A DNA stretch of 64,000 nt from NCBI RefSeq assembly GCF_019059575.1, contig NW_024883389.1, positions 1-64,000 of the forward strand. Reading direction: 5' to 3'. The DNA is from Amphibalanus amphitrite. Lineage: Eukaryota; Arthropoda; Thecostraca; Balanomorpha; Balanidae. The notes under the pieces were generated by a model that saw nothing but the letters and a program-made list of their open reading frames with translations, ran no database searches and was not told where the DNA came from. Positions 1 through 64,000 of the stretch are shown one piece after another. The translations under genes and the position numbers were made by a program. Numbering within the stretch: the stretch's first letter is position 1; the number at the start of each line of letters is the position of its first letter.

Positions 1-235
<235 letters not shown>

Positions 236-669
236 AAAGGGATAAGGACGGGAGGAGAGAAAAGAGAGACAGAAAAGGAAAACTAGAAAGGGTAAAATGA
301 GAGAGGGTAATGGGTAAATCAGTGAGAGGGAGCGAGAGAGAAAACATTTAGTTGTGTCAGCTTGTTTCGTATGTAAAATGTAAATTTGCTTTCCATCATT
401 TCAGCTTCGGATTGGAAATTAAATCTTAGCATCCTTATGATAAACCCACGCTGATGGGATGGGGACGTTTTTATGGTCGTCGTTGGGAGCTCGGCACTAA
501 TGAGGATGATGTTGAGGGTTTCGCAAATATTTCATAAAAGAGATATTTTTTTTGCATCACCTAATAAACATTTTTTTACGTTTGCTATGAAAATGTTAGG
601 CCCAGTTCCTTCAAGATCAGGTCCACGACTCCACAGCTTACAACAGGAGCTAGCTAACATAACAATTCA
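236..669. other. Unassigned sequence, no gene seen
   Basis: Purine-rich edge of the microsatellite followed by AT-rich single-copy-looking DNA. The only open frame (473-742, 89 codons) has no recognisable domain and runs into the repeat element that starts at about 670, so I do not call it a gene. Confidence 0.5.
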
Positions 670-1682
670 CCCGCGCCGTGTTGGTGGCATGAACTTTCCG
701 TCGAGTGCTGGGGGGAGGGGGGTTTCACGCCCCTCCGTCTAACTCGGCTCCTGGGCCACGTAGCGACGCGGGGTAAGCGGCAATCGATAGAGCGTCAAAA
801 ATAAGAAGGAAAACACTCGGTCATTTTAAGGTCAGGACAAAGGTCAGGTCACCAGAGCTCATCAAAGGTCAAATTTTGTCGATTTCAACGATTTTAAACA
901 TCCGACGGCTAACTCTGGAACCAATAGAGCTACAGCGCCGTGGAAAAGCGCATTCGATAGCTCTTTTAACGCTCTTTCGCCAACATGTCCTCAAATTTGA
1001 CCTCAGGTCAACGGTTTAGCCCCCAGAGGGCACCGCTCTGATTGACCTCAAATTTGACCTCAGATCAACGGATCAACGGTCAGATCAGCGGTGAAAACAC
1101 GGCCCCCGTGTTTTCACCGCTCTAGCACGTCTCTGTCAAATCAAAAGTTATAATAAAAAACTGCTGAAGACCTTTCATGACCTGAGATGACCTCAGGCAC
1201 ACAAAAAGGGGCACAGGTGCAATTTTCCGATTCAGAGTGTCATGTTTACATATGAACCGATGTTTGAGAGGGTGTAGAACGACATTCGGCCAAAAGAGGC
1301 TCATTTCAATTTTCTCCCATTGACTTATATGGAGCAGTCGCAAAATTGACCAGACCTTAGGTCACAACTCACAGATATAAAAAAAAAATCCGAGATATCC
1401 ATTTTATACATACTGTTACCCTAAGCAAGTACTGAAAGTTTCAAAGTGATCGCTCAGTCGGTGTAGCTACAGCGAGCTTTCTAACTTTTTCTGAGGTAAG
1501 GTCACTTGACGTTACATGGTGACCTGACCTTGAATGACCGGGATCTGAAATTTTAATAGCATGTGCGAAAAAGATGTCGGAACGGGTGTATCTAAAACAG
1601 CGGCGCTACGCGTCGCCGTTTTTGAGATATTCGCGAAAAACCTAGGGGACGTAAAAACGCCCCCCCCCCAGGACGGCGCGGA
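670..1682 (+). mobile_element. AGGTCA/TTAA element, subfamily A (older copy)
   Basis: The left end reads TTCA then CCCGCGCC and a G-rich/C-rich inverted motif. This is followed by the subfamily A signature CTCCTGGGCCACGTAGCGA, runs of AGGTCA/TGACCT, and a right end with a C run and GGCGCGG. The flanking TTAA has decayed to TTCA and TCAA, so this is an older copy. It has no coding capacity. It aligns by eye with the copies at 8936-10094 and 50845-51787. Confidence 0.7.
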
Positions 1683-2015
1683 TCAAACGGCCCCTGAGTC
1701 CTCGGGATGGTGCCCCTGAGACCTTAGGATGGTGCCCCTGAGACTTCGAGATGGTGCCCCCTCAGACCCGGGAGAGTGCTCCTTCAGACCTCGGATTTCG
1801 GAAAAGTGCCCCTGGAAACTTGGAATGATGCCCCGGAGACCTCGGGATGGTGCCCCCAGACCTCGCGATGGTGCCGCCGGAGACCTTGGGATGGCGCCCC
1901 GGACCCTCGAGATGGTGCCCTCTCCGACCTTGGGATGGTGCCTGCGGAGAACTCGGGATAGTGCCCCCTGAGAACTCGAGACGGTGCCCCCGCGGACGTC
2001 GGGATGGAAATAGAT
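1683..2015. repeat. Degenerate minisatellite, about 22-24 bp unit
   Basis: About 13 imperfect units of the form GATGGTGCCCCNGAGACCTCG. Several overlapping open frames on both strands (e.g. 1683-2048 minus) are products of the repeat and are not proposed as genes. Confidence 0.8.
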
Positions 2016-2489
2016 GGACAATATTGAACTAAAAACTAAAAAACTCAACTCAACTAAAAAAAAAACGAAGTGAGGGACAGAAATGGGCCTCCGGGAGACC
2101 CCGAAAACGGTACCCTATTCCGATAGACCTTCTGGATGGTGCCCCCTTAGGAGACCTCTGGGTTAAAGCTCCCGTCGGTGACCTCCGTGATGAATTAAAA
2201 AAAGCTTCGTGATGGGCCCCCGGGAGGCCCAAGGGGAGGGGGAGAGTGGCCCCATGCCCTCCCTCTGGATCCGCCACTGAAATGATCTGACCCAAGATCT
2301 TACCTAAAACGACCAAAAGCCTTCCTTCATTGTCCGGAAACCGCTGACAGTTGATAGCTCCATGACACTAGAGCCGTGCATAAGGAGGCGTGAAAACACT
2401 CCTCATCTCGATCTTTTACGAGAGGACCATGTCATGGCGTGGGAAAGGTGTTCTAAAAATAGATGACACTGTATGAATGAGTAAATAAT
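2016..2489. other. Unassigned sequence, no gene seen
   Basis: Poly-A-rich and G/C-rich patches with no convincing gene. The phrase GATCCGCCACTGAAATG near 2270 resembles the GATCCGCCACTGG near 54256, suggesting another dispersed repeat that I cannot delimit. Confidence 0.4.
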
Positions 2490-3702
2490 TCGCGCCCCGT
2501 TGGGCTATTTATTGGCGGACCCTACCACCTGATGAGTGATGGGGTGGTGCAGCCGTTTCGTCCTCCACCTGAGATCTCGGAAAGTTACCGACCGATTTTG
2601 AAAATTCGAAGAACGTTCGATAGCCCCACCAGGGGCTATCGAACCTTGTCACCAGGTTTCGTTGATCTAGGTGCAACCCATGACGTCACAAGTCCGGTCA
2701 AAGGCTGCATTTTTTCACCGATTTAGTCTAAGGAATGCGTAAGCGTTACAATCCGTTAACACATCAAATAAAAGGCGCATCACATCAAATAAATATCGAA
2801 AAACATCGATGGAGCGTGGTTGCCCAATACATATGTTGCCTAAAGAGGTCACTGATGCCAGGTCAGGTCAAAGAGGTCAGGTCACTAAGGGTCACAATAT
2901 GAACCCAACTATGCTAATTGCTAGGGTCGCGTGATACATGTTTTATGGTCAATTTTACAATTGATTTTCAATGGTGTGGGCTAGACGGCCATTGGGGCCG
3001 GTTTAGATTACGTTCTGGTGGAGGTCAGGTCAAGGTCAGGTCAAAAAAGGTTAAATTGCAGAGTTGATATTTTGCATAAAAGGGGTATCTATTCGATGCA
3101 GCTCATCACGGGAAATCCAATGATGGTCTTTGGCTTACTCTGTGTGTTCTGTGACGGCTAAAAATTGAGTTTGAAATTTTTACGTAATACATTTTGAGTA
3201 GTGTTTTTTTTTGCCAAAACTTTGCTAAAAATGGAGCTGTCGAGTTTAAGTTTGGCATATCTAGAGCAGATAGTTCTATAACATATATTCCAGCTTTAAT
3301 TTTGAATGTTGTTGGTATTTTCGGGGTGTTATAGTTCTGTAGTTTTGATGGTCGAAATCAATTTTTGTTTAGAAATCAGAGTTGGCAGTTTTGTAGCGCT
3401 GTTTATTTTACATCTTTTTATCTTGAATACCTATTTTTTGTTATCTTCAAAACTGTAAGCGTGACAGCTCTTCCCGCTAAACCTTTTATTGGGTCGAAAA
3501 TGACAGCACATGACGTCACTCTGACGTCATTTGTGACTAACCTTTCATAAGAGCTCTGGAAAAATTTGGTCACAAGGTGTAAAATGATGCCCGGAGGGGT
3601 CTTGAAAGTTTGGTGGCGACCTACGCTATACTTTAGGAGACATCGACTGAAAAGGAGAGGGGGCTGTTTCGCGCCCCCGTCCCCTCAACGGGGCTCGAGG
3701 CT
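2490..3702 (+). mobile_element. AGGTCA/TTAA element, subfamily B (older copy)
   Basis: Begins with CGCGCCCCGTTGGGCTAT and GGCGGACCCTACCACC, like the copy at 7769. It contains AGGTCA runs near 2860-2890 and 3020-3045 and the subfamily B landmark GTTTTTTCGCTATAACTT in diverged form. It ends near 3700 with the GGGGGCTGTTTCG motif also found at the right end of the 7769 copy. There is no TTAA at either end now. No transposase frame. Confidence 0.7.
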
Positions 3703-4959
3703 TTCAGTTGTTGCTCTCACATAACTCTTGGTTATATTACCACGTAGTGGAATTGCAAGCTTGGCAATATAAGCTTCCTGCCAGCTCCGGACCCGAGTTT
3801 AAGCAGGCTGAATTTTAACATTTGACTTTAAATTTTTACCGTTGAGCTTTTTAGAAGTTGTATGAACTGTTCAGCTCCTTTTTTGGTCCATCACAGCGGG
3901 CTTGTATGTCATTTGTCAATCAAAACCGAATTAAAAACTTTTTATTAGGTCTGGTTATCTCGCCAACTTCTTAACTGAATCGTTTGGTAGCTTTTGATTG
4001 GGCACTGCCCACGTTATCTGTCAAACTTTTCGTATAAACGAGAAGAGGCTGCTGACATCGTTTGTCGCGGTTAGATAATACCAATCCACGTCTCAGTGTG
4101 GCTGCTCGATCGCACTTTCCCTGGCCCACCTCTCCTACCAGGCTAGGCTTTGCCCGGCACAGCCGTCGCCTCAGTGCCTCGGGCGGTGACCCGTTCAAAG
4201 GGGCTCACAATTCGTATGGTGCCGTGGCTCTCAAACCAACACAGAACAGTGAAACGCTTAGGCTTACCTTCCATATAAGGCGAACGGCTGATTCTGGCGC
4301 CGGGGCTTCATTCATGCTAAAGCGCCCAATCACAGCGCCGCATTTCAGTTAGTGTCGGGCGCAAAAGCTACTATGCTCCGCCCCTCCATCACGTGACCCT
4401 GCCCTCACGTGGCCTCAGTCACGTGGTGTTTCCACTTCTTGGCGCATGGCGGCGCTAGTCTCGCAAGGGCGGTGGTAGCTTGCTCCCCCGCCGTCCGGGG
4501 GTGATGGGTAGCAAGTGCTGGTGACTGTACCTGTTCATTATACCTATGTGTTATACCTACATACATAAATATATATTGCATGCATAAACGTATAAATACA
4601 TACAGATACATTTACTCAGATACACACCATGAGCAATCACGTGACGTCTGACCTGTATCGTCGGCCTTGAGCCTGACCCGGCCCAGGGCGGCCTTCACTT
4701 GTGACGTCATAGTAAACAGGTTCACCAGGTGTTTTAGCACGTCCACCAGCTGAAAAAAAAAGCCGCCCGGCGGATACACAGAATGATCACTGCAAGTGCA
4801 GTCTGCATGTGCGCACGTGCACTGTGTAATGCAAGACCGTGGCAAGACTAGGTAATCGTAGCACACGGAAATGAATCGCCCGCCTGTAAGCCAGGTTTCG
4901 ATGTTGCCCAGTATCCCCACTATCTACGTGTGATGACGATCATATATGTCTTACAGACC
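3703..4959. other. Unassigned sequence, no supported gene
   Basis: Mixed-composition DNA. Small open frames on both strands (3971-4198 minus, 4062-4352 plus, 4612-4920 minus) lack a recognisable domain or a splice context I could chain. I leave the stretch unannotated. Confidence 0.4.
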
Positions 4960-5435
4960 GTACCGTATGAAAAGTCCGTCCGTTTGCAAAGGGCCTGGCC
5001 CAGTCAGGCCGTTTGAAGGCGGCCTGAAAACATTAGCCGTTTGCAAACCGCCTGAAATATGAGCCCGTTTGGAAACGGCCTAGGCAGTTTGGAAACGGCC
5101 TAGTCAGATTTCAAACGGCCTGGCGAAGTACAACTATCTCAGAAGATATCTTAATGGATCCAGATTGGTCGATGATCGGGTTTGCGGAAGGACTTGTCTA
5201 CGTCGAATGTTTTCTACCTTTGCCATACGGCCTAGCCCTAGGCGATTTCCAAACGGCCTGGAATTTCAGGCAGCTTGCAAACAGCCTGGAACTTCAGACC
5301 ATTTTCAAAGGGCCTGACTTTTCAGTCCGTTTGCAAACTGACTGGGCAGCCCAGGCCGCTTGCAAACGGTCTGACTTGAGCCAGGCCGTTTGCAAACGGA
5401 CGGAATTTTCATACGGCCTGTAACATATGTACGGC
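4960..5435. repeat. Cluster of palindromic CCGTTTGCAAACGG motifs
   Basis: About 15 copies of a palindromic core, GGCCGTTTGCAAACGGCC and close variants, are irregularly spaced over 470 bp. Variants replace the central GC with GG (TTTGGAAA) or change flanking bases. The spacing is not a fixed tandem period, so this is a cluster of short palindromes rather than a minisatellite. Confidence 0.75.
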
Positions 5436-5820
5436 TCTCGCGAGGTTAAGCGGTAGGCTTTGCACTTTTACATTTCCGGTTATATCTCAGAAACTAATCG
5501 TTCTACGATGAAGCCCTTTTACACGATCATGGCCGGCTTGTGAGCCAATAAGTCGATCGCATCTTCAATAGCCTGAAGTACATACACTAAATTTTCTAGG
5601 TGCAAAACCTACCGCTAAAACCCGCAAGACCTACGAAAAAAATTGAGTTTGTGATTGAAAGGACGGCGCTGTCTGACGCATGTAGACTAGAGCGCTCGAA
5701 CGGTTGCCGAGATATGAAGCTGCGAAGTGTCGCGTTGCCGCTCCTACCGATATTCCGCCTCAAACTGCTGACTGCAGACCTTACCTCAGCTTCTTCTGCT
5801 GCGTCGTCCGTCACCTCAGA

Positions 5821-5940
5821 GTCACGTGACCGGCTCAGTGGGCTGTCCACGGCATCACGTGACCGGCTGGCTGAACCGTCTGCGGTGTCACGTGACCGGC
5901 TCAGCGGCCCGTCGGCGGTGTCACGTGACCGGCCGTCCCT
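5821..5940. repeat. 33-bp tandem repeat with GTCACGTGAC palindrome
   Basis: Four units of 33 bp carry the palindromic E-box core TCACGTGAC at 5821, 5854, 5887 and 5920. The unit length keeps an open frame (5600-6151, plus) reading SRDRLSGPSAV-type repeats. Sequence upstream of the repeat resembles dispersed-repeat DNA, so I do not call that frame a gene. Confidence 0.85.
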
Positions 5941-6280
5941 GCGGCCCAGCGGCGGGTCAGCGGTGGTCAGCGGGCCTCAGCTCCAGGCTGCGGCAGCGCG
6001 GTCGGGCCGCGCCAAGGCCCGATTCGAGTATACCGGCCGCGACCACACTGCACTGGCGCTGAGAAACTCCGCGAGTCGTTCCGCTGAGCATCGTTTGTGG
6101 CAGGTGACTCAAAATGAGCTAAACCTCAGCCTGGAGCCAGCTCCACTCTAGCCGGTACATTGCTTTACCATACAGAAAAACAAAAACGGACGACTTTAAA
6201 TGATACATTTTGGTGAAAGGATGAAGGGAAATACAAGGATCAAACAATCCACTCATGGCCTATTATCCATCCATGATTAA
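5941..6280. other. Unassigned sequence between repeats
   Basis: GC-rich then AT-rich DNA with no recognisable gene. It ends at the TTAA (6277-6280) that borders the next element. Confidence 0.4.
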
Positions 6281-6580
6281 CCTGCGCCCCGCTGGGGGTC
6301 CTGGTTTTCCACGCCCTGCTGGGAGGAGGGGTTGAATCCCCCTTCTAACTCAGCTCCTGGGCCACGTAGCGATACGCGGAAGGCGGCGCTCGAAAGAGCG
6401 CCAAAAATAATGATGAAAACACTTCGGTGACTTATTTGATCAGGTCACTAGAGATCATTGAAGGCAAAATTTCGCCGATTTCAAGTCAAATGTTGACAAT
6501 TTCTAAGAAGCGACTAGCCAGCGCATAACTCAGAAACCAATACAGCAACAACGCCGCGGAAAAGCTCATTTGTAGCCCTA
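6281..6580 (+). mobile_element. Left part of a split subfamily A element
   Basis: Starts after TTAA (6277-6280) with CCTGCGCCCCGCTGGG and the subfamily A signature CTCCTGGGCCACGTAGCGA. It breaks off at 6580 in ...GTAGCCCTA, where uninterrupted copies continue TTAACGCT. The continuation is found at 10095, after three inserted elements. Confidence 0.8.
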
Positions 6581-7764
6581 CCCGCGCCGGGCCGGGGGGG
6601 GGGGGGGTTGAACACCCCCACTGTGGTTTTTCGCAGATACCTCAAAAAACGGCGGCGGCGGCAAAAAACCGCCGTTTTTGGCCCAACTGTTTGTGCATCT
6701 TTTGCGCACATGTTGTGAAAATTTTAGACCCAGGTCACCTTAGGTCAGGTCACCAGGTCACGCCAAGTGACCTCACCTCAGAAAAAAATAAGAACGCTCG
6801 TCATAGCTACACCGACTGAACGATTGCCTTGAAACTTTTAGTGATTGATAAGAGCAACACTATCTATAAAATGTTTATCTTGGAATTTTGATATCGGTGA
6901 CCTAAGGTCAGGTCAATTTGCGGCCTCTCCATTATAAGTCAATGGGAGAAAATTGAAAAGCGTCTGTTTCGCACGAACGCTATTCTAGACACTCTCAAAC
7001 ATCGAGATGTAAGTCAAACTGACACACTGAATCGGAAAATGGCAACTGTGACCCCTCGTTATGTCCCCGAGGTCATCTAAGGTCACGAACAAAATCTAAC
7101 AGTTTTTCGCTAATAACTTCTGATAGAGGCGTGCTAGAGCGCTGCAAACGCCTTAGATGTGTTCGGCTCGACGTTGCGGATTGACTGATATGCAACATGA
7201 CCTTTTCCGGTCAGGTCATGACCTTGACCTGAGGTCAAATTTTCAAGTTGATCTTTCAAGGTCAAATTATAGTTCATTCGACGCGTCTCGACGAGAGGAA
7301 CACGATGCTGGCAAACGTAATGTCATGACTCTTTTGAGTCAAAAGTTATTGCCGAAAAATAACACGTTTCGTAAAAACGGCTATTTTTGGAGTTTTTGCC
7401 CTCTGGAGGCTAAACCGTTGACCTGAGGTCAAATCTGACAACATTTTCAGAAAGGTCTGTAGAAGGGCTATCGAATGCGTTTTTTTCGCGGCGCTCTAGC
7501 TTTATCGGTTCCTGAGATAGCCGTTGGCAGTTTCCAAAATGTTGAAATAGTCAACATTTTACCTTTGGTGACCTCTAGTGACCTGACCTTTGACCTTACC
7601 TAAGAAATGACAAAAGTATTTTCGTCATTATTTTGGACGTTCTTTCGATTGTTGCTTACTGCATGTCGATACGTGGCCCAGGAGCAGCCGAGTTAGAAGG
7701 GGGGGGGGGGTGTTCACACGACCCCGTCCCGGTGCGAAATCACAGGGCACCGGCCCGGCGCGGG
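6581..7764 (-). mobile_element. AGGTCA/TTAA element, subfamily A, inverted
   Basis: Starts CCCGCGCCGGGCCGG and ends CCGGCCCGGCGCGGG followed by TTAT (7765-7768). The subfamily A landmark CACGTAGCGA appears reversed near 7670, so the copy is inverted relative to its neighbours. It contains a GGCGGCGGCGGC hairpin region near 6650 and several AGGTCA/TGACCT clusters. No coding capacity. Confidence 0.8.
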
Positions 7765-7768
7765 TTAT

Positions 7769-8931
7769 CCCGCGCCCCGTAGGGCTACCGGCGGACCCTA
7801 CCACCCGTAGGGGGGGGGGGCGTTTCGGCCCCCCCTAACATATCGGAAATTTACCAGCCGATTTTCAAAATTCAAACGGCGTTCGATAACCCCACAGCGG
7901 AACTACCTTGTGACAAAATTTCATTGGCCTAGGTCAAACCGATGACGTCACAGGTCAGGTCAAAGGTCAGATTTTCACCGCTCACAGGCATTTCAAGAAA
8001 TGTGCTGTGAAATCGAGTAAATTGGTAAGTTATTGAAAACCATGGATGGTACATTGTTCGTCAAACACATATTTCGCTATCTGAGGTCACTGACACCAGG
8101 TCAGGTCACAGAGGTCAGGTCACTAGGGGGCACAATATGAAAGTGTTGTGTGATACATGTTTTATGGTCCATTTTATATGACAAATGCGATTATGTGGGT
8201 CAGGCAGCCTTTGTGACCAGCTTAGGTCACGTTTTGGTGAGGGTCAGGTCAAGGTCAGGTCAAATTAGGTCTAATTTCAAAGTTGATATTTTGAATAAAA
8301 GTGGTATCCATTCGATGCAACTCGTCACGGGAAGTCCAATGGTGGTCTTTGTTTTGCTCTACGTGGTCTAGAATTGCCAAAAATTGAGTTTGAAATTTGA
8401 CGTCATCATTTTTAAACAGGTTTTTCGCTATTACTTGGCCAAAAAACGAGATATCGATCTGAAATTCGGTATGTAGATAGAGGATGGTAGGTGCTATCAC
8501 ATGTATACCGATTTTTTTCGAAACTCAAAAACTTTTTGGATTTGTTGTCAAATATATAAAAAATGCATTTTTGATTTGTGGGGGTCAAAACTCAAAAATT
8601 TCAAAAACCCAAGACTGTAGTTTTGTAGCCCTGTCAATTCTACACCTTTTATGTCTCGATCATTTTTCTGTATCTTCAAAGCTGTAGGTCTGACTGATCT
8701 TCTTGCGAAGGTCTTTTTTCGGTCGAAAATGGCAGAACATGACGTCGTTCTGACGTCATTTGTGGCCAACCTATTATAGCCTCTGGAACAAGTTTCTGTC
8801 ACAATGTGTAAAATTGATGCCCAGAGAGGTCCTGAAAGTTTGGTGGCGATACCTGCAGCCGTTTAGGAGATATTGACGGAAAAGGACAGGGGGCTGTTTC
8901 GACCCCGGGGGGTCCCCCCGGGGGGCGCGGG
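7769..8931 (+). mobile_element. AGGTCA/TTAA element, subfamily B
   Basis: A 1163-bp copy between TTAT (7765-7768) and TTAA (8932-8935). The left end is CCCGCGCCCCGTAGGGCT with a G-run/C-run hairpin. The right end is a C-run/G-run palindrome then GGGCGCGGG. It contains a perfect AGGTCA-A-AGGTCA direct repeat near 7955 and AGGTCAAGGTCAGGTCA near 8248. It shares its right TTAA with the next element. Confidence 0.85.
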
Positions 8932-8935
8932 TTAA

Positions 8936-10094
8936 CCCGCGCCTGGCTGGGGTCCTGGATTTCCACGCCCTGCTGGGGGGTGCTTGAACACCCCCCCCCC
9001 TTTGTAACTCAGCTCCTGGGCCACGTAGCGATACGCGGATGGCGGCGTTCAAAAAAGCGTTAAAAAAGGAGGAAATCGCTTCGTTCACTTTTTTTGGTCA
9101 GGTCAAAGGTCGGGTCACCAGAGGTCATTGACGGCCAAAATCCGCCGATTTGTAGGTCAGATGTCGACAATTTTCAACAAATCGACGCACAGCCCGGCAA
9201 CCAATAAAGCTACAGCGCCGCGGGAAAGCTCATTTGATAGCCCTATTAACGCTTTTTCTGAGTGATTCTCTCAGCTTTGACCTACCGTCAACGGTTTTGC
9301 CTGCAGGGGGCAAAAACTGCAAAAATAGCCGATCTTTTCGGAATCAGTTTTTCTGCATTACCTTCTGACTCAAACCTTGCACTAACTTTCTTTTACCAGC
9401 ATCGTGTTCCTCTCGTCAAGACGCGTCGAATGAATTATCAATTGACCTTGAAAGGTCAACTTGAAAGTTTGACCTCAGTCAAGGTCATGACCTGACCGGT
9501 AAGAGTCAAGCTTCATACCAGTTGATCCATATCGTCGAGTCAAATACAATAAAGGTGTTTTCATCGCTCTAGCATGCCTCTATCAAAAGCTACTCAAGAA
9601 AAACAGTCAGATACCATTGGTGGCCTAAGATGACCTCAGGGGCATACAAAGGGGTCACGGGTGCCATTTTCATACTCAGTGTGTCAAAGATTCAGTAATT
9701 CAGTATTTTAGAGTGTTATAATGACCTTCGTCTAATAAAGGCGACTTTCAATTTCCTCCCATTGACTTACAATGGGGAGGTCGCAAAATTGACCTAACCT
9801 TAGGTCATCGATATAAAAATTCCAAGATTAACATTTTGCACATAACGTCGCTCTTATCAATTTCTGAAAGTTTTAAAGCGATCGGTCACTCGGTTTAGCT
9901 TTGGCAGACATTGAAACTTTTTATGTAGTGAGGTCACTTGACCTGACCTGTTGACCTGACCTTCAGTGACCTGGGTCTGGAATTTTCACAACTTATGTAG
10001 AAAGGATGTATGATAAGGTGTACCAAAAACGGCGGCGCGAAATTCGCGAAAACCCGTAAGGGGGGTGTTCAAACACCCCCCAGCAGGGCGCGGG
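8936..10094 (+). mobile_element. AGGTCA/TTAA element, subfamily A (intact ends)
   Basis: A 1159-bp copy bounded by TTAA at 8932-8935 and 10095-10098, with CCCGCGCC and GGCGCGGG inverted ends. The terminal hairpins are GGGTGCTTGAACACCC on the left and GGGTGTTCAAACACCC on the right, inverted copies of each other with one mismatch. It carries no open frame of note, so it is non-autonomous. TTAA target sites are the hallmark of the piggyBac superfamily; the assignment is an inference. Confidence 0.85.
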
Positions 10095-10970
10095 TTAACG
10101 CTCTTCTGAATATTGTTCTCAGATTTGTCCTAGGGTCAACGGCTTTGCCTGCAGTGGCAAAAACTGCCAAAACTATAGTCGATTTATTGTGAACGGTTAT
10201 TCTTCAACAACTTTTGACTCAAGCCTTGCACGAGCTCACTTTTACGGGCATCGTGTTTCTCTCGTCAAGACGCATCGAATGAACTATAATTTGAAAGTTG
10301 AAAATTTGACCCCAGGTCAAGGTCATCACCTGACCGGGAAGGGTCATGTTGCATATCAGTCGATCTGTATCGTCAAGCTGAACACATCCAAGCCGTTTTC
10401 ATCGCTCTAGCATGCCTCTGTCAGAAGTAGTTCGCGAAAAAACTGTTAAATACCATTCGTGACCTGAGATGACCTCATGAGCATAAACAGGGGTTACGGA
10501 TACCATTTTCATGTTCATTGTGTGTTTAAGTTACTTGTTATTCAGTGTTTGGGAGTGTTCATATTGGCTTTTGTCCAAAAGAGGCGCATTTCAATTTTCT
10601 CCCATTGACTTTTTTAATGGAGAGGTCGCAAAATCGACCTAACCTTAGGTCATCGATATCAAAATTCTGAGAAATGCAATATGTACATACGATTGCTTTT
10701 AGCAATTGCTGAAAGTTTTAAATCGATCAGTCACTCGGTGTAGCTATGGCAGACATTGAAACTTTTTATGAGGTGAGGTCACTTCAAGTGACCTGGTGAC
10801 CTGACCTTGAATGACCTTGGCCTGAAATTTTCACAACACGTGTGGAATTAATGTATAATAAGGCGTGCCAAAAACGGCGGCGCTCCGTGCCGCCGTTTTT
10901 ATAGATATTAACGAAAAACCACTTGGGGAGTGTTCAACTGGTAAAAGTATACATAAAGTCCGAGGGACTG
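10095..10970 (+). mobile_element. Right part of the split subfamily A element
   Basis: Starts TTAACGCTCTTCTGAATATTG, which continues the subfamily A fragment ending at 6580. Runs through the AAACGGCGGCGCT...GCCGCCGTTTTT subterminal hairpin near 10870. The right terminus is degraded near 10945, before the TTAA at 10971. Confidence 0.8.
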
Positions 10971-10974
10971 TTAA

Positions 10975-12090
10975 CCCGCGCCCAGATGGGTTCTGCCGAG
11001 CAACGCGGTCTGATGGGGGGGGGGGCATTTTGTCTCCCCCCCTCAGATCTCGAGAACCACGCAACATAGCGACAAGCGGTAAACGGTGTTCGATAGCCCC
11101 AACGGGGAACTACCTTGTGACCCAGTTTCATTGACCTCGGTCAAACCGATGACGTCACAGGTCAGGTCAAAGATCGAATTTTCACCGTTTACAGGCATTT
11201 CAAGAAATGCGTTGTAAAATCGAGTAAAATGCATTTCATTGAAAATCATCGATGGGGAAGTGATCTTCAAACACATATTTTGCTATTTGAGGTCACTGAT
11301 ACCAGGTCAGGTCACAGAGGTCAGGTCACTGGGGGGGTCACAATATGAAAGTGTCGTGTGATGCATGTTTTATGGTCCATTTTACATGACAAATGCGATT
11401 ATGTGGGTTAGACAGACTTTAGGGCCAGCTTAGGTCACGTTTTGGTCAAGGTCAGGTCAAGGTCAGGTCAAGATCAGGTCAAATTAGGTCAAATTTCAAA
11501 ATTGATATTTTTGCATAAAATGGGTATCGATTCGATGCAGCTCGCCACGGGGAGTTCAATGGTGGTCTCCGTTTTGCGCTACGAGGTCTAGAATTGCTAA
11601 AAATGGAGTTGAAAAATTTGACGTCATCAATTTTTAACAGTTTTTTCGCTATAACTTCGCCAAAAAAGAGGTATCGATCTAAAATTTGGTATGTGTATCG
11701 AAGAGCGCAGGGACTACCACATATATTCCAGTTTTTCGAAATTCGAAAATTTTTTGGAAATTTTTTGAGTTTTTCTAAAAAAATCATTTTTTTTTATTTT
11801 TGGGGGTCAAAATCCCAAAATTTCGAAAATCCGAGATAGCAGTTTGGTAGCGCCGTCTTTTCTCTACACAACCACATAGAACTTTAAAATTACTTGCTAA
11901 CTGTAGAATTGGTGAGCGTTTCAAGATGTCATGTTTTTTGCTCATTTTTACTCGAACATGACCTCAGTTTGACCTCAATAACTCCTGACCTGGCCCGGTA
12001 AGGTACCCCAAAATTTGGTGGCGCTGCGCGCCGCTGTTTTCGCGCTATTTAAGAAAAACCACAGGGGGGGGGGCCAAAATGGCCCCCATC
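10975..12090 (+). mobile_element. AGGTCA/TTAA element, subfamily B
   Basis: Follows TTAA (10971-10974) with CCCGCGCCCAGATGGG and a G-run/C-run hairpin. It has AGGTCA arrays near 11155, 11300 and 11445-11495. It reaches GGGCCAAAATGGCCCCC at about 12085, where the expected GGCGCGGG-TTAA is absent. That end may be the one now found at 12579-12592, displaced by inserted DNA. Confidence 0.75.
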
Positions 12091-12592
12091 GATAGGCGTT
12101 ATCACAAGTGTATTCGCGGCCATTGGGGCGACGTAAGAAAAGAAGAAACCAACTGGCCCCAAGAACTTTAAATTATCAGTTAGCATGCACCTTTTCCTTG
12201 ATGTGTAGATAATTTACCATTATTTGTTACAGAAAATTGCATTTGAAATCTTCCATTTATGCTTTTTTCATCGTTTGCACAATATGTTCTTTTACTAAGC
12301 TAGAAACACTAATTAGAAATAGTTCCCGCATCATCAAGAACAATAGGGAAGGCTTGAAGTGAATAAAATAATTTAAACGGTTTTGTAATCTATGTGAAGG
12401 CACTTCTAAAATTGCCTGTAGAAATATTGAAGGCAAAAGTTCAACTTTCACAAGACGGATGTCTATAAACCTGTTTAACTTGTGACAACTCAGCCGGTAT
12501 TTCGTCGCCTACAGCCCAGCTTTCCCTAGTGACCGATAGAGGCGCTGCTATCGATGTCCGCCCGTGCCGCCTAACGTCAGGGCGCGGGTTAA
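12091..12592. other. Possible insertion in the element end
   Basis: AT-rich DNA between the truncated end at 12090 and a solo CAGGGCGCGGG-TTAA terminus at 12578-12592. ATCGATAGGCG near 12088 and its approximate inverse near 12550 (GCTATCGATG) could be the ends of an inserted element. There is no gene here. Confidence 0.35.
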
Positions 12593-12793
12593 AAGATAGT
12601 TTTCACATTCTTACATTATTTGACATCCTGAATCCAAAAATGATGCTTACATGTCTTGGAGAGTCAGCGAGCGAAGCGAGACGTGAAATCAGGTCAAATT
12701 ACATCGTATAGTGTGCTTTTCATAATCGCACACTATACGGACCTAATCTATACTAATACCTTCAACCCCCCCCCCCCGCCACCTGGGCGCGGG
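12593..12793. mobile_element. Short TTAA-bounded fragment
   Basis: Lies between TTAA at 12589-12592 and 12794-12797. Only the right end has the family motif (C run then CACCTGGGCGCGGG). It contains a hairpin, GTATAGTGTGC paired with GCACACTATAC, near 12709-12738, and the AGCGAGCGAAGCGAGA phrase of the repeat at 14039. Confidence 0.45.
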
Positions 12794-12938
12794 TTAAGTT
12801 CTTAGGGAAAATTTAGAAATAGACATAAGTTTGTATTTTGCGTAGAAAATGTCCCATTGGAAAGAGTTTTATCATTATAGTCCATAATTGTGTAATGTGT
12901 AACCGTAATATCTTCTCCTAGATATTTGGGAGGCAATG

Positions 12939-12946
12939 GTGACACA
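12939..12946. repeat. Left 8-bp target-site duplication GTGACACA
   Basis: Exact direct copy of 13437-13444, immediately flanking the inverted repeats of the element between them. Confidence 0.9.
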
Positions 12947-13436
12947 TAGAGCACTTCATGGGCCGGATAAATCCGTTATCCACGGATAAATCCGCGGACC
13001 GGAGAGGATTGGATTCTAAATTTGTTAAAAAAGAACGGATATGGGCGGGCCGGATTTGGGAGTTGAAGGTTGAACCCGGATCAAAACAGATCAAAATTTT
13101 AACATTCAACATTGAAGTTAAAAATTAACCTAATGTGTTAAGCGGCAGCAGAGGTTTGATTAAAGTAATAGGCATCATTTTATGACACTCACTTGTCATA
13201 AGACTTGTATGGCTGTCTGGTCCCTTAGATTGAATTTGTTAGTCCAGTTTTGGGTGAAACCAGTTATTGGTGAAACGGATTATTACGGATATTTTTTGGA
13301 AGTTTGGCTGCAATACGGGCCATGGGTGGGCCGGATTCTGATATTCAAAGAAAGGCGGATAATGGGCGGATCTGGATATGACTTGCCGGATATGGGCCGG
13401 GCCGGATCCTAAAAAGCCTATCCGTGAAGTGCTCTA
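12947..13436. mobile_element. hAT-type MITE with 8-bp target duplication
   Basis: A 490-bp element with inverted termini TAGAGCACTTCA and TGAAGTGCTCTA, flanked by perfect GTGACACA duplications. Eight-bp duplications with short inverted ends are the signature of the hAT superfamily. The interior is dominated by variants of GGGCCGGAT and ATCCGCGGA and has no transposase, so it is non-autonomous. The perfect duplication suggests a recent insertion. Confidence 0.9.
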
Positions 13437-13444
13437 GTGACACA
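13437..13444. repeat. Right 8-bp target-site duplication GTGACACA
   Basis: Exact direct copy of 12939-12946. Confidence 0.9.
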
Positions 13445-14038
13445 TACCTTGGTCCGCAGTGATTTAGACGGGCCGTCTTGCTGGATCCTTTCCTTCCTTG
13501 CCCCCGCGCCGTGTCTTGATAGCCGGTTTCCGACACTCCCTTGGCGTTTCTTGGTTGATTGGTCGTGCCGTGACCGCTGTTCGCCGTCCCCTGGCCTCCA
13601 CTGAGTAGCGCGGCTGCTGTCGGACCGATTCGGTTCAGGTGGCTGGGTAGTGGCGGCGGAGGGACCATTTTCAGAATGGTCAGCGGAGGGGGGTGCAGCG
13701 GTGGAGGGGGGATGGACCTCACCGCCTCCTGGCGCCTCGCCAGCGGCGGCGGAGGCGTGGTTCGAAACAGCTCAATCAGCGTCCCAGTGGCCAGCGACAT
13801 TTTACATGGCTTTGGTGTCGTCATTCAACTTTATATAGATGATGCGTAATATTATGATTGCTGCTATCTTGTTTTTGAACGGAACAAAGTAAATATTCGA
13901 AACATTATCTAAGTTCCTGTTATTACATTCACTGTTTGAAGATAATATTAGTGTTGGCAAAATAAGCATATGGAAATATTTATATTTCAGATGAACAGCA
14001 CGTGGCATCATTGCAACTCATCTCTCGTGTAGGTAATT
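13445..14038. other. Unassigned sequence, no supported gene
   Basis: The first half is GC-rich (GGCGGCGGAGG-type) and the second half AT-rich. A minus-strand open frame from 13824 to 13345 is proline-rich, has no domain, and extends into the hAT MITE, so I reject it as a gene. Confidence 0.4.
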
Positions 14039-14370
14039 ACGAGCGAGCGCAGCGAGCGAAGCGAAGTCTTTACAATATAACGGAAAAATCTCAGTATGAG
14101 CGGCCCGGCCCGGCCTGTAACGCTTTTGAGAGGCTTATATCTCAGCAACCGCTGGACCGATTAAGCTGCGGTCTTTTTTGCTGGGTAGCCCAATCCCTTC
14201 TATCCCGTAATTGACTATGTACTTTTGATACATCTCAGTGACCGACGTGGCACGTGCCACGTGAAAAGTCAAGGGTGTTCAAACTGTTTTGCAAAACTAG
14301 TGATTTTGAGAGGGTCATATCTTAGCAGCCGCTTGACCGATTGTCTTGCGGTAATTTTTGTAGGGTGGCT
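14039..14370 (+). mobile_element. AGCGAGCG repeat family, copy 1
   Basis: Begins with GAGCGAGCGCAGCGAGCG, then GAGCGGCCCGGCCCGGCC, two blocks of the form TATCTCAGCARCCGCTKGACCGATT, and a CACGTGCCACGTG palindrome at about 14250. It is closely related to 14626-14955. The boundary with subfamily B sequence is near 14370. Confidence 0.65.
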
Positions 14371-15988
14371 TTGGTGCCAGTTGGTGCCTTTGGTGCCAGT
14401 TTATATTATGTTCTGGTGAAGGTCAGGTCAAGCTCAGGTCAAGGTCAGGTCAACTTAGGTCAAATTTCAAAATTAATATTTTTGCATACAATGGTATTGA
14501 TTCGATGCAGTTCGTCACGGGGAGTTCAATGGTGGTTTTTGTTTCGCGCTTCGTGGCCTAGAACGGCTAAAAAAATGAGTTCAAAAAATTGACGTCATTA
14601 ATTTTGAACAGTTTTTAGTTTTTATGAGCGAGCGAGCGCAGCGAGCGAGGCGAAGTCTTTTCAATATAAGGGAAAAAATCTCAGTATGAGCGGCCCGGCC
14701 CGGCCCGGCCTGTAACGCTTTTGACAGGCTATATCTCCGCAACCGCTGGACCAATTGGCCTGCGGTCTTTTTTGCTGGGTAGCCCCATCCCTTCTACCCC
14801 GTAATTGACTACTTTTGATACATCTCAGTGACCGTCGTGGCACGTGCCACGTGAAAAGCCAAGGGTGTTCAAGCTGTTTTGTAAAAGTAGTGATTTTAAG
14901 AGGCTCATATTTCAGCAGCCGCTTGGGTGATTGTCTTGCGGTAATTTTTGTAGGGTAGCTGCATCCCTTCTACCAAAGGTCGGATACTCTTGATCTATGT
15001 GAGTGATCCCCACTGCACGTGCAAAATGCAAAAAGAAGAGGTGCCAAATTTTTTCCCATTTCAATAACTCGGTAATCACTGGGGCGATTTTGCTGAAACT
15101 TGGCATACATGTAGGCACCCACCAGACAATGCAATGTGCATTCCCATTTCCCATGTGTTGTGGTTAGGGTGCTACTGCACGTGCGCACGTGCAGGGGGCG
15201 CTTCTAGATCACGAGAACGGCTGGGCCGATTGCGCTCAAATTTGGTACACAGTTGGGGACCGGTTAATAGGGTGCCGTGCAAAAGTCCGTTTGGACCCCG
15301 TTTGCACGTGCGCACGTGCAGAATGCCGTTTCCAGATCTCAGGAACGGCTGGGCCGATTGCGCTCATATTTGGCACACTGCTAGCGACCGGTTAAAAGGG
15401 TGCTTTGCACAAGCCCGTTGGAAGTACCCTCTCGCCATTCCGCACGTGCAGGGCTCCTCGCTCGCTCGTTCTTCGCCCAAAAGGCGTTTTACTGGTTCGC
15501 TAAAACTTGGCCAAAACAGGAGGTTTCGATCTCAAATTTGGCATGTAGTTGGAAGATCACAGGGACTATTTGTTATTTCCTTTTTTCTAAATTCGAGACA
15601 CTTTTTGATTTTTTTTTGCGTTTTCTTAAAATCAACTTTTCTTATTTTTTGGGTCAGAAATAAAAAAAAACTGAAAATCCGAGATAGCAGTTTTGTAGCG
15701 CCGTCTGTTGTCTACATAACCGTATAAAGAACTTTGAAATTGCTTTGTAACTCTAGCTGTTGTGAACGTTTCAAGATTTCATGTCTTTTGCTCATTTTTG
15801 TTCGAACATGACATCAATTTGACCTCTCTCCTGACCTAAGTTGACCTAAGACTTGAAATTTTGTGCAAAGGTGACAATTTGAAACCCGGGAAGGTACTGA
15901 AAACTTGGCGGCGCTGCGCGCCGCCATTTTCTTTCTATTCAGGAAAAACCACAGGGGGGGGGAATTGGCCCCCCCAGCGGGGCGAGGG
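14371..15988 (+). mobile_element. Truncated subfamily B element, interrupted
   Basis: Subfamily B sequence (AGGTCAGGTCAAGCTCAGGTCA near 14420) lacks its left end. It is interrupted at about 14626-15477 by an AGCGAGCG-family copy and resumes with GCTAAAACTTGGCCAAAA. It ends at 15988 with a G-run/C-run hairpin and GGGCGAGGG before TTAA (15989-15992). Confidence 0.7.
14626..15477 (+). mobile_element. AGCGAGCG repeat family, copy 2
   Basis: Inserted in the subfamily B element. The left end is GAGCGAGCGAGCGCAGCGAG and the right end CTCGCTCGCTCG, giving imperfect inverted termini. It carries CACGTGCCACGTG near 14838 and GCACGTGCGCACGTGCAG twice (about 15178 and 15304). The first 330 bp match copy 1. 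No coding capacity. Confidence 0.65.
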
Positions 15989-15992
15989 TTAA

Positions 15993-16500
15993 CAAGGCTA
16001 CAAACCTGCTATCTCGGATTTTTGCACGTTTTGAATTTAAACCCCCAAGATGAAAAAGCGATTTTCTGGATATAATACCCCCAAAATACCTTTGTTCAGA
16101 ATATAATGTTATACTCGTAGAACTATTGGTCTGCTATTGATTTGCCAACTTTGAGCTCGACAGCTCCATTTTCTCAAAGTTATGGCGATAACACTGCTTA
16201 AAATTTATGACTTAAACTTACGAGCTCAATCAAACTCATCAATCAAGCTCAATCAAGCTCGTATCAAGCTCAATGTTTAGCCTTTAGGCTAAAATGTATA
16301 GACTATAGACCACGCAGAGCCAAAACGAAGACCACTATTGGATTCGACGTGATGATGAGCGGCATCGAATAGACACCCTTTTTATGCAAAAATAACAACT
16401 TTGAAATTTGACATTTTTTTACCTGACCTTGACCTGACCTCCACCAGAACGGAGCCTAAGGCGGCCCTAATGGTCGTGTAACCCACATCATTGAATTTGA
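15993..16500 (-). mobile_element. Partial subfamily B element, inverted
   Basis: Starts after TTAA with CAAGGCTACAAACCTGCTATC, which matches the reverse-oriented B copy at 41759. It includes CTGACCTTGACCTGACCT near 16430. Both ends are truncated. Confidence 0.6.
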
Positions 16501-16897
16501 AATGTAGCACGGCGCATCTGCGACTGAAAGCGACTAATGGAGGCCCGCGGCGTTTGTGGACATTCTCCCTTCTGCGGATGTTCGCCATTGTCTTCCCAAA
16601 CGCTGAGCTGTCGGATGACATTTATTTGGCGACTGCTCTCAGGGGCAAATACCGTGGGCTGCCGCGATGACGCTGTCTCTATATTTGTGGACCCTGTTCA
16701 CAGTGAGTTAACATGGCGTGTGTTACACCGCTGTTATCCCGTACCAGCCGCGTGTTACCGCCGGCCTAACGCGGCCTAACGCGTCGGACTGACGTCTCAG
16801 CGCCGGCCTTACGCGCGCTCTGTTCACCGATTGGTGGTTGAGCCGCCCGGCGGCGGCAACAGCCGGCGGCCGAACACGACCGGCCGCACCGTGAGCC
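16501..16897. other. GC-rich unassigned sequence
   Basis: No gene seen. Contains short GCGGCCTAACGCG-type direct repeats near 16760 and leads into the CRE-bearing tandem array. Confidence 0.4.
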
Positions 16898-17060
16898 GGT
16901 GTGACGTCACCGGGCGACCCGCAGCCACCGGTGTGACGTCAACGGGCGGCCCGCAGCCACCGATGTGACGTCACCGGGCGACCCGCAGCCACCGGTGTGA
17001 CGTCACCGGGCGACCCGCAGCCACCGGTGTGACGTCACTGGGCGACCCGCAGCCACCGGT
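16898..17060. repeat. 32-bp tandem array, each unit with TGACGTCA
   Basis: Five 32-bp units of the type GTGTGACGTCACCGGGCG plus CCGCAGCCACCG. The perfect palindromic cAMP-response-element octamer TGACGTCA occurs at 16902, 16934, 16966, 16998 and 17030. Whether it acts as a regulatory site is unknown. Confidence 0.9.
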
Positions 17061-18621
17061 CCCGGGCCCGGACACACGCTCACACGGTGGCAGGGAACGA
17101 GCGACGCAGAGTTTGATTATTGCTGCACTTTAGCTCATTTGCTACCTAATACACCAATCACACCGCGATTCTATCTACCTTCAGCCCCAAACGGCATCAC
17201 CGAGCATATATTGACGTAAAAATGGCGCTGATAGATATACACTGTTAGAGGTTGTTCTTATCTGAGTCATAAAACCTACTACACACTACATACACAGGCA
17301 CTTCTAAACGTGATGGTGGAAGACGGTTTGTCGTCGGCGCTGCATTTGATGTGTGTGTAGGCGGGTGGAGCCCGACAGGTGGTGAGGTCGAAAACAGCAC
17401 GGATCTGTGGTTGCTCTGCCACGATCTGTCACATGCGGCAGACTGTCCCACAGACAGACTCTCCAGACAGACTGTCCAGACAGAGAGCTCCGGACAGTGT
17501 CCTCCGGACAGCAAGTTCCGGACACACATAGAGAGTTGTCCGGACTGCGTCTCCAGTGAGGTGCACGTAGGGAGTCTCCGGACGGAGTCGCACGGAATAA
17601 ATCTCCGGACAGAGAGTTGCCCGGATAGCGTCCGGCTACACTGAGAGAGCTGCCAGACGAGTGATGCCAGGTGAGGGCTTCCAGACAGGTGATGCCAGAC
17701 GGGCAGGCCGGTTGTGTTGCCTGGTGTGAACTTCATGTTCCATGTTCTGTCCTAGGCTGCAACACACCAAAAGGAGCATGTCAAGATCGAACACATTCCA
17801 TAAAGCGCATACCTACTGAGAATGGCACTTGTGCTGCGGCAAGGAAAAAATAGTGCAGTGTCTTATTTTCTGTCTTTCCACTGCTGATTATAAGAAAGCC
17901 ATGTCATAGGTATTTGGACGTGATAGAAATTACGTGAAACAGTAGGTATATAGAACAGTCTTATTGGTTATCATTTCTTTAGCTGAAGCAAACCCTATGA
18001 ACAAACCAACCTACATACCTTTGAAATTGTGTCAAAGCAAGCAAATGACCAGAAGTCCCTAACAAGGAAGTCGTAATCAAACATCTTGTAAAACAGGGGA
18101 ATAGCTGAAAGGCTCACCCCTTCCCACGTAGGGATGCAGATATGACTGAAAACATTTCTTTGCGATTATTTTGATCGCTGTGTAAGATGGGAACTATACC
18201 ACTTACATACCCGACGTTTCATTCAAACCCTCGCAACATGCAGTCAAATACCATACCACGACCGCCCATAGTGCAGTCAAAATAACCATTCACCCTTTTC
18301 CAGTAGCTATCAGTCATTCCAAGTCCAGGCGCGACACAGTCAGTCAGTAGACAGTCACAAGTCACAAAGTTCCCGCAGAAAGTCCCCAGTCTGTACGACC
18401 AGTCTGAACCAACGGTGACCGTCCAGTGTGCCATTTCTGATGCATGTTGGTGTGTTGTAACGTTCTTGTATAATGTAAATTGTATGCAGTTGCAGATGTA
18501 AAATACGCCGCGAAGTTCATTGTAGTGCTTCACGAGTTACCAGTGTGCCGTGAAAAGTATTTGAAATAGCTGAGCCGCGCAGCCTGGTGAGAGCAGCCTG
18601 CTGCACATGCGTCGTTACCTT
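17061..18621. other. Unassigned sequence with a short CCGGACAG repeat
   Basis: No supported gene. At about 17455-17640 there are irregular repeats of CCGGACAGAGAG and related words, which keep several frames open (e.g. 17245-17736 minus). The rest is mixed DNA downstream of the exon that ends at 18622. Confidence 0.45.
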
Positions 18622-20210
18622 CTACGCCGCTGGCCGAAAGGCGCGCCTCCCCACGAGTGGTTTTCCGCTACCGACAGATGGCATGGTCGTCGCTGTCGGC
18701 TGCCATTGGCCACTGAACTGTGACGTCTCGCCGACGCGCTGCTCTGCGCTCTCTGATTGGCTGCCACCCTGAGCGGCCACGCCCACTCGGCTGACCTCCG
18801 GGCTGAAGGACACCTGTGACCGCTCCGGGCGCCCGACAGCGTCGCTTGGCGGCGGTGCCAGCAGCTCCAGAGTCAGCAGCCCGTCCGGCCTCACCACCAC
18901 GCCGTCCACGAGGAAGGCGCCGGCGCGATGGGCGTCCCGCCGCCGCCGGAAGTCGGCCAGTTCCGGCGGCGGCCGCAGCGCCGCCCCCGCACCTGTCACA
19001 CGCGCGATACTGGCCTCGATGGAAGAGCGGATGGAGTCGGTATCGAAGCCGGATCCCAGCTGCTGCGCTAGCGACGGCCCTGTGCCAGAGTCCGCAGAGT
19101 CGGGGTCGGAGGTACCGGATCCCAGCTGCTGCGCTAGCGACGGTCCTGTGCCAGAGTCCGCGGAGTCGGCGTCGGAGGTACCGGATGGGTAGAGACCAGG
19201 CGAGAGCAGCTGGTCGGAGGGACCGCGGGGCCGGCCCGGCTGGGCGGACTGGGGGCCCCTTCCTGCTGCGGAATAGGGGCCCCTCCCCGACGCTGTGCTG
19301 CTGCCATCCGGGCCCACTATAACGGAAGGGAGCCCAGCGGCCCCGCTAAGGCCAGTGCCGTAGTCTGTGTCACGCTGACGCTGAGGCCCGGAGCCACTGT
19401 AGGAGACTGTGGTTCGCAGTTCTGGCGACTGCGTCCGTGGCGCACCGCCAGTAGTCTCCACTGTTGAGTCTGCGTATCCAGAGGCCGAGATCTTGTCCGC
19501 GGTAGCACTGTCCCCTGCTGAATAGACCCTGGACCCGCCCCCGACTTCCGGTCCTTGGAGAGGGACGTACGCGCCGCCGGTCAGCGCTCCCACCGCGCCG
19601 CCAGCCTGTCTGCCTTGGTGCCGAGACCCGGATGTTTGCGTGAAGCTGGAGGTGGATGCGGGGTAAGTGACATATGTTTGCGCCTGCGGTTTTGCTGTGT
19701 CATCACCGGAGTCGCTACTGATTGGCCCAGTGCCGGTACGAACTGATGACGTAACACTGTACCTGTGGGAAGGGTCCGGAGAGGGTTGTCTCTGGGAGTT
19801 AGTGCCGGGGGTCAAGTGCGAATAGCTGGAGGATGCGTGAGTGTTTCCCTGCAGCTTGTGAAGCTGTCCGCCGATTTTTGGAGTCCAGTAGGTCTGGGTG
19901 CTGGTATGTGGAGCTGGAAAGGCCTGGCTGCTGGTATGTGAAGTAGGGTAGGTCTGGCTGCTGGTATGCGGAGCTGGGAAGGCGTGGGGCTGTACTTGGC
20001 TGATCCCACTGGGACCTAAGTAAGTACTGCCGCCGCTGTGTGAAGTTGCGGAGCTCTGATTGTGGCCCTGCGGCGGGGGGTGTTTCTGACTGTCGGGTTG
20101 CGATTCCGTGTGGGTGCGTAGGCTTGTGCGTTTTCCTGAGTAGTTGTTGCTGTCGGTGGGGCCCCGGAGGGCAGGGCTCAAAAAAAGGTCTCCGTGGTTG
20201 TCGACGGACA
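18622..20210 (-). CDS. Ser/Pro/Thr-rich open exon, possible 3' exon of the resilin-like gene
   Basis: A 529-codon minus-strand frame with a TAG stop at 18624-18622. A possible acceptor (TTAAAG) ends at 20211. The N-terminal part is rich in His, Thr, Ser and Gln, with repeats such as HTSSQTYPTSHTSSQAF. The middle has a 22-residue direct duplication around DSADSGTGPSLAQQLGSG. The C-terminal part looks more folded: a charged stretch with RSSIEASIARVTGAG and a hydrophobic FLVDGVVVRPDGLL. Near its start ALRGPTDSNNYS is shared with the exon at 30331-29757, which is why I link it tentatively to the same gene. I could not find a good donor in that exon to splice to it, so it may instead be an alternative 3' exon, a duplicated fragment or a separate gene. 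No AATAAA was seen close downstream. Function unknown; likely low-complexity and extracellular if joined to the signal peptide. Confidence 0.55.
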
Positions 20211-21637
20211 CTTTAAGGTCGTGGGGTGGTTGTTCTGATCAAATGCAAAGATATGCAGTTTTTGAAACCCGCAAATGTGCTAAAAAGCGCCTTCTGACAC
20301 AGGTAGGGATTCTGAATTTCAAAAACCTCCAATTTCGTGTGGAAACGACAATTGTGAATTTCTGAACAGCTACCAAGTTTCAAACCACTCGATTCTAATA
20401 GAAGATAATGCGTTTCATACTTTTTGGATCAATCCAGGTAACTAAGCCGGCCAGCCCCTCCCCCCCCCCCCACACACACCTTTCACATAAATAATCGTCT
20501 AAAACGACTCACCCGCAACACTCATATGACATTATCGGCGAATCACATGATTCTGACCTTATATATTGTGATAATATACGCGAGCAAAACATCATAAACA
20601 TTTTTAAGTGTACAGGTACGAAGCCACTCATATATCTAGTTCTAGCATTTCGGTGCTAGCAGCGGTGTCCTTTCCCCGCAATAAAGCACTTTTGAGAAAT
20701 GCTACATCGTCTAGACCAGGCAGGGTGTTGGAGTGCATCTCCTGCGACATGTCAAACTCCTGACGACGAAGATTACATCACCTAATAAAATCGGAATTCG
20801 AACATTCACCCAAAACAGGACAGACCAAAACAAAATATGGCAACATTGCGACAGCTTACAAACAATCGAGGTGATACAAAAGCATGTGAGCTGATTGTTG
20901 TGCGACCGGCCGCCAGTCCGCTGTGCGGCCGGTGGACAAACGTATCTGACCCTGGCGGTGAGCTCGAACACACCGAAGTGAAATACATAAATGCGTGTTG
21001 AGGCTAAACGCATCCATCCAACGGCCAGTGTGCAGAGCGAACTCTGCAGGCGGACCAGCGGGTCCCGACACAACGAGCGCTACCCTGCAGCAGGTGTTCT
21101 TACAGCAGACTGGTGTTCGATTCACCCGTGATTGAATCGATTGGATTGAATCAAAGAAAAGTTGCTGAATCGAAAAGGTTTGATTCACCGTCCGGATTGT
21201 TCGATTCACAAACCATGATTGAATCAAACGCATTGGGAATCAGGGTTGATTGAATCAAACAAAGTAACGATTCATGAACTTAAACTACTGCCAGTGCCAT
21301 GTGATGATAATTGCATGACAATTAAAAAAGAAAACAAATACAATACCCTGAATCAGGGATCCTTTTCATCTAATCGAAAAATAATCGTTCAATAACTTTT
21401 TGGCTGAATCAAACGTGAATCATTCTTTTTTGCTTTCGCTTCTCTGAATCAAAAGGAACCGATTCACCTTTTTTAAGAAATCGAACGGTGATTGAATAAA
21501 AACAAAATCAAATGAAATAATGAATGAATCGATCCGAAAAGGGTGAATCAATAACCAGTCTGTCTGACAGTTGAGTTGGAGTGAGGGTTGCTGCATTGCC
21601 CGTCAATGTTTCGATTTTTCCAGCCGAAACGAGGTTA
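20211..21637. other. Intergenic or intronic sequence with a GATTCA-rich patch
   Basis: No supported gene. From about 21118 to 21560 the sequence is crowded with TGAATCAA/TTGATTCA in both orientations, a low-complexity patch without a fixed period. Confidence 0.5.
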
Positions 21638-22221
21638 CATAGCAGACATGGCACGGATCCCAAGACAACCAATCACGAAAACTGAGATGGCCAGATTGGC
21701 CGTCTTCAAGCCTGGAATTATGGTGGAAAATGTGACTAATAGAAGCCTTTCAATGAATCAACCATTTTGCTTTCCCTTAGAGTAATCAGTTCTGAGAAAA
21801 TCGCTCCAGATCCACTGACGGTCCCGTAGCTCAGTCGATAGAGCGTTGGACTCCGCGTGGTGAGAGCACGCGTTCCCGGATACAACAGTCCGGGCTCGAA
21901 GCGCTTGGCGTTTATGGGCCTCCTGACAGGTATGGTTGCGGTTGGTGGCAGGCCGTAGCCAGGCGAAGTCAGTGAGGGGACCGGCCGTGCGCGGCTTTGT
22001 GCGCACGTTAAACGTTGGAATCTAAATTCTGCCATAGAGCCGGAATAGCGCGATCGGAGGGTAGAGGGCAGGGTCAACGCAACAAGCTTCGCTTAGCGGG
22101 GGCTCTGTCCCTGTGAACCCTTCCAATCAAAAGGTTCGGACTAAAATTAAATTTATAAAAAAAAATGGCCATCTCAGCTTTCGTGATTGGTTGTCCAGGG
22201 CTCCGTGCCATGTCTGTTACA
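21638..22221. mobile_element. Inverted-repeat unit enclosing a SINE
   Basis: The arm at about 21638-21693 (ACATAGCAGACATGGCACGG onward) is an inverted copy of 22166-22221, with roughly 50 of 57 positions matching by eye. The SINE at 21820-22165 lies directly against the right arm. This could be a foldback element that received the SINE, or a rearrangement. I found no target duplication. Confidence 0.6.
21820..22165 (+). mobile_element. tRNA-derived SINE, copy 1
   Basis: The head is tRNA-like: GTCCCGTAGCTCAGTCGATA with a good RNA polymerase III A box, then a diverged B-box region (GGGCTCGAAGC). The body matches the minus-strand copy at 45644-45310, including GCAACAAGCT and GCTTAGCG and the ending in A/T-rich sequence. 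It is not a functional tRNA gene, because the cloverleaf breaks after the anticodon arm. Confidence 0.75.
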
Positions 22222-22254
22222 TAGAACACCTGAGGAGTGCTGTCGGATTGTCAA

Positions 22255-22929
22255 TCAATCTCGATAGATAAATGACCTGGCACACCTCTCCCGCTTGTGC
22301 CGCGCTATGACCCTACCCTGGACTTGTTCGCTGAACGATGCTCGAACGAAGTTGTCCAGATGAGGATGTTTTTTCAACACAGCATTTATCAGCCAGTCCG
22401 CTTGGGGAACGTTTGGCCCATTCCACCGGATGATGAGCTCGTTTTCCGCACTTTCGTGGTTTAAGCCTCTCGCTTGTTGAGTTCCGAACACGGCTTTTAC
22501 GGCACTCGCCATGCTCTCCACCACACTCTCAGCTGGGGAGAGCAGCCAGAGCCTGGTGACGATCGCCAGGTATGCTGACAGGCGCTGGTCTCCATCCGAC
22601 CAGAGGGTCTTGAACAGCTTTTGATTGGAACCCGGCTCAGTCATTCTGAGTTTTGCGTACGTCGCCATGATCGAGTCCCAAGGGACATCTCCTTTCGGGA
22701 TGATCCTCTCGCGCTGCAGGCGTTCGATAGCCTTTCCCACCTCGGAGACGATACCTGATGATGGTGCGTTTCGGATCCGCTCCAGGTCGCCGGCCATTCG
22801 GATGTGGAACATGCAGTCCTTCAGCTTCATGTTGTGACATCCACGAGTGCGGCCACGCGCATCGACCCCGTGCTCGCGGCTGGCGCAGTGGTTTTCCAGC
22901 TGCTTCGTAAACTGGAAGACTTGCTGCAC
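22255..22929 (-). CDS. hAT-like gene exon 6 (C-terminus)
   Basis: Acceptor CAAACTTTCCAG before 22929, phase 0; TGA stop at 22257-22255. Encodes residues 740-963, including the conserved C-terminal hAT dimerisation-type region. No AATAAA was seen close to the stop. Confidence 0.8.
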   Translation of the reverse strand: MQQVFQFTKQLENHCASREHGVDARGRTRGCHNMKLKDCMFHIRMAGDLERIRNAPSSGIVSEVGKAIERLQRERIIPKGDVPWDSIMATYAKLRMTEPGSNQKLFKTLWSDGDQRLSAYLAIVTRLWLLSPAESVVESMASAVKAVFGTQQARGLNHESAENELIIRWNGPNVPQADWLINAVLKKHPHLDNFVRASFSEQVQGRVIARHKRERCARSFIYRD

Positions 22930-25900
22930 CTGGAAAGTTTGAAAAAATTAATGCCAGCATTCTAATTCCAGCATTCATAACGTTAGGCGGGGACAGGAGC
23001 GCCAAAAAGCTGTTCTTTATCATAACCAGTTTTGAAAACCATTAGAAGCCATTAGCCAAACAGAAATATAGTAGACAGGGTTGTAGGTGCGCAATAACAC
23101 TCCAAATGATGCAGAAGAGTGCTAAGTAGAATGCAATGATCCAAAATTCGTTTATCTTTTAAGAATAGTCCCATTACAGCATGTGACGTCACAATGAGTT
23201 GTATCACCAAAATCACGCAGGTCTTAACAGCGAGTTTCATTACAGGGGTGGTATGAATACAGAAGCAAACTAGACATTGGCATTTTAGTAATGCATTTGG
23301 AGACCAGAACAAAGAAAAGGTAGCTAGCAATGACGTACGTGTAATACATTGAAAATACATGTATGCAAATGGCAAATACTAGATGTGGTATCGATCATTG
23401 TGTTGTGTCATCCATTATTAGGTTTTATCGACGATACTGTAGAAATTACATGCCTACATTATGGTTTGAATTCATTACGGTTAGACTCCGGTGAAGTTTC
23501 TATCATGCATGACCATCAAAACGACCATACAACAGGCTGGTTCTGCACTTCTCAGGCAGTTAAGCATTTTAAAATGGCACCGTGAAGCAAACTGGGCCGC
23601 GTTGGAAGTGGAGAACTAGCATGTTCGCTGTCTCCTATTTATATGAACATACCTGAGGCTCAGATAGAGCACCAATATGCTGGGAGAAGTGCGGCCAGTG
23701 ATCGCGCACATCGTCCTCGTCTCCTTCAAGCAGTGCGGCTTCGAACTCGTGCTCCTGGAGTACAGCGGAGCCTTTACGGTGCCTGGTGGACGGCAGAGTT
23801 CGTCCTTTGAGTCGGAAGTCCTCCACCATCTTCCTGAAGGTCTCCTGCCGTTCCCATGGCAGCTGCTGCAGGTTCTGCAGGCTGCAGCTCGTGTCGCCCA
23901 GAACGGTGTAGAGGTCCAGCAGAGCCGCCAGGCGTGCTCGGAACACGCTACCTGCCAAAAAAGATATCATCAGCCTTCTCCAAATTAGCAGTCCCTTGAA
24001 GTCACGTACTTCATTCGGTTTTCTAAAAAAAAATCGTGAATTGTAACGAAAAGTGAAACGCTAAATGGAAAAAGTTAAACAATTAGCCTAAACAAGAAAA
24101 ACATTTTTGTTGATACTACCGTATAAATTACGACGCCCTCGCAAAAAAAAACAACGTTGCGCGAAACTAAAGACAACGTCCGGACGTACTGAGATGCTGG
24201 AAGAGTAGTGATTAATTCCACGGTGCTACATCTAACCTTCCACATAATATATCGATAATTACCTCTCAAGAGATTGAGATCCTTTTCTTTGTCATCTTCC
24301 TCTGGGTGGGATGCGCGACCGCCGCGGTGTCTGCCATCTCCTCTGAAGTGGTCTTCCAGCACCTCGACGAAGATCGGGATGTTGGCGATGAAAGCCTCAA
24401 CCACCCGAGCAGCGTATGGCGAGAATCGCGTCTCCGACCACAGGAGGAGCCCGCGACCCTTCACGCCGATCCGCTCGCCAGCAGCCAAGAAGTCCTCATG
24501 GCCTTTCCCGTAGGAGAACCGCTTCACGATGCGGCTGATTGCATCTATGGCGACTTGCACCCAGCCACACTCCTTCTTCGCACTGGATTCGGCCAGGTCC
24601 AGCAGATGCGCACCATCCCACAGGCACGGGACACATGCCTCCTCCGATCGCGCCGCGAGGTCTGGGTGTGACGCTCGGAGCTTGACCAGGAATTTGGCCG
24701 GAACGTCGACCCCGTGATACTGGCCGTCAGTGCATATGGCGGAGAGCTTTCTGGTTTCCTTCACTCCGACTGAAGCCACCGTTTTCAGCCACTCTTCCGC
24801 CAGTCCATCACCATCGTGCTTCTGCACCACCGGCGAACCCACCACAAAAGGCTGGATCAGACTGCCGTGGGGCGCTTCCGGTATCAGAGTGATGATGCCC
24901 GTCACGTCCACAGTGCGCCGGTGTATTGTCACTTTGTCCGCGACAAGGGCGACGCAGGGTGCCCGTTCGACGTGCTTCGTCACCGCGTCCAAGATAACAC
25001 CGGCGAAGGCCCCCCTGAACCTTTGCATTTGTGTGGCCGAATGACAGAGGTCTCCCATGTTCGCTCCCATCATGTCGCAGATCACGATCGTATTTTCATA
25101 CAAAACGTAGGGCAGCGAGTACTTGAGCACAAAATATGCTGCCAACAGAGAGTTTCTACAGGCACCTTTCCGCTTCTTAGCTTCTGCTGCATCGCGTGCA
25201 GCAGCCGCATCCCGTTTCTCCAAAGCATTTGTGTGTCTTTTTGAGGACAGATGAGCTTTCACACAATCTTTGAGCCGACTGAATTCCCGTGGCACAGTGA
25301 TCGGCCGGGGGAAGGACGTCCCGCTGTTGAAGTTGTACCGTAGTACCCCTGGCTGCGTCGGCTTAGAAGGATCTAGGTCGATGTCTGGCTTGAATGCAGG
25401 CAAACAAATCTTACAGACTAGCACATTGTGCCTTGGGTGTGCCTCCACCTCTCCCGAGGCCCCCCTCAGTACCGTATCCATATCCCGCGCTCCTGACACT
25501 GACAGACGCAGAGAAGCGCTATGAGACGAGCCTTCCGGTGCTGTTCCCTTCACCAGCTGCTTCAGCTCCACGAGACTCGCCTCTACCCGAGCCATCCTCG
25601 CGGCAGTAGCCATACAAGAGCTGGAACAAGCTGCGCCGGCGTGCGGAGCAGAGTGGAGATGTTTTGCAGCAGAAACATCTGTGAAGACACAGATTCTACC
25701 ATCAGACAATAGCTTCTGACCTTCACACTGGCAAAATTAGCTAAGTTTTCTTAGCTTCACCACTTCTAGGATAAACATGCATTAAATTAGGGGGAGGGGT
25801 GTCAGCATCTATGACAGTTCAGAGTTCCGCCGCTTTAGGATAGAAAGCAGATTGCAATATAAACGACGTATATAACACACTTTATCTGTAGGTGTATTAG

Positions 25901-28849
25901 GTAAATGGCATCACACAATATCAATAGTGAAGCTTGGTTGACTGAGTTATTAACCGACATGTTTAAAACCCCACCAGTGCAGTGTAATACAAGCTCACGG
26001 CGTGCCCGCGGGGCAGGAGGGGGTTCCGCGGGGGCTAAATGCCTGCCAATCCGTGATTGAGCTAAAGCCTCGGATGTAACAGACGCACTAGAAGAGATAG
26101 GGATGGAGTTGGACAGAATCTTATCACCTGCTTTTCGAAGATAGCAAAAAAAAATAGACAAGAACTGTTCAGGATCAGACATGCATACAGGGAATCATGT
26201 TCATATTTTATTTGGGCAAGAACAGACCTGGGCCTTCTGCGGAGTCCATCACTGTTTCACCCGATGACGGCGTGACACTGGCTGGCAGATCTTGCTGAGT
26301 GAAGCCTCCATCAGGACTGACTGCTGGTGGATGAGGAGCAAATAGCTCACCTGAAATTAGAAATATTTATCATATCTAGCTCATCTGGTAAATCGCGCCT
26401 TGGTAGGCATTCATTTCATCTTCAAAGTGGATGAAAAAAGGGATTGGGATTCAAAGGGATTCAAAAGGGATTGGATCTAGACACAAGAGAACCCAGCAGA
26501 AATGTCTTGACACAATTCTAAGGGTTTGAAAAAGCCTTTCTACACCATCAAGCACATTCGACTCACACATGCTACCACCAACAAGCATAAGTCTTTCTCA
26601 TAAAACCATTTTTACACAACTTGACCGCTTATCACTCATAAAATCCAAGCTATGTACAAAAAGTGGGTGCTGGACTTCTTTATTTCAGCTGCTAGAGCCA
26701 GACAACAACATCCAATAAATAATAATAATCACAACTTACAACTTGAACTGAAAAGCACACCTGCTATTTATATTTCAATCACATAACTTTTGGTCAAGAG
26801 TGGTGCAATGGATTTTGCATAGAGAGACAGTGCCTGCTAAATCTTCCAGCAAGAGGTCTCCCAATGTGCATTTTATTTATATCCCAAAAGCTATTGCATT
26901 TCTCCTTGAATCACAGCTAATTGATTTTTGAAGCAGCTATAAAGTGACACAAACATTTTTGTGTAGCAATGGGATATAGTGTGTTGATTACAGGACATGG
27001 GTATAAGGGATGCTGGAACAACACACAAACTGTTCCATGGTTGTTGTTTGTTGGCTGTTGCTGTTTTCTGTTCTACCATCTCTGGTGTGGGTAAGACTTC
27101 AAATATTTGGCAAAATTACACCAGCGCTTACATAGGCAGTTAGGCACATAGGTGCACATTTCAAAGCAATTCTGCACACTGGTTTTCTGAAGATACAACA
27201 TTTCTTTTTTAATTGAAGTGACATAACAGAGTTCAATCTTTCACATGTTTAAAGTTATCTAAATCCTTCCAATGAGTGGCATCCTGCCCAATGAGTGCTG
27301 ATTCCACAATGATATGCCATGCACTCCTCAAGCTCACTTACTTGCACTAGCTGTAGGTAGATTGCTATCAGCTGTGCATCCAGGAGGGCCAGCCACTTCA
27401 TCTGCCAGATGATTTTCAGTGTTGGAGGCTGCACTGACTACAACTTCAATGCTGGAGGGTTGAGCTGAAAAAAAAACATTTGCGTGAATGAATGTTCTTG
27501 AGAGACAGGGTTACATTTGCCACTAGGATGAATGGATCCAAATTGTGTCAAGATTCCATATCATCCACTGTCTACACTGCATAGTTACAGAAGGGAGGCT
27601 TATTATTTAGTTAAGTAACACATTATTTTGCCATATCAACAGATATTACAATATAGCACAGCACCTCAGCTTATTTCATCTAGGAGCACACAATCTATGA
27701 GATGTTCAGTTTTTAGACTCTGGATCAGTTTATTTTCATCTACTAACTTTTATTATGCCTGATAAGTTATTAGGATGTCTCACAGGAAAAAAATATGCAA
27801 GCTAGGTACTTGTTGAGCTCACCGCCTACTCAGCAACATTGGGGAATTTGGGCTCTGGGAATTAGGCCAGTCATTTTGAACTGAAATGGCTGGGGAAGCA
27901 GCTAAAGTTGTTTTGACTTGGAATCCAAGTTCCATTAATTGATTTAATTACATATTTGACCCACTACCCCTTTTACATCCTAAGTCAGGAGAGGTTCAAG
28001 CAGCCTCAACTAAATATGAAACAACACCCCTGATAGGAAGAGTAGGTATAAATCAGTGGATGGTAATACTTTTAAATTGTAATGGGTTTTTCGGCCAATG
28101 GTGAAAATACCATACTTTCCACTGTAGAAAGCATTCAGAACACAAATAAAAGTGCTGCCAAAAGGAGGACAAATGAGAATTTCAGGTAATGGTGAAAAAC
28201 TATTTAGGTTTGATTATTTCTTATTTGGCAAAATGCTTCACACTTTGCTTGGCATTAGTATACAAAAAGTAAGACCGCGAACCATAAATGCCACAGAGAT
28301 GCCAAGGCAGGAATTTTAGGTTGTAGGGTAGTAGGTCGTAGGTAAGCCAAATAGTAGTTAAGTTTAGATACTGTTAGATCCCCAGCAAGGTCCCTTTACC
28401 ATTAAACTGAGGAGGTTTGTCACCAGAGTTTTACCCTTTTATACGACAATTGTCTACAATTTCAATTTACAACATATGCAGGATGAAATATATGAATATA
28501 CATTCCAGTTTTTGTTCCAATAAACTTAGTCACTAGTTCAAAATCCAATGGGTGCCTCTACCTGACAGGTATGGGGTACCTAACAATGCTTACCTTCTCC
28601 AATCACGTCCACAGGCATCTTGGTCCAATTAAAACGCCGACCAGGCCCGAACTGGCTCTCTGGGTACACAGGATAGACCTTTTGGCCTGTGTGTTTCTCT
28701 TTGTTGTGCTTATGGATGCTCTGGTCTGTCAGCTTAACACCACAGTACCCACATTTACACTCTTTTCTGATCCTTTTCGGTTTGGCCTTCTTTGTTCCCT
28801 CTCTCCCAACGCGTGCCCTTCCACCTCTCCCACTCAACAGTGGGTTCAT
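22255..28849 (-). CDS. hAT transposase-like zinc-finger protein (six exons, 963 aa)
   Basis: Exons 28849-28594, 27464-27342, 26350-26228, 25678-24263, 23951-23653 and 22929-22255 all have GT-AG borders, and their phases (1,1,1,1,0) chain into one frame of 964 codons. The ATG is at 28849 and the TGA at 22257-22255. Residues 20-29 are basic; C33/C36 with H48/H53 form a C2H2-like finger. A second possible finger has C256/C259 and H310/H316. The core resembles the RNase H-like hAT fold: D415 in LVADK, D485 in ICTDGQ, and WDGAH at 521-525. The C-terminus has PAESVVES around 870-877 and ENELIIRWNGP around 901-911, as in domesticated hAT-derived proteins of the ZNF862/ZBED type. The expected role is nuclear DNA binding; activity as a transposase is not shown. 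I saw no terminal inverted repeats or 8-bp duplication, so it may be a domesticated gene or an element whose ends I missed. The exon 3 donor (GTCTGT) is weak. Confidence 0.8.
23653..23951 (-). CDS. hAT-like gene exon 5
   Basis: Acceptor TTTTTTGGCAG before 23951; donor CAG/GTATGT after 23653. It is 299 bp, entering in phase 1 and leaving in phase 0. It encodes a helical, charged segment (SVFRARLAALLDLYTVLGD onward). Confidence 0.8.
24263..25678 (-). CDS. hAT-like gene exon 4 (main core)
   Basis: Acceptor TGTGTCTTCACAG before 25678; donor GTAATT after 24263. The 1416-bp exon carries residues 168-640. It holds the second CxxC...HxxxxxH finger and the two candidate catalytic aspartates with the WDGAH motif. 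A frame extending beyond 25678 to 25709 exists but is best read as intron. Confidence 0.8.
26228..26350 (-). CDS. hAT-like gene exon 3
   Basis: Acceptor TTTCTAATTTCAG before 26350; donor GTCTGT after 26228 is weak but keeps phase. It is exactly the size of exon 2 (123 bp) and encodes a Pro/Ser-rich linker (ELFAPHPPAVSPDGG). Confidence 0.65.
27342..27464 (-). CDS. hAT-like gene exon 2
   Basis: A long T tract and CAG precede 27464, and a strong donor GTAAGTGAG follows 27342. The 123-bp exon reads QPSSIEVVVSAASN and onward, a probable linker with no domain. Phase 1 on both sides. Confidence 0.75.
28594..28849 (-). CDS. hAT-like gene exon 1 (zinc finger)
   Basis: ATG at 28849; donor GAGAAG/GTAAGC after 28594. 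Encodes residues 1-85 plus one base, including CGYCGVKLTDQSIHKHNKEKH's cysteine and histidine ligands. Ends in phase 1. Confidence 0.75.
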
Positions 28850-29756
28850 GGCTATTCAAACACGCCTCTCAGATTGTTGCACAGAGATAAACAATCTTAA
28901 TCACCAATATACAAATGCCCAGGCTTGCAAATGCTTGGCAAATATTTAATTTAAGAACAAAGTCACCTCGAAACGCGCCACACACACCGAACAAAAGCTT
29001 CGAGCTTCCCTACCGCATTTAGTTCCAGTATCGCATTAGCATCGCCAGCAAACTTGTGACGTCATGATGTACTGCCAATGAAAGCTGATGATCTCAGCCA
29101 AGTACGCCAATGCTCAAAATGACACGTTCCACAAATGCAACGAATATGTACGTATTATAGGTGCCATCATACTTAATTTTATATGGTAGTTATCCAAAGA
29201 AAGCATTTGTAGCGCATATTTACCATGTTCGGGCCTTTTAAAGGATTCGTGCTCATGACGTCATATTTTCCCCAAACTATTGTTGGGCTTGTCGGGATCT
29301 TGGACATCTTAAAAATTGTTGGCCGTCGAATGTCCTTGAACTGACTATTCTAACACTCTGATTCCAGCTACCAAAAAAGTCTACTAAAAATCCTAACAAA
29401 TTTATCGTTTAATTTTTGTTCACGATGTGAAGACGTCAACCGTATACAAAAAACATCTTAATTTATTACTTTATAAGGGGAAAACAACAAAAAGCGTAAA
29501 ATAACCTAATTAAAAATTCGAGTTGTTTTAATTCTTTCTTCTTCTAGACAACCAACGACAACCAGTGTATCCCATAGAGATAGCGTTATATCCAATGGAA
29601 GTGGTCTTCGGGGCACCGACGGACGGCGAAAACAACCGCGCCGTCGGCGTAGTCGTCGTACTAGTAGATAACATAATGCTAGTAGAGTGAAACAGGTTGG
29701 CACAAAACGGTGAGTATGTGAAATTAACGTGGAATAAAAGTGGGTGATACAGATGT
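28850..29756. other. Intergenic or 3' UTR sequence
   Basis: Upstream of the hAT-like gene and downstream of the stop at 29757. On the minus strand an AATAAA occurs at about 29467-29462, some 290 bases after that stop, and could be the polyadenylation signal of the resilin-like gene. A TGACGTCA lies near 29057. No other gene. Confidence 0.45.
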
Positions 29757-30331
29757 CTATGTCAAAACATATTTTTGAAAGAAAAATAAGTGAAATGAAA
29801 ATCTTTCCTTGTAAATTTGGGTTATGGAAATTAAGGTGAAGGCTTCTATCACTTTTGGTTGTTGAATTTGCCCGTCAGACAGGCTTGTTGGTCGCCGATG
29901 GCGTCGGTAGGACGGAGGGATTTTTGAGCCCTGCCGGAGGGCAGTCCGCTGTGCTGAGTAGTTGTTGCTGTCGGTGGGGCCCCGGAGGGCAGTCCGCTGT
30001 CCTGAGTGTGTCTCGCTGTCCGTCTGTCGGAGCCGGCCCCCGCCCGCCGACTGGCTCTGGCCAGGGTCGGCGCGGGGCGCGTGGCGCGGTCCGCTGGAGG
30101 TCGAGGTCGAGGTCAGTGGGTGGCGGTCAGGTCCGAACTGCCCACTCGGCTCCGTACCGTACGACGAGTAGCTGGAGACCGAGCCGCCCGAGAGCGAGCG
30201 GCCGTCGTGACCGGACGACCCGCCGCCGTGACCTGCGGAGGAGTGTCCGGATCCGCCGCCGTGACCTCCGGAGGAGTGTCCGGATCCGCCGCCGTGACCT
30301 CCGGAGGAGTGTCCGGATCCGCCGCCATGAC
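29757..30331 (-). CDS. Resilin-like gene, GHGGGSGHSS repeat exon
   Basis: Acceptor TTGACCTCTGTTTCAG before 30331, entering in phase 1. Three 33-bp units encode GHGGGSGHSSG-type repeats. They are followed by a Ser-rich region and by ALRGPTDSNNYS, also present in the exon at 20210. The frame stops with TAG at 29759-29757. The last ~45 residues look like read-through into non-coding DNA, but no convincing donor was found. Confidence 0.65.
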
Positions 30332-33300
30332 CTGAAACAGAGGTCAACAGTACAGTCTGTCTTAACCCGCGCGGGGCTGGGGGGGTAAATTTTACCCCCC
30401 CTCGCGAATTTTTGCGATATCTCAAAAACGGCGGCGCGCAGCGCCGCCAAACTTTCAGCACCTTTTCTTACATCAATTTGACACCTTCCCTGAAAATTTG
30501 AGCGAAATCCGTCGGAAAATTTTTGAGAAATTGACGTTTTAGTGACGTCATGTTCGCCATTTTCGCCTCAAAAACGGCAAAAGTTCAAACGCCGCTAACA
30601 TCTTCATTTTTAAAGGAATCAAGACGTAACAAAAAAGGTTATACGTAATTTTACTTTGTCTATCCAATGGCTATCTCGGTTTTTTGAAAATTTTGGATTT
30701 TGGCCTAAATTTTTTCAAAAAACTGATTTTTTTGGGAAAATCATTATAAAATCCAAAATTTTGAGTCTATCAAAAAATCGGAATATATGTCAGAGAAGTG
30801 GTCTATGTGCACCTACATACCAAATTTTAGAAGAATCGGTTCAAAAATGTTGGAGTTATTCAAAATTTTATGACGTCACGACACACAATTTTTTTGAAAA
30901 ATGACTTTTTTGGAAGTTCTAGACCTCGTACGGAAACAAAAATAGCACCATTCGATTCGCCGTGAAAAACTGCATCAGATAGACACCTTTTTAGGCCTTA
31001 ACAACCAACTTCAAAATTTGACCTCACTTGACCTGACCTTGACCTGACCTCGACCTGAAATTCATCCAGAGGTGGTCCATATCACTTATTGAGTGTGCCT
31101 ATTGAATTCTATGAGTAAAATGACCCATAAAACATGTGTCGCACATGCCCTTTTCTATATTTTGTTTTTTGGTGACCTGACCTGACCTGACCTGACCTTG
31201 ACCTTGACCTCTGAATGATATTGTATGCAACTAATATTGTCTTGGTAGCCTAAGAACACGTTTTGGGCGATCAGTCTCAGTCCATGACTCCATTCTTCGG
31301 CAACTACGGTGCAAGGCCGATACTGTAGAAACTTGCAATTTGTACCCTTGACCTGACCTTGACCTTGACCTCAAACTTTAAATTAAGTACATGTTTTTAG
31401 TAGTTCGTGATGAGAGCTTTCGATTGGCGTTTGAATTTTCCAAATCGGACCATTAGTTCGGGAGATAACAGGGGGGGGGGGGGGTAAAATTTACCCCCCC
31501 CCCCCCAGCCCCGCGCGTTCGGCTGGAGACCCCAGCCCCGCGCGGGTTAAAAGTACCGCGCAAAGTGACGGTGGATCCATCAAGCCTGACCGAGGAAGGG
31601 CCTGCTATAATTTGAAAGTCACCGAACCAATGGAGCTGGGGAATGGACGAGGATGTCCATTGCTTCGGTGACTCAAATTTGGCAGTCCTTCATCGGTCAG
31701 GCTTGATGGATCCACCGTCACTTTGCGCGGTACTTTTAAGACAGACTGTACAGCTAATGATGTCCAAGACGTGCCTCATGTATGTCCGCGAGTCATTTAC
31801 TCTCAGCTGTCGGCTTTTACAGGGTGCTGCTTACCCAACACCAAGGTAAATGGCGAGAATGCACAATGCAAGCCTTACATTTTACGATAGCTTGCCAAAT
31901 ATTTCCCAAATCACCGCTAGCCCGCCTGACTAGCCCAGGTATTCGTCAATTTGAAGCCGATAAGGTATATTGGAGTTGGCACTAGGTTTGGTTGAACTGG
32001 TTACACTGGTTTTAAGCTTTCTCACTACCGTATCCACTGTTTGCGCGTTCACCGTCGCCACTGCAAAAGAAATCTCACCTCCACTAGAGGGCGCCCCGTA
32101 GTCGTTGCTGGGCTTAGAGGGCGCCCCGTACCCGCTGCTAGGCCTAGAGGGCGCCCCGTGCCCGCTGCTGGGCCTAGAGGGCGCCCCGTACCCGCTGCTG
32201 GGCCTAGAGGGCGCCCCGTACCCGCTGCTGGGCCTAGAGGGCGCCCCGTACCCGCTGCTGGGCCTAGAGGGCGCCCCGTAGGTGGTCGAAGGCCGGACGG
32301 AGATGTGCCCGCCACCTGTGGAGAGCGGCGGTAACCCTGGTTTCAGTGTTTGCCGATAGATGGCGGACCAGGCGCGGACCAAGTCACCGAGGGTAAACGG
32401 CATGGAGCAGGTGAACACTCGTCACACCAGGAATAGCAGACGAGGCAGCGTCTCATATGGTTTCGATTTATCGATAGCATATGTAATGACGGCATAGTGT
32501 ACAACCAGAAATGAGGCTTTTAAGACAATAATAATTCAAAAACAAATATATTACCCTTGCTTCCAATCATAACTATTATTGTAACAGAAATTTAACGTGT
32601 AGGTATGTGATGTTAACCCTCGCCCATGTAGGGGGGGGGGTTGGTGCAACCCCCCCCCCTGAGGTTTTTCGGAAATAGTGCAAAAACGGCGGCGCGCAGC
32701 GCCGCCAAATTTTGGGTACCTTATGGGGCAAACCTTGCGCATCTTTTGATAAAAAAAATTGACCGGGTCATGTCAGGTCACGGAGTTATGACGTCACAAA
32801 GGGAACAGCCTCCGGCCGGATTTTCACAAACTGAGTGCCAACGCCCGAGGTTTCCTGCCGGTGGTACGGACATCGGTTGATGGATCGTGATGAAACTTCC
32901 CATGCATGTTGGGGCAAGTATTGGCTATCATATGGTATAAGAAACTTGACCGGGTCAGGTCAGGTCACGGAGCTATGACGTCACAAGAGGAACAGCGTCC
33001 GGTACTATTTTTGAAAAGCGCCCGAACCACTATTTTGCTAATTCTTGTCACCTCAATGGGAATATGCAGCAATATTAGCTTCTATAGGGAGCAAATGGAC
33101 ATCCCAAATCCAAAAATACAATCAGATTTCAAAAATTTAAATTTTGATTTTTCGAATTTCTGCCGCCGACTGTGACCTTGCCGACTTCCGGCGCTCCCAA
33201 CGCGCCATTTTTAGAGCTAGGGAAACGAAATACATACCAAACGATAGAGAATTGATCAAGGAACACGATAGTGAAGGTTTCAAGTCGATATCTCCAACCG

Positions 33301-36300
33301 TTTTGCCGCAATCGCCGCGGAAAATTCGAAAAAGTCTATTTTTCCGAAAATTTGACCTTTGACCGGTCAAAAGTAGGTCAAATGTTGACCTAGGACCAAA
33401 AAATATACCACCAATCGCGAGATCTCGGCGAGAGCAATCCGTTGGTCTTTTCCGCTAAGCTCTACGACGCTCCGTTTTCAAACGCCAAGGGGGGGGGGGT
33501 CGCACCAACCCCCCCCCCCCTGCATGGGCGAAGGTGGCAGATCGCCGTTTACGGGCGAGGGTTAAGTTTGCATGCAATAACATAAGAGTCAATAAAGCGT
33601 AATGTCACGCTCGGGCTCACCGGCTCCGCCGTATCCACCGCTGTGGCCTCCACTGTACCCGCCGTGCCCTCCGCCCTTGTTGAACTTGCTGGTCAGCTTG
33701 TTGGCCAAACTGGTGAGGAACCGTCCCTTGGTAGTAAGCAGGCGACCTGGGAAACGTTAGGGGCACTTCACGTGAGCTCTATTACAGGACTTGTCCCCCA
33801 GTGGTAAGCAGACGGTAAAAAGCGATAAAGAACATTTCACATTGGGCATAAGTCTTATTACAGGGACCTTCCCTTGGTGGTTGGTAGATGGTATGGAGCA
33901 GTAAAGAACACTTAACATGGGTTCTATTAGAGGAGCATTCCCTTGCTGGTTTTCAGACGACCTGGGATCTAAACAGTCCAGATCAGGTCAGCAAAACGTT
34001 CGGAGCATTAGTGCTCAACTTTACCGGCTCGTGCCGCGTGTGCCGCATGAAGTTGTGTGTGCGGTGTGCGCCGTGTGTGCCGCTTGTAGTTATGTGTGCG
34101 CTGTGTGCGGTGTGTGCCGTCTGTAGTTATGTGTGCCGTCTGTAGTTATGTGTGCCGTCTGTAGTTATGTGTGCCGTCTGTAGTTCTGTGTGCCGTGTGT
34201 GCCGTGTGTGCCGTGTGTGCTCTGTATGCCGCCTGTAGTGTGTGCGGTGTGTGCGGTATGTGCGGTGTGTGCGGTGTGTGCGGTGTGTGCGGTGTGTGCG
34301 CCGTGCGGTATGTGCGGTGTGTGCGGTGTGTGCGGTGTGTGCGGTGTGTGCGGTGTGTCGTCTGTAGTTGTGTACCCTGTGTGCCGTGTGTGCCGTGTGT
34401 GCGATGTGTGCCGTGTGTGCCGTGTGTGCTCTGTGTGCCGCCTGTAGTGTGTGCGGTGTGTGTGGTGTGTGCGGTGTGTGCTGTGTGTGCTCTGTGTGCC
34501 GCCTGTAGTGTGTGCGGTGTGTGCGGTGTGTGCCGCCTGTAGTGTGTGCGCCGTGCGGTGTGTGCGGTGTGTGCGGTGTTTGCGGTGTGTGCGGTGTGCC
34601 GTCTGTAGTTGTGTGTGCCCTGTGTGCCGTGTGTGCGGTGTGCGCCGTGAGTACCCTGTGTGCCGTGTGTGCCGTGTGTGCTCTGTGTGCCGCCTGTAGT
34701 GTGTGCCGTGTGTGCTCTGTGTGCCGCCTGTAGTGTGTGCGGTGTGCGTGGTGTATGCAGTGTGTGCGGTGTGTACCCTGTGTGCCGTGTGTGTCGTGTG
34801 TGCGGTGTGTGCCGCCTGTAGTTGTGTGTGTGTGTGCCGTGTGTGCCGTGTGTGCTTTGTGTGCCGCCTGTAGTGTGTGCGGTGTGCCGTCTGTAGTTGT
34901 GTGTGCCCTGTGTGCCGTGTGTGCGGTGTGCGCCGTGAGTACCCTGTGTGCCGTGTGTGCGATGTGTGCCGTCTGGAGTTGTGCGTGCGGTGTGTGCCGC
35001 CTGTAGTTGTGTGTGGTGCAGTGTGTGCGGTGTGTGCGGTGTGTGCCGTGTGTGCTCTGTGTGCCGCCTGTAGTGTGTGCGGTGTGTGCGGTGTGTGCTT
35101 TGTGTGCGGTGTGTGTGGTGTTTGCGGTGTGCGCGGTGTGTACCCTGTGTGCGGTATGTGCGGTGTGTGTGGTGTGTGCGGTGTGTGCGGTGTGTGCGGT
35201 GTTACCCTGTGTGCCGTGTGTGCTCTGTGTGCCGCCTGTAGTGTGTGCGTTGTGTGCGGTGTGTACCCTGTGTGCCGTGTGTGCCGTGTGTGCCGTGTGT
35301 GCCGCCTGTAGTGTGTGCGGTGTGTGGTGTGTGTGGCGTGTGCGGTGTGTACCCTGTGTGCGGTGTGTACCCTGTGTGCCGTGTGTGCGGTGTGTGCCGC
35401 CTGTAGTGTGTGCGGTGTGCGCGGTGTGTACCCTGTGTGCCGTGTGTGCTCTGTGTGCCGCCTGTAGTGTGTGCGGTGTGTGCCGTGTGTGCGGTGTGTG
35501 CGGTGTGTGCGGTGTGTGCCGCCTGTAGTTGTGTGTGCGGTGTGTGCGGTGTGTGCCGTGTGTGCTCTGTGTGCCGCCTGTAGTGTGTGCGGTGCGTGTG
35601 GTGTGTGCTTTGTGTGCGGTGTGTGTGGTGTGCCGTCTGTAGTTGTGTGTGCCCTGTGTGCCGTGTGTGCGGTGCGTGTGGTGTGTGCTTTGTGTGCGGT
35701 GTGTGCTCTGTGTGCGGTATGTGCGGTGTGTGTGGTGTGTGCGGTGTGTGCGGTGTGTGTGGTGTGTGCGGTGTTACCCTGTGTGCCGTGTGTGCTCTGT
35801 GTGCCGCCTCTAGTGTGTGCGGTGTGTGCGGTGTGTACCCTGTGTGCCGTGTGTGCCGTGTGTGCTCTGTGTGCCGCCTGTAGTGTGTGCGCCGTGCGGT
35901 GTGTGGTGTGTGCGGTGTGTGCGGTGTGTACCCTGTGTGCCGTGTGTGCCGTGTGTGCCGCCTGTAGTGTGTGCGGTGTGTGCGGTGTGTACCCTGTGTG
36001 CCGCCTGTAGTGTGTGCGGTGTGTGCGGTGTGTGCGGTGTGTACCGTGTGTGCCGTGTGTGCTCTGTGTGCCGCCTGCGGTGTGTGCGGTGTGCGCGGTG
36101 TGTGCGGTGTGTGCGGTGTGTGCGGTGTGTACCCTGAGTGCCCGGTACACCTGTGTGTCACCCCCGGGACGCGGCGGCCGCTCACCTCCTTTGCGCAGCA
36201 GCTTTCCCTTGATTAGCACCAGCGGCGCCTTCACGGCGCCTACGAGGCCGCCCAGCTTCTGCTTGAGGCCGCTGAACTTGTGCGTGATGCCGCTGATCTT

Positions 36301-39300
36301 GTGCTTGATGCCGCTGAACAGGCGGCCCTTCTTGGAGAACAGCGAGCCGATGTTGAACTTGCCGCCCTTGCCGCGACCTTTGCCGTAGCTGTGCCCTCCG
36401 CCGTGACCTCCGTGACCTCCGCCGTGACCTCCGCCCTGGCGGCAGGCGAACAGGTCAGAGGGTGGTCGTCAGTAGCCACACTGCCGCCAGCGTGGTCATA
36501 GGCGCAGCCCAGTGGACCACCCGGCCGCCCAACAGCACACCCGGGAACCAGCCCAGCAGCACATCCGGGAACCAGTCCAACAGCACACCCGGAAATCAGC
36601 CCAACAGAACACCCGGGAACCGGCCCAACAGCACACCCGGGAACCAGTCCAACAGCACACCCGGGAACCAGTCCAACAGCACACCCGGGAACCGGCCCAA
36701 CAGCACACCCGGGAACCAGTCCAACAGCACACCCGGGAACCAGTCCAACAGCACACCCGGGAACCGGCCCAACAGCACACCCAGGGACCAGCCCAACAGC
36801 ACACCCGGGAACCAGCCCAGCAGCACACCCGGGAACCAGTCCAACAGCACACCCGGGAACCAGTACAACAGCACACCCGGGAACTGCAGTCCAACAGCAC
36901 ACCCGTGGACCAGTCCAACAGCACACCCGTGGACCAGTCCAACAGCACACCCGGGAACCAGTCCAACAGCACACCCGTGGACCAGCCCATCAGCACACCC
37001 GGGAACTGGGTCTCAAAGGAGACCCGCTCGCTGGGTCAGATATGTAGATGGGGTTAGGTCAGATATGATGTACGGGACTGGGTTAGATATAGACGGGACT
37101 GGGTCTGATATGTACCTACAGGTCAGATATACATAGACGGCCTGTGGGCATTAAATATGTCAAGTTCATGAAAGCTTAAATTGTGTAAAATGCGTGAAAT
37201 GTGTAATGTGTAAAACGTGTAAAAGCAGGTAAATGTGACTTTACAATACGAGTATGTTAACCCTCGCCCTGGCAGGGCATTTTTCATAACACGGCCTGGC
37301 AGGGGGGGGGGGGGTCGATGCGACCCCCCCTCGCGATTGGCTCCTATGGCACCTAGAAACACCAAATTTGGTAGGTAGGTGGGCCCCCTGGAGTTCTCGC
37401 CCCTGTGCAAATTTGGTTGCTCTAGGTCAATATTTAGGGGGGTTTTGGGGGGTATAAATGCAAAAATTTCGCTAAAAACAGGTCAAAAGTTTTTCGCTTA
37501 TAACTTTTGATCTAATTAAGATACAGCAAAAAGAAAAGCACCAGTGAACTCAGCACGTCAAGGCGCGTCGCATGATATACTTTTTAGGTTGCTTAAGTGT
37601 ACTTAAAGTTTTTCTTAAATTTTAAGTAAACTTAAATTAATAAATTAAGTTAAAGTTAACCAAATTGCATCATATCGCATATCATTCGATTCGGCTGATC
37701 ACCAGGAACACAATGATACCATTTTTTAAGCTCTAGCGTCATTATGTGCCAAGTTATTGGCAAAAACGTCATTTGACCTCAGTTGACCTCATTTGACCTG
37801 ACCCATGGATAAGTACACCAAACAAAGAAGCACCAAGTGACCTGCTGTTAATTACTGTGGTTTCAAAGCACAAAAGTGATAGAACGAAGCGGATATCTCC
37901 AGTATTTTCCGAATTTAGTATTTTCCCATAGGCTTAACATTACGACGTAATGACCTCTAACTGACCTCAGGTCAGTGACCTCAAAAAACCCGAACTATAT
38001 GTTATACAACTCGGTGAACTTAGCACATCCTGAAAGTTTGAAGGAAATCAGTGCAAAACTGTGAGTTGGACAGGTGCAAAAAGAAAATTGAAATTTGACC
38101 ATGACCTTGTACCGGTTTTTCTGACCTGGTGACCTGACCCAAGGTCACCCGGACCTGAAATTTTCAGGTCATATGTAAAAAGGTTGCCCCATAAGCTGTG
38201 CCAAATTTGGCGGCGCTGCGCGCCGCCGTTTTTACGCTATCTTCGAAAAACCTTAGGGGGGGGTCGCATCGACCCCCCCCCCCTGCCAGGGCGAGGGTTA
38301 AGACTGCTGTAGGTTCTCGGCTGCTGCGGCGGTGCGCGGTGCGCGGACGTCCCTGTTCCCTGACACTGTGCCTGCTGTCCTCGGCTGCGGCGGCGGCGGC
38401 GCGTGCACGCGTTACAACACCCGCCGCCACCGGGAGAAATGGCCGGCCGGTGGTCACTGTTAGTGTTCAGCAGCGTAAAAACGGCTCCTCCGATCACGCC
38501 AGGAGGAGGTTTCCCCGCCACCAGCACTGTCGTCAGCGGTGTCGTCTTCAACGCAGTCGCCGCCGCTACCGCACGTCCCATCCCGCCCCACCACCGCCGC
38601 TGCCACCGCTGTTACCGCCGCTGACCACTGGACGGCAGCTGGCACTGCTGTCATTGCTATCGCTGCCGCCTCTGTCGGCGGTACCACTGGCTCAGCCTAC
38701 ACACGCTGCCACCGGCCAGTTGCAGCGGTGTGCCGATAAACCAGCTCAGGGGCGCTGGATGCGCCGTGCAGCGGGCAATGCGGCGTCGAGCGTAAGTCAA
38801 GCTTTTGGTGCTCCGAGATCGATTCAATATAGCAATTATGTGAACATTAGTCAACTGTATGTATTGTTGGACCCACAAAGCTTTCGGCGTGCAATTTGAA
38901 AACGTGAATGCTGCACACCTAGGCGGGAAGGAGGTCGGAAAACAATTGGTTTTGCAGCGTTCTTCTTGTTACGAATGCCTTTAACAGTGACCAAGACATT
39001 TTCATCGGTGCACGCCATCCGGCTGGTAATTTACGAGCTAAAGAGCCGATGATGCACGCGCGCGCTAGCGGCTAACCAGACGGAAATACGCGCGCTAACC
39101 AGCCGGTAAAACCCGCGCTAACCAGCCGGTAACAGGCCGGTAACACCCGCGCTAACCAGCCGGTAACAGGCCGGTAACACCCGCGCTAACCAGCCGGTAA
39201 CAGGCCGGTAACACCCGCGCTAACCAGCCGGTAACAGGCCGGTAACACCCGCGCTAACCAGCCGGTAACAGGCCGGTAACACCCGCGCTAACCAGCCGGT

Positions 39301-42300
39301 AACAGGCCGGTAACACCCGCGCTAACCAGCCGGTAACAGGCCGGTAACACCCGCGCTAACCAGCCGGTAACAGGCCGGTAACACCCGCGCTAACCAGCCG
39401 GTAACAGGCCGGTAACACCCGCGCTAACCAGCCGGTAACAGGCCGGTAACACCCGCGCTAACCAGCCGGTAACAGGCCGGTAACACCCGCGCTAACCAGC
39501 CGGTAACAGGCCGGTAACACCCGCGCTAACCGCGGCGCCGGACGGCGGCTTTTCGTAATGCGGCGCGTGAGCCGCGACTTTCTCCCCGCGGCGACGGCGG
39601 CATCCGGCGGCGGCGGGCACTTAGTGGAGATCAACACCGCCGAGTGGCGCGTCAGCAGCCGCCGCCGACCCCCACACGGCGTCAGCTGACCGCGTGTGTG
39701 ACGTCATCGGTCCCACTACGTCACAGGAACGGCAGCAGCAGCACGGCGAGAGACCGCCCCCAGGGAGGAGAAGCCGGGCCGGGGGCTGGGCTTGTCTGGG
39801 TGAGGAAGGAGCAGTACAGATGCATCCGAACGCCACCCAACAATTGTTTCGGTGGTATATAGTGCCGCTATTCTCCCTGTCGAATACCGCTGGACAATGT
39901 CCAGTGGACATATCTGATATTGCACGGACTCACGGAGAAAGTTAGAGTCTGGGGACAGACACTGTGCGCAGGACGCTGAGACAGATTCGGTCGGAGGACG
40001 GACACTGTGCAGTGTGCACAGGACGCTGAGACATATTCGGTCGGAGTTGGAGGACGGAGACTTTGTGCACAGGACGCTGAGACAGATTCGGTCGGAGGAC
40101 GGAGACTGTGCAGTGTGCACAGGACGCTGATACAGATTCGGTCGCAGCCGCAGCGGCATGGTAATGGGAACGGGGGGTGCTGAGTTGAATGGGGATACGG
40201 GAGGACGGGAGGTCTATCGACACCGGATAAATGCCTTTCGACATTACTGGGTGCTGCTGCAGAACTGCCAGCTCGTGTGTGCTATGAGGGTCCGACAGTC
40301 GGGTCAGTCCCGTTAGGTCAGTCCCGTCAGGTCAGTCCCGTCAGGTCAGTCCCGTCAGGTCAGTCCCGTCAGCCAGGGCTGCGGAGTCGGAGTCGGAGTC
40401 GGAGTCGGAGTCGATTTTAGAAACCCGAGCCGGAGTCGGAGTCGGAGTCACCGAAAATCTGTCGACTCCGCAGCCCTGCTAGGTCTGCGGAGTCGGAGTC
40501 GGGAGTTGGAGTCGGTCGGAGTCGACGATTCTGCCCGGAGTCGGAGTCGGAGTCGGAGCTGGTTTTTGAAAGCCGGAGTCGGAGTCGGAGTCGGAGTCGC
40601 CGAAAATCCATCGACTCCGCAGCCCTGCGGCGTCAGCCGCCGGCTGTCGTGTACAGGCTCACCGGCCGACACCCGTGTCGTGTCCCGTGTGGTCCCTTTG
40701 AGACCGTTTCCCCCCGTGTCCGCTGTGTTCCTGGTGTCAGTTCCGCCGGGCCGCTCTGAGGTCCGGATCAGCCGGATCATCCCCGCAGGATCAGCCGGAT
40801 CATCCCGCAGCTGGTCCGCTCAGCATTGTCACACCGACAAGGCTCGCTGGATTCGCCCTAATTTCGGACCCCCGGTCCCCGACGCCAGCAAACGAACCAA
40901 GCAACGCCGGCCGGAGGGTCTCCAAAGTCCAACATCCGGCCACTGGCCCATACTAATCAGCATGGTACTGTCACGACAGAGAGCGCTTCTTAGATGAAAA
41001 AAATAGTCAAACAATCATAGAAAGAACATTTTCGATGGCCCGTTTCTTAGGTAGATATAATTAGGGACAGCATACTCGTAAATTTAGAAGGAACAATTTT
41101 AGGCAGTAGGTATAATTATGATTGATCAGGTCTGAGACAAGTTGTATTATAATGGGATAGACAATGGGAACAATTTTGAGTTATATTCTTTTGAATTGGC
41201 TTCACATGTGTTTCGACAAAATGCCTTTTTCAAGCCTAACATCCCAAATGACAACAAATGGGCCAGTGTTTTGAATTGTTGTCATTTGGGATGTCAGGCT
41301 TGAAAAGACATTTTGTCGAAACACATGTGCAGCCAATCCAAAAGAATGTAACTCAGAACAATTCCCATTGTCTATCCCATTATAAAAGGTGTAATCATCG
41401 AAAGCACGGTGCTAGTTGGGTACTAGTAAGAAAACTCCTTTTTGGAAACATCTTAACCCGCGACCTGGTGGGGGGGGGGCTATTTTTTGCCCCCCCCCCC
41501 TCCAGACTTTTCGATATATCTCCAGAACCGCTGCGCCGATCGTCACCAAACTTTCAGTACCCTCCCGGACATCAATTTTACACATTCTGACTAAAAAAAA
41601 TTTCCAAAGGCTATGATAGGTTGGCCGGAAATGACGTCAGAGTGACGTCATGTTCTGCCGTTTTCGACCCAAAAAAGGGTTTCGCGGGAAGAGCTGTCAG
41701 GCCTATAGCTTTGCAAACACAGAAAAATCATAAAAACATAAAAGCTGTAGAATGAACAGGGCTACAAAACTGCTATCTCAGATTTTTGAAATTGTTGGAT
41801 TTTGACCCCCAAAAATCAAAAAATATTTTTTTTGGATATAATAATCGAAAAATCCAAAAAAAAAATTGAATTTCGCAAAAACCGGAATATATGTGATAGT
41901 CCTTACCACCTGCCATCCACATACCAAATTTGAGATTGATACCTCTTTTTTTGGCGAAGTTATAGCGAAAAAACTGTTCAAAATTGATGACGTCAAATTT
42001 TCAAACTCAATTTTTAGCAATTCTAGACCCCGTAGTGCAAAACAAAGACCACCATTAGACTCCCCGTGACGAGTTGCATCGAATCAATACCCATTTTATG
42101 CAAATCTATCAACTTTAAAATTTGGCCTTTTTGGCCTGACCTTGACCTGCACCTAAGCCGTACCTGATAGTCTTATAACCAACACCATTGAGTTGGAAAT
42201 GAAAAATTGGCCATAAAACATGCATCACACATCCTTAGTAAAGTTGGGCTCATGTGACCTGACCCGTGACCCTTGGTGACCTGACCTGTGACCTGACCTG

Positions 42301-45300
42301 GTATTGTCAGTGACCTCTAATAGCAACATATCTACTAGGCAACTGACGCCCTATCGCTGATTCTCGACAAAATGCGTTTTCCTCGGTGTTATAGCGCATT
42401 CCCTAGAAGACCCGTGAACGGTGAAACATTTCATCTTTGACCTGACCTGTGATGTCATCGGTGACCCCGAGGTCAATGAAATTTGGTTTCCTTCAACAAA
42501 TTTGACAGGCCTTTCGAACGCCGTTTGAATTTTGCGGATCCGTCCAGTAGTTTCGGAGATACGAGGGGGGGGGCAAAAAATAGCCCCCCCCACCAGGTCG
42601 CGTTATAAACAGACCCTACCAGGGCCCGATTTCACCAAGTGAATATATTCCATTACGGCGGCGTACATATTCACTTTTGGCATATTATGACATATTCAGT
42701 TTCACTAAACTCCGTACAGGGATACTTATTCAAGACAAAGACAAAGTATGACTGCATAAGTCCGTTGTTTTTTGGCATGCTATTACATTTGAGGTACTTC
42801 TGGTACGCCGATCTGCTTTTTCAACAGCTGTTTGCCGAGTTTGCTGGCATTGAAAGTATGCTACTTTTTGTGGCATACTTTGAGAAACAGCTTGGCATAC
42901 ATCAATTTTTTTGTATGATAATGTTACAAATTTAATGACTTCGTCGATGCAACGTATGATAAAAACATGCCACAGGCTACGCAAAAAGTTTTTGATGTCA
43001 TAATGGTTATTTCTTGCTGGATATATAGGGTATCGTGTGTCAGGGCTTATATTGAAATTAAACCCCAGAACAGCTATTTTTATAAGGCTTATCTCATCGT
43101 GGCATCACTGCGATTAAAATCACCCCATCATGCAGAAACACAAAAGGGAATTCCTTTTTTCATTCGCATTCCCGATTACATTGAGTTTTCCACTTTAAAA
43201 AACGACAGTTCACATTGTATTTTGATAACACAAAAGGCCAAAAGCGTTACAAATCTATCTCACCGTGATTATTACACCGTGCTCTTTATACAGCGTTTTA
43301 CCGAAGAGGAAGTAAATAACTGGCGAGGGCGAGAGGAAGGACTGAAGTCCAGTCCACCAACGCCTTGTTGACATGCCCAGCATGTTGCATCACAAGTCAC
43401 AACGCATTCGTTTACATTCGTTTTCATCGCCCACTTTTGCTATTTCTTTGCAGTACCCATATGCTGTCCAATGTCCATATTTTTGTGTGTGTGTTGTGGC
43501 CAAATGATTCAATTTATCACCGGCTTCCCGCTTCCGTTCAGGTTCAGTCTGCCGAATGATTCCGAAATATTCTCCATATTTGAAGTCGTCGGTAGACCCT
43601 TCGATTATTTAAAAACTTGATTCAAGTAATATTTCAGATAACTTGTCGGCTAGTCGGCCGTGCTCCTTGCTATCGTCAGTGATGGGTAGTTAGATAGGTA
43701 TAAGATAGGTGCCTCAAGTAATGCCATTTCTTGTTCGACTTTATTTATATTTGCTTTGAACCACTCCAGAATTGCGTAGAAGATGTGAACAAATATTGAA
43801 GCAATATCTAATGAGAAGTAACTTGGAAGAAAAAATTAATATCAATTCAAAATCCAATAAAACCCACACACGCCAGTAACGTCAACTGTGCTGCGCGGCT
43901 TGCTGCCGATTGTTTACATTTTTGGCTTTGGAATGTCATGCTCCCAGCAAAAATCAAGAGCATTATTAGCAATATTTGTTTAGGTACTTCCTCTTGTATG
44001 ATCAGCAAATTTAATTCTTATTAGCGTAGCTAGAAATTTTTTCCATAATATTGTATATCTGAGCATTTAAGCTCGTCGACTTTAAATACGGAAAAATATA
44101 GTGACTGCATGTCCCCGACAAGAAAAGATATATGCATGCGCGCCGGTGGCTCCCAAAGTACGTAAAGCGGGCGTATTGAATATATTCCTGTGGCGAAACC
44201 GAATAGTATTATCGTCGTACTTTGTCGGTGTACTTTTCCAAAGTACACCAAGAATATATTCACTTGGTGAAATCGGGCCCAGGGCGCGGGTAAGACTACG
44301 CACACCTGAGTGTTGCAAATGCTTTGCTACCATCCCTCAGGGGTTTCAAGACAGTACAGTCACAGTTCTCCCTGAGCACTTAGCCAGTCTCAACAATGCA
44401 GCCCTGCAATGATCGGTTACTGACATCGTGACAGCCAGTTGCGCTGCAAAGCCGGGTCGGAGACCCGGTAACCCGCCGACCGGAGACCCGGTAACCCGCG
44501 GGTCGGAGCCGCCGTAACCCGCCGGCCGGAGCCGCGGTAACCCGCCGGCCGGAGACCCGGTAACCCGGGCCGGAGCCGCCGTAACCCTATTGGGTAACGC
44601 CACTGCAACTCTGCCGGGCTGCGGGCCGCGCTCACAGCTGTGACCCGGCGCGGCGCGAGACGCGCCCCCGGCGACCTCAGCTCACCCTCGGTGACCTCAG
44701 CTCACCCCGGGGCGACTGCAACCGCCCCGGCGCGCCGGCAAGGTCGACATTGCCTCGTTAGATCGGCGGCGAATGGCCCGTATCGGCGGGCGCCGCGCGC
44801 TGTTGGCAGTTGTTTTTAGGGCCCGTCGGTCAGAGGTGGGTGGGATCTGCAGCCCGCGGCGCGGCGCTGTGGGAGCAGCTCCGTACAGACGCCGCGGCTG
44901 CACTCGGCACTGTCGTGCGAGCCGTGTTTCTCAATGGGAGCCGCTCCTCGCGTGGAGGGGGGGGGGGGGGCTAAATAGACGCAGTCGGTGGGAATATGGA
45001 AACACACCACACGCAATGAACGGTAGGCGCCCCGGTACGACGTCTGCCCGGCCGGGTACGGACGGATGGCTCCGGTGACCAACGGCAGCACACAGGCTGC
45101 CGACGTGTGTTGCCGTTGGTCACCGGAGCCGTCTGTCCGTACCCGGCCGCAGTGGTCGCCGGAGCTAACGTCGGGATAAGACCCACCTCTCCCTGACCGT
45201 CAGGGAGAGATGGGTCTTATCCCGACGTGACCTGACCTCAGATCAGCGGTGTGGAGACGGAGCGGCATTGAACACTGCGGGGTAGAGTCAGACGGCGACG

Positions 45301-48300
45301 GACTACACATGTTTTTAAAATTTAAATTTAGATAGAAATAGGATGTTTGAACGAACGGATTGACAGAGCCGGAGCCCACGCTAAGCAGAGCTTGTTGCGC
45401 AGATCCAACCCCTACCGCCCGATCGTGCAATTCCGGGTAACGGGAGAATTTAGATGGCCAGAGTTTAACGTGCCCTTCAAAGCCGGACACGGTTGTCCAA
45501 CTCAACTGACTTCAACTGGCTGCGGCTGCTCCCACCAACCGCAGACCATCCCCGTCAGGAGTCTCAAATAGCGCGCGTAGGAGCGACTCGAACCCGGGCT
45601 CTCACCACCGGAAGTCCAATGCTATACCAACTGAGATATGGGACAGACAGGGAGATGGATAGAAGTAGAACCCAGGTCCTATTTCACCGACGCTGCCAGC
45701 GCATTTCGCGAGCTGACGCCATACTTTGCGCCTTTGCGGTAATGCTGAAGATACAAGTTTTTTTATGTCTCCATTGAAACCCAATTTGACAGGTGCGTTG
45801 GCAGCGAGCGTGAAAGAGGGTCGGGAGCCCGAGCACTGCCGTGACGTCACTGGTGGGTCTGCAGTGTGACGTCACCGTCACGCCGTCCGTGACGGCGGAG
45901 TGTGAGGCTGCAGTGTGACGTCACCGTCACGCCGTCCGTGACGGCGGAGTGTGAGGCTGCAGTGTGACGTCACCGTCACGCCGTCAGTCGGCCGTGACGG
46001 CGGAGTGTGAGGCTGCAGTGTGACGTCACCGTCACGCCGTCCGTGACGGCGGAGTGTGAGGCTGCAGTGTGACGTCACCGTCACGCCGTCCGTGACGGCG
46101 GAGTGTGAGGCTGCTGTTTGTACCGTGACGGTCACACGGCTGACCCATTGTCCTCCCTCGACCCCCGGCTCCGGACTGGAACTTAGTTACGTACACGGAG
46201 GTACGTTACACGGAGGTTAGTTACATACCTACACGGAGGAGAGAATATGGGGTGCTCTCGGACGGCGATCCTCTCTCTGAAACACCGCACAGTGCACATG
46301 CTGACTTGGCTGGGGCCCGACTGCTTTATTCCACCACCAGGGGCAGCGGGACAGCGCTCATTTCGCCCCCAGGGCAAGGTCAGGCCAGACTGCGGACAAC
46401 GGTCACCAATAACGGAACGGCTGACCCAGCAACCGACAATAACAGAACGCTTCAGAATAATACAGCGAGGACAGCGAGAGGAAGGGGGCAGGAGTAGAGC
46501 AGCGCGAGGAAGGGGGCAGGAGTAGAGCAGCGAGAGGAAGGGGGCAGGAGTAGGGCAGGGAGAGGAAGGGGGGCAGGAGTAGAGCAGCGAGAGGAAGGGG
46601 GCAGGAGTAGAGCAGCGAGAGGAAGGGGGCAGGAGTAGGGCAGGGAGAGGAAGGGGGGCAGGAGTAGAGCAGCGAGAGGAAGGGGGCAGGAGTAGAGCAG
46701 CGAGAGGAAGGGGGCAGGAGTAGAGTAGCGAGAGGAAGGGGGCAGGAGTAGAGCAGCGAGAGGAAGGGGGCAGGAGTAGAGCAGCGAGAGGAAGGGGGCA
46801 GGAGTAGAGTAGCGAGAGGAAGGGGGCAGGAGTAGAGCAGCGAGAGGAAGGAGGCAGGAGTAGAGCAGCGAGAGGAAGGGGGCAGGAGTAGAGTAGCGAG
46901 AGGAAGGGGGCAGGAGTAGAGCAGCGAGAGGAAGGGGGCAGGAGTAGAGCAGCGAGAGGAAGGGGGCAGGAGTAGAGTAGCGAGAGGAAGGGGGCAGGAG
47001 TAGAGCAGCGAGAGGAAGGGGGCAGGAGTAGAGCAGCGAGAGGAAGGGGGCAGGAGTAGAGCAGCGAGAGGAAGGGGGCAGGAGTAGGGCAGGGAGAGGA
47101 AGGGGGGCAGGAGTAGAGCAGCGAGAGGAAGGGGGCAGGAGTAGAGTAGCGAGAGGAAGGGGGCAGGAGTAGGGCAGGGAGAGGAAGGATGCAGGTGTAG
47201 AGCAGGGAGAGGAAGGGGGCAGGAGTAGAGTAGCGAGAGGAAGGGGGCAGGAGTAGGGCAGCGAGAGGAAGGGGGCAGGAGTAGAGCAGCGAGAGGAAGG
47301 GGGCAGGAGTAGGGCAGCGAGAGGAAGGGTGCAGGAGTAGAGCAGCGAGAGGAAGGGGGCAGGAGTAGGACAGGGATATTGTCGCTGCATAATTGTTAGA
47401 TATATTTCCGAACACATCCCGGCACAACTGTGCCAAATGCCGTTGGTTTTTAAAATTTGGTAGCAATGGCCAAACTTCGAAAAACAACTAATTCAAAAAA
47501 GTTTTCGCAAAATTCAGTCCATCGTATATTGATGTTAACAGGTAATGACTCGTAACTACCCCTCCCTAGTCCCTCTTAAAAATAGACTTGGCAAATGCCA
47601 AAATGCCAATGTGAAAATACAAAATGCCAAAATAACAAAATGCCAAAATAACAATGTACATTAGTTTATAGGTACAAAGTGCTGGAAATGTGTAAATTAC
47701 GTCAGTGAACGGTATGGCAATCGAAAAACATCGGCTGCTTAGCTATAAGGGCGTTAGTTGCTAAGGTGCCACAACAATTTTTTCCAGTGCTGCGGGGAAT
47801 GGTACAGGGAGACGAGCATTCAACATTTGCTCGGAAAACCGTTGATGGTGCTTATCTGAGCATTGGGTGTATCGTAGTCGTCGGCACATCAAACATATGA
47901 GACACCGACATTTGTGCACTCGTCAGAAATCAAAGGACGCAAAATTGACGCGGCCTTAACTTGTAAGTTAGGCTTTGTATCTATGGCCAATGACCGCTTT
48001 AAATGTCCACTAATTTCCATCGAACCTAGCGGCATTGCGCGGTGAAACCCCCGCAGTCCGCGGTTTGAGGCGATTGACAAACACTGGCGCCTCCGCCCGC
48101 ACACCGCTGCCAGTGTAAGTGGGGGCCGTCCCCGATATATCTACACACCGCTGCCAGTATAAGTGGGGGCCGTCCCCGATATCGACACACCGCTGTCAGT
48201 ATAAGTGGGGGCCGTCCCCGATATCGACACACCGCTGCCAGTGTAAGTGGGGGCCGTCCCCGATATCGACACACCGCTGCCAGTGTAAGTGGGGGCCGTC

Positions 48301-51300
48301 CCCGATATCGACAGATCTCTGTCAGTGTAAATGGGGACCGTCCCCGATATCGACAGATCTCTGTCAGTGTAAATGGGGACCGTCCCCGATATCGACACAC
48401 CGCTGCCAGTGTAAGTGGGGGCCGTCCCCGATATCGACAGATCTCTGTCAGTGTAAGTGGGGACCGTCCCCGATATCGACACACCGCTGCCAGTGTAAGT
48501 GGGGGCCGTCCCCGATATCGACACACCGCTGTCAGTGTAAGTGGGGGCCGTCCCCGATATCGACACACCGCTGTCAGTGTAAGGGAGGGCGGTCCCCGAT
48601 ATCGACACACCGCTGTCAGTGTAAGTGGGGGCCGTCCCCGATATCGACACACCGCTGCCAGTGTATGTAAGTGGGGGCCGTCTCCGATATATCGATACAC
48701 CGCTGCCAGTGTATGTAAGTGGGGGCCGTCCCCGATATCGACAGATCTCTGTCAGTGTAAGTGGGGACCGTCCCCGATATCGACACACCGCTGCCAGTGT
48801 AAGTGGGGGCCGTCCCCGATATCGACACACCGCTGTCAGTGTAAGTGGGGGCCGTCCCCGATATCGACACACCGCTGTCAGTGTAAGGGAGGGCGGTCCC
48901 CGATATCGACACACCGCTGCCAGTGTAAGTGGGGGCCGTCCCCGATATCGACACACCGCTGCCAGTGTAAGTGGGGGCCGTCCCCGATATCGACAGATCT
49001 CTGTCAGTGTAAATGGGGACCGTCCCCGATATCGACAGATCTCTGTCAGTGTAAATGGGGACCGTCCCCGATATCGACACACCGCTGCCAGTGTAAGTGG
49101 GGACCGTCCCCGATATCGACAGATCTCTGTCAGTGTAAATGGGGACCGTCCCCGATATCGACACACCGCTGCCAGTGTAAGTGGGGGCCGTCCCCGATAT
49201 CGACAGACCGCTGCCAGTGTAAGTGGGGGCCGTCCCCGATATCGACAGACCGCTGTCAGTATAAGTGGGGGCCGTCCCCGATATCGACAGATCTCTGTCA
49301 GTGTAAATGGGGACCGTCCCCGATATCGACACACCGCTGTCAGTATAAGTGGGGGCCGTCCCCGATATATCGACACACCGCTGCCAGTGTAAGTGGGGGC
49401 CGTCCCCGATATATCGACAGACCGCTGCCGATGCCAGCGCGGTCGCGACCCTTCACACCCCGGCGCATTAATTAATGGATAATCTGAATTTCAGCCGGCC
49501 GATGGGACAGCGTTTCGTCATTGTATGTACCGTCTGCGCTTTCGCGGAGAGTCGTGCCGTCGTGCGTGTTCGGGGAGCCTCCGACACCGGTTATAATGTA
49601 AATGGCATTCAGTCAATCAGAGGGGGCGGGCCAAATGACGTCACAGCCGTGCCCAGGGCGGAACAGCCGGTACGAGGCGGGGGACGCAGACGAACCAGGG
49701 CCCAATCTTACCAACTGGCGTGAATGCGCATTCACAGCATTTGGTAAGATTCATGAGTACCTATTCAATATTCCGTTCATCCAATCATTCATTCATTCAT
49801 TATTCATTCATTCATTATCTATTCAGGCAGCAATAATAATCATTCTCGCCATTAGACACATTCGGAGATATTGGCTGGACATAAACAAAAATAACACATT
49901 GCAGATTATTGCCGGTTATTCCGGCCAGTGCTGCCAAATCCTATTCACGGCATTGCGATAAGAAGTAAGATTGAGCCCTGGCGCCGACCGACCCCCCGCC
50001 GTGGGGGGGGGGAGGACTGGAGACACAGCGCCTGACAGCGACCCGCCGTGGGGAGGGTCGCTCAGGCAGCGACCCTCCGTGGCAGGCAGCACCCGCCGTG
50101 TACCAGAATATAGCTCGGCAACGGGAGACAGTCCGCTTTTTCAGATTGGTAGTTGAGCTCAAATATAGAAAACAGTACAAATTATATCAATTTAAAAGAC
50201 GTTTAAAAATCGAACAAAATATGAAATATAAATTGACGCTTCAGACTCTTACCTTAGTTTCATGAAAATCAATAAAATCAATCGACAAGGCGTGTCCTAA
50301 AGAATTATTATAATCAAAACAACACTTAGGGTGCTAATTAAAAATTGAAACAATTGGGAAACTGATCCTTGGAGCGTCTGTAATGTATTAGCTTAGAGAC
50401 CGCGACGCCTGTGAGTGTCATGCCCACAATCACCAAAGGTTTCAGAGGGGCCGCATTTAGTGTTGTGTAATGTGGAGCAATTGCTCTGCGACCGTTTGTA
50501 AACGTTATCAGCTGCTCTGCGACTGTTTGTAAGCGTTATCAACAGGCTGCGACCGTTTGCAAGCGATATCGGTAGTAAATGTCGTTGATAGGGTACGACA
50601 TGTCTGCAGATGATTACATTTAGTGGTTGAATAGCACTTTTAAATATTGTCGATAATTTTCGGTTAAATCAGCACCTGTGCACCGGGCGCGGGCAAGGTC
50701 GGGTGGTGGGTACTTTGTATAATTCGCAACAAGCACCGCATAGTGTGGCAACCGGGTCCAAAGCCACCCATTCATACATACATAAGGACAACATTTCTGG
50801 AAAAAAATGACGCAAGAAGTAAGAACAAAGATGTTCCTTTTTAACCCGCGCCGGGCCGGTGCTCTGAGATTCCGCCCCGGGCCGGGGGGGGGGGTGTCTG
50901 AACACCCCCTTCTAACTCGGCTCCTGCGCCACGTAGCGACACGCGGTAAGCGGCAATCGAAAGAACGTCCAAAATAAGGACGAAAACACTTCGGTCATTT
51001 TTGGGTCAGGTCAAAGGTCAGGTCATCAGAGGTCACCAAAGGTAAAATGTTAATTATTTCAACATTTTGGAAACTGCCAACGGCTATCTCAGGAACCGAT
51101 AGAGCTAGAGCGCCGCAGAAAAGCGCATTCGATGGCCTTTTTACATACTTTCTGAGTAATGTTCTCAGATTTGACCTCAGGTCAACGGTTTAGCCTCCAG
51201 AGGGCAAAAACTCCAAAAATAGCAGATTTTACGAAAAACGTTTTTTCGGCAATAACTTTTGACTCAAAAGAGCCATGACATTACTTTTGCCACCATCGTG

Positions 51301-52231
51301 TTCCTCTCGTCGAGACGCGTCGAATGAACTATAATTTGACCCTGAAGAGTCAACTTGAAAATTTGACCTCAGGTCAAGGTCTTGAACTGACCGGAAAAGG
51401 TCATGTTGCATATCAGTCGATCCGCAACGTCGAGCCGAACACATCTAAGGCGTTATCAGCGCTCTAGCACGCATCTATCCGAAGTTATTAGCGAAAAACT
51501 GTTAGATTTTGTTCGTGACCTGAGTCCTGAGATGACCTTGGGGACATAACGATGTAGCTATATCGGTGTAGCTATAACGAGCATTCTTATTTTTTCTGGG
51601 GTGAGGTCACTTGGCGTGACCTGGTGACCTGACCTAAGGCGACCTGGGTCTGAAATTTTCACAACATGTGCGGAAAAGATGCACAAACAGGTGTGCCAAA
51701 AACCGCGGCGCTCCGCGCCGCCATTTTTGAGATATCTGCGAAAAACCGCAAGGGGGGGGTGTTCAAACACCCCCGTCCCGGCGCGGGTTAAGTTATTTAT
51801 ATAATGAACCGCATCGGTTACCAGTTTTCCTCAGTGAGGCTTATTATTCCCTTACTCCGCCAGTGAGTCCAGTTACCCCCTATCCCCCCAGTGAGTCCAG
51901 TTATCCCCCTATTCCCCCAGTGAGTCCAGTTATCCCCCTATCCCCCCAGTGAGTCCAGTTATCCCCCTATTCCCCCAGTGAGTCCAGTTATCCCCTTATT
52001 CCCCCAGTGAGTCCAGTTATCCCCCTATTCCCCCAGTGAGTTCAGTTATCCCCCTATTCCCCCAGTGAGTCCAGTTATCCCCCTATTCCCCCAGTGAGTC
52101 CAGTTATTCCCCTATTCCCCCAGTGAGTTCAGTTATCCCCCGATTCCCCTGGAGACGTCACTCACCGATCGGTAGCCTCTGGCTGAGACGGCGGTTACCG
52201 TCACCGTCAGCAGCAGCAGCCACACGGCCGT
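29757..52231 (-). CDS. Resilin-like Gly/His-rich secreted structural protein gene (5' exon missing)
   Basis: Exons 52231-52166, 36435-36186, 33746-33621, 32315-32079 and 30331-29757 chain with canonical GT-AG borders: the first junction is phase 0 and the other three are phase 1. They give 417 residues after a missing first exon. Order: hydrophobic signal core TAVWLLLLTVTVTAVSA; Gly/His-rich GGHGGGH; a basic segment with heptads SGIKHKI, SGITHKF and SGLKQKL; a second Lys-rich segment; GGHGGYSGG; about seven ten-residue RPSSGYGAPS repeats; three eleven-residue GHGGGSGHSSG repeats; a Ser-rich tail. YGAP repeats with RPS are typical of arthropod pro-resilins, so an extracellular elastic or cuticular role is inferred. 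I saw no chitin-binding R&R domain. Arthropod cuticle genes often split the signal peptide this way, with ATG plus a codon or two in exon 1. The introns hold TTAA elements and minisatellites. The tail after about 29900 looks less coding, so the true end may differ. Confidence 0.7.
30350..30361. repeat. Left half of a split palindrome
   Basis: GTACAGTCTGTC directly precedes TTAA (30362-30365). The right half, GACAGACTGTAC, is at 31740-31751, after the second TTAA-bounded insertion. Together with the central TTAA they make a perfect 28-bp palindrome. Confidence 0.9.
30366..31546 (-). mobile_element. AGGTCA/TTAA element in an intron of the resilin-like gene
   Basis: A 1181-bp element between TTAA at 30362-30365 and 31547-31550. 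The left hairpin loop TAAATTTTA and right loop TAAAATTTA, each between G and C runs, are exact inverted copies. It has a GGCGGCGCGCAGCGCCGCC palindrome near 30430. TGACCTGACCTGACCTGACC runs into TGACCTTGACCTTGACCT at 31158-31212. No coding capacity. Confidence 0.85.
31551..31735. mobile_element. Short foldback MITE bounded by TTAA
   Basis: A 185-bp near-complete inverted repeat between TTAA at 31547-31550 and 31736-31739. The arms start AAGTACCGCGCAAAGTGACG and end in the inverse, ...CTTTGCGCGGTACTT. It would fold into one long hairpin. It shares its left TTAA with the preceding element. Confidence 0.85.
31740..31751. repeat. Right half of a split palindrome
   Basis: GACAGACTGTAC follows the TTAA at 31736-31739 and is the exact inverse of 30350-30361. 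Confidence 0.9.
32079..32315 (-). CDS. Resilin-like gene, YGAPS repeat exon
   Basis: Acceptor CCGCCGCTCTCCACAG before 32315; donor GGAG/GTGAGA after 32079. It is 237 bp, phase 1 on both sides. After GGHISVRPSTT come about seven copies of a 30-bp unit encoding YGAPSRPSSG, one with H for Y and the last reading KPSND. This is the clearest resilin-like section. Confidence 0.85.
32617..33561 (+). mobile_element. AGGTCA/TTAA element in an intron of the resilin-like gene
   Basis: A 945-bp element between TTAA at 32613-32616 and 33562-33565, with CCCTCGCCC and GGGCGAGGG ends. The hairpin loops GGTTGGTGCAACC (left) and GGTCGCACCAACC (right) are inverted copies with one mismatch. It makes up most of the 1305-bp intron between two exons. 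It contains GGTCAGGTCAGGTCACGG near 32950 and GGCGGCGCGCAGCGCCGCC near 32690. Confidence 0.85.
33621..33746 (-). CDS. Resilin-like gene, Lys-rich and GGY exon
   Basis: Acceptor CCCTAACGTTTCCCAG before 33746; donor GCCG/GTGAGC after 33621. It is 126 bp, phase 1 on both sides. Encodes RLLTTKGRFLTSLANKLTSK, then a Gly/His/Tyr-rich segment (GGHGGYSGGHSGGYGG). Confidence 0.8.
34020..36145. repeat. 2.1-kb GTGTGCGGT/GTGTGCCGT minisatellite in an intron
   Basis: Compound repeat of 9-10-bp units (GTGTGCGGT, GTGTGCCGT, GTGTGCTCT) punctuated by GTGTGCCGCCTGTAGT. It fills most of the intron 36185-33747. Its unit keeps long frames open on both strands (Thr-His-rich on minus, Cys-Val-rich on plus). These are artefacts of composition, not genes. 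Confidence 0.95.
36186..36435 (-). CDS. Resilin-like gene, Gly/His and basic heptad exon
   Basis: Acceptor CTGTTCGCCTGCCGCCAG before 36435; donor AAAGGAG/GTGAGC after 36186. It is 250 bp, entering in phase 0 and leaving in phase 1. Encodes GGGHGGGHGGHGGGHSYGKG, a KGGKFNIGSLFSKKGR segment, then amphipathic heptads SGIKHKI, SGITHKF, SGLKQKL and GGLVGAV, and a basic KLLRKG end. Confidence 0.8.
36520..37010. repeat. 24-bp minisatellite with CCCGGG
   Basis: About 20 units of CACACCCGGGAACCAGTCCAACAG with few variants. Lies in the long intron just upstream (in gene sense) of the exon at 36435. All three frames are open in places, but no gene is inferred. Confidence 0.95.
37261..38297 (+). mobile_element. 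AGGTCA/TTAA element
   Basis: A 1037-bp element between TTAA at 37257-37260 and 38298-38301. The ends are CCCTCGCCCTGGCAGGG and CCCTGCCAGGGCGAGGG. Hairpin loops GGGTCGATGCGACCC (left) and GGGTCGCATCGACCC (right) are exact inverses. It has a GGCGGCGCTGCGCGCCGCC palindrome near 38208. No coding capacity. Confidence 0.85.
38302..39090. other. Unassigned GC-rich sequence
   Basis: A plus-strand open frame from 38198 to 38899 overlaps the end of the TTAA element and is Ala/Pro/Arg-rich with no domain. I do not accept it as a gene. Trinucleotide-like GCC/GCT runs are frequent. Confidence 0.4.
39091..39530. repeat. 34-bp satellite-like array
   Basis: About 12 almost identical 34-bp units built from CCGGTAACACCCGCGCTAAC followed by CAGCCGGTAACAGG. 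The uniformity suggests recent expansion or gene conversion. Units abut without spacers. Confidence 0.95.
39531..39944. other. Unassigned sequence
   Basis: GC-rich DNA with a TGACGTCA octamer near 39699. Small overlapping open frames only. Confidence 0.4.
39945..40150. repeat. Approximately 57-bp tandem repeat
   Basis: Four imperfect units containing GCACAGGACGCTGAGACAGA, TTCGGTCGGAGGACGGA and GTGCAGTGTGCAC. Confidence 0.85.
40320..40373. repeat. 14-bp tandem repeat CAGTCCCGTCAGGT
   Basis: Four to five units, each restoring an AGGTCAGT word at the junction. Confidence 0.85.
40374..40627. mobile_element. Two foldback units with GGAGTC runs
   Basis: Unit 1 (40374-40478) starts CAGGGCTGCGGAGTCGG and ends CGACTCCGCAGCCCTG. 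Unit 2 (about 40484-40627) has the same right end. The interior is (GGAGTC)n with a short non-repeat core. CAGGG...CCCTG inverted ends fit hAT-type non-autonomous elements, but I found no clear 8-bp duplication. Confidence 0.6.
40628..41146. other. Unassigned sequence
   Basis: GC-rich then AT-rich. The open frame 40506-40997 (plus) starts inside the foldback repeat and has no domain. No gene called. Confidence 0.4.
41147..41385. mobile_element. Foldback MITE, Tc1/mariner-like size and ends
   Basis: About 239 bp; arms of roughly 105 bp start TTATAATGGGATAGACAATG and end in the inverse. The loop is short (near 41258-41280). Ends with TATA could reflect TA target duplication. No coding capacity. 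Confidence 0.8.
41457..42602 (-). mobile_element. AGGTCA/TTAA element, subfamily B, inverted
   Basis: A 1146-bp element between TTAA (41453-41456) and TTAT (42603-42606). The hairpin loops GGCTATTTTTTGCC (left) and GGCAAAAAATAGCC (right) are exact inverses. It has GTGACCTGACCTGTGACCTG near 42275. The internal sequence matches 63303-64000 in reverse. Confidence 0.85.
42622..44280. mobile_element. DNA transposon-like unit with 29-bp inverted ends
   Basis: The left end, GGGCCCGATTTCACCAAGTG and onward to 42650, is repeated in exact inverse at 44252-44280. The 1659-bp interior holds a 134-codon plus-strand frame (42967-43371) with no recognised domain and no transposase motif, so the unit is probably non-autonomous. 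The superfamily is uncertain because no clean target duplication was found. Confidence 0.7.
44281..45049. other. Unassigned sequence with a CCGG-rich tandem patch
   Basis: From about 44445 to 44600 there are seven or so imperfect 23-24-bp units of GGAGACCCGGTAACCCGCCG. The rest is GC-rich with a 15-G run near 44958. No gene. Confidence 0.5.
45050..45148. repeat. Long hairpin, 43-bp arms
   Basis: Arms 45050-45092 and 45106-45148 pair with about three mismatches around a 13-nt loop. The arm starts GGCCGGGTACGGACGGATGG. Confidence 0.85.
45168..45228. repeat. Second hairpin, 29-bp arms
   Basis: Arms 45168-45196 and 45200-45228 pair at 28 of 29 positions with a 3-nt loop. The arm starts ACGTCGGGATAAGACCCA. 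Confidence 0.9.
45310..45644 (-). mobile_element. tRNA-derived SINE, copy 2
   Basis: Read on the minus strand from 45644: GTCCCATATCTCAGTTGGTA (A box), then GGGTTCGAGTC (good B box). The body matches the copy at 21820-22165, and the tail is A/T-rich at 45310. This copy has the better tRNA-like head. Confidence 0.8.
45842..46125. repeat. 49-bp tandem array with TGACGTCA and a hairpin per unit
   Basis: TGACGTCA occurs at 45842, 45867, 45916, 45965, 46021 and 46070. Most units are 49 bp; one is 56 bp. Each unit also has CCGTCACG...CGTGACGG as a small hairpin. Confidence 0.9.
46480..47385. repeat. 28-bp purine-rich minisatellite
   Basis: About 32 units of AGCGAGAGGAAGGGGGCAGG plus AGTAGAGC. Variants differ mostly by G/A at a few positions. 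The minus strand has 434- and 321-codon frames of Leu/Pro/Ser repeats, which are artefacts of composition. Confidence 0.95.
47386..48104. other. Unassigned AT-rich sequence
   Basis: Contains short AAAATGCCAAAAT direct repeats at about 47590-47655. No gene. Confidence 0.45.
48105..49430. repeat. 42-bp satellite-like array, two unit variants
   Basis: About 31 units, each GTAAGTGGGGGCCGTCCCCG, ATATCGACA and a variable part. The variable part is CACCGCTGCCAGT in most units and GATCTCTGTCAGT in others, the latter usually coupled to AAATGGGGACC. The unit length is a multiple of three and keeps long frames open on both strands; no gene is inferred. Confidence 0.95.
49431..49695. other. Unassigned sequence
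   Basis: No gene. Contains a TGACGTCA-like word near 49637 (ATGACGTCAC). Confidence 0.4.
49696..49980. mobile_element. Short MITE with CAGGGCYCAATCTTAC ends
   Basis: The left end CAGGGCCCAATCTTAC and right end GTAAGATTGAGCCCTG are inverted. An internal (ATTC)n microsatellite lies at about 49785-49815. CAGGG termini fit hAT-type MITEs, but the flanks (AGACGAAC and GCGCCGAC) are not a clean duplication. Confidence 0.65.
49981..50840. other. Unassigned sequence
   Basis: Three short direct repeats of TGCGACCGTTTGTAAACGTTATC type at about 50485-50570. Otherwise nothing recognised. Confidence 0.4.
50845..51787 (+). mobile_element. AGGTCA/TTAA element, subfamily A
   Basis: A 943-bp element between TTAA at 50841-50844 and 51788-51791, with CCCGCGCCGGGCC and GGCGCGGG ends. 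The terminal hairpins GGGTGTCTGAACACCC and GGGTGTTCAAACACCC are inverse copies with one mismatch. It has GGTCAGGTCAAAGGTCAGGT near 51003. Confidence 0.85.
51850..52145. repeat. 28-bp minisatellite
   Basis: About ten units of CCCAGTGAGTCCAGTTATCC plus CCCTATTC. It ends just downstream (in gene sense) of the signal-peptide exon. Confidence 0.9.
52166..52231 (-). CDS. Resilin-like gene, signal-peptide exon
   Basis: Acceptor CTCTCTGTGTCCACAG before 52231; donor TCG/GTGAGT after 52166. The 66-bp, 22-codon exon reads TAVWLLLLTVTVTAVSARGYRS. The hydrophobic core and VSA/R boundary fit a signal peptidase site. It has no ATG, so a short upstream exon must supply it; I did not find it up to 64000. Phase 0 at the donor matches the exon at 36435. 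Confidence 0.75.
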
Positions 52232-53745
52232 CTGTGGACACACAGAGAGAGATACAGTCACTGTCTGTGGACTGATACTGTCAGCAGCAGCAGCCACACG
52301 GCCGTCTGTGGACACAGAGAGAGATACAGTCACTGTCTGTGGACTGACAGAGAGACGGCCAACTGTCTGTGGACTGACAGAGAGACGGCCAACTGTCTGT
52401 GGACTGATACTGTCAGCAGCAGCAGCCACACGGCCGTCTGTGGACACACAGAGAGAGAGATACAGTCACTGTCTGTGGACTGACAGAGAGACGGCCAACT
52501 GTCTGTGGACTGATACCGTCAGCAGCAGCAGCCACACGGCCGTCTGTGGACACACAGAGAGAGATACAGTCACTGTCTGTGGACTGATACTGTCAGCAGC
52601 AGCAGCCACACGGCCGTCTGTGGACACAGAGAGAGATACAGTCACTGTCTGTGGACTGACAGAGAGACGGCCAACTGTCTGTGGACTGACAGAGATACAG
52701 TCACTGTCTGTGGACTGATACTGTCAGCAGCAGCAGCCACACGGCCGTCTGTGGACACAGATAGAGATACAAGATACAGTCACTGTCTGTGGACTGATAC
52801 TGTCAGCAGCAGCAGCCACACGGCCGTCTGTGGACACAGAGAGAGATACAGTCACTGTCTGTGGACTGATACTGTCAGCAGCAGCAGCCACACGGCCGTC
52901 TGTGGACACAGAGAGAGATACAGTCACTGTCTGTGGACTGACAGAGAGACGGCCAACTGTCTGTGGACTGACAGAGAGACGGCCAACTGTCTGTGGACTG
53001 ATACTGTCAGCAGCAGCAGCCACACGGCCGTCTGTGGACTGACAGAGATACAGTCACTGTCTGTGGACTGATACTGTCAGCAGCAGCAGCCACACGGCCG
53101 TCTGTGGACACAGATAGAGATACAAGATACAGTCACTGTCTGTGGACTGATACTGTCAGCAGCAGCAGCCACACGGCCGTCTGTGGACACAGAGAGAGAT
53201 ACAGTCACTGTCTGTGGACTGATACTGTCAGCAGCAGCAGCCACACGGCCGTCTGTGGACACACAGAGAGAGAGATACAGTCACTGTCTGTGGACTGACA
53301 GAGAGACGGCCAACTGTCTGTGGACTGACAGAGATACAGTCACTGTCTGTGGACTGATACTGTCAGCAGCAGCAGCCACACGGCCGTCTGTGGACACAGA
53401 TAGAGATACAAGATACAGTCACTGTCTGTGGACTGATACTGTCAGCAGCAGCAGCCACACGGCCGTCTGTGGACACAGAGAGAGATACAGTCACTGTCTG
53501 TGGACTGATACTGTCAGCAGCAGCAGCCACACGGCCGTCTGTGGACACAGAGAGAGATACAGTCACTGTCTGTGGACTGATACTGTCAGCAGCAGCAGCC
53601 ACACGGCCGTCTGTGGACACAGAGAGATACAGTCACTGTCTGTGGACTGACAGAGAGACGGCCAACTGTCTGTGGACTGACAGAGAGACGGCCAACTGTC
53701 TGTGGACTGATACTGTCAGCAGCAGCAGCCACACGGCCGTCTGTG
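52232..53745 (-). repeat. Array of duplicated splice acceptors and exon starts
   Basis: Higher-order tandem repeat of roughly 70-130 bp. On the minus strand each of about 16 units has CTCTGTGTCCACAG followed by ACGGCCGTGTGGCTGCTGCT. This is the 3' splice site and first ~26 nt of the adjacent signal-peptide exon. Units then diverge to ACAGTATCAGTCCACAG and stop codons. Some units carry extra ACAGTTGGCCGTCTCTCT inserts. Confidence 0.9.
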
Positions 53746-53938
<193 letters not shown>

Positions 53939-53989
53939 CAGTCACACAAAGAGACGGCCAACTGTCTGCGGACTGACAGAGATACGGTA

Positions 53990-54420
53990 ATACAACTTAT
54001 TATAACTTAATATCTTATATAATTTATAAATATACAAATGAATTAGTATTAATTTATGTGGTTCGCAAATGTACGGAATAAATTGGAATGGATTCCCACC
54101 GAAAGAAAGCCTAACAAATGAAGACTAGGAAATGCTTGAAACCAGTAATTGATTGTAATGCTTTCTGTACTCAACCATGCGGAATCAAAGTAAAAAGACA
54201 CTCGCACCATGGTTCGAAGGTCCCAGGGGAACGTTTTCTACCCCCTCCCCTTCGATCCGCCACTGGTCCAGAGCTAATGCTGGGTTTCTACCCCCTCCCC
54301 TTCGATCCAAGGTCCAGGGGCCAGACTAACGCTGAGGAAGGTAAAATCTGTGCGCGAATTAGGTCCTTCTGAATTCAGAAAGTCGCCACATGTAGTCGTT
54401 ATTCCAGCCGTCCTGTTATA
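53990..54420. other. Unassigned sequence left of the retroelement
   Basis: AT-rich. CTACCCCCTCCCCTTCGATC occurs twice (about 54239 and 54288). No exon with an ATG and a donor was recognised here. Confidence 0.4.
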
Positions 54421-54425
54421 CAGTC
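54421..54425. repeat. Left target-site duplication CAGTC
   Basis: Matches 59226-59230 exactly and abuts the left LTR. Confidence 0.9.
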
Positions 54426-54797
54426 TGTTGCCGCCTCATCACGTTATTCCGATACGGTATTGTACATATTTGTAAATAGTCTGTCATGTGGCGGCGCCGT
54501 TAGTTATATTCGCGTGCGATGCCCGCGAGATTTAATTTAAATTTCCAGGTCATCGAAAAAGGCTAAAATTGGTGGGTTTTCGATTGCTGTATTACGATGC
54601 GTAGTTTTGTGTATACTAATTGATTTAGCTCTGAGCCGTAAGATGCATAAAGCTTTAACGACATGACATGACATGACATAGAGATGAACTAAGATTTGAA
54701 TAAATCATTAGCTGAAGTTTCGCATTTCACCAAAGGCATCTCACCCAACGAATCGAAAATAATGTCCGTTACAGCGAACAGCGGCTCGGCGGCTACA
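54426..54797 (+). repeat. Left LTR
   Basis: 372 bp, TGTTGCCGCC to CGGCGGCTACA, with an internal ACATGACATGACATGACA motif. Read side by side, I find no difference from 58854-59225. Confidence 0.95.
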
Positions 54798-55356
54798 GTT
54801 AAAGCTGATGGATTAAAGTAAAGGCTTAAAGTTAAGGCTTTGTTCGAAGTCGAAGCTTGCATTTAGTTTAAAGGCTTTGCATTTAAAACCTTTGCACAGT
54901 TAAGTTTAAGCTGATGCATTCAAGCTAAAGCATTTAGTTAAAGCCAATGCATTCAAGTAAAAGCTTTAAGATAAAGCTTTGTGCGAAGTTAAAGCCAAAC
55001 GAGAAGGTAAAGCGTAGAAATATGCAAGAACAATGACATATTTGGATGTAAGCGAGATTAAGTTGGCAAGACTGCAATAGCATGCGAGATGAGGCCTAAG
55101 AATGATTGCAAGATGTGAAAAGCTCTTGTATTTCCAAGAAAACGACGGCTTTAGTGAAACGACGGACTTGCGTGACAGATTGACTGCACCAATTGAAAAC
55201 GTCTGAAGGCGAGTTCATACGCGCTTCACGGCTGACGTCTCGTCTCGTCCTGGCCTGACGTGAGAGACGATCGCATTCAACGCATCACAGCAGATCAATC
55301 GGTCCACTGTGCTGCATTTGATTCGGTTAATCGGACGCAACTCGCGAAGTCACAAA

Positions 55357-58170
55357 ATGGACAAGCTTGACAGACTTACCGTGAGTGAGTTGAAAGAGCG
55401 ACTGAGGAAGAGACACGCAAATATTAAGGGCACGAAGGCCGTTCTAGTTCGACGTTTGCAAGAGCTTATGAGATATGAAAAGGACGATGGTTCTAGCAGG
55501 AACCGAGAAGACGCCGATTACAACAACGGACAAGATAACGACTCCATAACTGAGGTGGCGTTGAATGACCAATCCGTGTGTGGCGAGTCAGTTGTCTCTT
55601 GTCACACTTCCGCCTCTGCCGCCTCAGTGCGCTCACTGCGAGCTATTGAAGCGACAAAAAGAGCTGCATTGCTGGCACGAGCCTCGTTTCTGCAGGAGAA
55701 ACGTAAAATCGAATTGGAGGAGCTGAATCTTCGGCTTCGTAAAGAGGAACTAATGATAAGAACCGAGCTTGCAGAATCGGAGGCAAGAGAGAAGATCCTG
55801 GCGGAAGCTGATCAGCCAGAGGGTATGGCGGCCACGGCACGACCAGTCACATCCTTCTCCGACCGACAAAACCAGCCGTCCTCTCAGTCTCTGACTTCCG
55901 GGAATGCTGAGCCAGAAACAGGGCTCAGGAACCCTACTCAAGAGCGTCGCTGTTCTGATGGACCGTCTGGGAGATCGCAGGAGCCCACCACGCACGAGGC
56001 TAGGAGCATAGACGACTCGGAGGCAGCAGGAGCAGCGACAGAGCAGAGGGGTCATACAGAGCCTCAGCAGTCACAGCAGGCAGACTACTCAAGGGTGCTG
56101 CTCACTCAGCTTCAGAAGGGCCAGTTGCCTAAGCTGGAGATACCGGTCTTCGACGGCGATGTAACGAAGTATCGCAGTTTTGTTAGAGCTTTCGACTCCA
56201 GAGTCGCCAGTAAAACTGATGATCCCGACGAGAGGCTTTATTATCTTCAGACCTATTTGCGCGGGAAGCCTCTTGATATCGTACGTGGATGCGCGCATAT
56301 GTCAGATGGGTCGGGTTATCTGGAGGCCAGGCGCCTGCTCAACAGGCGATATGGAGACCCCGATTCGGTGTCATCAGCATTTGTCGACATTCTGACTGAT
56401 TGGAATTCTATCAAGCCGGGTGATGTGGACAGCCTGGACAAGTTCTCCATCGCGCTCACGTCGTGTCTCAACGTGATGAAAGATATACCTCCAGGGTCGA
56501 GAGAGACCGACCATCCAAGAACGATGCGCAAGATAGTGGAAAAGCTTCCCTATCACTGCCAGGACAGGTGGCGCAATAGAGTGATACAAATAAAGGAAGA
56601 AGCAAACAGGAAGGTGACATTTGAAGACATCGTAGTTTTCGTTGACAGAGAAGTGAGAAAAATCACAGATCCCACCTTCGGGAAGCTGACCAAGCCAGAT
56701 GGAAGCGGTAAGAAGCCTCACATCGTGTCTGCAACAGGTGTCAATAAGGACGCATCTCCTCGGGTGATGACGTGCCTGTACTGTGCCGAGCAGCATTCAA
56801 CGGATTCCTGTGAGAGGCTGAATCATGAGCCCTATGAAAAGAGAAGAACGTTCATCGTTGAACAAAGACTTTGTTTCGGGTGCCTTCGGCAGCGGCATCA
56901 GATCAGTGTGTGCACAAAAAGGCTGTCCTGCAAGATCTGCAAGGGTCGCCATCCGACTCCGCTGCACAACGACAAGCAGGCATCTCCTTCCGAATTTTCT
57001 GCTACAAGCAAGCAAAGCAGTGGTAGCAGTGCAGGGCCGGCAGCCGTCGTAAGAAACGGACGATTGGAAATAGACGGCGCAGAAGTGGCGGCTGGTGCTC
57101 GCGGAGACTCGTCCACAATGATGGCAGTGATTCCCGTGTTAGTTCGATCACCTGACGGCTCACGATCGGTCGTCACTCATGCGTTCCTGGACCTCGGGTC
57201 AAGTGCAACATTCTGCACGGATCTTCTGCTTAAAAGGCTGAACGTCAAGGGAAAAGCGACAAGGCTGACGATGATGACTGCTGCTTCTGAAAATCAGTCC
57301 GTACAATGTCAAGTAGTCGAGGGCTTATCTATTACAGGCCTTCATTCTTCAACTGCTGTTCAGCTGCCACCCACCTACACACTTGAAAGGATACCAGTTA
57401 AACACGAGGACATCGCAACCCCAGCCGACATCGGTAAATGGATGCATCTCGAGGGAATTCCTCTGACACAAGTAGACGCTGAGATCGGCCTCATGATTGG
57501 CGGAAACTGTCCCGAGGCTTTGTGTCCACTTGAGGTCAGGAGAGGCGGTGAAGGCCAGCCATTTGCGTTCCGTTCAGAGCTGGGCTGGGCTGTGTATGGA
57601 CCCCGAGAACTCCGATCCACCAGAGATCATGGAGCGGCAAGAGTAAACAGAGTCAGTGTACTCAGAGGTGATTCTGATATTCATGAGAAGTTCGTCTCGC
57701 TATATAATAAGGAATTCGAAGACAACGGCAGCTCCACCGACGTGGGACTGTCAGTGGAGGACAGAGTGTGGTTGAAAACGGTCGAAGCGGGAACACGCTA
57801 TATCGATGGACATTACGAGATTCCCTTGTCTCTGAAAGAAGACGCGCCATTTCCAGACAATAAGCAACAGGAATTGCTTAGAGCTGAGCACCTGAAAAGG
57901 AAAATGAACAAAAATGACAAGTACATGGAAGATTACAAGAAATTTGTTAATGACTTGATCGAGAAGAACTATGCCGAGAGAGTCAAAGACAGTCACCTCA
58001 AAACCGCTGGGCAAACCTGGTACATTCCACATCATGGAGTGTACCACCCCGTCAAGCCGGACAAGATTCGTGTAGTGTACGACTGTTCCGCAAAGTTTCG
58101 AAACGCCTCACTGAACGATCGTGTCTTATGCAGGGCCCAAACCTCACCAGTTCTCTCCTCGGCGTTCTGA
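55357..58170 (+). CDS. BEL/Pao gag-protease and start of reverse transcriptase
   Basis: The ATG at 55357 is preferred over a GTG at 55309, because the protein then starts MDKLDRLTV, directly at a SAP-like DNA-binding motif (LTVSELKERL onward, residues 7-40). An acidic, helical region follows. Around residue 250 comes the BEL/Pao gag domain (PVFDGDVTKYRSFVRAF). CCHC-type cysteines lie at about 473-485 (CLYCAEQHSTDSC) and 506-535. A retropepsin-like motif FLDLGSSATFC lies at about 610, with DLG where DSG or DTG is usual. Around 888 the frame enters reverse transcriptase (WYIPHHGVYHP, IRVVYDCSA). It leaves frame at about 58129 and stops at 58170. Gag and protease look intact. Confidence 0.9.
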   Translation: MDKLDRLTVSELKERLRKRHANIKGTKAVLVRRLQELMRYEKDDGSSRNREDADYNNGQDNDSITEVALNDQSVCGESVVSCHTSASAASVRSLRAIEATKRAALLARASFLQEKRKIELEELNLRLRKEELMIRTELAESEAREKILAEADQPEGMAATARPVTSFSDRQNQPSSQSLTSGNAEPETGLRNPTQERRCSDGPSGRSQEPTTHEARSIDDSEAAGAATEQRGHTEPQQSQQADYSRVLLTQLQKGQLPKLEIPVFDGDVTKYRSFVRAFDSRVASKTDDPDERLYYLQTYLRGKPLDIVRGCAHMSDGSGYLEARRLLNRRYGDPDSVSSAFVDILTDWNSIKPGDVDSLDKFSIALTSCLNVMKDIPPGSRETDHPRTMRKIVEKLPYHCQDRWRNRVIQIKEEANRKVTFEDIVVFVDREVRKITDPTFGKLTKPDGSGKKPHIVSATGVNKDASPRVMTCLYCAEQHSTDSCERLNHEPYEKRRTFIVEQRLCFGCLRQRHQISVCTKRLSCKICKGRHPTPLHNDKQASPSEFSATSKQSSGSSAGPAAVVRNGRLEIDGAEVAAGARGDSSTMMAVIPVLVRSPDGSRSVVTHAFLDLGSSATFCTDLLLKRLNVKGKATRLTMMTAASENQSVQCQVVEGLSITGLHSSTAVQLPPTYTLERIPVKHEDIATPADIGKWMHLEGIPLTQVDAEIGLMIGGNCPEALCPLEVRRGGEGQPFAFRSELGWAVYGPRELRSTRDHGAARVNRVSVLRGDSDIHEKFVSLYNKEFEDNGSSTDVGLSVEDRVWLKTVEAGTRYIDGHYEIPLSLKEDAPFPDNKQQELLRAEHLKRKMNKNDKYMEDYKKFVNDLIEKNYAERVKDSHLKTAGQTWYIPHHGVYHPVKPDKIRVVYDCSAKFRNASLNDRVLCRAQTSPVLSSAF

Positions 58171-58497
58171 TGAGATTCAGAGAACGGCCATTCGCAGTCA
58201 TGGCCGACATCGAAAAAATGTTTTACCAAGTGCGCGTTCCATCAAGGCAAAGAAGTCTACTACGCTTCCTGTGGTGGCCTGACGGTGACGTAAGAAAGGA
58301 TCTGCAGGAATATCAGGGTTAATGACGTAGTGCTTGTCATGGATACGAGCACACCACGCTCCAGGTGGCCTCTGGGCCGAATCAAAGAGACTTTCCCGGA
58401 CCGGAAAGGCTTCGTCCGATCTGCAATGGTACAGACCGAGACGTCAGTTCTGAAGAGGCCGATATCGAAGCTCGTTCTCATCTTGGAGGCAGAATAG
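58131..58497 (+). pseudogene. BEL/Pao pol remnant: RT fragment joined to integrase tail
   Basis: From 58131, in another frame, reverse transcriptase continues (GPNLTSSLLGVLMRF, VMADIEKMFYQVRVP, LRFLWWPDGD) to about 58316. There the text jumps to the integrase C-terminus in the gag frame (NDVVLVMD, WPLGRIKETFPDRKG, ending LVLILEAE with TAG at 58495-58497). The YxDD active site, RNase H and the integrase catalytic core are absent. The frameshift at about 58129 and the junction at about 58316 make it non-functional. Confidence 0.85.
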
Positions 58498-58853
58498 TGA
58501 GAACACAAAGATATAGCATCTCTGTAAGGTGCTACTCGTCAGAGCACCATGCCGCACCGATCGCGATGGTGACCAGAAATAGTTGAGACAATTGATGGAT
58601 CGGTGATGAGCCTTGTGTTGGTGCTTGTCATGCTGACGTTCTAACAGTTGAATAGTGCTTGTTTAGCGCGGTAGTATTTAGGACCTGTTATTGAACCAAA
58701 TAGGGCTCAAATGTGGCAGGCGCTCATTTGCATGGCGCGTTAGAAAGTTGATGCCACAAAGGTGACGTAAGTGTATGCTGTACAGTGGTCAGCTTTAATG
58801 GCATGTGCAGTTGTGTAGTGAGTGTTGAGCCCTGATCGGGTCAAGGTGGGGAG

Positions 58854-59225
58854 TGTTGCCGCCTCATCACGTTATTCCGATACGGTATTGTACATATTTG
58901 TAAATAGTCTGTCATGTGGCGGCGCCGTTAGTTATATTCGCGTGCGATGCCCGCGAGATTTAATTTAAATTTCCAGGTCATCGAAAAAGGCTAAAATTGG
59001 TGGGTTTTCGATTGCTGTATTACGATGCGTAGTTTTGTGTATACTAATTGATTTAGCTCTGAGCCGTAAGATGCATAAAGCTTTAACGACATGACATGAC
59101 ATGACATAGAGATGAACTAAGATTTGAATAAATCATTAGCTGAAGTTTCGCATTTCACCAAAGGCATCTCACCCAACGAATCGAAAATAATGTCCGTTAC
59201 AGCGAACAGCGGCTCGGCGGCTACA
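58854..59225 (+). repeat. Right LTR
   Basis: 372 bp, reads as identical to the left LTR by inspection. Confidence 0.95.
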
Positions 59226-59230
59226 CAGTC
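59226..59230. repeat. Right target-site duplication CAGTC
   Basis: Matches 54421-54425. Confidence 0.9.
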
Positions 59231-60088
59231 ATTTGGAGGTGCATGCAACACATTCGCCCGCACATGCCATTTTCCCAATCTAGAACGCACATAGGAGGGG
59301 GGGGCATGCCACTCCCCCCCGCACTATTTCGTTCCTGCTGGAGATAGAGCTTCGCAGCAAAGACCAACAGATTCTTTGGGAAGAGACAAATCCAGTGGTA
59401 CCCAATTTTGCCTCATTAGGTCAATAATTGACCTTCCAGGTCAGGTTCAAGCTAAAAATGTTGCTTGTTGTGGCCACCGTTGGAATATCACGTGCTGTGC
59501 CCAGCCCATCATATACCGATGGCGTTGCCCTTTGTGGTGCCAGGCCAGCTAGAACAGCTCTTTGTCACACTATCCGACTAGGTTTTTACCGGCTGTGGTC
59601 ATTTCAGGTCAAGCTAGGTCAAGGTCAATGATATGTGTTTGTATGTGTGTGTGTGTGTGTCTGCGTGTATACTGATGTGTGCACCGATTGGTTTGTGTGT
59701 CCCTTTTACATGAGATCATGATCTGAGAAGCTTTTACCAAAAATGCAGTAAAAAAACTTCACTAAAAGCAAATTCAGCAAGCCTAAAATGTAATGTTTTT
59801 AGATGACCTAGGCGCCTAGGCTGACTTTGACCCTGACCCTGACATCTGCACATCGTCGAATAGCATGTTCCGTGATAGGTGGGAGGTAGGACTAGCAAGA
59901 ACATACCGAACTCAAGGTGTTAAAAGCTCACAACTGTCACAAGACCCATATGTGACGCAAGATACGCATGACATGACTTGAAAAACAAGGTCATATCTCC
60001 GAAACAAAAAACCACAGAAACTTGAAATTTTCAGTGGACGCTGAGAAAGGATAGAGGAGCAGCTATACGAAACATCAGGCTCCTAGCT
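59231..60088. other. Unassigned sequence, probable decayed repeat
   Basis: Includes a G-run/C-run palindrome near 59296-59320 (GGGGGGGCATGCCACTCCCCCCC), AGGTCA words near 59440 and 59605, and a (GT)n microsatellite at about 59640-59662. It looks like an old AGGTCA-type element without preserved ends. No gene. Confidence 0.45.
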
Positions 60089-60092
60089 TTAA

Positions 60093-60948
60093 CCCTCGCC
60101 GGTACAGGGGGGGGGGCGAATATCTCGCGTAAAAAGCGGCCGATCGCAACGAAACTTTCAGCACCCTGGCATTGATCAATTTTACACCTACCCTGAAAAT
60201 TTCATCACCCTGACCCAAATGACCTTTGACCTGTGACCTCTCTTCCGAGACCATGTTTGGCCGGAATCGCGATTCGGCGTATGTCGGCTCGTATTAGCCG
60301 CGCGTTTGCAAGCTTTTTGTGGTTTCAAACGTTCAAACATGTGATTTGATGTTGCTCCCTAAGCATTAGGGTGGGTGTCAAGGTCACCTGAAGGTCAGGT
60401 CAGGTCATTGACCTTTGGTGACCTCGGTTCACAATTTCGAGTTTTACATTTTTCTAGGCTAGTTTTTGGAGCTGAATTCGAATTTAGCAACCATTTGAAC
60501 ATTTACCAAGTAGTTTTGGTGCCTTCGTAACATGTTACGAAGCTGTCAGAGGCGGATGACAGGTACTACGAATACCCGTCACGACTCCTACCGGTTGACC
60601 TGACCTGAACTGGCCCGACCTGGTCTAAGCGCTTAACGACATCATCGGTGATCAAAACTAACACGATATTCGTGATCAGCACCCCGGAAAACCCCTTAGC
60701 ACTAGCAGCCGCACTTTACGACTTTCTAACAGGTCCCGATATTCCCGATTTTTGGGTCATTGACCTGACCTGGAAGGCCAACCGATGACCTAGGACCTTA
60801 AAATTGGGTATCATTGGCTTCCTCTCGTGATGGGCAACACGCTCATTTTTCCGCGAAGCTCTAGCTCCATCAGGGGCCAAACGCGAGGGGGGGTCGTACC
60901 CCCCAATTGTGCCGTCGAAGGACTCAAAATGGCCTGTGCCGGCGAGGG
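60093..60948 (+). mobile_element. AGGTCA/TTAA element, short copy
   Basis: An 856-bp element between TTAA at 60089-60092 and 60949-60952, with CCCTCGCCGG and CCGGCGAGGG ends. The left hairpin is reduced. It has GGTCAGGTCAGGTCATTGAC near 60393 and TGACCTGACCTG near 60597. No coding capacity. Confidence 0.8.
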
Positions 60949-60952
60949 TTAA

Positions 60953-61495
60953 AAATGTTCAGTGCAGAACGCAAAACTACCGAGGGGGGGGGGGGTAGGA
61001 ACCACCCTCCATGTGCGGACGAGCGCTAACCCTAGTGAAGGAATTACCAGCAAATGCACTCCCCTTGCATACTGCATGAGAGTGAATGGCGGCTGGCGGC
61101 CGTCTCCGTTTGTGCGTCTTTGAACTGCCAGCTTTACAGAGCACCCTGCAGGTAACCATGGCAACACATCGCCGTGGCGATGCTCCATCACATGGCAACG
61201 GCCGCCGCCGCCACCGACTGCCGGCGTGGTACTTCAACAGCGGGCGCGCTCTGTTGTAAGCCGAGGTCGTACGTCGCGGGCCAGCGCGGCGGCGACCTGG
61301 ACTGACCCGGGCTGACCCGGCGCACCCCCGGGCTGTTTGGAGCGCCGCACCGCCTCAGGGTCAGGGCGGCGGTGTCGTCACACCCTCGCTGGGTCGGTGG
61401 GTCGGGGGGAGGGGGGGGGGGGTGGCCGCCGCTGACAGAGAACCGCGGCTCGCTGCTGATATTCAGAGACAATGGCTGACAGTTCCCGTCCGTGT
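60953..61495. other. Unassigned sequence
   Basis: GC-rich with two G runs (about 60983 and 61407). No gene supported; the minus frame 61751-61188 is repeat-driven. Confidence 0.4.
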
Positions 61496-61499
61496 CACC

Positions 61500-61670
61500 A
61501 CCAGTCAGCTGGTGGCCGTACAGTCCCTCCTCCGGTCCGTACAGTCCCTCCTCCGGTCCGTACAGTCCCTCCTCCGGTCCGTACAGTCCGTCCTCCGGTC
61601 CGTACCGTACAGTCCCTCCTCCGGTCCGGTCCGTACAGTCCCTCCTCCGGTCCGTACGGGGACCCGCAGT
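61500..61670. repeat. 21-bp minisatellite
   Basis: About eight units of TCCGGTCCGTACAGTCCCTCC with two partial units. Confidence 0.95.
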
Positions 61671-62439
61671 TGCTACTGTACAGCGACCCTGAGTAAATTG
61701 TCCCAACACCCTCACAGGGAACAACGATATAAGCTGTCGGAGGGCACGCACAGAAAACCTCAGCTGCTCTTGTACAGGGACCGGCAGTCGATATCGATGT
61801 TATCGGTTGTTACTGGACAGGACAGACAGCTAGAGTTGGGGTTCGTGTACAGAAGCAACTGCGGGTCCCCGTACCGTCGCCTGTGGGACCGAACCCACCG
61901 TCTCGGAGGAAGGGCGCCTATACTGGGGTCACACCCAGATGACCCGATACGTTACCCCGCATAGTGTGTAGGTTCGCGGTCAGGGATGGCACAACGAGCG
62001 GTCTCCTGAACACATTCTGGCAGTTTATGCTCTATTTGTTCCGGCTGGACTTTCTATCACTTCTGGGTGTTGCAGGTGATCAGGTCTCTACATCAGATGA
62101 TAGAGTTGGGTGGCCTGTCGAATGCAGCCCGGACGGAATAGCCATCGCCCAGTCCAAATGGTGAGCTGAAAGTCGCCGACAATCGCCGATGGCCTACCTA
62201 CATATGTATTAACTGCGCATTTTCCGCGACTCATGTCGATGGGAACGGTATAGGTGGACAATGGTATCGACGAAATCGGCGGCGGCGCCCGGGGCCGCGC
62301 CGCTCATACAAATGACCGGAAACCTCTGCAAATTGGCGATCATAGCGAATGGAACCGCCGGGATCCGGCGGTCGCCAGTCTGATCCATTGTTGGCCTGGG
62401 AGCGCCCTCGAATTCGCCAGGTTTCCATGGGAACGGCCG
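61671..62439. other. Unassigned sequence
   Basis: No gene or recognised repeat. Confidence 0.4.
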
Positions 62440-62575
62440 CCGACGCCGGCGGTCGCAGGTCCGTGTCAGGCGGTCTCAGGTCCGTGTCAGGCGGTCGTAG
62501 GTCCGTGTCAGGCGGTCGCAGGTCCGTGTCAGCCGGTCGCAGGTCCGTGTCAGGCGGTCGGCGCTCCACTGACAC
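62440..62575. repeat. 21-bp minisatellite
   Basis: About six units of GCGGTCGCAGGTCCGTGTCAG. A short GGACTCCGG repeat follows at 62625-62695. Confidence 0.95.
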
Positions 62576-63298
62576 ATTGAGACGGGCTCGGAGAGTGGTG
62601 TAGGGCGCCACTGCGACAGCTCAGGACTCCTGGACTGCGCAGTCCAGGACTCCGGACTCCGGGACTGCACAGTCAGGACTCCGGAGTCCGGGAGCGCGGC
62701 ACGGAGACACTGGACCTCGCCGAGGATGGGCGAGGCGCTGCTCTGTTCCGACACAATGGGCCGGGACACAGTGTCCTTTGACCGACACAGTGTGTGCAGG
62801 GCTTTAGCGGGGGCCCCGTGTCGCAAAGGACCGTTTATATGACTCAACAGGCCGCCTTCTGGCACCCAGATGGCCTAATCCGTTACACTACTGTAATCTA
62901 ATGTGTCCCGAAACTGATCACCTCAAACTGCACCAAGTGTCCCAAAGGGTGGTACCTAGTAACGGGACAATTTATCTGGCGAAAATGCACCAAACCTGAC
63001 CAATTCTAACCAAATCCCTTTTACAACAAACATACTCGTGTTAATTTATTTCCATGTTTTAACCGAAAATAACATATCACAGTTGAGTAAATCAGGTAGG
63101 TATACAATTACATGTAAGTAACTAGTGCAGCCTGAGAAAAAAAATTCAAAAAATCAATTGTGTACCTCATGAATCGCACCTAATGTCACCGAATGTGTGC
63201 AGATAACTGTCGTGAAAACGGCTATTGTCTACCTAAAAGTGACTGATTTGTGAAACTAAGGCATGAACACTGGGCGACAGTTAAAATCTCAGCTCTCA
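62576..63298. other. Unassigned sequence
   Basis: GC-rich then AT-rich; no gene seen. Confidence 0.4.
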
Positions 63299-63302
63299 TT
63301 AA

Positions 63303-64000
63303 CCCGGCAGGCGGTGGGACTCCCGGCCACCTTCCGCGCGGTGGGGGGAGGGGGGGCATTTTTTGCCCCCCCCGTATCTCCGAAGCTACTTCACGGATCA
63401 GAAACATTCAAACGGTGTTCGATGGGGAGAGCGCTATAACATCGAGCACCATCGAGCAAAACGCATTTTGTCGAAAATCAGCGATAGGGCGTCGGTTGTC
63501 TAGCACATATGTTGCTATTAGAGGTTACTGGTCATACCAGGTCAGGTCACAGGTCAGGTCATCAAGGGTCACCACATAAACCCAACTTAACTAAGGTTGT
63601 GCGATGCATGTTTTATGGCCAATTTTTCATTCCCAACTCAATGGTGTTGGTTATAAGACCATCAGGTACGGTTTAGGTCACTTTCTGGTGGAGGTCAGGT
63701 CAAGGTCAGGTAAAAAAAGGTCAAATTTCAAAGTTGCTAGATTTGCATGTAATGGGTATTGATTCGATGCAACTTGTCACAGGGAGTCTAATGGTGGTCT
63801 ATGTTTTGCGCTACGAAGTCTTGAATTGCTAAAAATTGAGTTTGAAAATTTGACATCATCAATTTTGAACAGTTTTTTCGCTATAACTTGGCCAAAAAGA
63901 TGTATCGATCTCAAAATTGGTATGTAGATAGAAGGTGGTAGGAACTATCACATATATTCCGGTTTTTTCGAATTTCATTTTTTTTTTGGCTATTATATTC
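63303..64000 (+). mobile_element. AGGTCA/TTAA element, subfamily B, runs off the window
   Basis: Follows TTAA (63299-63302) with CCCGGCAGGCGG and a hairpin GGGGCATTTTTTGCCCC at about 63354-63370. AGGTCAGGTCACAGGTCAGG lies near 63539 and AGGTCAGGTCAAGGTCAGGT near 63692. It continues past 64000. Its interior matches the reverse of 41457-42602. Confidence 0.85.

Follow-up and report, generated by a model that had tools for sequence, protein, structure and literature searches.

A mirage-like array of repeated splice acceptors in front of a signal-peptide-like exon in a barnacle gene

How does a gene come to carry some sixteen near-identical copies of a splice acceptor in front of one of its exons, and do these copies matter for splicing? 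A preliminary description of this DNA had offered three options: a splicing regulator, a source of aberrant transcripts, or a tandem expansion that does no harm since a downstream donor exists for the last unit alone. The window, that is the whole stretch analysed, comprises bases 1-64000 of contig C1892 (95,386 bp) in a genome of 807.5 Mb. A lancelet study describes mirages in BflGb6, BflGb9 and Adh3, in which an intron-exon boundary is duplicated in tandem in the manner of a minisatellite (PMC3087553). We consider it likely that the array studied here is a neutral, expanded minisatellite of the mirage type, and that splicing normally proceeds to the last acceptor, which lies 66 nt from the only good donor.

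The 23-mer across the acceptor junction, GTCCACAGACGGCCGTGTGGCTG, has 17 perfect matches on the minus strand of the window, representing 16 decoys and the true exon, versus an expected count of 0.00 in 100 shuffles. The earlier figure of about 16 repeated acceptors and signal-peptide starts before the real exon is thus borne out. The decoy exon starts run from 53740 (outermost) to 52305, and successive full copies are spaced 70-135 nt apart. As had been claimed, the true exon at 52231 is the copy nearest the donor GTGAGT at 52165, being the last of the array and next to that donor. The exon part common to the copies, previously given as the first 26 nt or so, measures about 29 nt and ends in GAC[A/G]GT. 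GTGTCCACAG is present in 16 of the 17 copies, with TCAGTCCACAG in its place in the copy at 53031. The unit core reads ...GACAGTATCAGTCC in 15 copies, GACGGTATCAGTCC in one and GACGGTGACGG in the true exon, so that 15 of 17 cores are identical. The modules are ordered in a higher-order repeat, and TRF also reports periods of 353 and 286 bp across the array. The repeated units are therefore real, but the one literal motif that had been quoted for them, CTCTGTGTCCACAG, occurs only 9 times, or 13 times if one extra TG is permitted.

Interspersed among the full decoys are short cousins, absent from the preliminary description, of the form CAGTCC[A/G]CAGACAGT, each with its own AG (n = 28; 27 inside the array and one beyond the TC tract). 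Acceptor-like sites of the form CC[A/G]CAGAC number 45 in all. The (TC)n-type tract of the outermost full decoy had been described as pure and 191 bp long; it is 186 nt in length and interrupted by one TT, which divides it into 91 and 95 nt. The diverged short unit beyond this tract suggests that the tract expanded inside the array, and it is probably a late expansion within the pyrimidine tract of a single unit. The coordinates of all features are listed in Table 1.

Table 1. Features of the array and of its host gene, in window coordinates.
Feature	Position	Strand	Details
Outermost diverged short unit, beyond TC tract	53937..53985	-	TCAGTCCGCAGACAGTTGGCC...GTGACTGTATC; related unit at the outer edge in C437
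(TC)n-type pyrimidine tract of outermost full decoy	53751..53936	-	186 nt, one TT break
Mirage array	52232..53740	-	16 decoys, each a pyrimidine tract, AG and about 29 nt of exon 2
Exon 2	52166..52231	-	66 nt; TAVWLLLLTVTVTAVSARGYRS; signal-peptide-like; phase 0 in, 0 out
Exon 2 donor	52160..52165	-	GTGAGT; by donor scoring
29-bp minisatellite	51844..52149	-	begins 16 nt past the first donor base of exon 2, donor excluded; longer in C437
Exon 3	36186..36435	-	GGGHGGGHGG...KGKLLRKG; phase 0 in, 1 out; acceptor CAG/GGC, donor GGAG/GTGAGC
Exon 4	32079..32315	-	GGHISVRPSTTYGAPSRPSS repeats; phase 1 in, 1 out; coding 30-bp VNTR
Exon 5, first part	29934..30331	-	HGGGSGHSSGG...SAQRTAL; phase 1 in; broken at 29933 by insertion
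Transposon-like insertion in exon 5	20172..29933	-	9,762 bp; inverted ends CAGGGCTCAAAAA; flanked by CCCTCCGG (8-bp direct repeat); not in the C437 copy
Exon 5, continued open frame after insertion	18622..20171	-	to TAG at 18622; single frame with first part in C437

The host is probably an animal gene whose product would be secreted and rich in Gly, Ser and His. The signal-peptide-like frame of exon 2 contains a plausible cleavage site. With splice sites picked by eye, the exon phases fit throughout: 0/0 between exons 2 and 3, 1/1 between exons 3 and 4 and 1/1 between exons 4 and 5. The use of exon 2 is suggested, indirectly but consistently, by this frame, the good donor, the phase fit and the presence of the exon in a second copy of the locus, which lies on contig C437. 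Seven junctions of the host gene were tested, and six of them are single-copy within 5 kb (the probe for the exon 4 donor was one base off); the boundary duplication is therefore particular to exon 2. Pfam searches of eight window frames revealed no identity for the host gene except a 'Mucin-like' match to exon 4, which is probably driven by composition, and Rfam and tRNA scans yielded no matches.

Exon 2 contains no ATG, so exon 1 must provide the start. Within the window, a strict search gave no candidate for exon 1 and a looser search gave nine weak ones. The best candidate, ATGAAG/GTACGT with a score of 6/7, lies outside the window at contig position 66858, and its product would start MKTAVWLLLL.... 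The sequence of this candidate is unique to the C1892 contig in the genome and has no match in the C437 stretches compared, one of which is half N; a C437 candidate also scoring 6/7, at 497055, is not its counterpart. Short ATG-donor pairs number 8 in C1892 (54-94 kb), the one at 66858 included, and 19 in C437 (425-504 kb), indicating that chance matches are common.

Donors and branch points were scored by consensus rules. Between 53990 and 52100, the GT at 52165 is the only one scoring at least 5/7 against the donor consensus, with 20 others scoring 4. This single donor makes the tolerated expansion, with a downstream donor for the last unit only, the best supported of the three options. By exon definition, the acceptor nearest to the donor should win. 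Since the array contains no good donor, the use of a decoy would need an exon of 140-1575 nt. In the scored stretch, pyrimidines make up 0.65-0.85 of the full decoys and 0.75 of the true site; an AG-free stretch of at least 23 nt is present in 15 of the 16 decoys. By both measures the outermost decoy, with the TC tract in front of it, ranks highest and exceeds the true site. Most full decoys are therefore credible acceptors, and as many of them equal the true one in these respects, undisturbed splicing is not guaranteed. The units had been said to diverge into stops. This holds for the full decoys, all 16 of which meet an in-frame stop when spliced to the donor at 52165, but not for four of the 28 short sites (52396, 52366, 52336 and 52264), which read through to the donor in frame without a stop, each with another AG 5 nt upstream.

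Genome-wide, the junction 21-mer TGTCCACAGACGGCCGTGTGG has 19 occurrences, of which 16 lie on C1892 (the copy at 53031 differs within it) and three on C437, and none at any other locus. Likewise, with five candidates scored, the exon 3 protein matched the C1892 and C437 loci only. The two contigs are colinear over 33 blocks between 10.0 and 92.6 kb of C1892, with 25.7 kb aligned at 94.2% mean identity; this mean is biased upward because only blocks of at least 200 bp and at least 88% identity were kept, a few of which may be repeats. On C437, the array consists of two decoys and the true exon and lacks a long TC tract. Its length thus differs between the two copies (16 versus 2 decoys), and neither the high copy number nor the tract is shared. 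We consider it likely that the two copies are haplotypes, that is alleles; they could also be recent paralogues. Elsewhere in the genome, the S6e gene has two loci of 3.2 kb, with 94.5% identity over 1,350 bp, and L19e a single one, so that duplicate haplotypes would have been kept only in part.

Two further differences lie upstream of the arrays. On C437, the short array is preceded by about 12.5 kb to which nothing in the window corresponds, and CCCTA/CACTA runs are found there in tandem units that measure about 1.0 kb (L009:1400-3500). In intron 1 of the window, antisense to the gene, an LTR retrotransposon that we take to be BEL/Pao-like lies at about 54426-59225 (plus strand), with Pfam matches to DUF1759 and SAP and with LTRs of 372 bp that are 100% identical. 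At its site C437 has 259 bp versus about 4.9 kb in the window, indicating a recent insertion in one copy only.

The later exons of the host gene differ between the copies as well. The coding repeat of exon 4 (32084-32280, minus strand) differs in frame by 90 bp, or three units of 30 bp. Exon 5 is split in the window by the 9,762-bp insertion, whose ends and 8-bp target duplication are reminiscent of hAT elements; Pfam searches of three frames inside it gave no match at E up to 1. Across this insertion point, exon 5 of C437 forms a single open frame in which a 48-bp coding repeat occurs 12 times, and it carries at another site, further on, a transposon-like insertion of 1,709 bp (384217-385925, L036/L019) flanked by ACTGGGGGC. 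With an insertion in coding exon 5 of each copy, this individual may have an impaired gene, unless splicing removes the insertions. A codon comparison of the two copies gives synonymous/nonsynonymous counts of 1/1 in exon 2 (the nonsynonymous one being Thr to Ala), 6/2 in exon 3, 1/4 in the repeats of exon 4, and 12/12 in the first part and 10/21 in the continuation of exon 5. They total 30/40, and 40 of 70 are hence nonsynonymous. Pooled over the exons, third codon positions account for 36 of the 73 base differences (one-sided binomial p = 0.003). By these ratios, only exon 3 suggests protein constraint. The host-gene exons may be outside present selection and the gene damaged.

We propose the following course of events. 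The 3' end of intron 1, together with about 29 nt of exon 2, would have been duplicated in tandem, and unequal exchange would then have expanded or contracted the array, leaving 16 decoys in one copy and 2 in the other. Under exon definition, the nearest strong acceptor, at 52231, would be matched to the donor at 52165, which yields the 66-nt exon. Use of an upstream full decoy would give the long exon with its in-frame stop, and RNAs of this kind would either seldom form or be cleared, for example by NMD. The array would be tolerated and, quite probably, plays no functional part; it resembles an unstable repeat, of an uncommon sort that has been described before, and not a designed switch. 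Tolerance was possibly made easier by the large insertion in a later exon of the same gene copy. The preliminary idea of a tolerated expansion hence agrees with the donor evidence and with the short array of C437, but it needs the caveat that a 9.8-kb transposon-like insertion sits in a later coding exon. As to the other two options, a role as splicing regulator is possible but unsupported, and aberrant transcripts from the array are plausible.

A regulatory reading would make the array a rheostat, in which the decoys divert splicing to stop-containing RNAs and an allele with more decoys loses a larger share, so that the amount of protein is tuned. The decoys' pyrimidine content and AG-free stretches, the outermost decoy with its TC tract, the stops in all 16 full decoys and the difference between 2 and 16 decoys would all suit it. 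We regard it as improbable, because the array lacks a good donor and decoy exons would be long, because exon 5 of this gene copy is interrupted by the 9.8-kb insertion, and because lancelet mirages are reported to leave splicing undisturbed (PMC3087553; PMC3902484). The four open short sites would allow protein variation instead, by adding 55, 45, 35 and 11 residues, respectively, before the signal peptide. This is scarcely credible: each site is preceded by another AG, the two equivalent sites within the C437 array are out of frame, and long N-terminal extensions would probably harm secretion.

Weightier is the possibility that this gene copy, or both, is nonfunctional and the array free to expand. 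The split of exon 5 in both copies, at different sites, and the nonsynonymous majority among the differing codons point that way, whereas exons 2 and 3 are intact together with their splice sites, as is the exon 5 frame of C437 up to its insertion, exon 3 has mainly synonymous differences, the 90-bp difference in exon 4 preserves the frame, and the insertions might be removed by splicing. Decay of the gene is a serious possibility on this balance, though still the less probable side; it is compatible with a neutral mirage and bears on the condition of the host gene alone. Tandem arrays beside a TC tract are hard to assemble, and with a short C437 copy at hand a wrong array length in the contig might be suspected. 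Such an artefact is very unlikely, as the variable length and order of the units argue against simple artificial repetition and the separate C437 copy also has a mirage. It is equally doubtful that the exon at 52231-52166 is unused, or a chance reading, and the array an ordinary intronic minisatellite. Exon 1 is not firmly placed, which would fit, but the signal-peptide-like frame, the good donor, the phase-matched next exon and the retention of exon and splice sites in the second copy all stand against it.

As judged from its sequence, the array is a mirage by anatomy, a large new example of a described class with an ordinary mechanism: 17 repeats span the intron end and the adjoining part of the exon, and the authentic exon is the last copy, adjoining the donor. 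Similar to the lancelet mirages, the unit consists of the intron 3' end, AG and the 5' part of the exon, and edge copies diverge from homogenised inner ones (PMC3087553). The BflGb6 mirage has 6 and 3 units in different haplotypes; its units are 150-160 nt and those of Adh3 10-72, compared with 70-135 nt and 16 decoys in the barnacle (PMC3087553). The same study reports RT-PCR suggesting undisturbed splicing, and boundary-spanning minisatellites are proposed there as raw material for new introns (PMC3087553). Unlike these cases, the barnacle array involves a signal-peptide exon of an unrelated gene, a layer of short cousins and a 186-nt TC tract (PMC3087553). In lancelet PGBD5, tandem repeats of 60 and 108 bp include 5' or 3' splice sites, similar to the present array, but in few, imperfect copies; splicing is reported to be accurate, and troponin C is also cited (PMC3902484). 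The minisatellite of human IFI6 (6-16) likewise lies over an exon boundary and repeats splice sites, but these are donors, reportedly used in alternative transcripts (Turri et al. 1995, as summarised in PMC4526556), versus acceptors here. In the barnacle, the sole donor scoring at least 5/7 lies outside the array, and its junction is single-copy within 5 kb. Among the matches listed in a literature search, for which most subscription papers were out of reach, there was no such boundary-spanning structure outside lancelets.

The locus offers a natural experiment on acceptor choice, with one exon, one donor and 2 or 16 near-identical upstream acceptors on what are probably two haplotypes, and the short C437 counterpart in the same genome makes the array more useful. 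If splicing is accurate on both copies, exon definition alone overrides 16 upstream acceptors; if it is not, the decoy copy number is a natural dial.

Repeats are also abundant beyond the array. TRF arrays of period at least 10 cover 15.3% of window bases, and all TRF arrays 18.2%. Other large minisatellites, with 9-, 28- and 42-bp units, are found at 34055-36142, 46472-47368 and 48100-49427, which makes the window repeat-rich.
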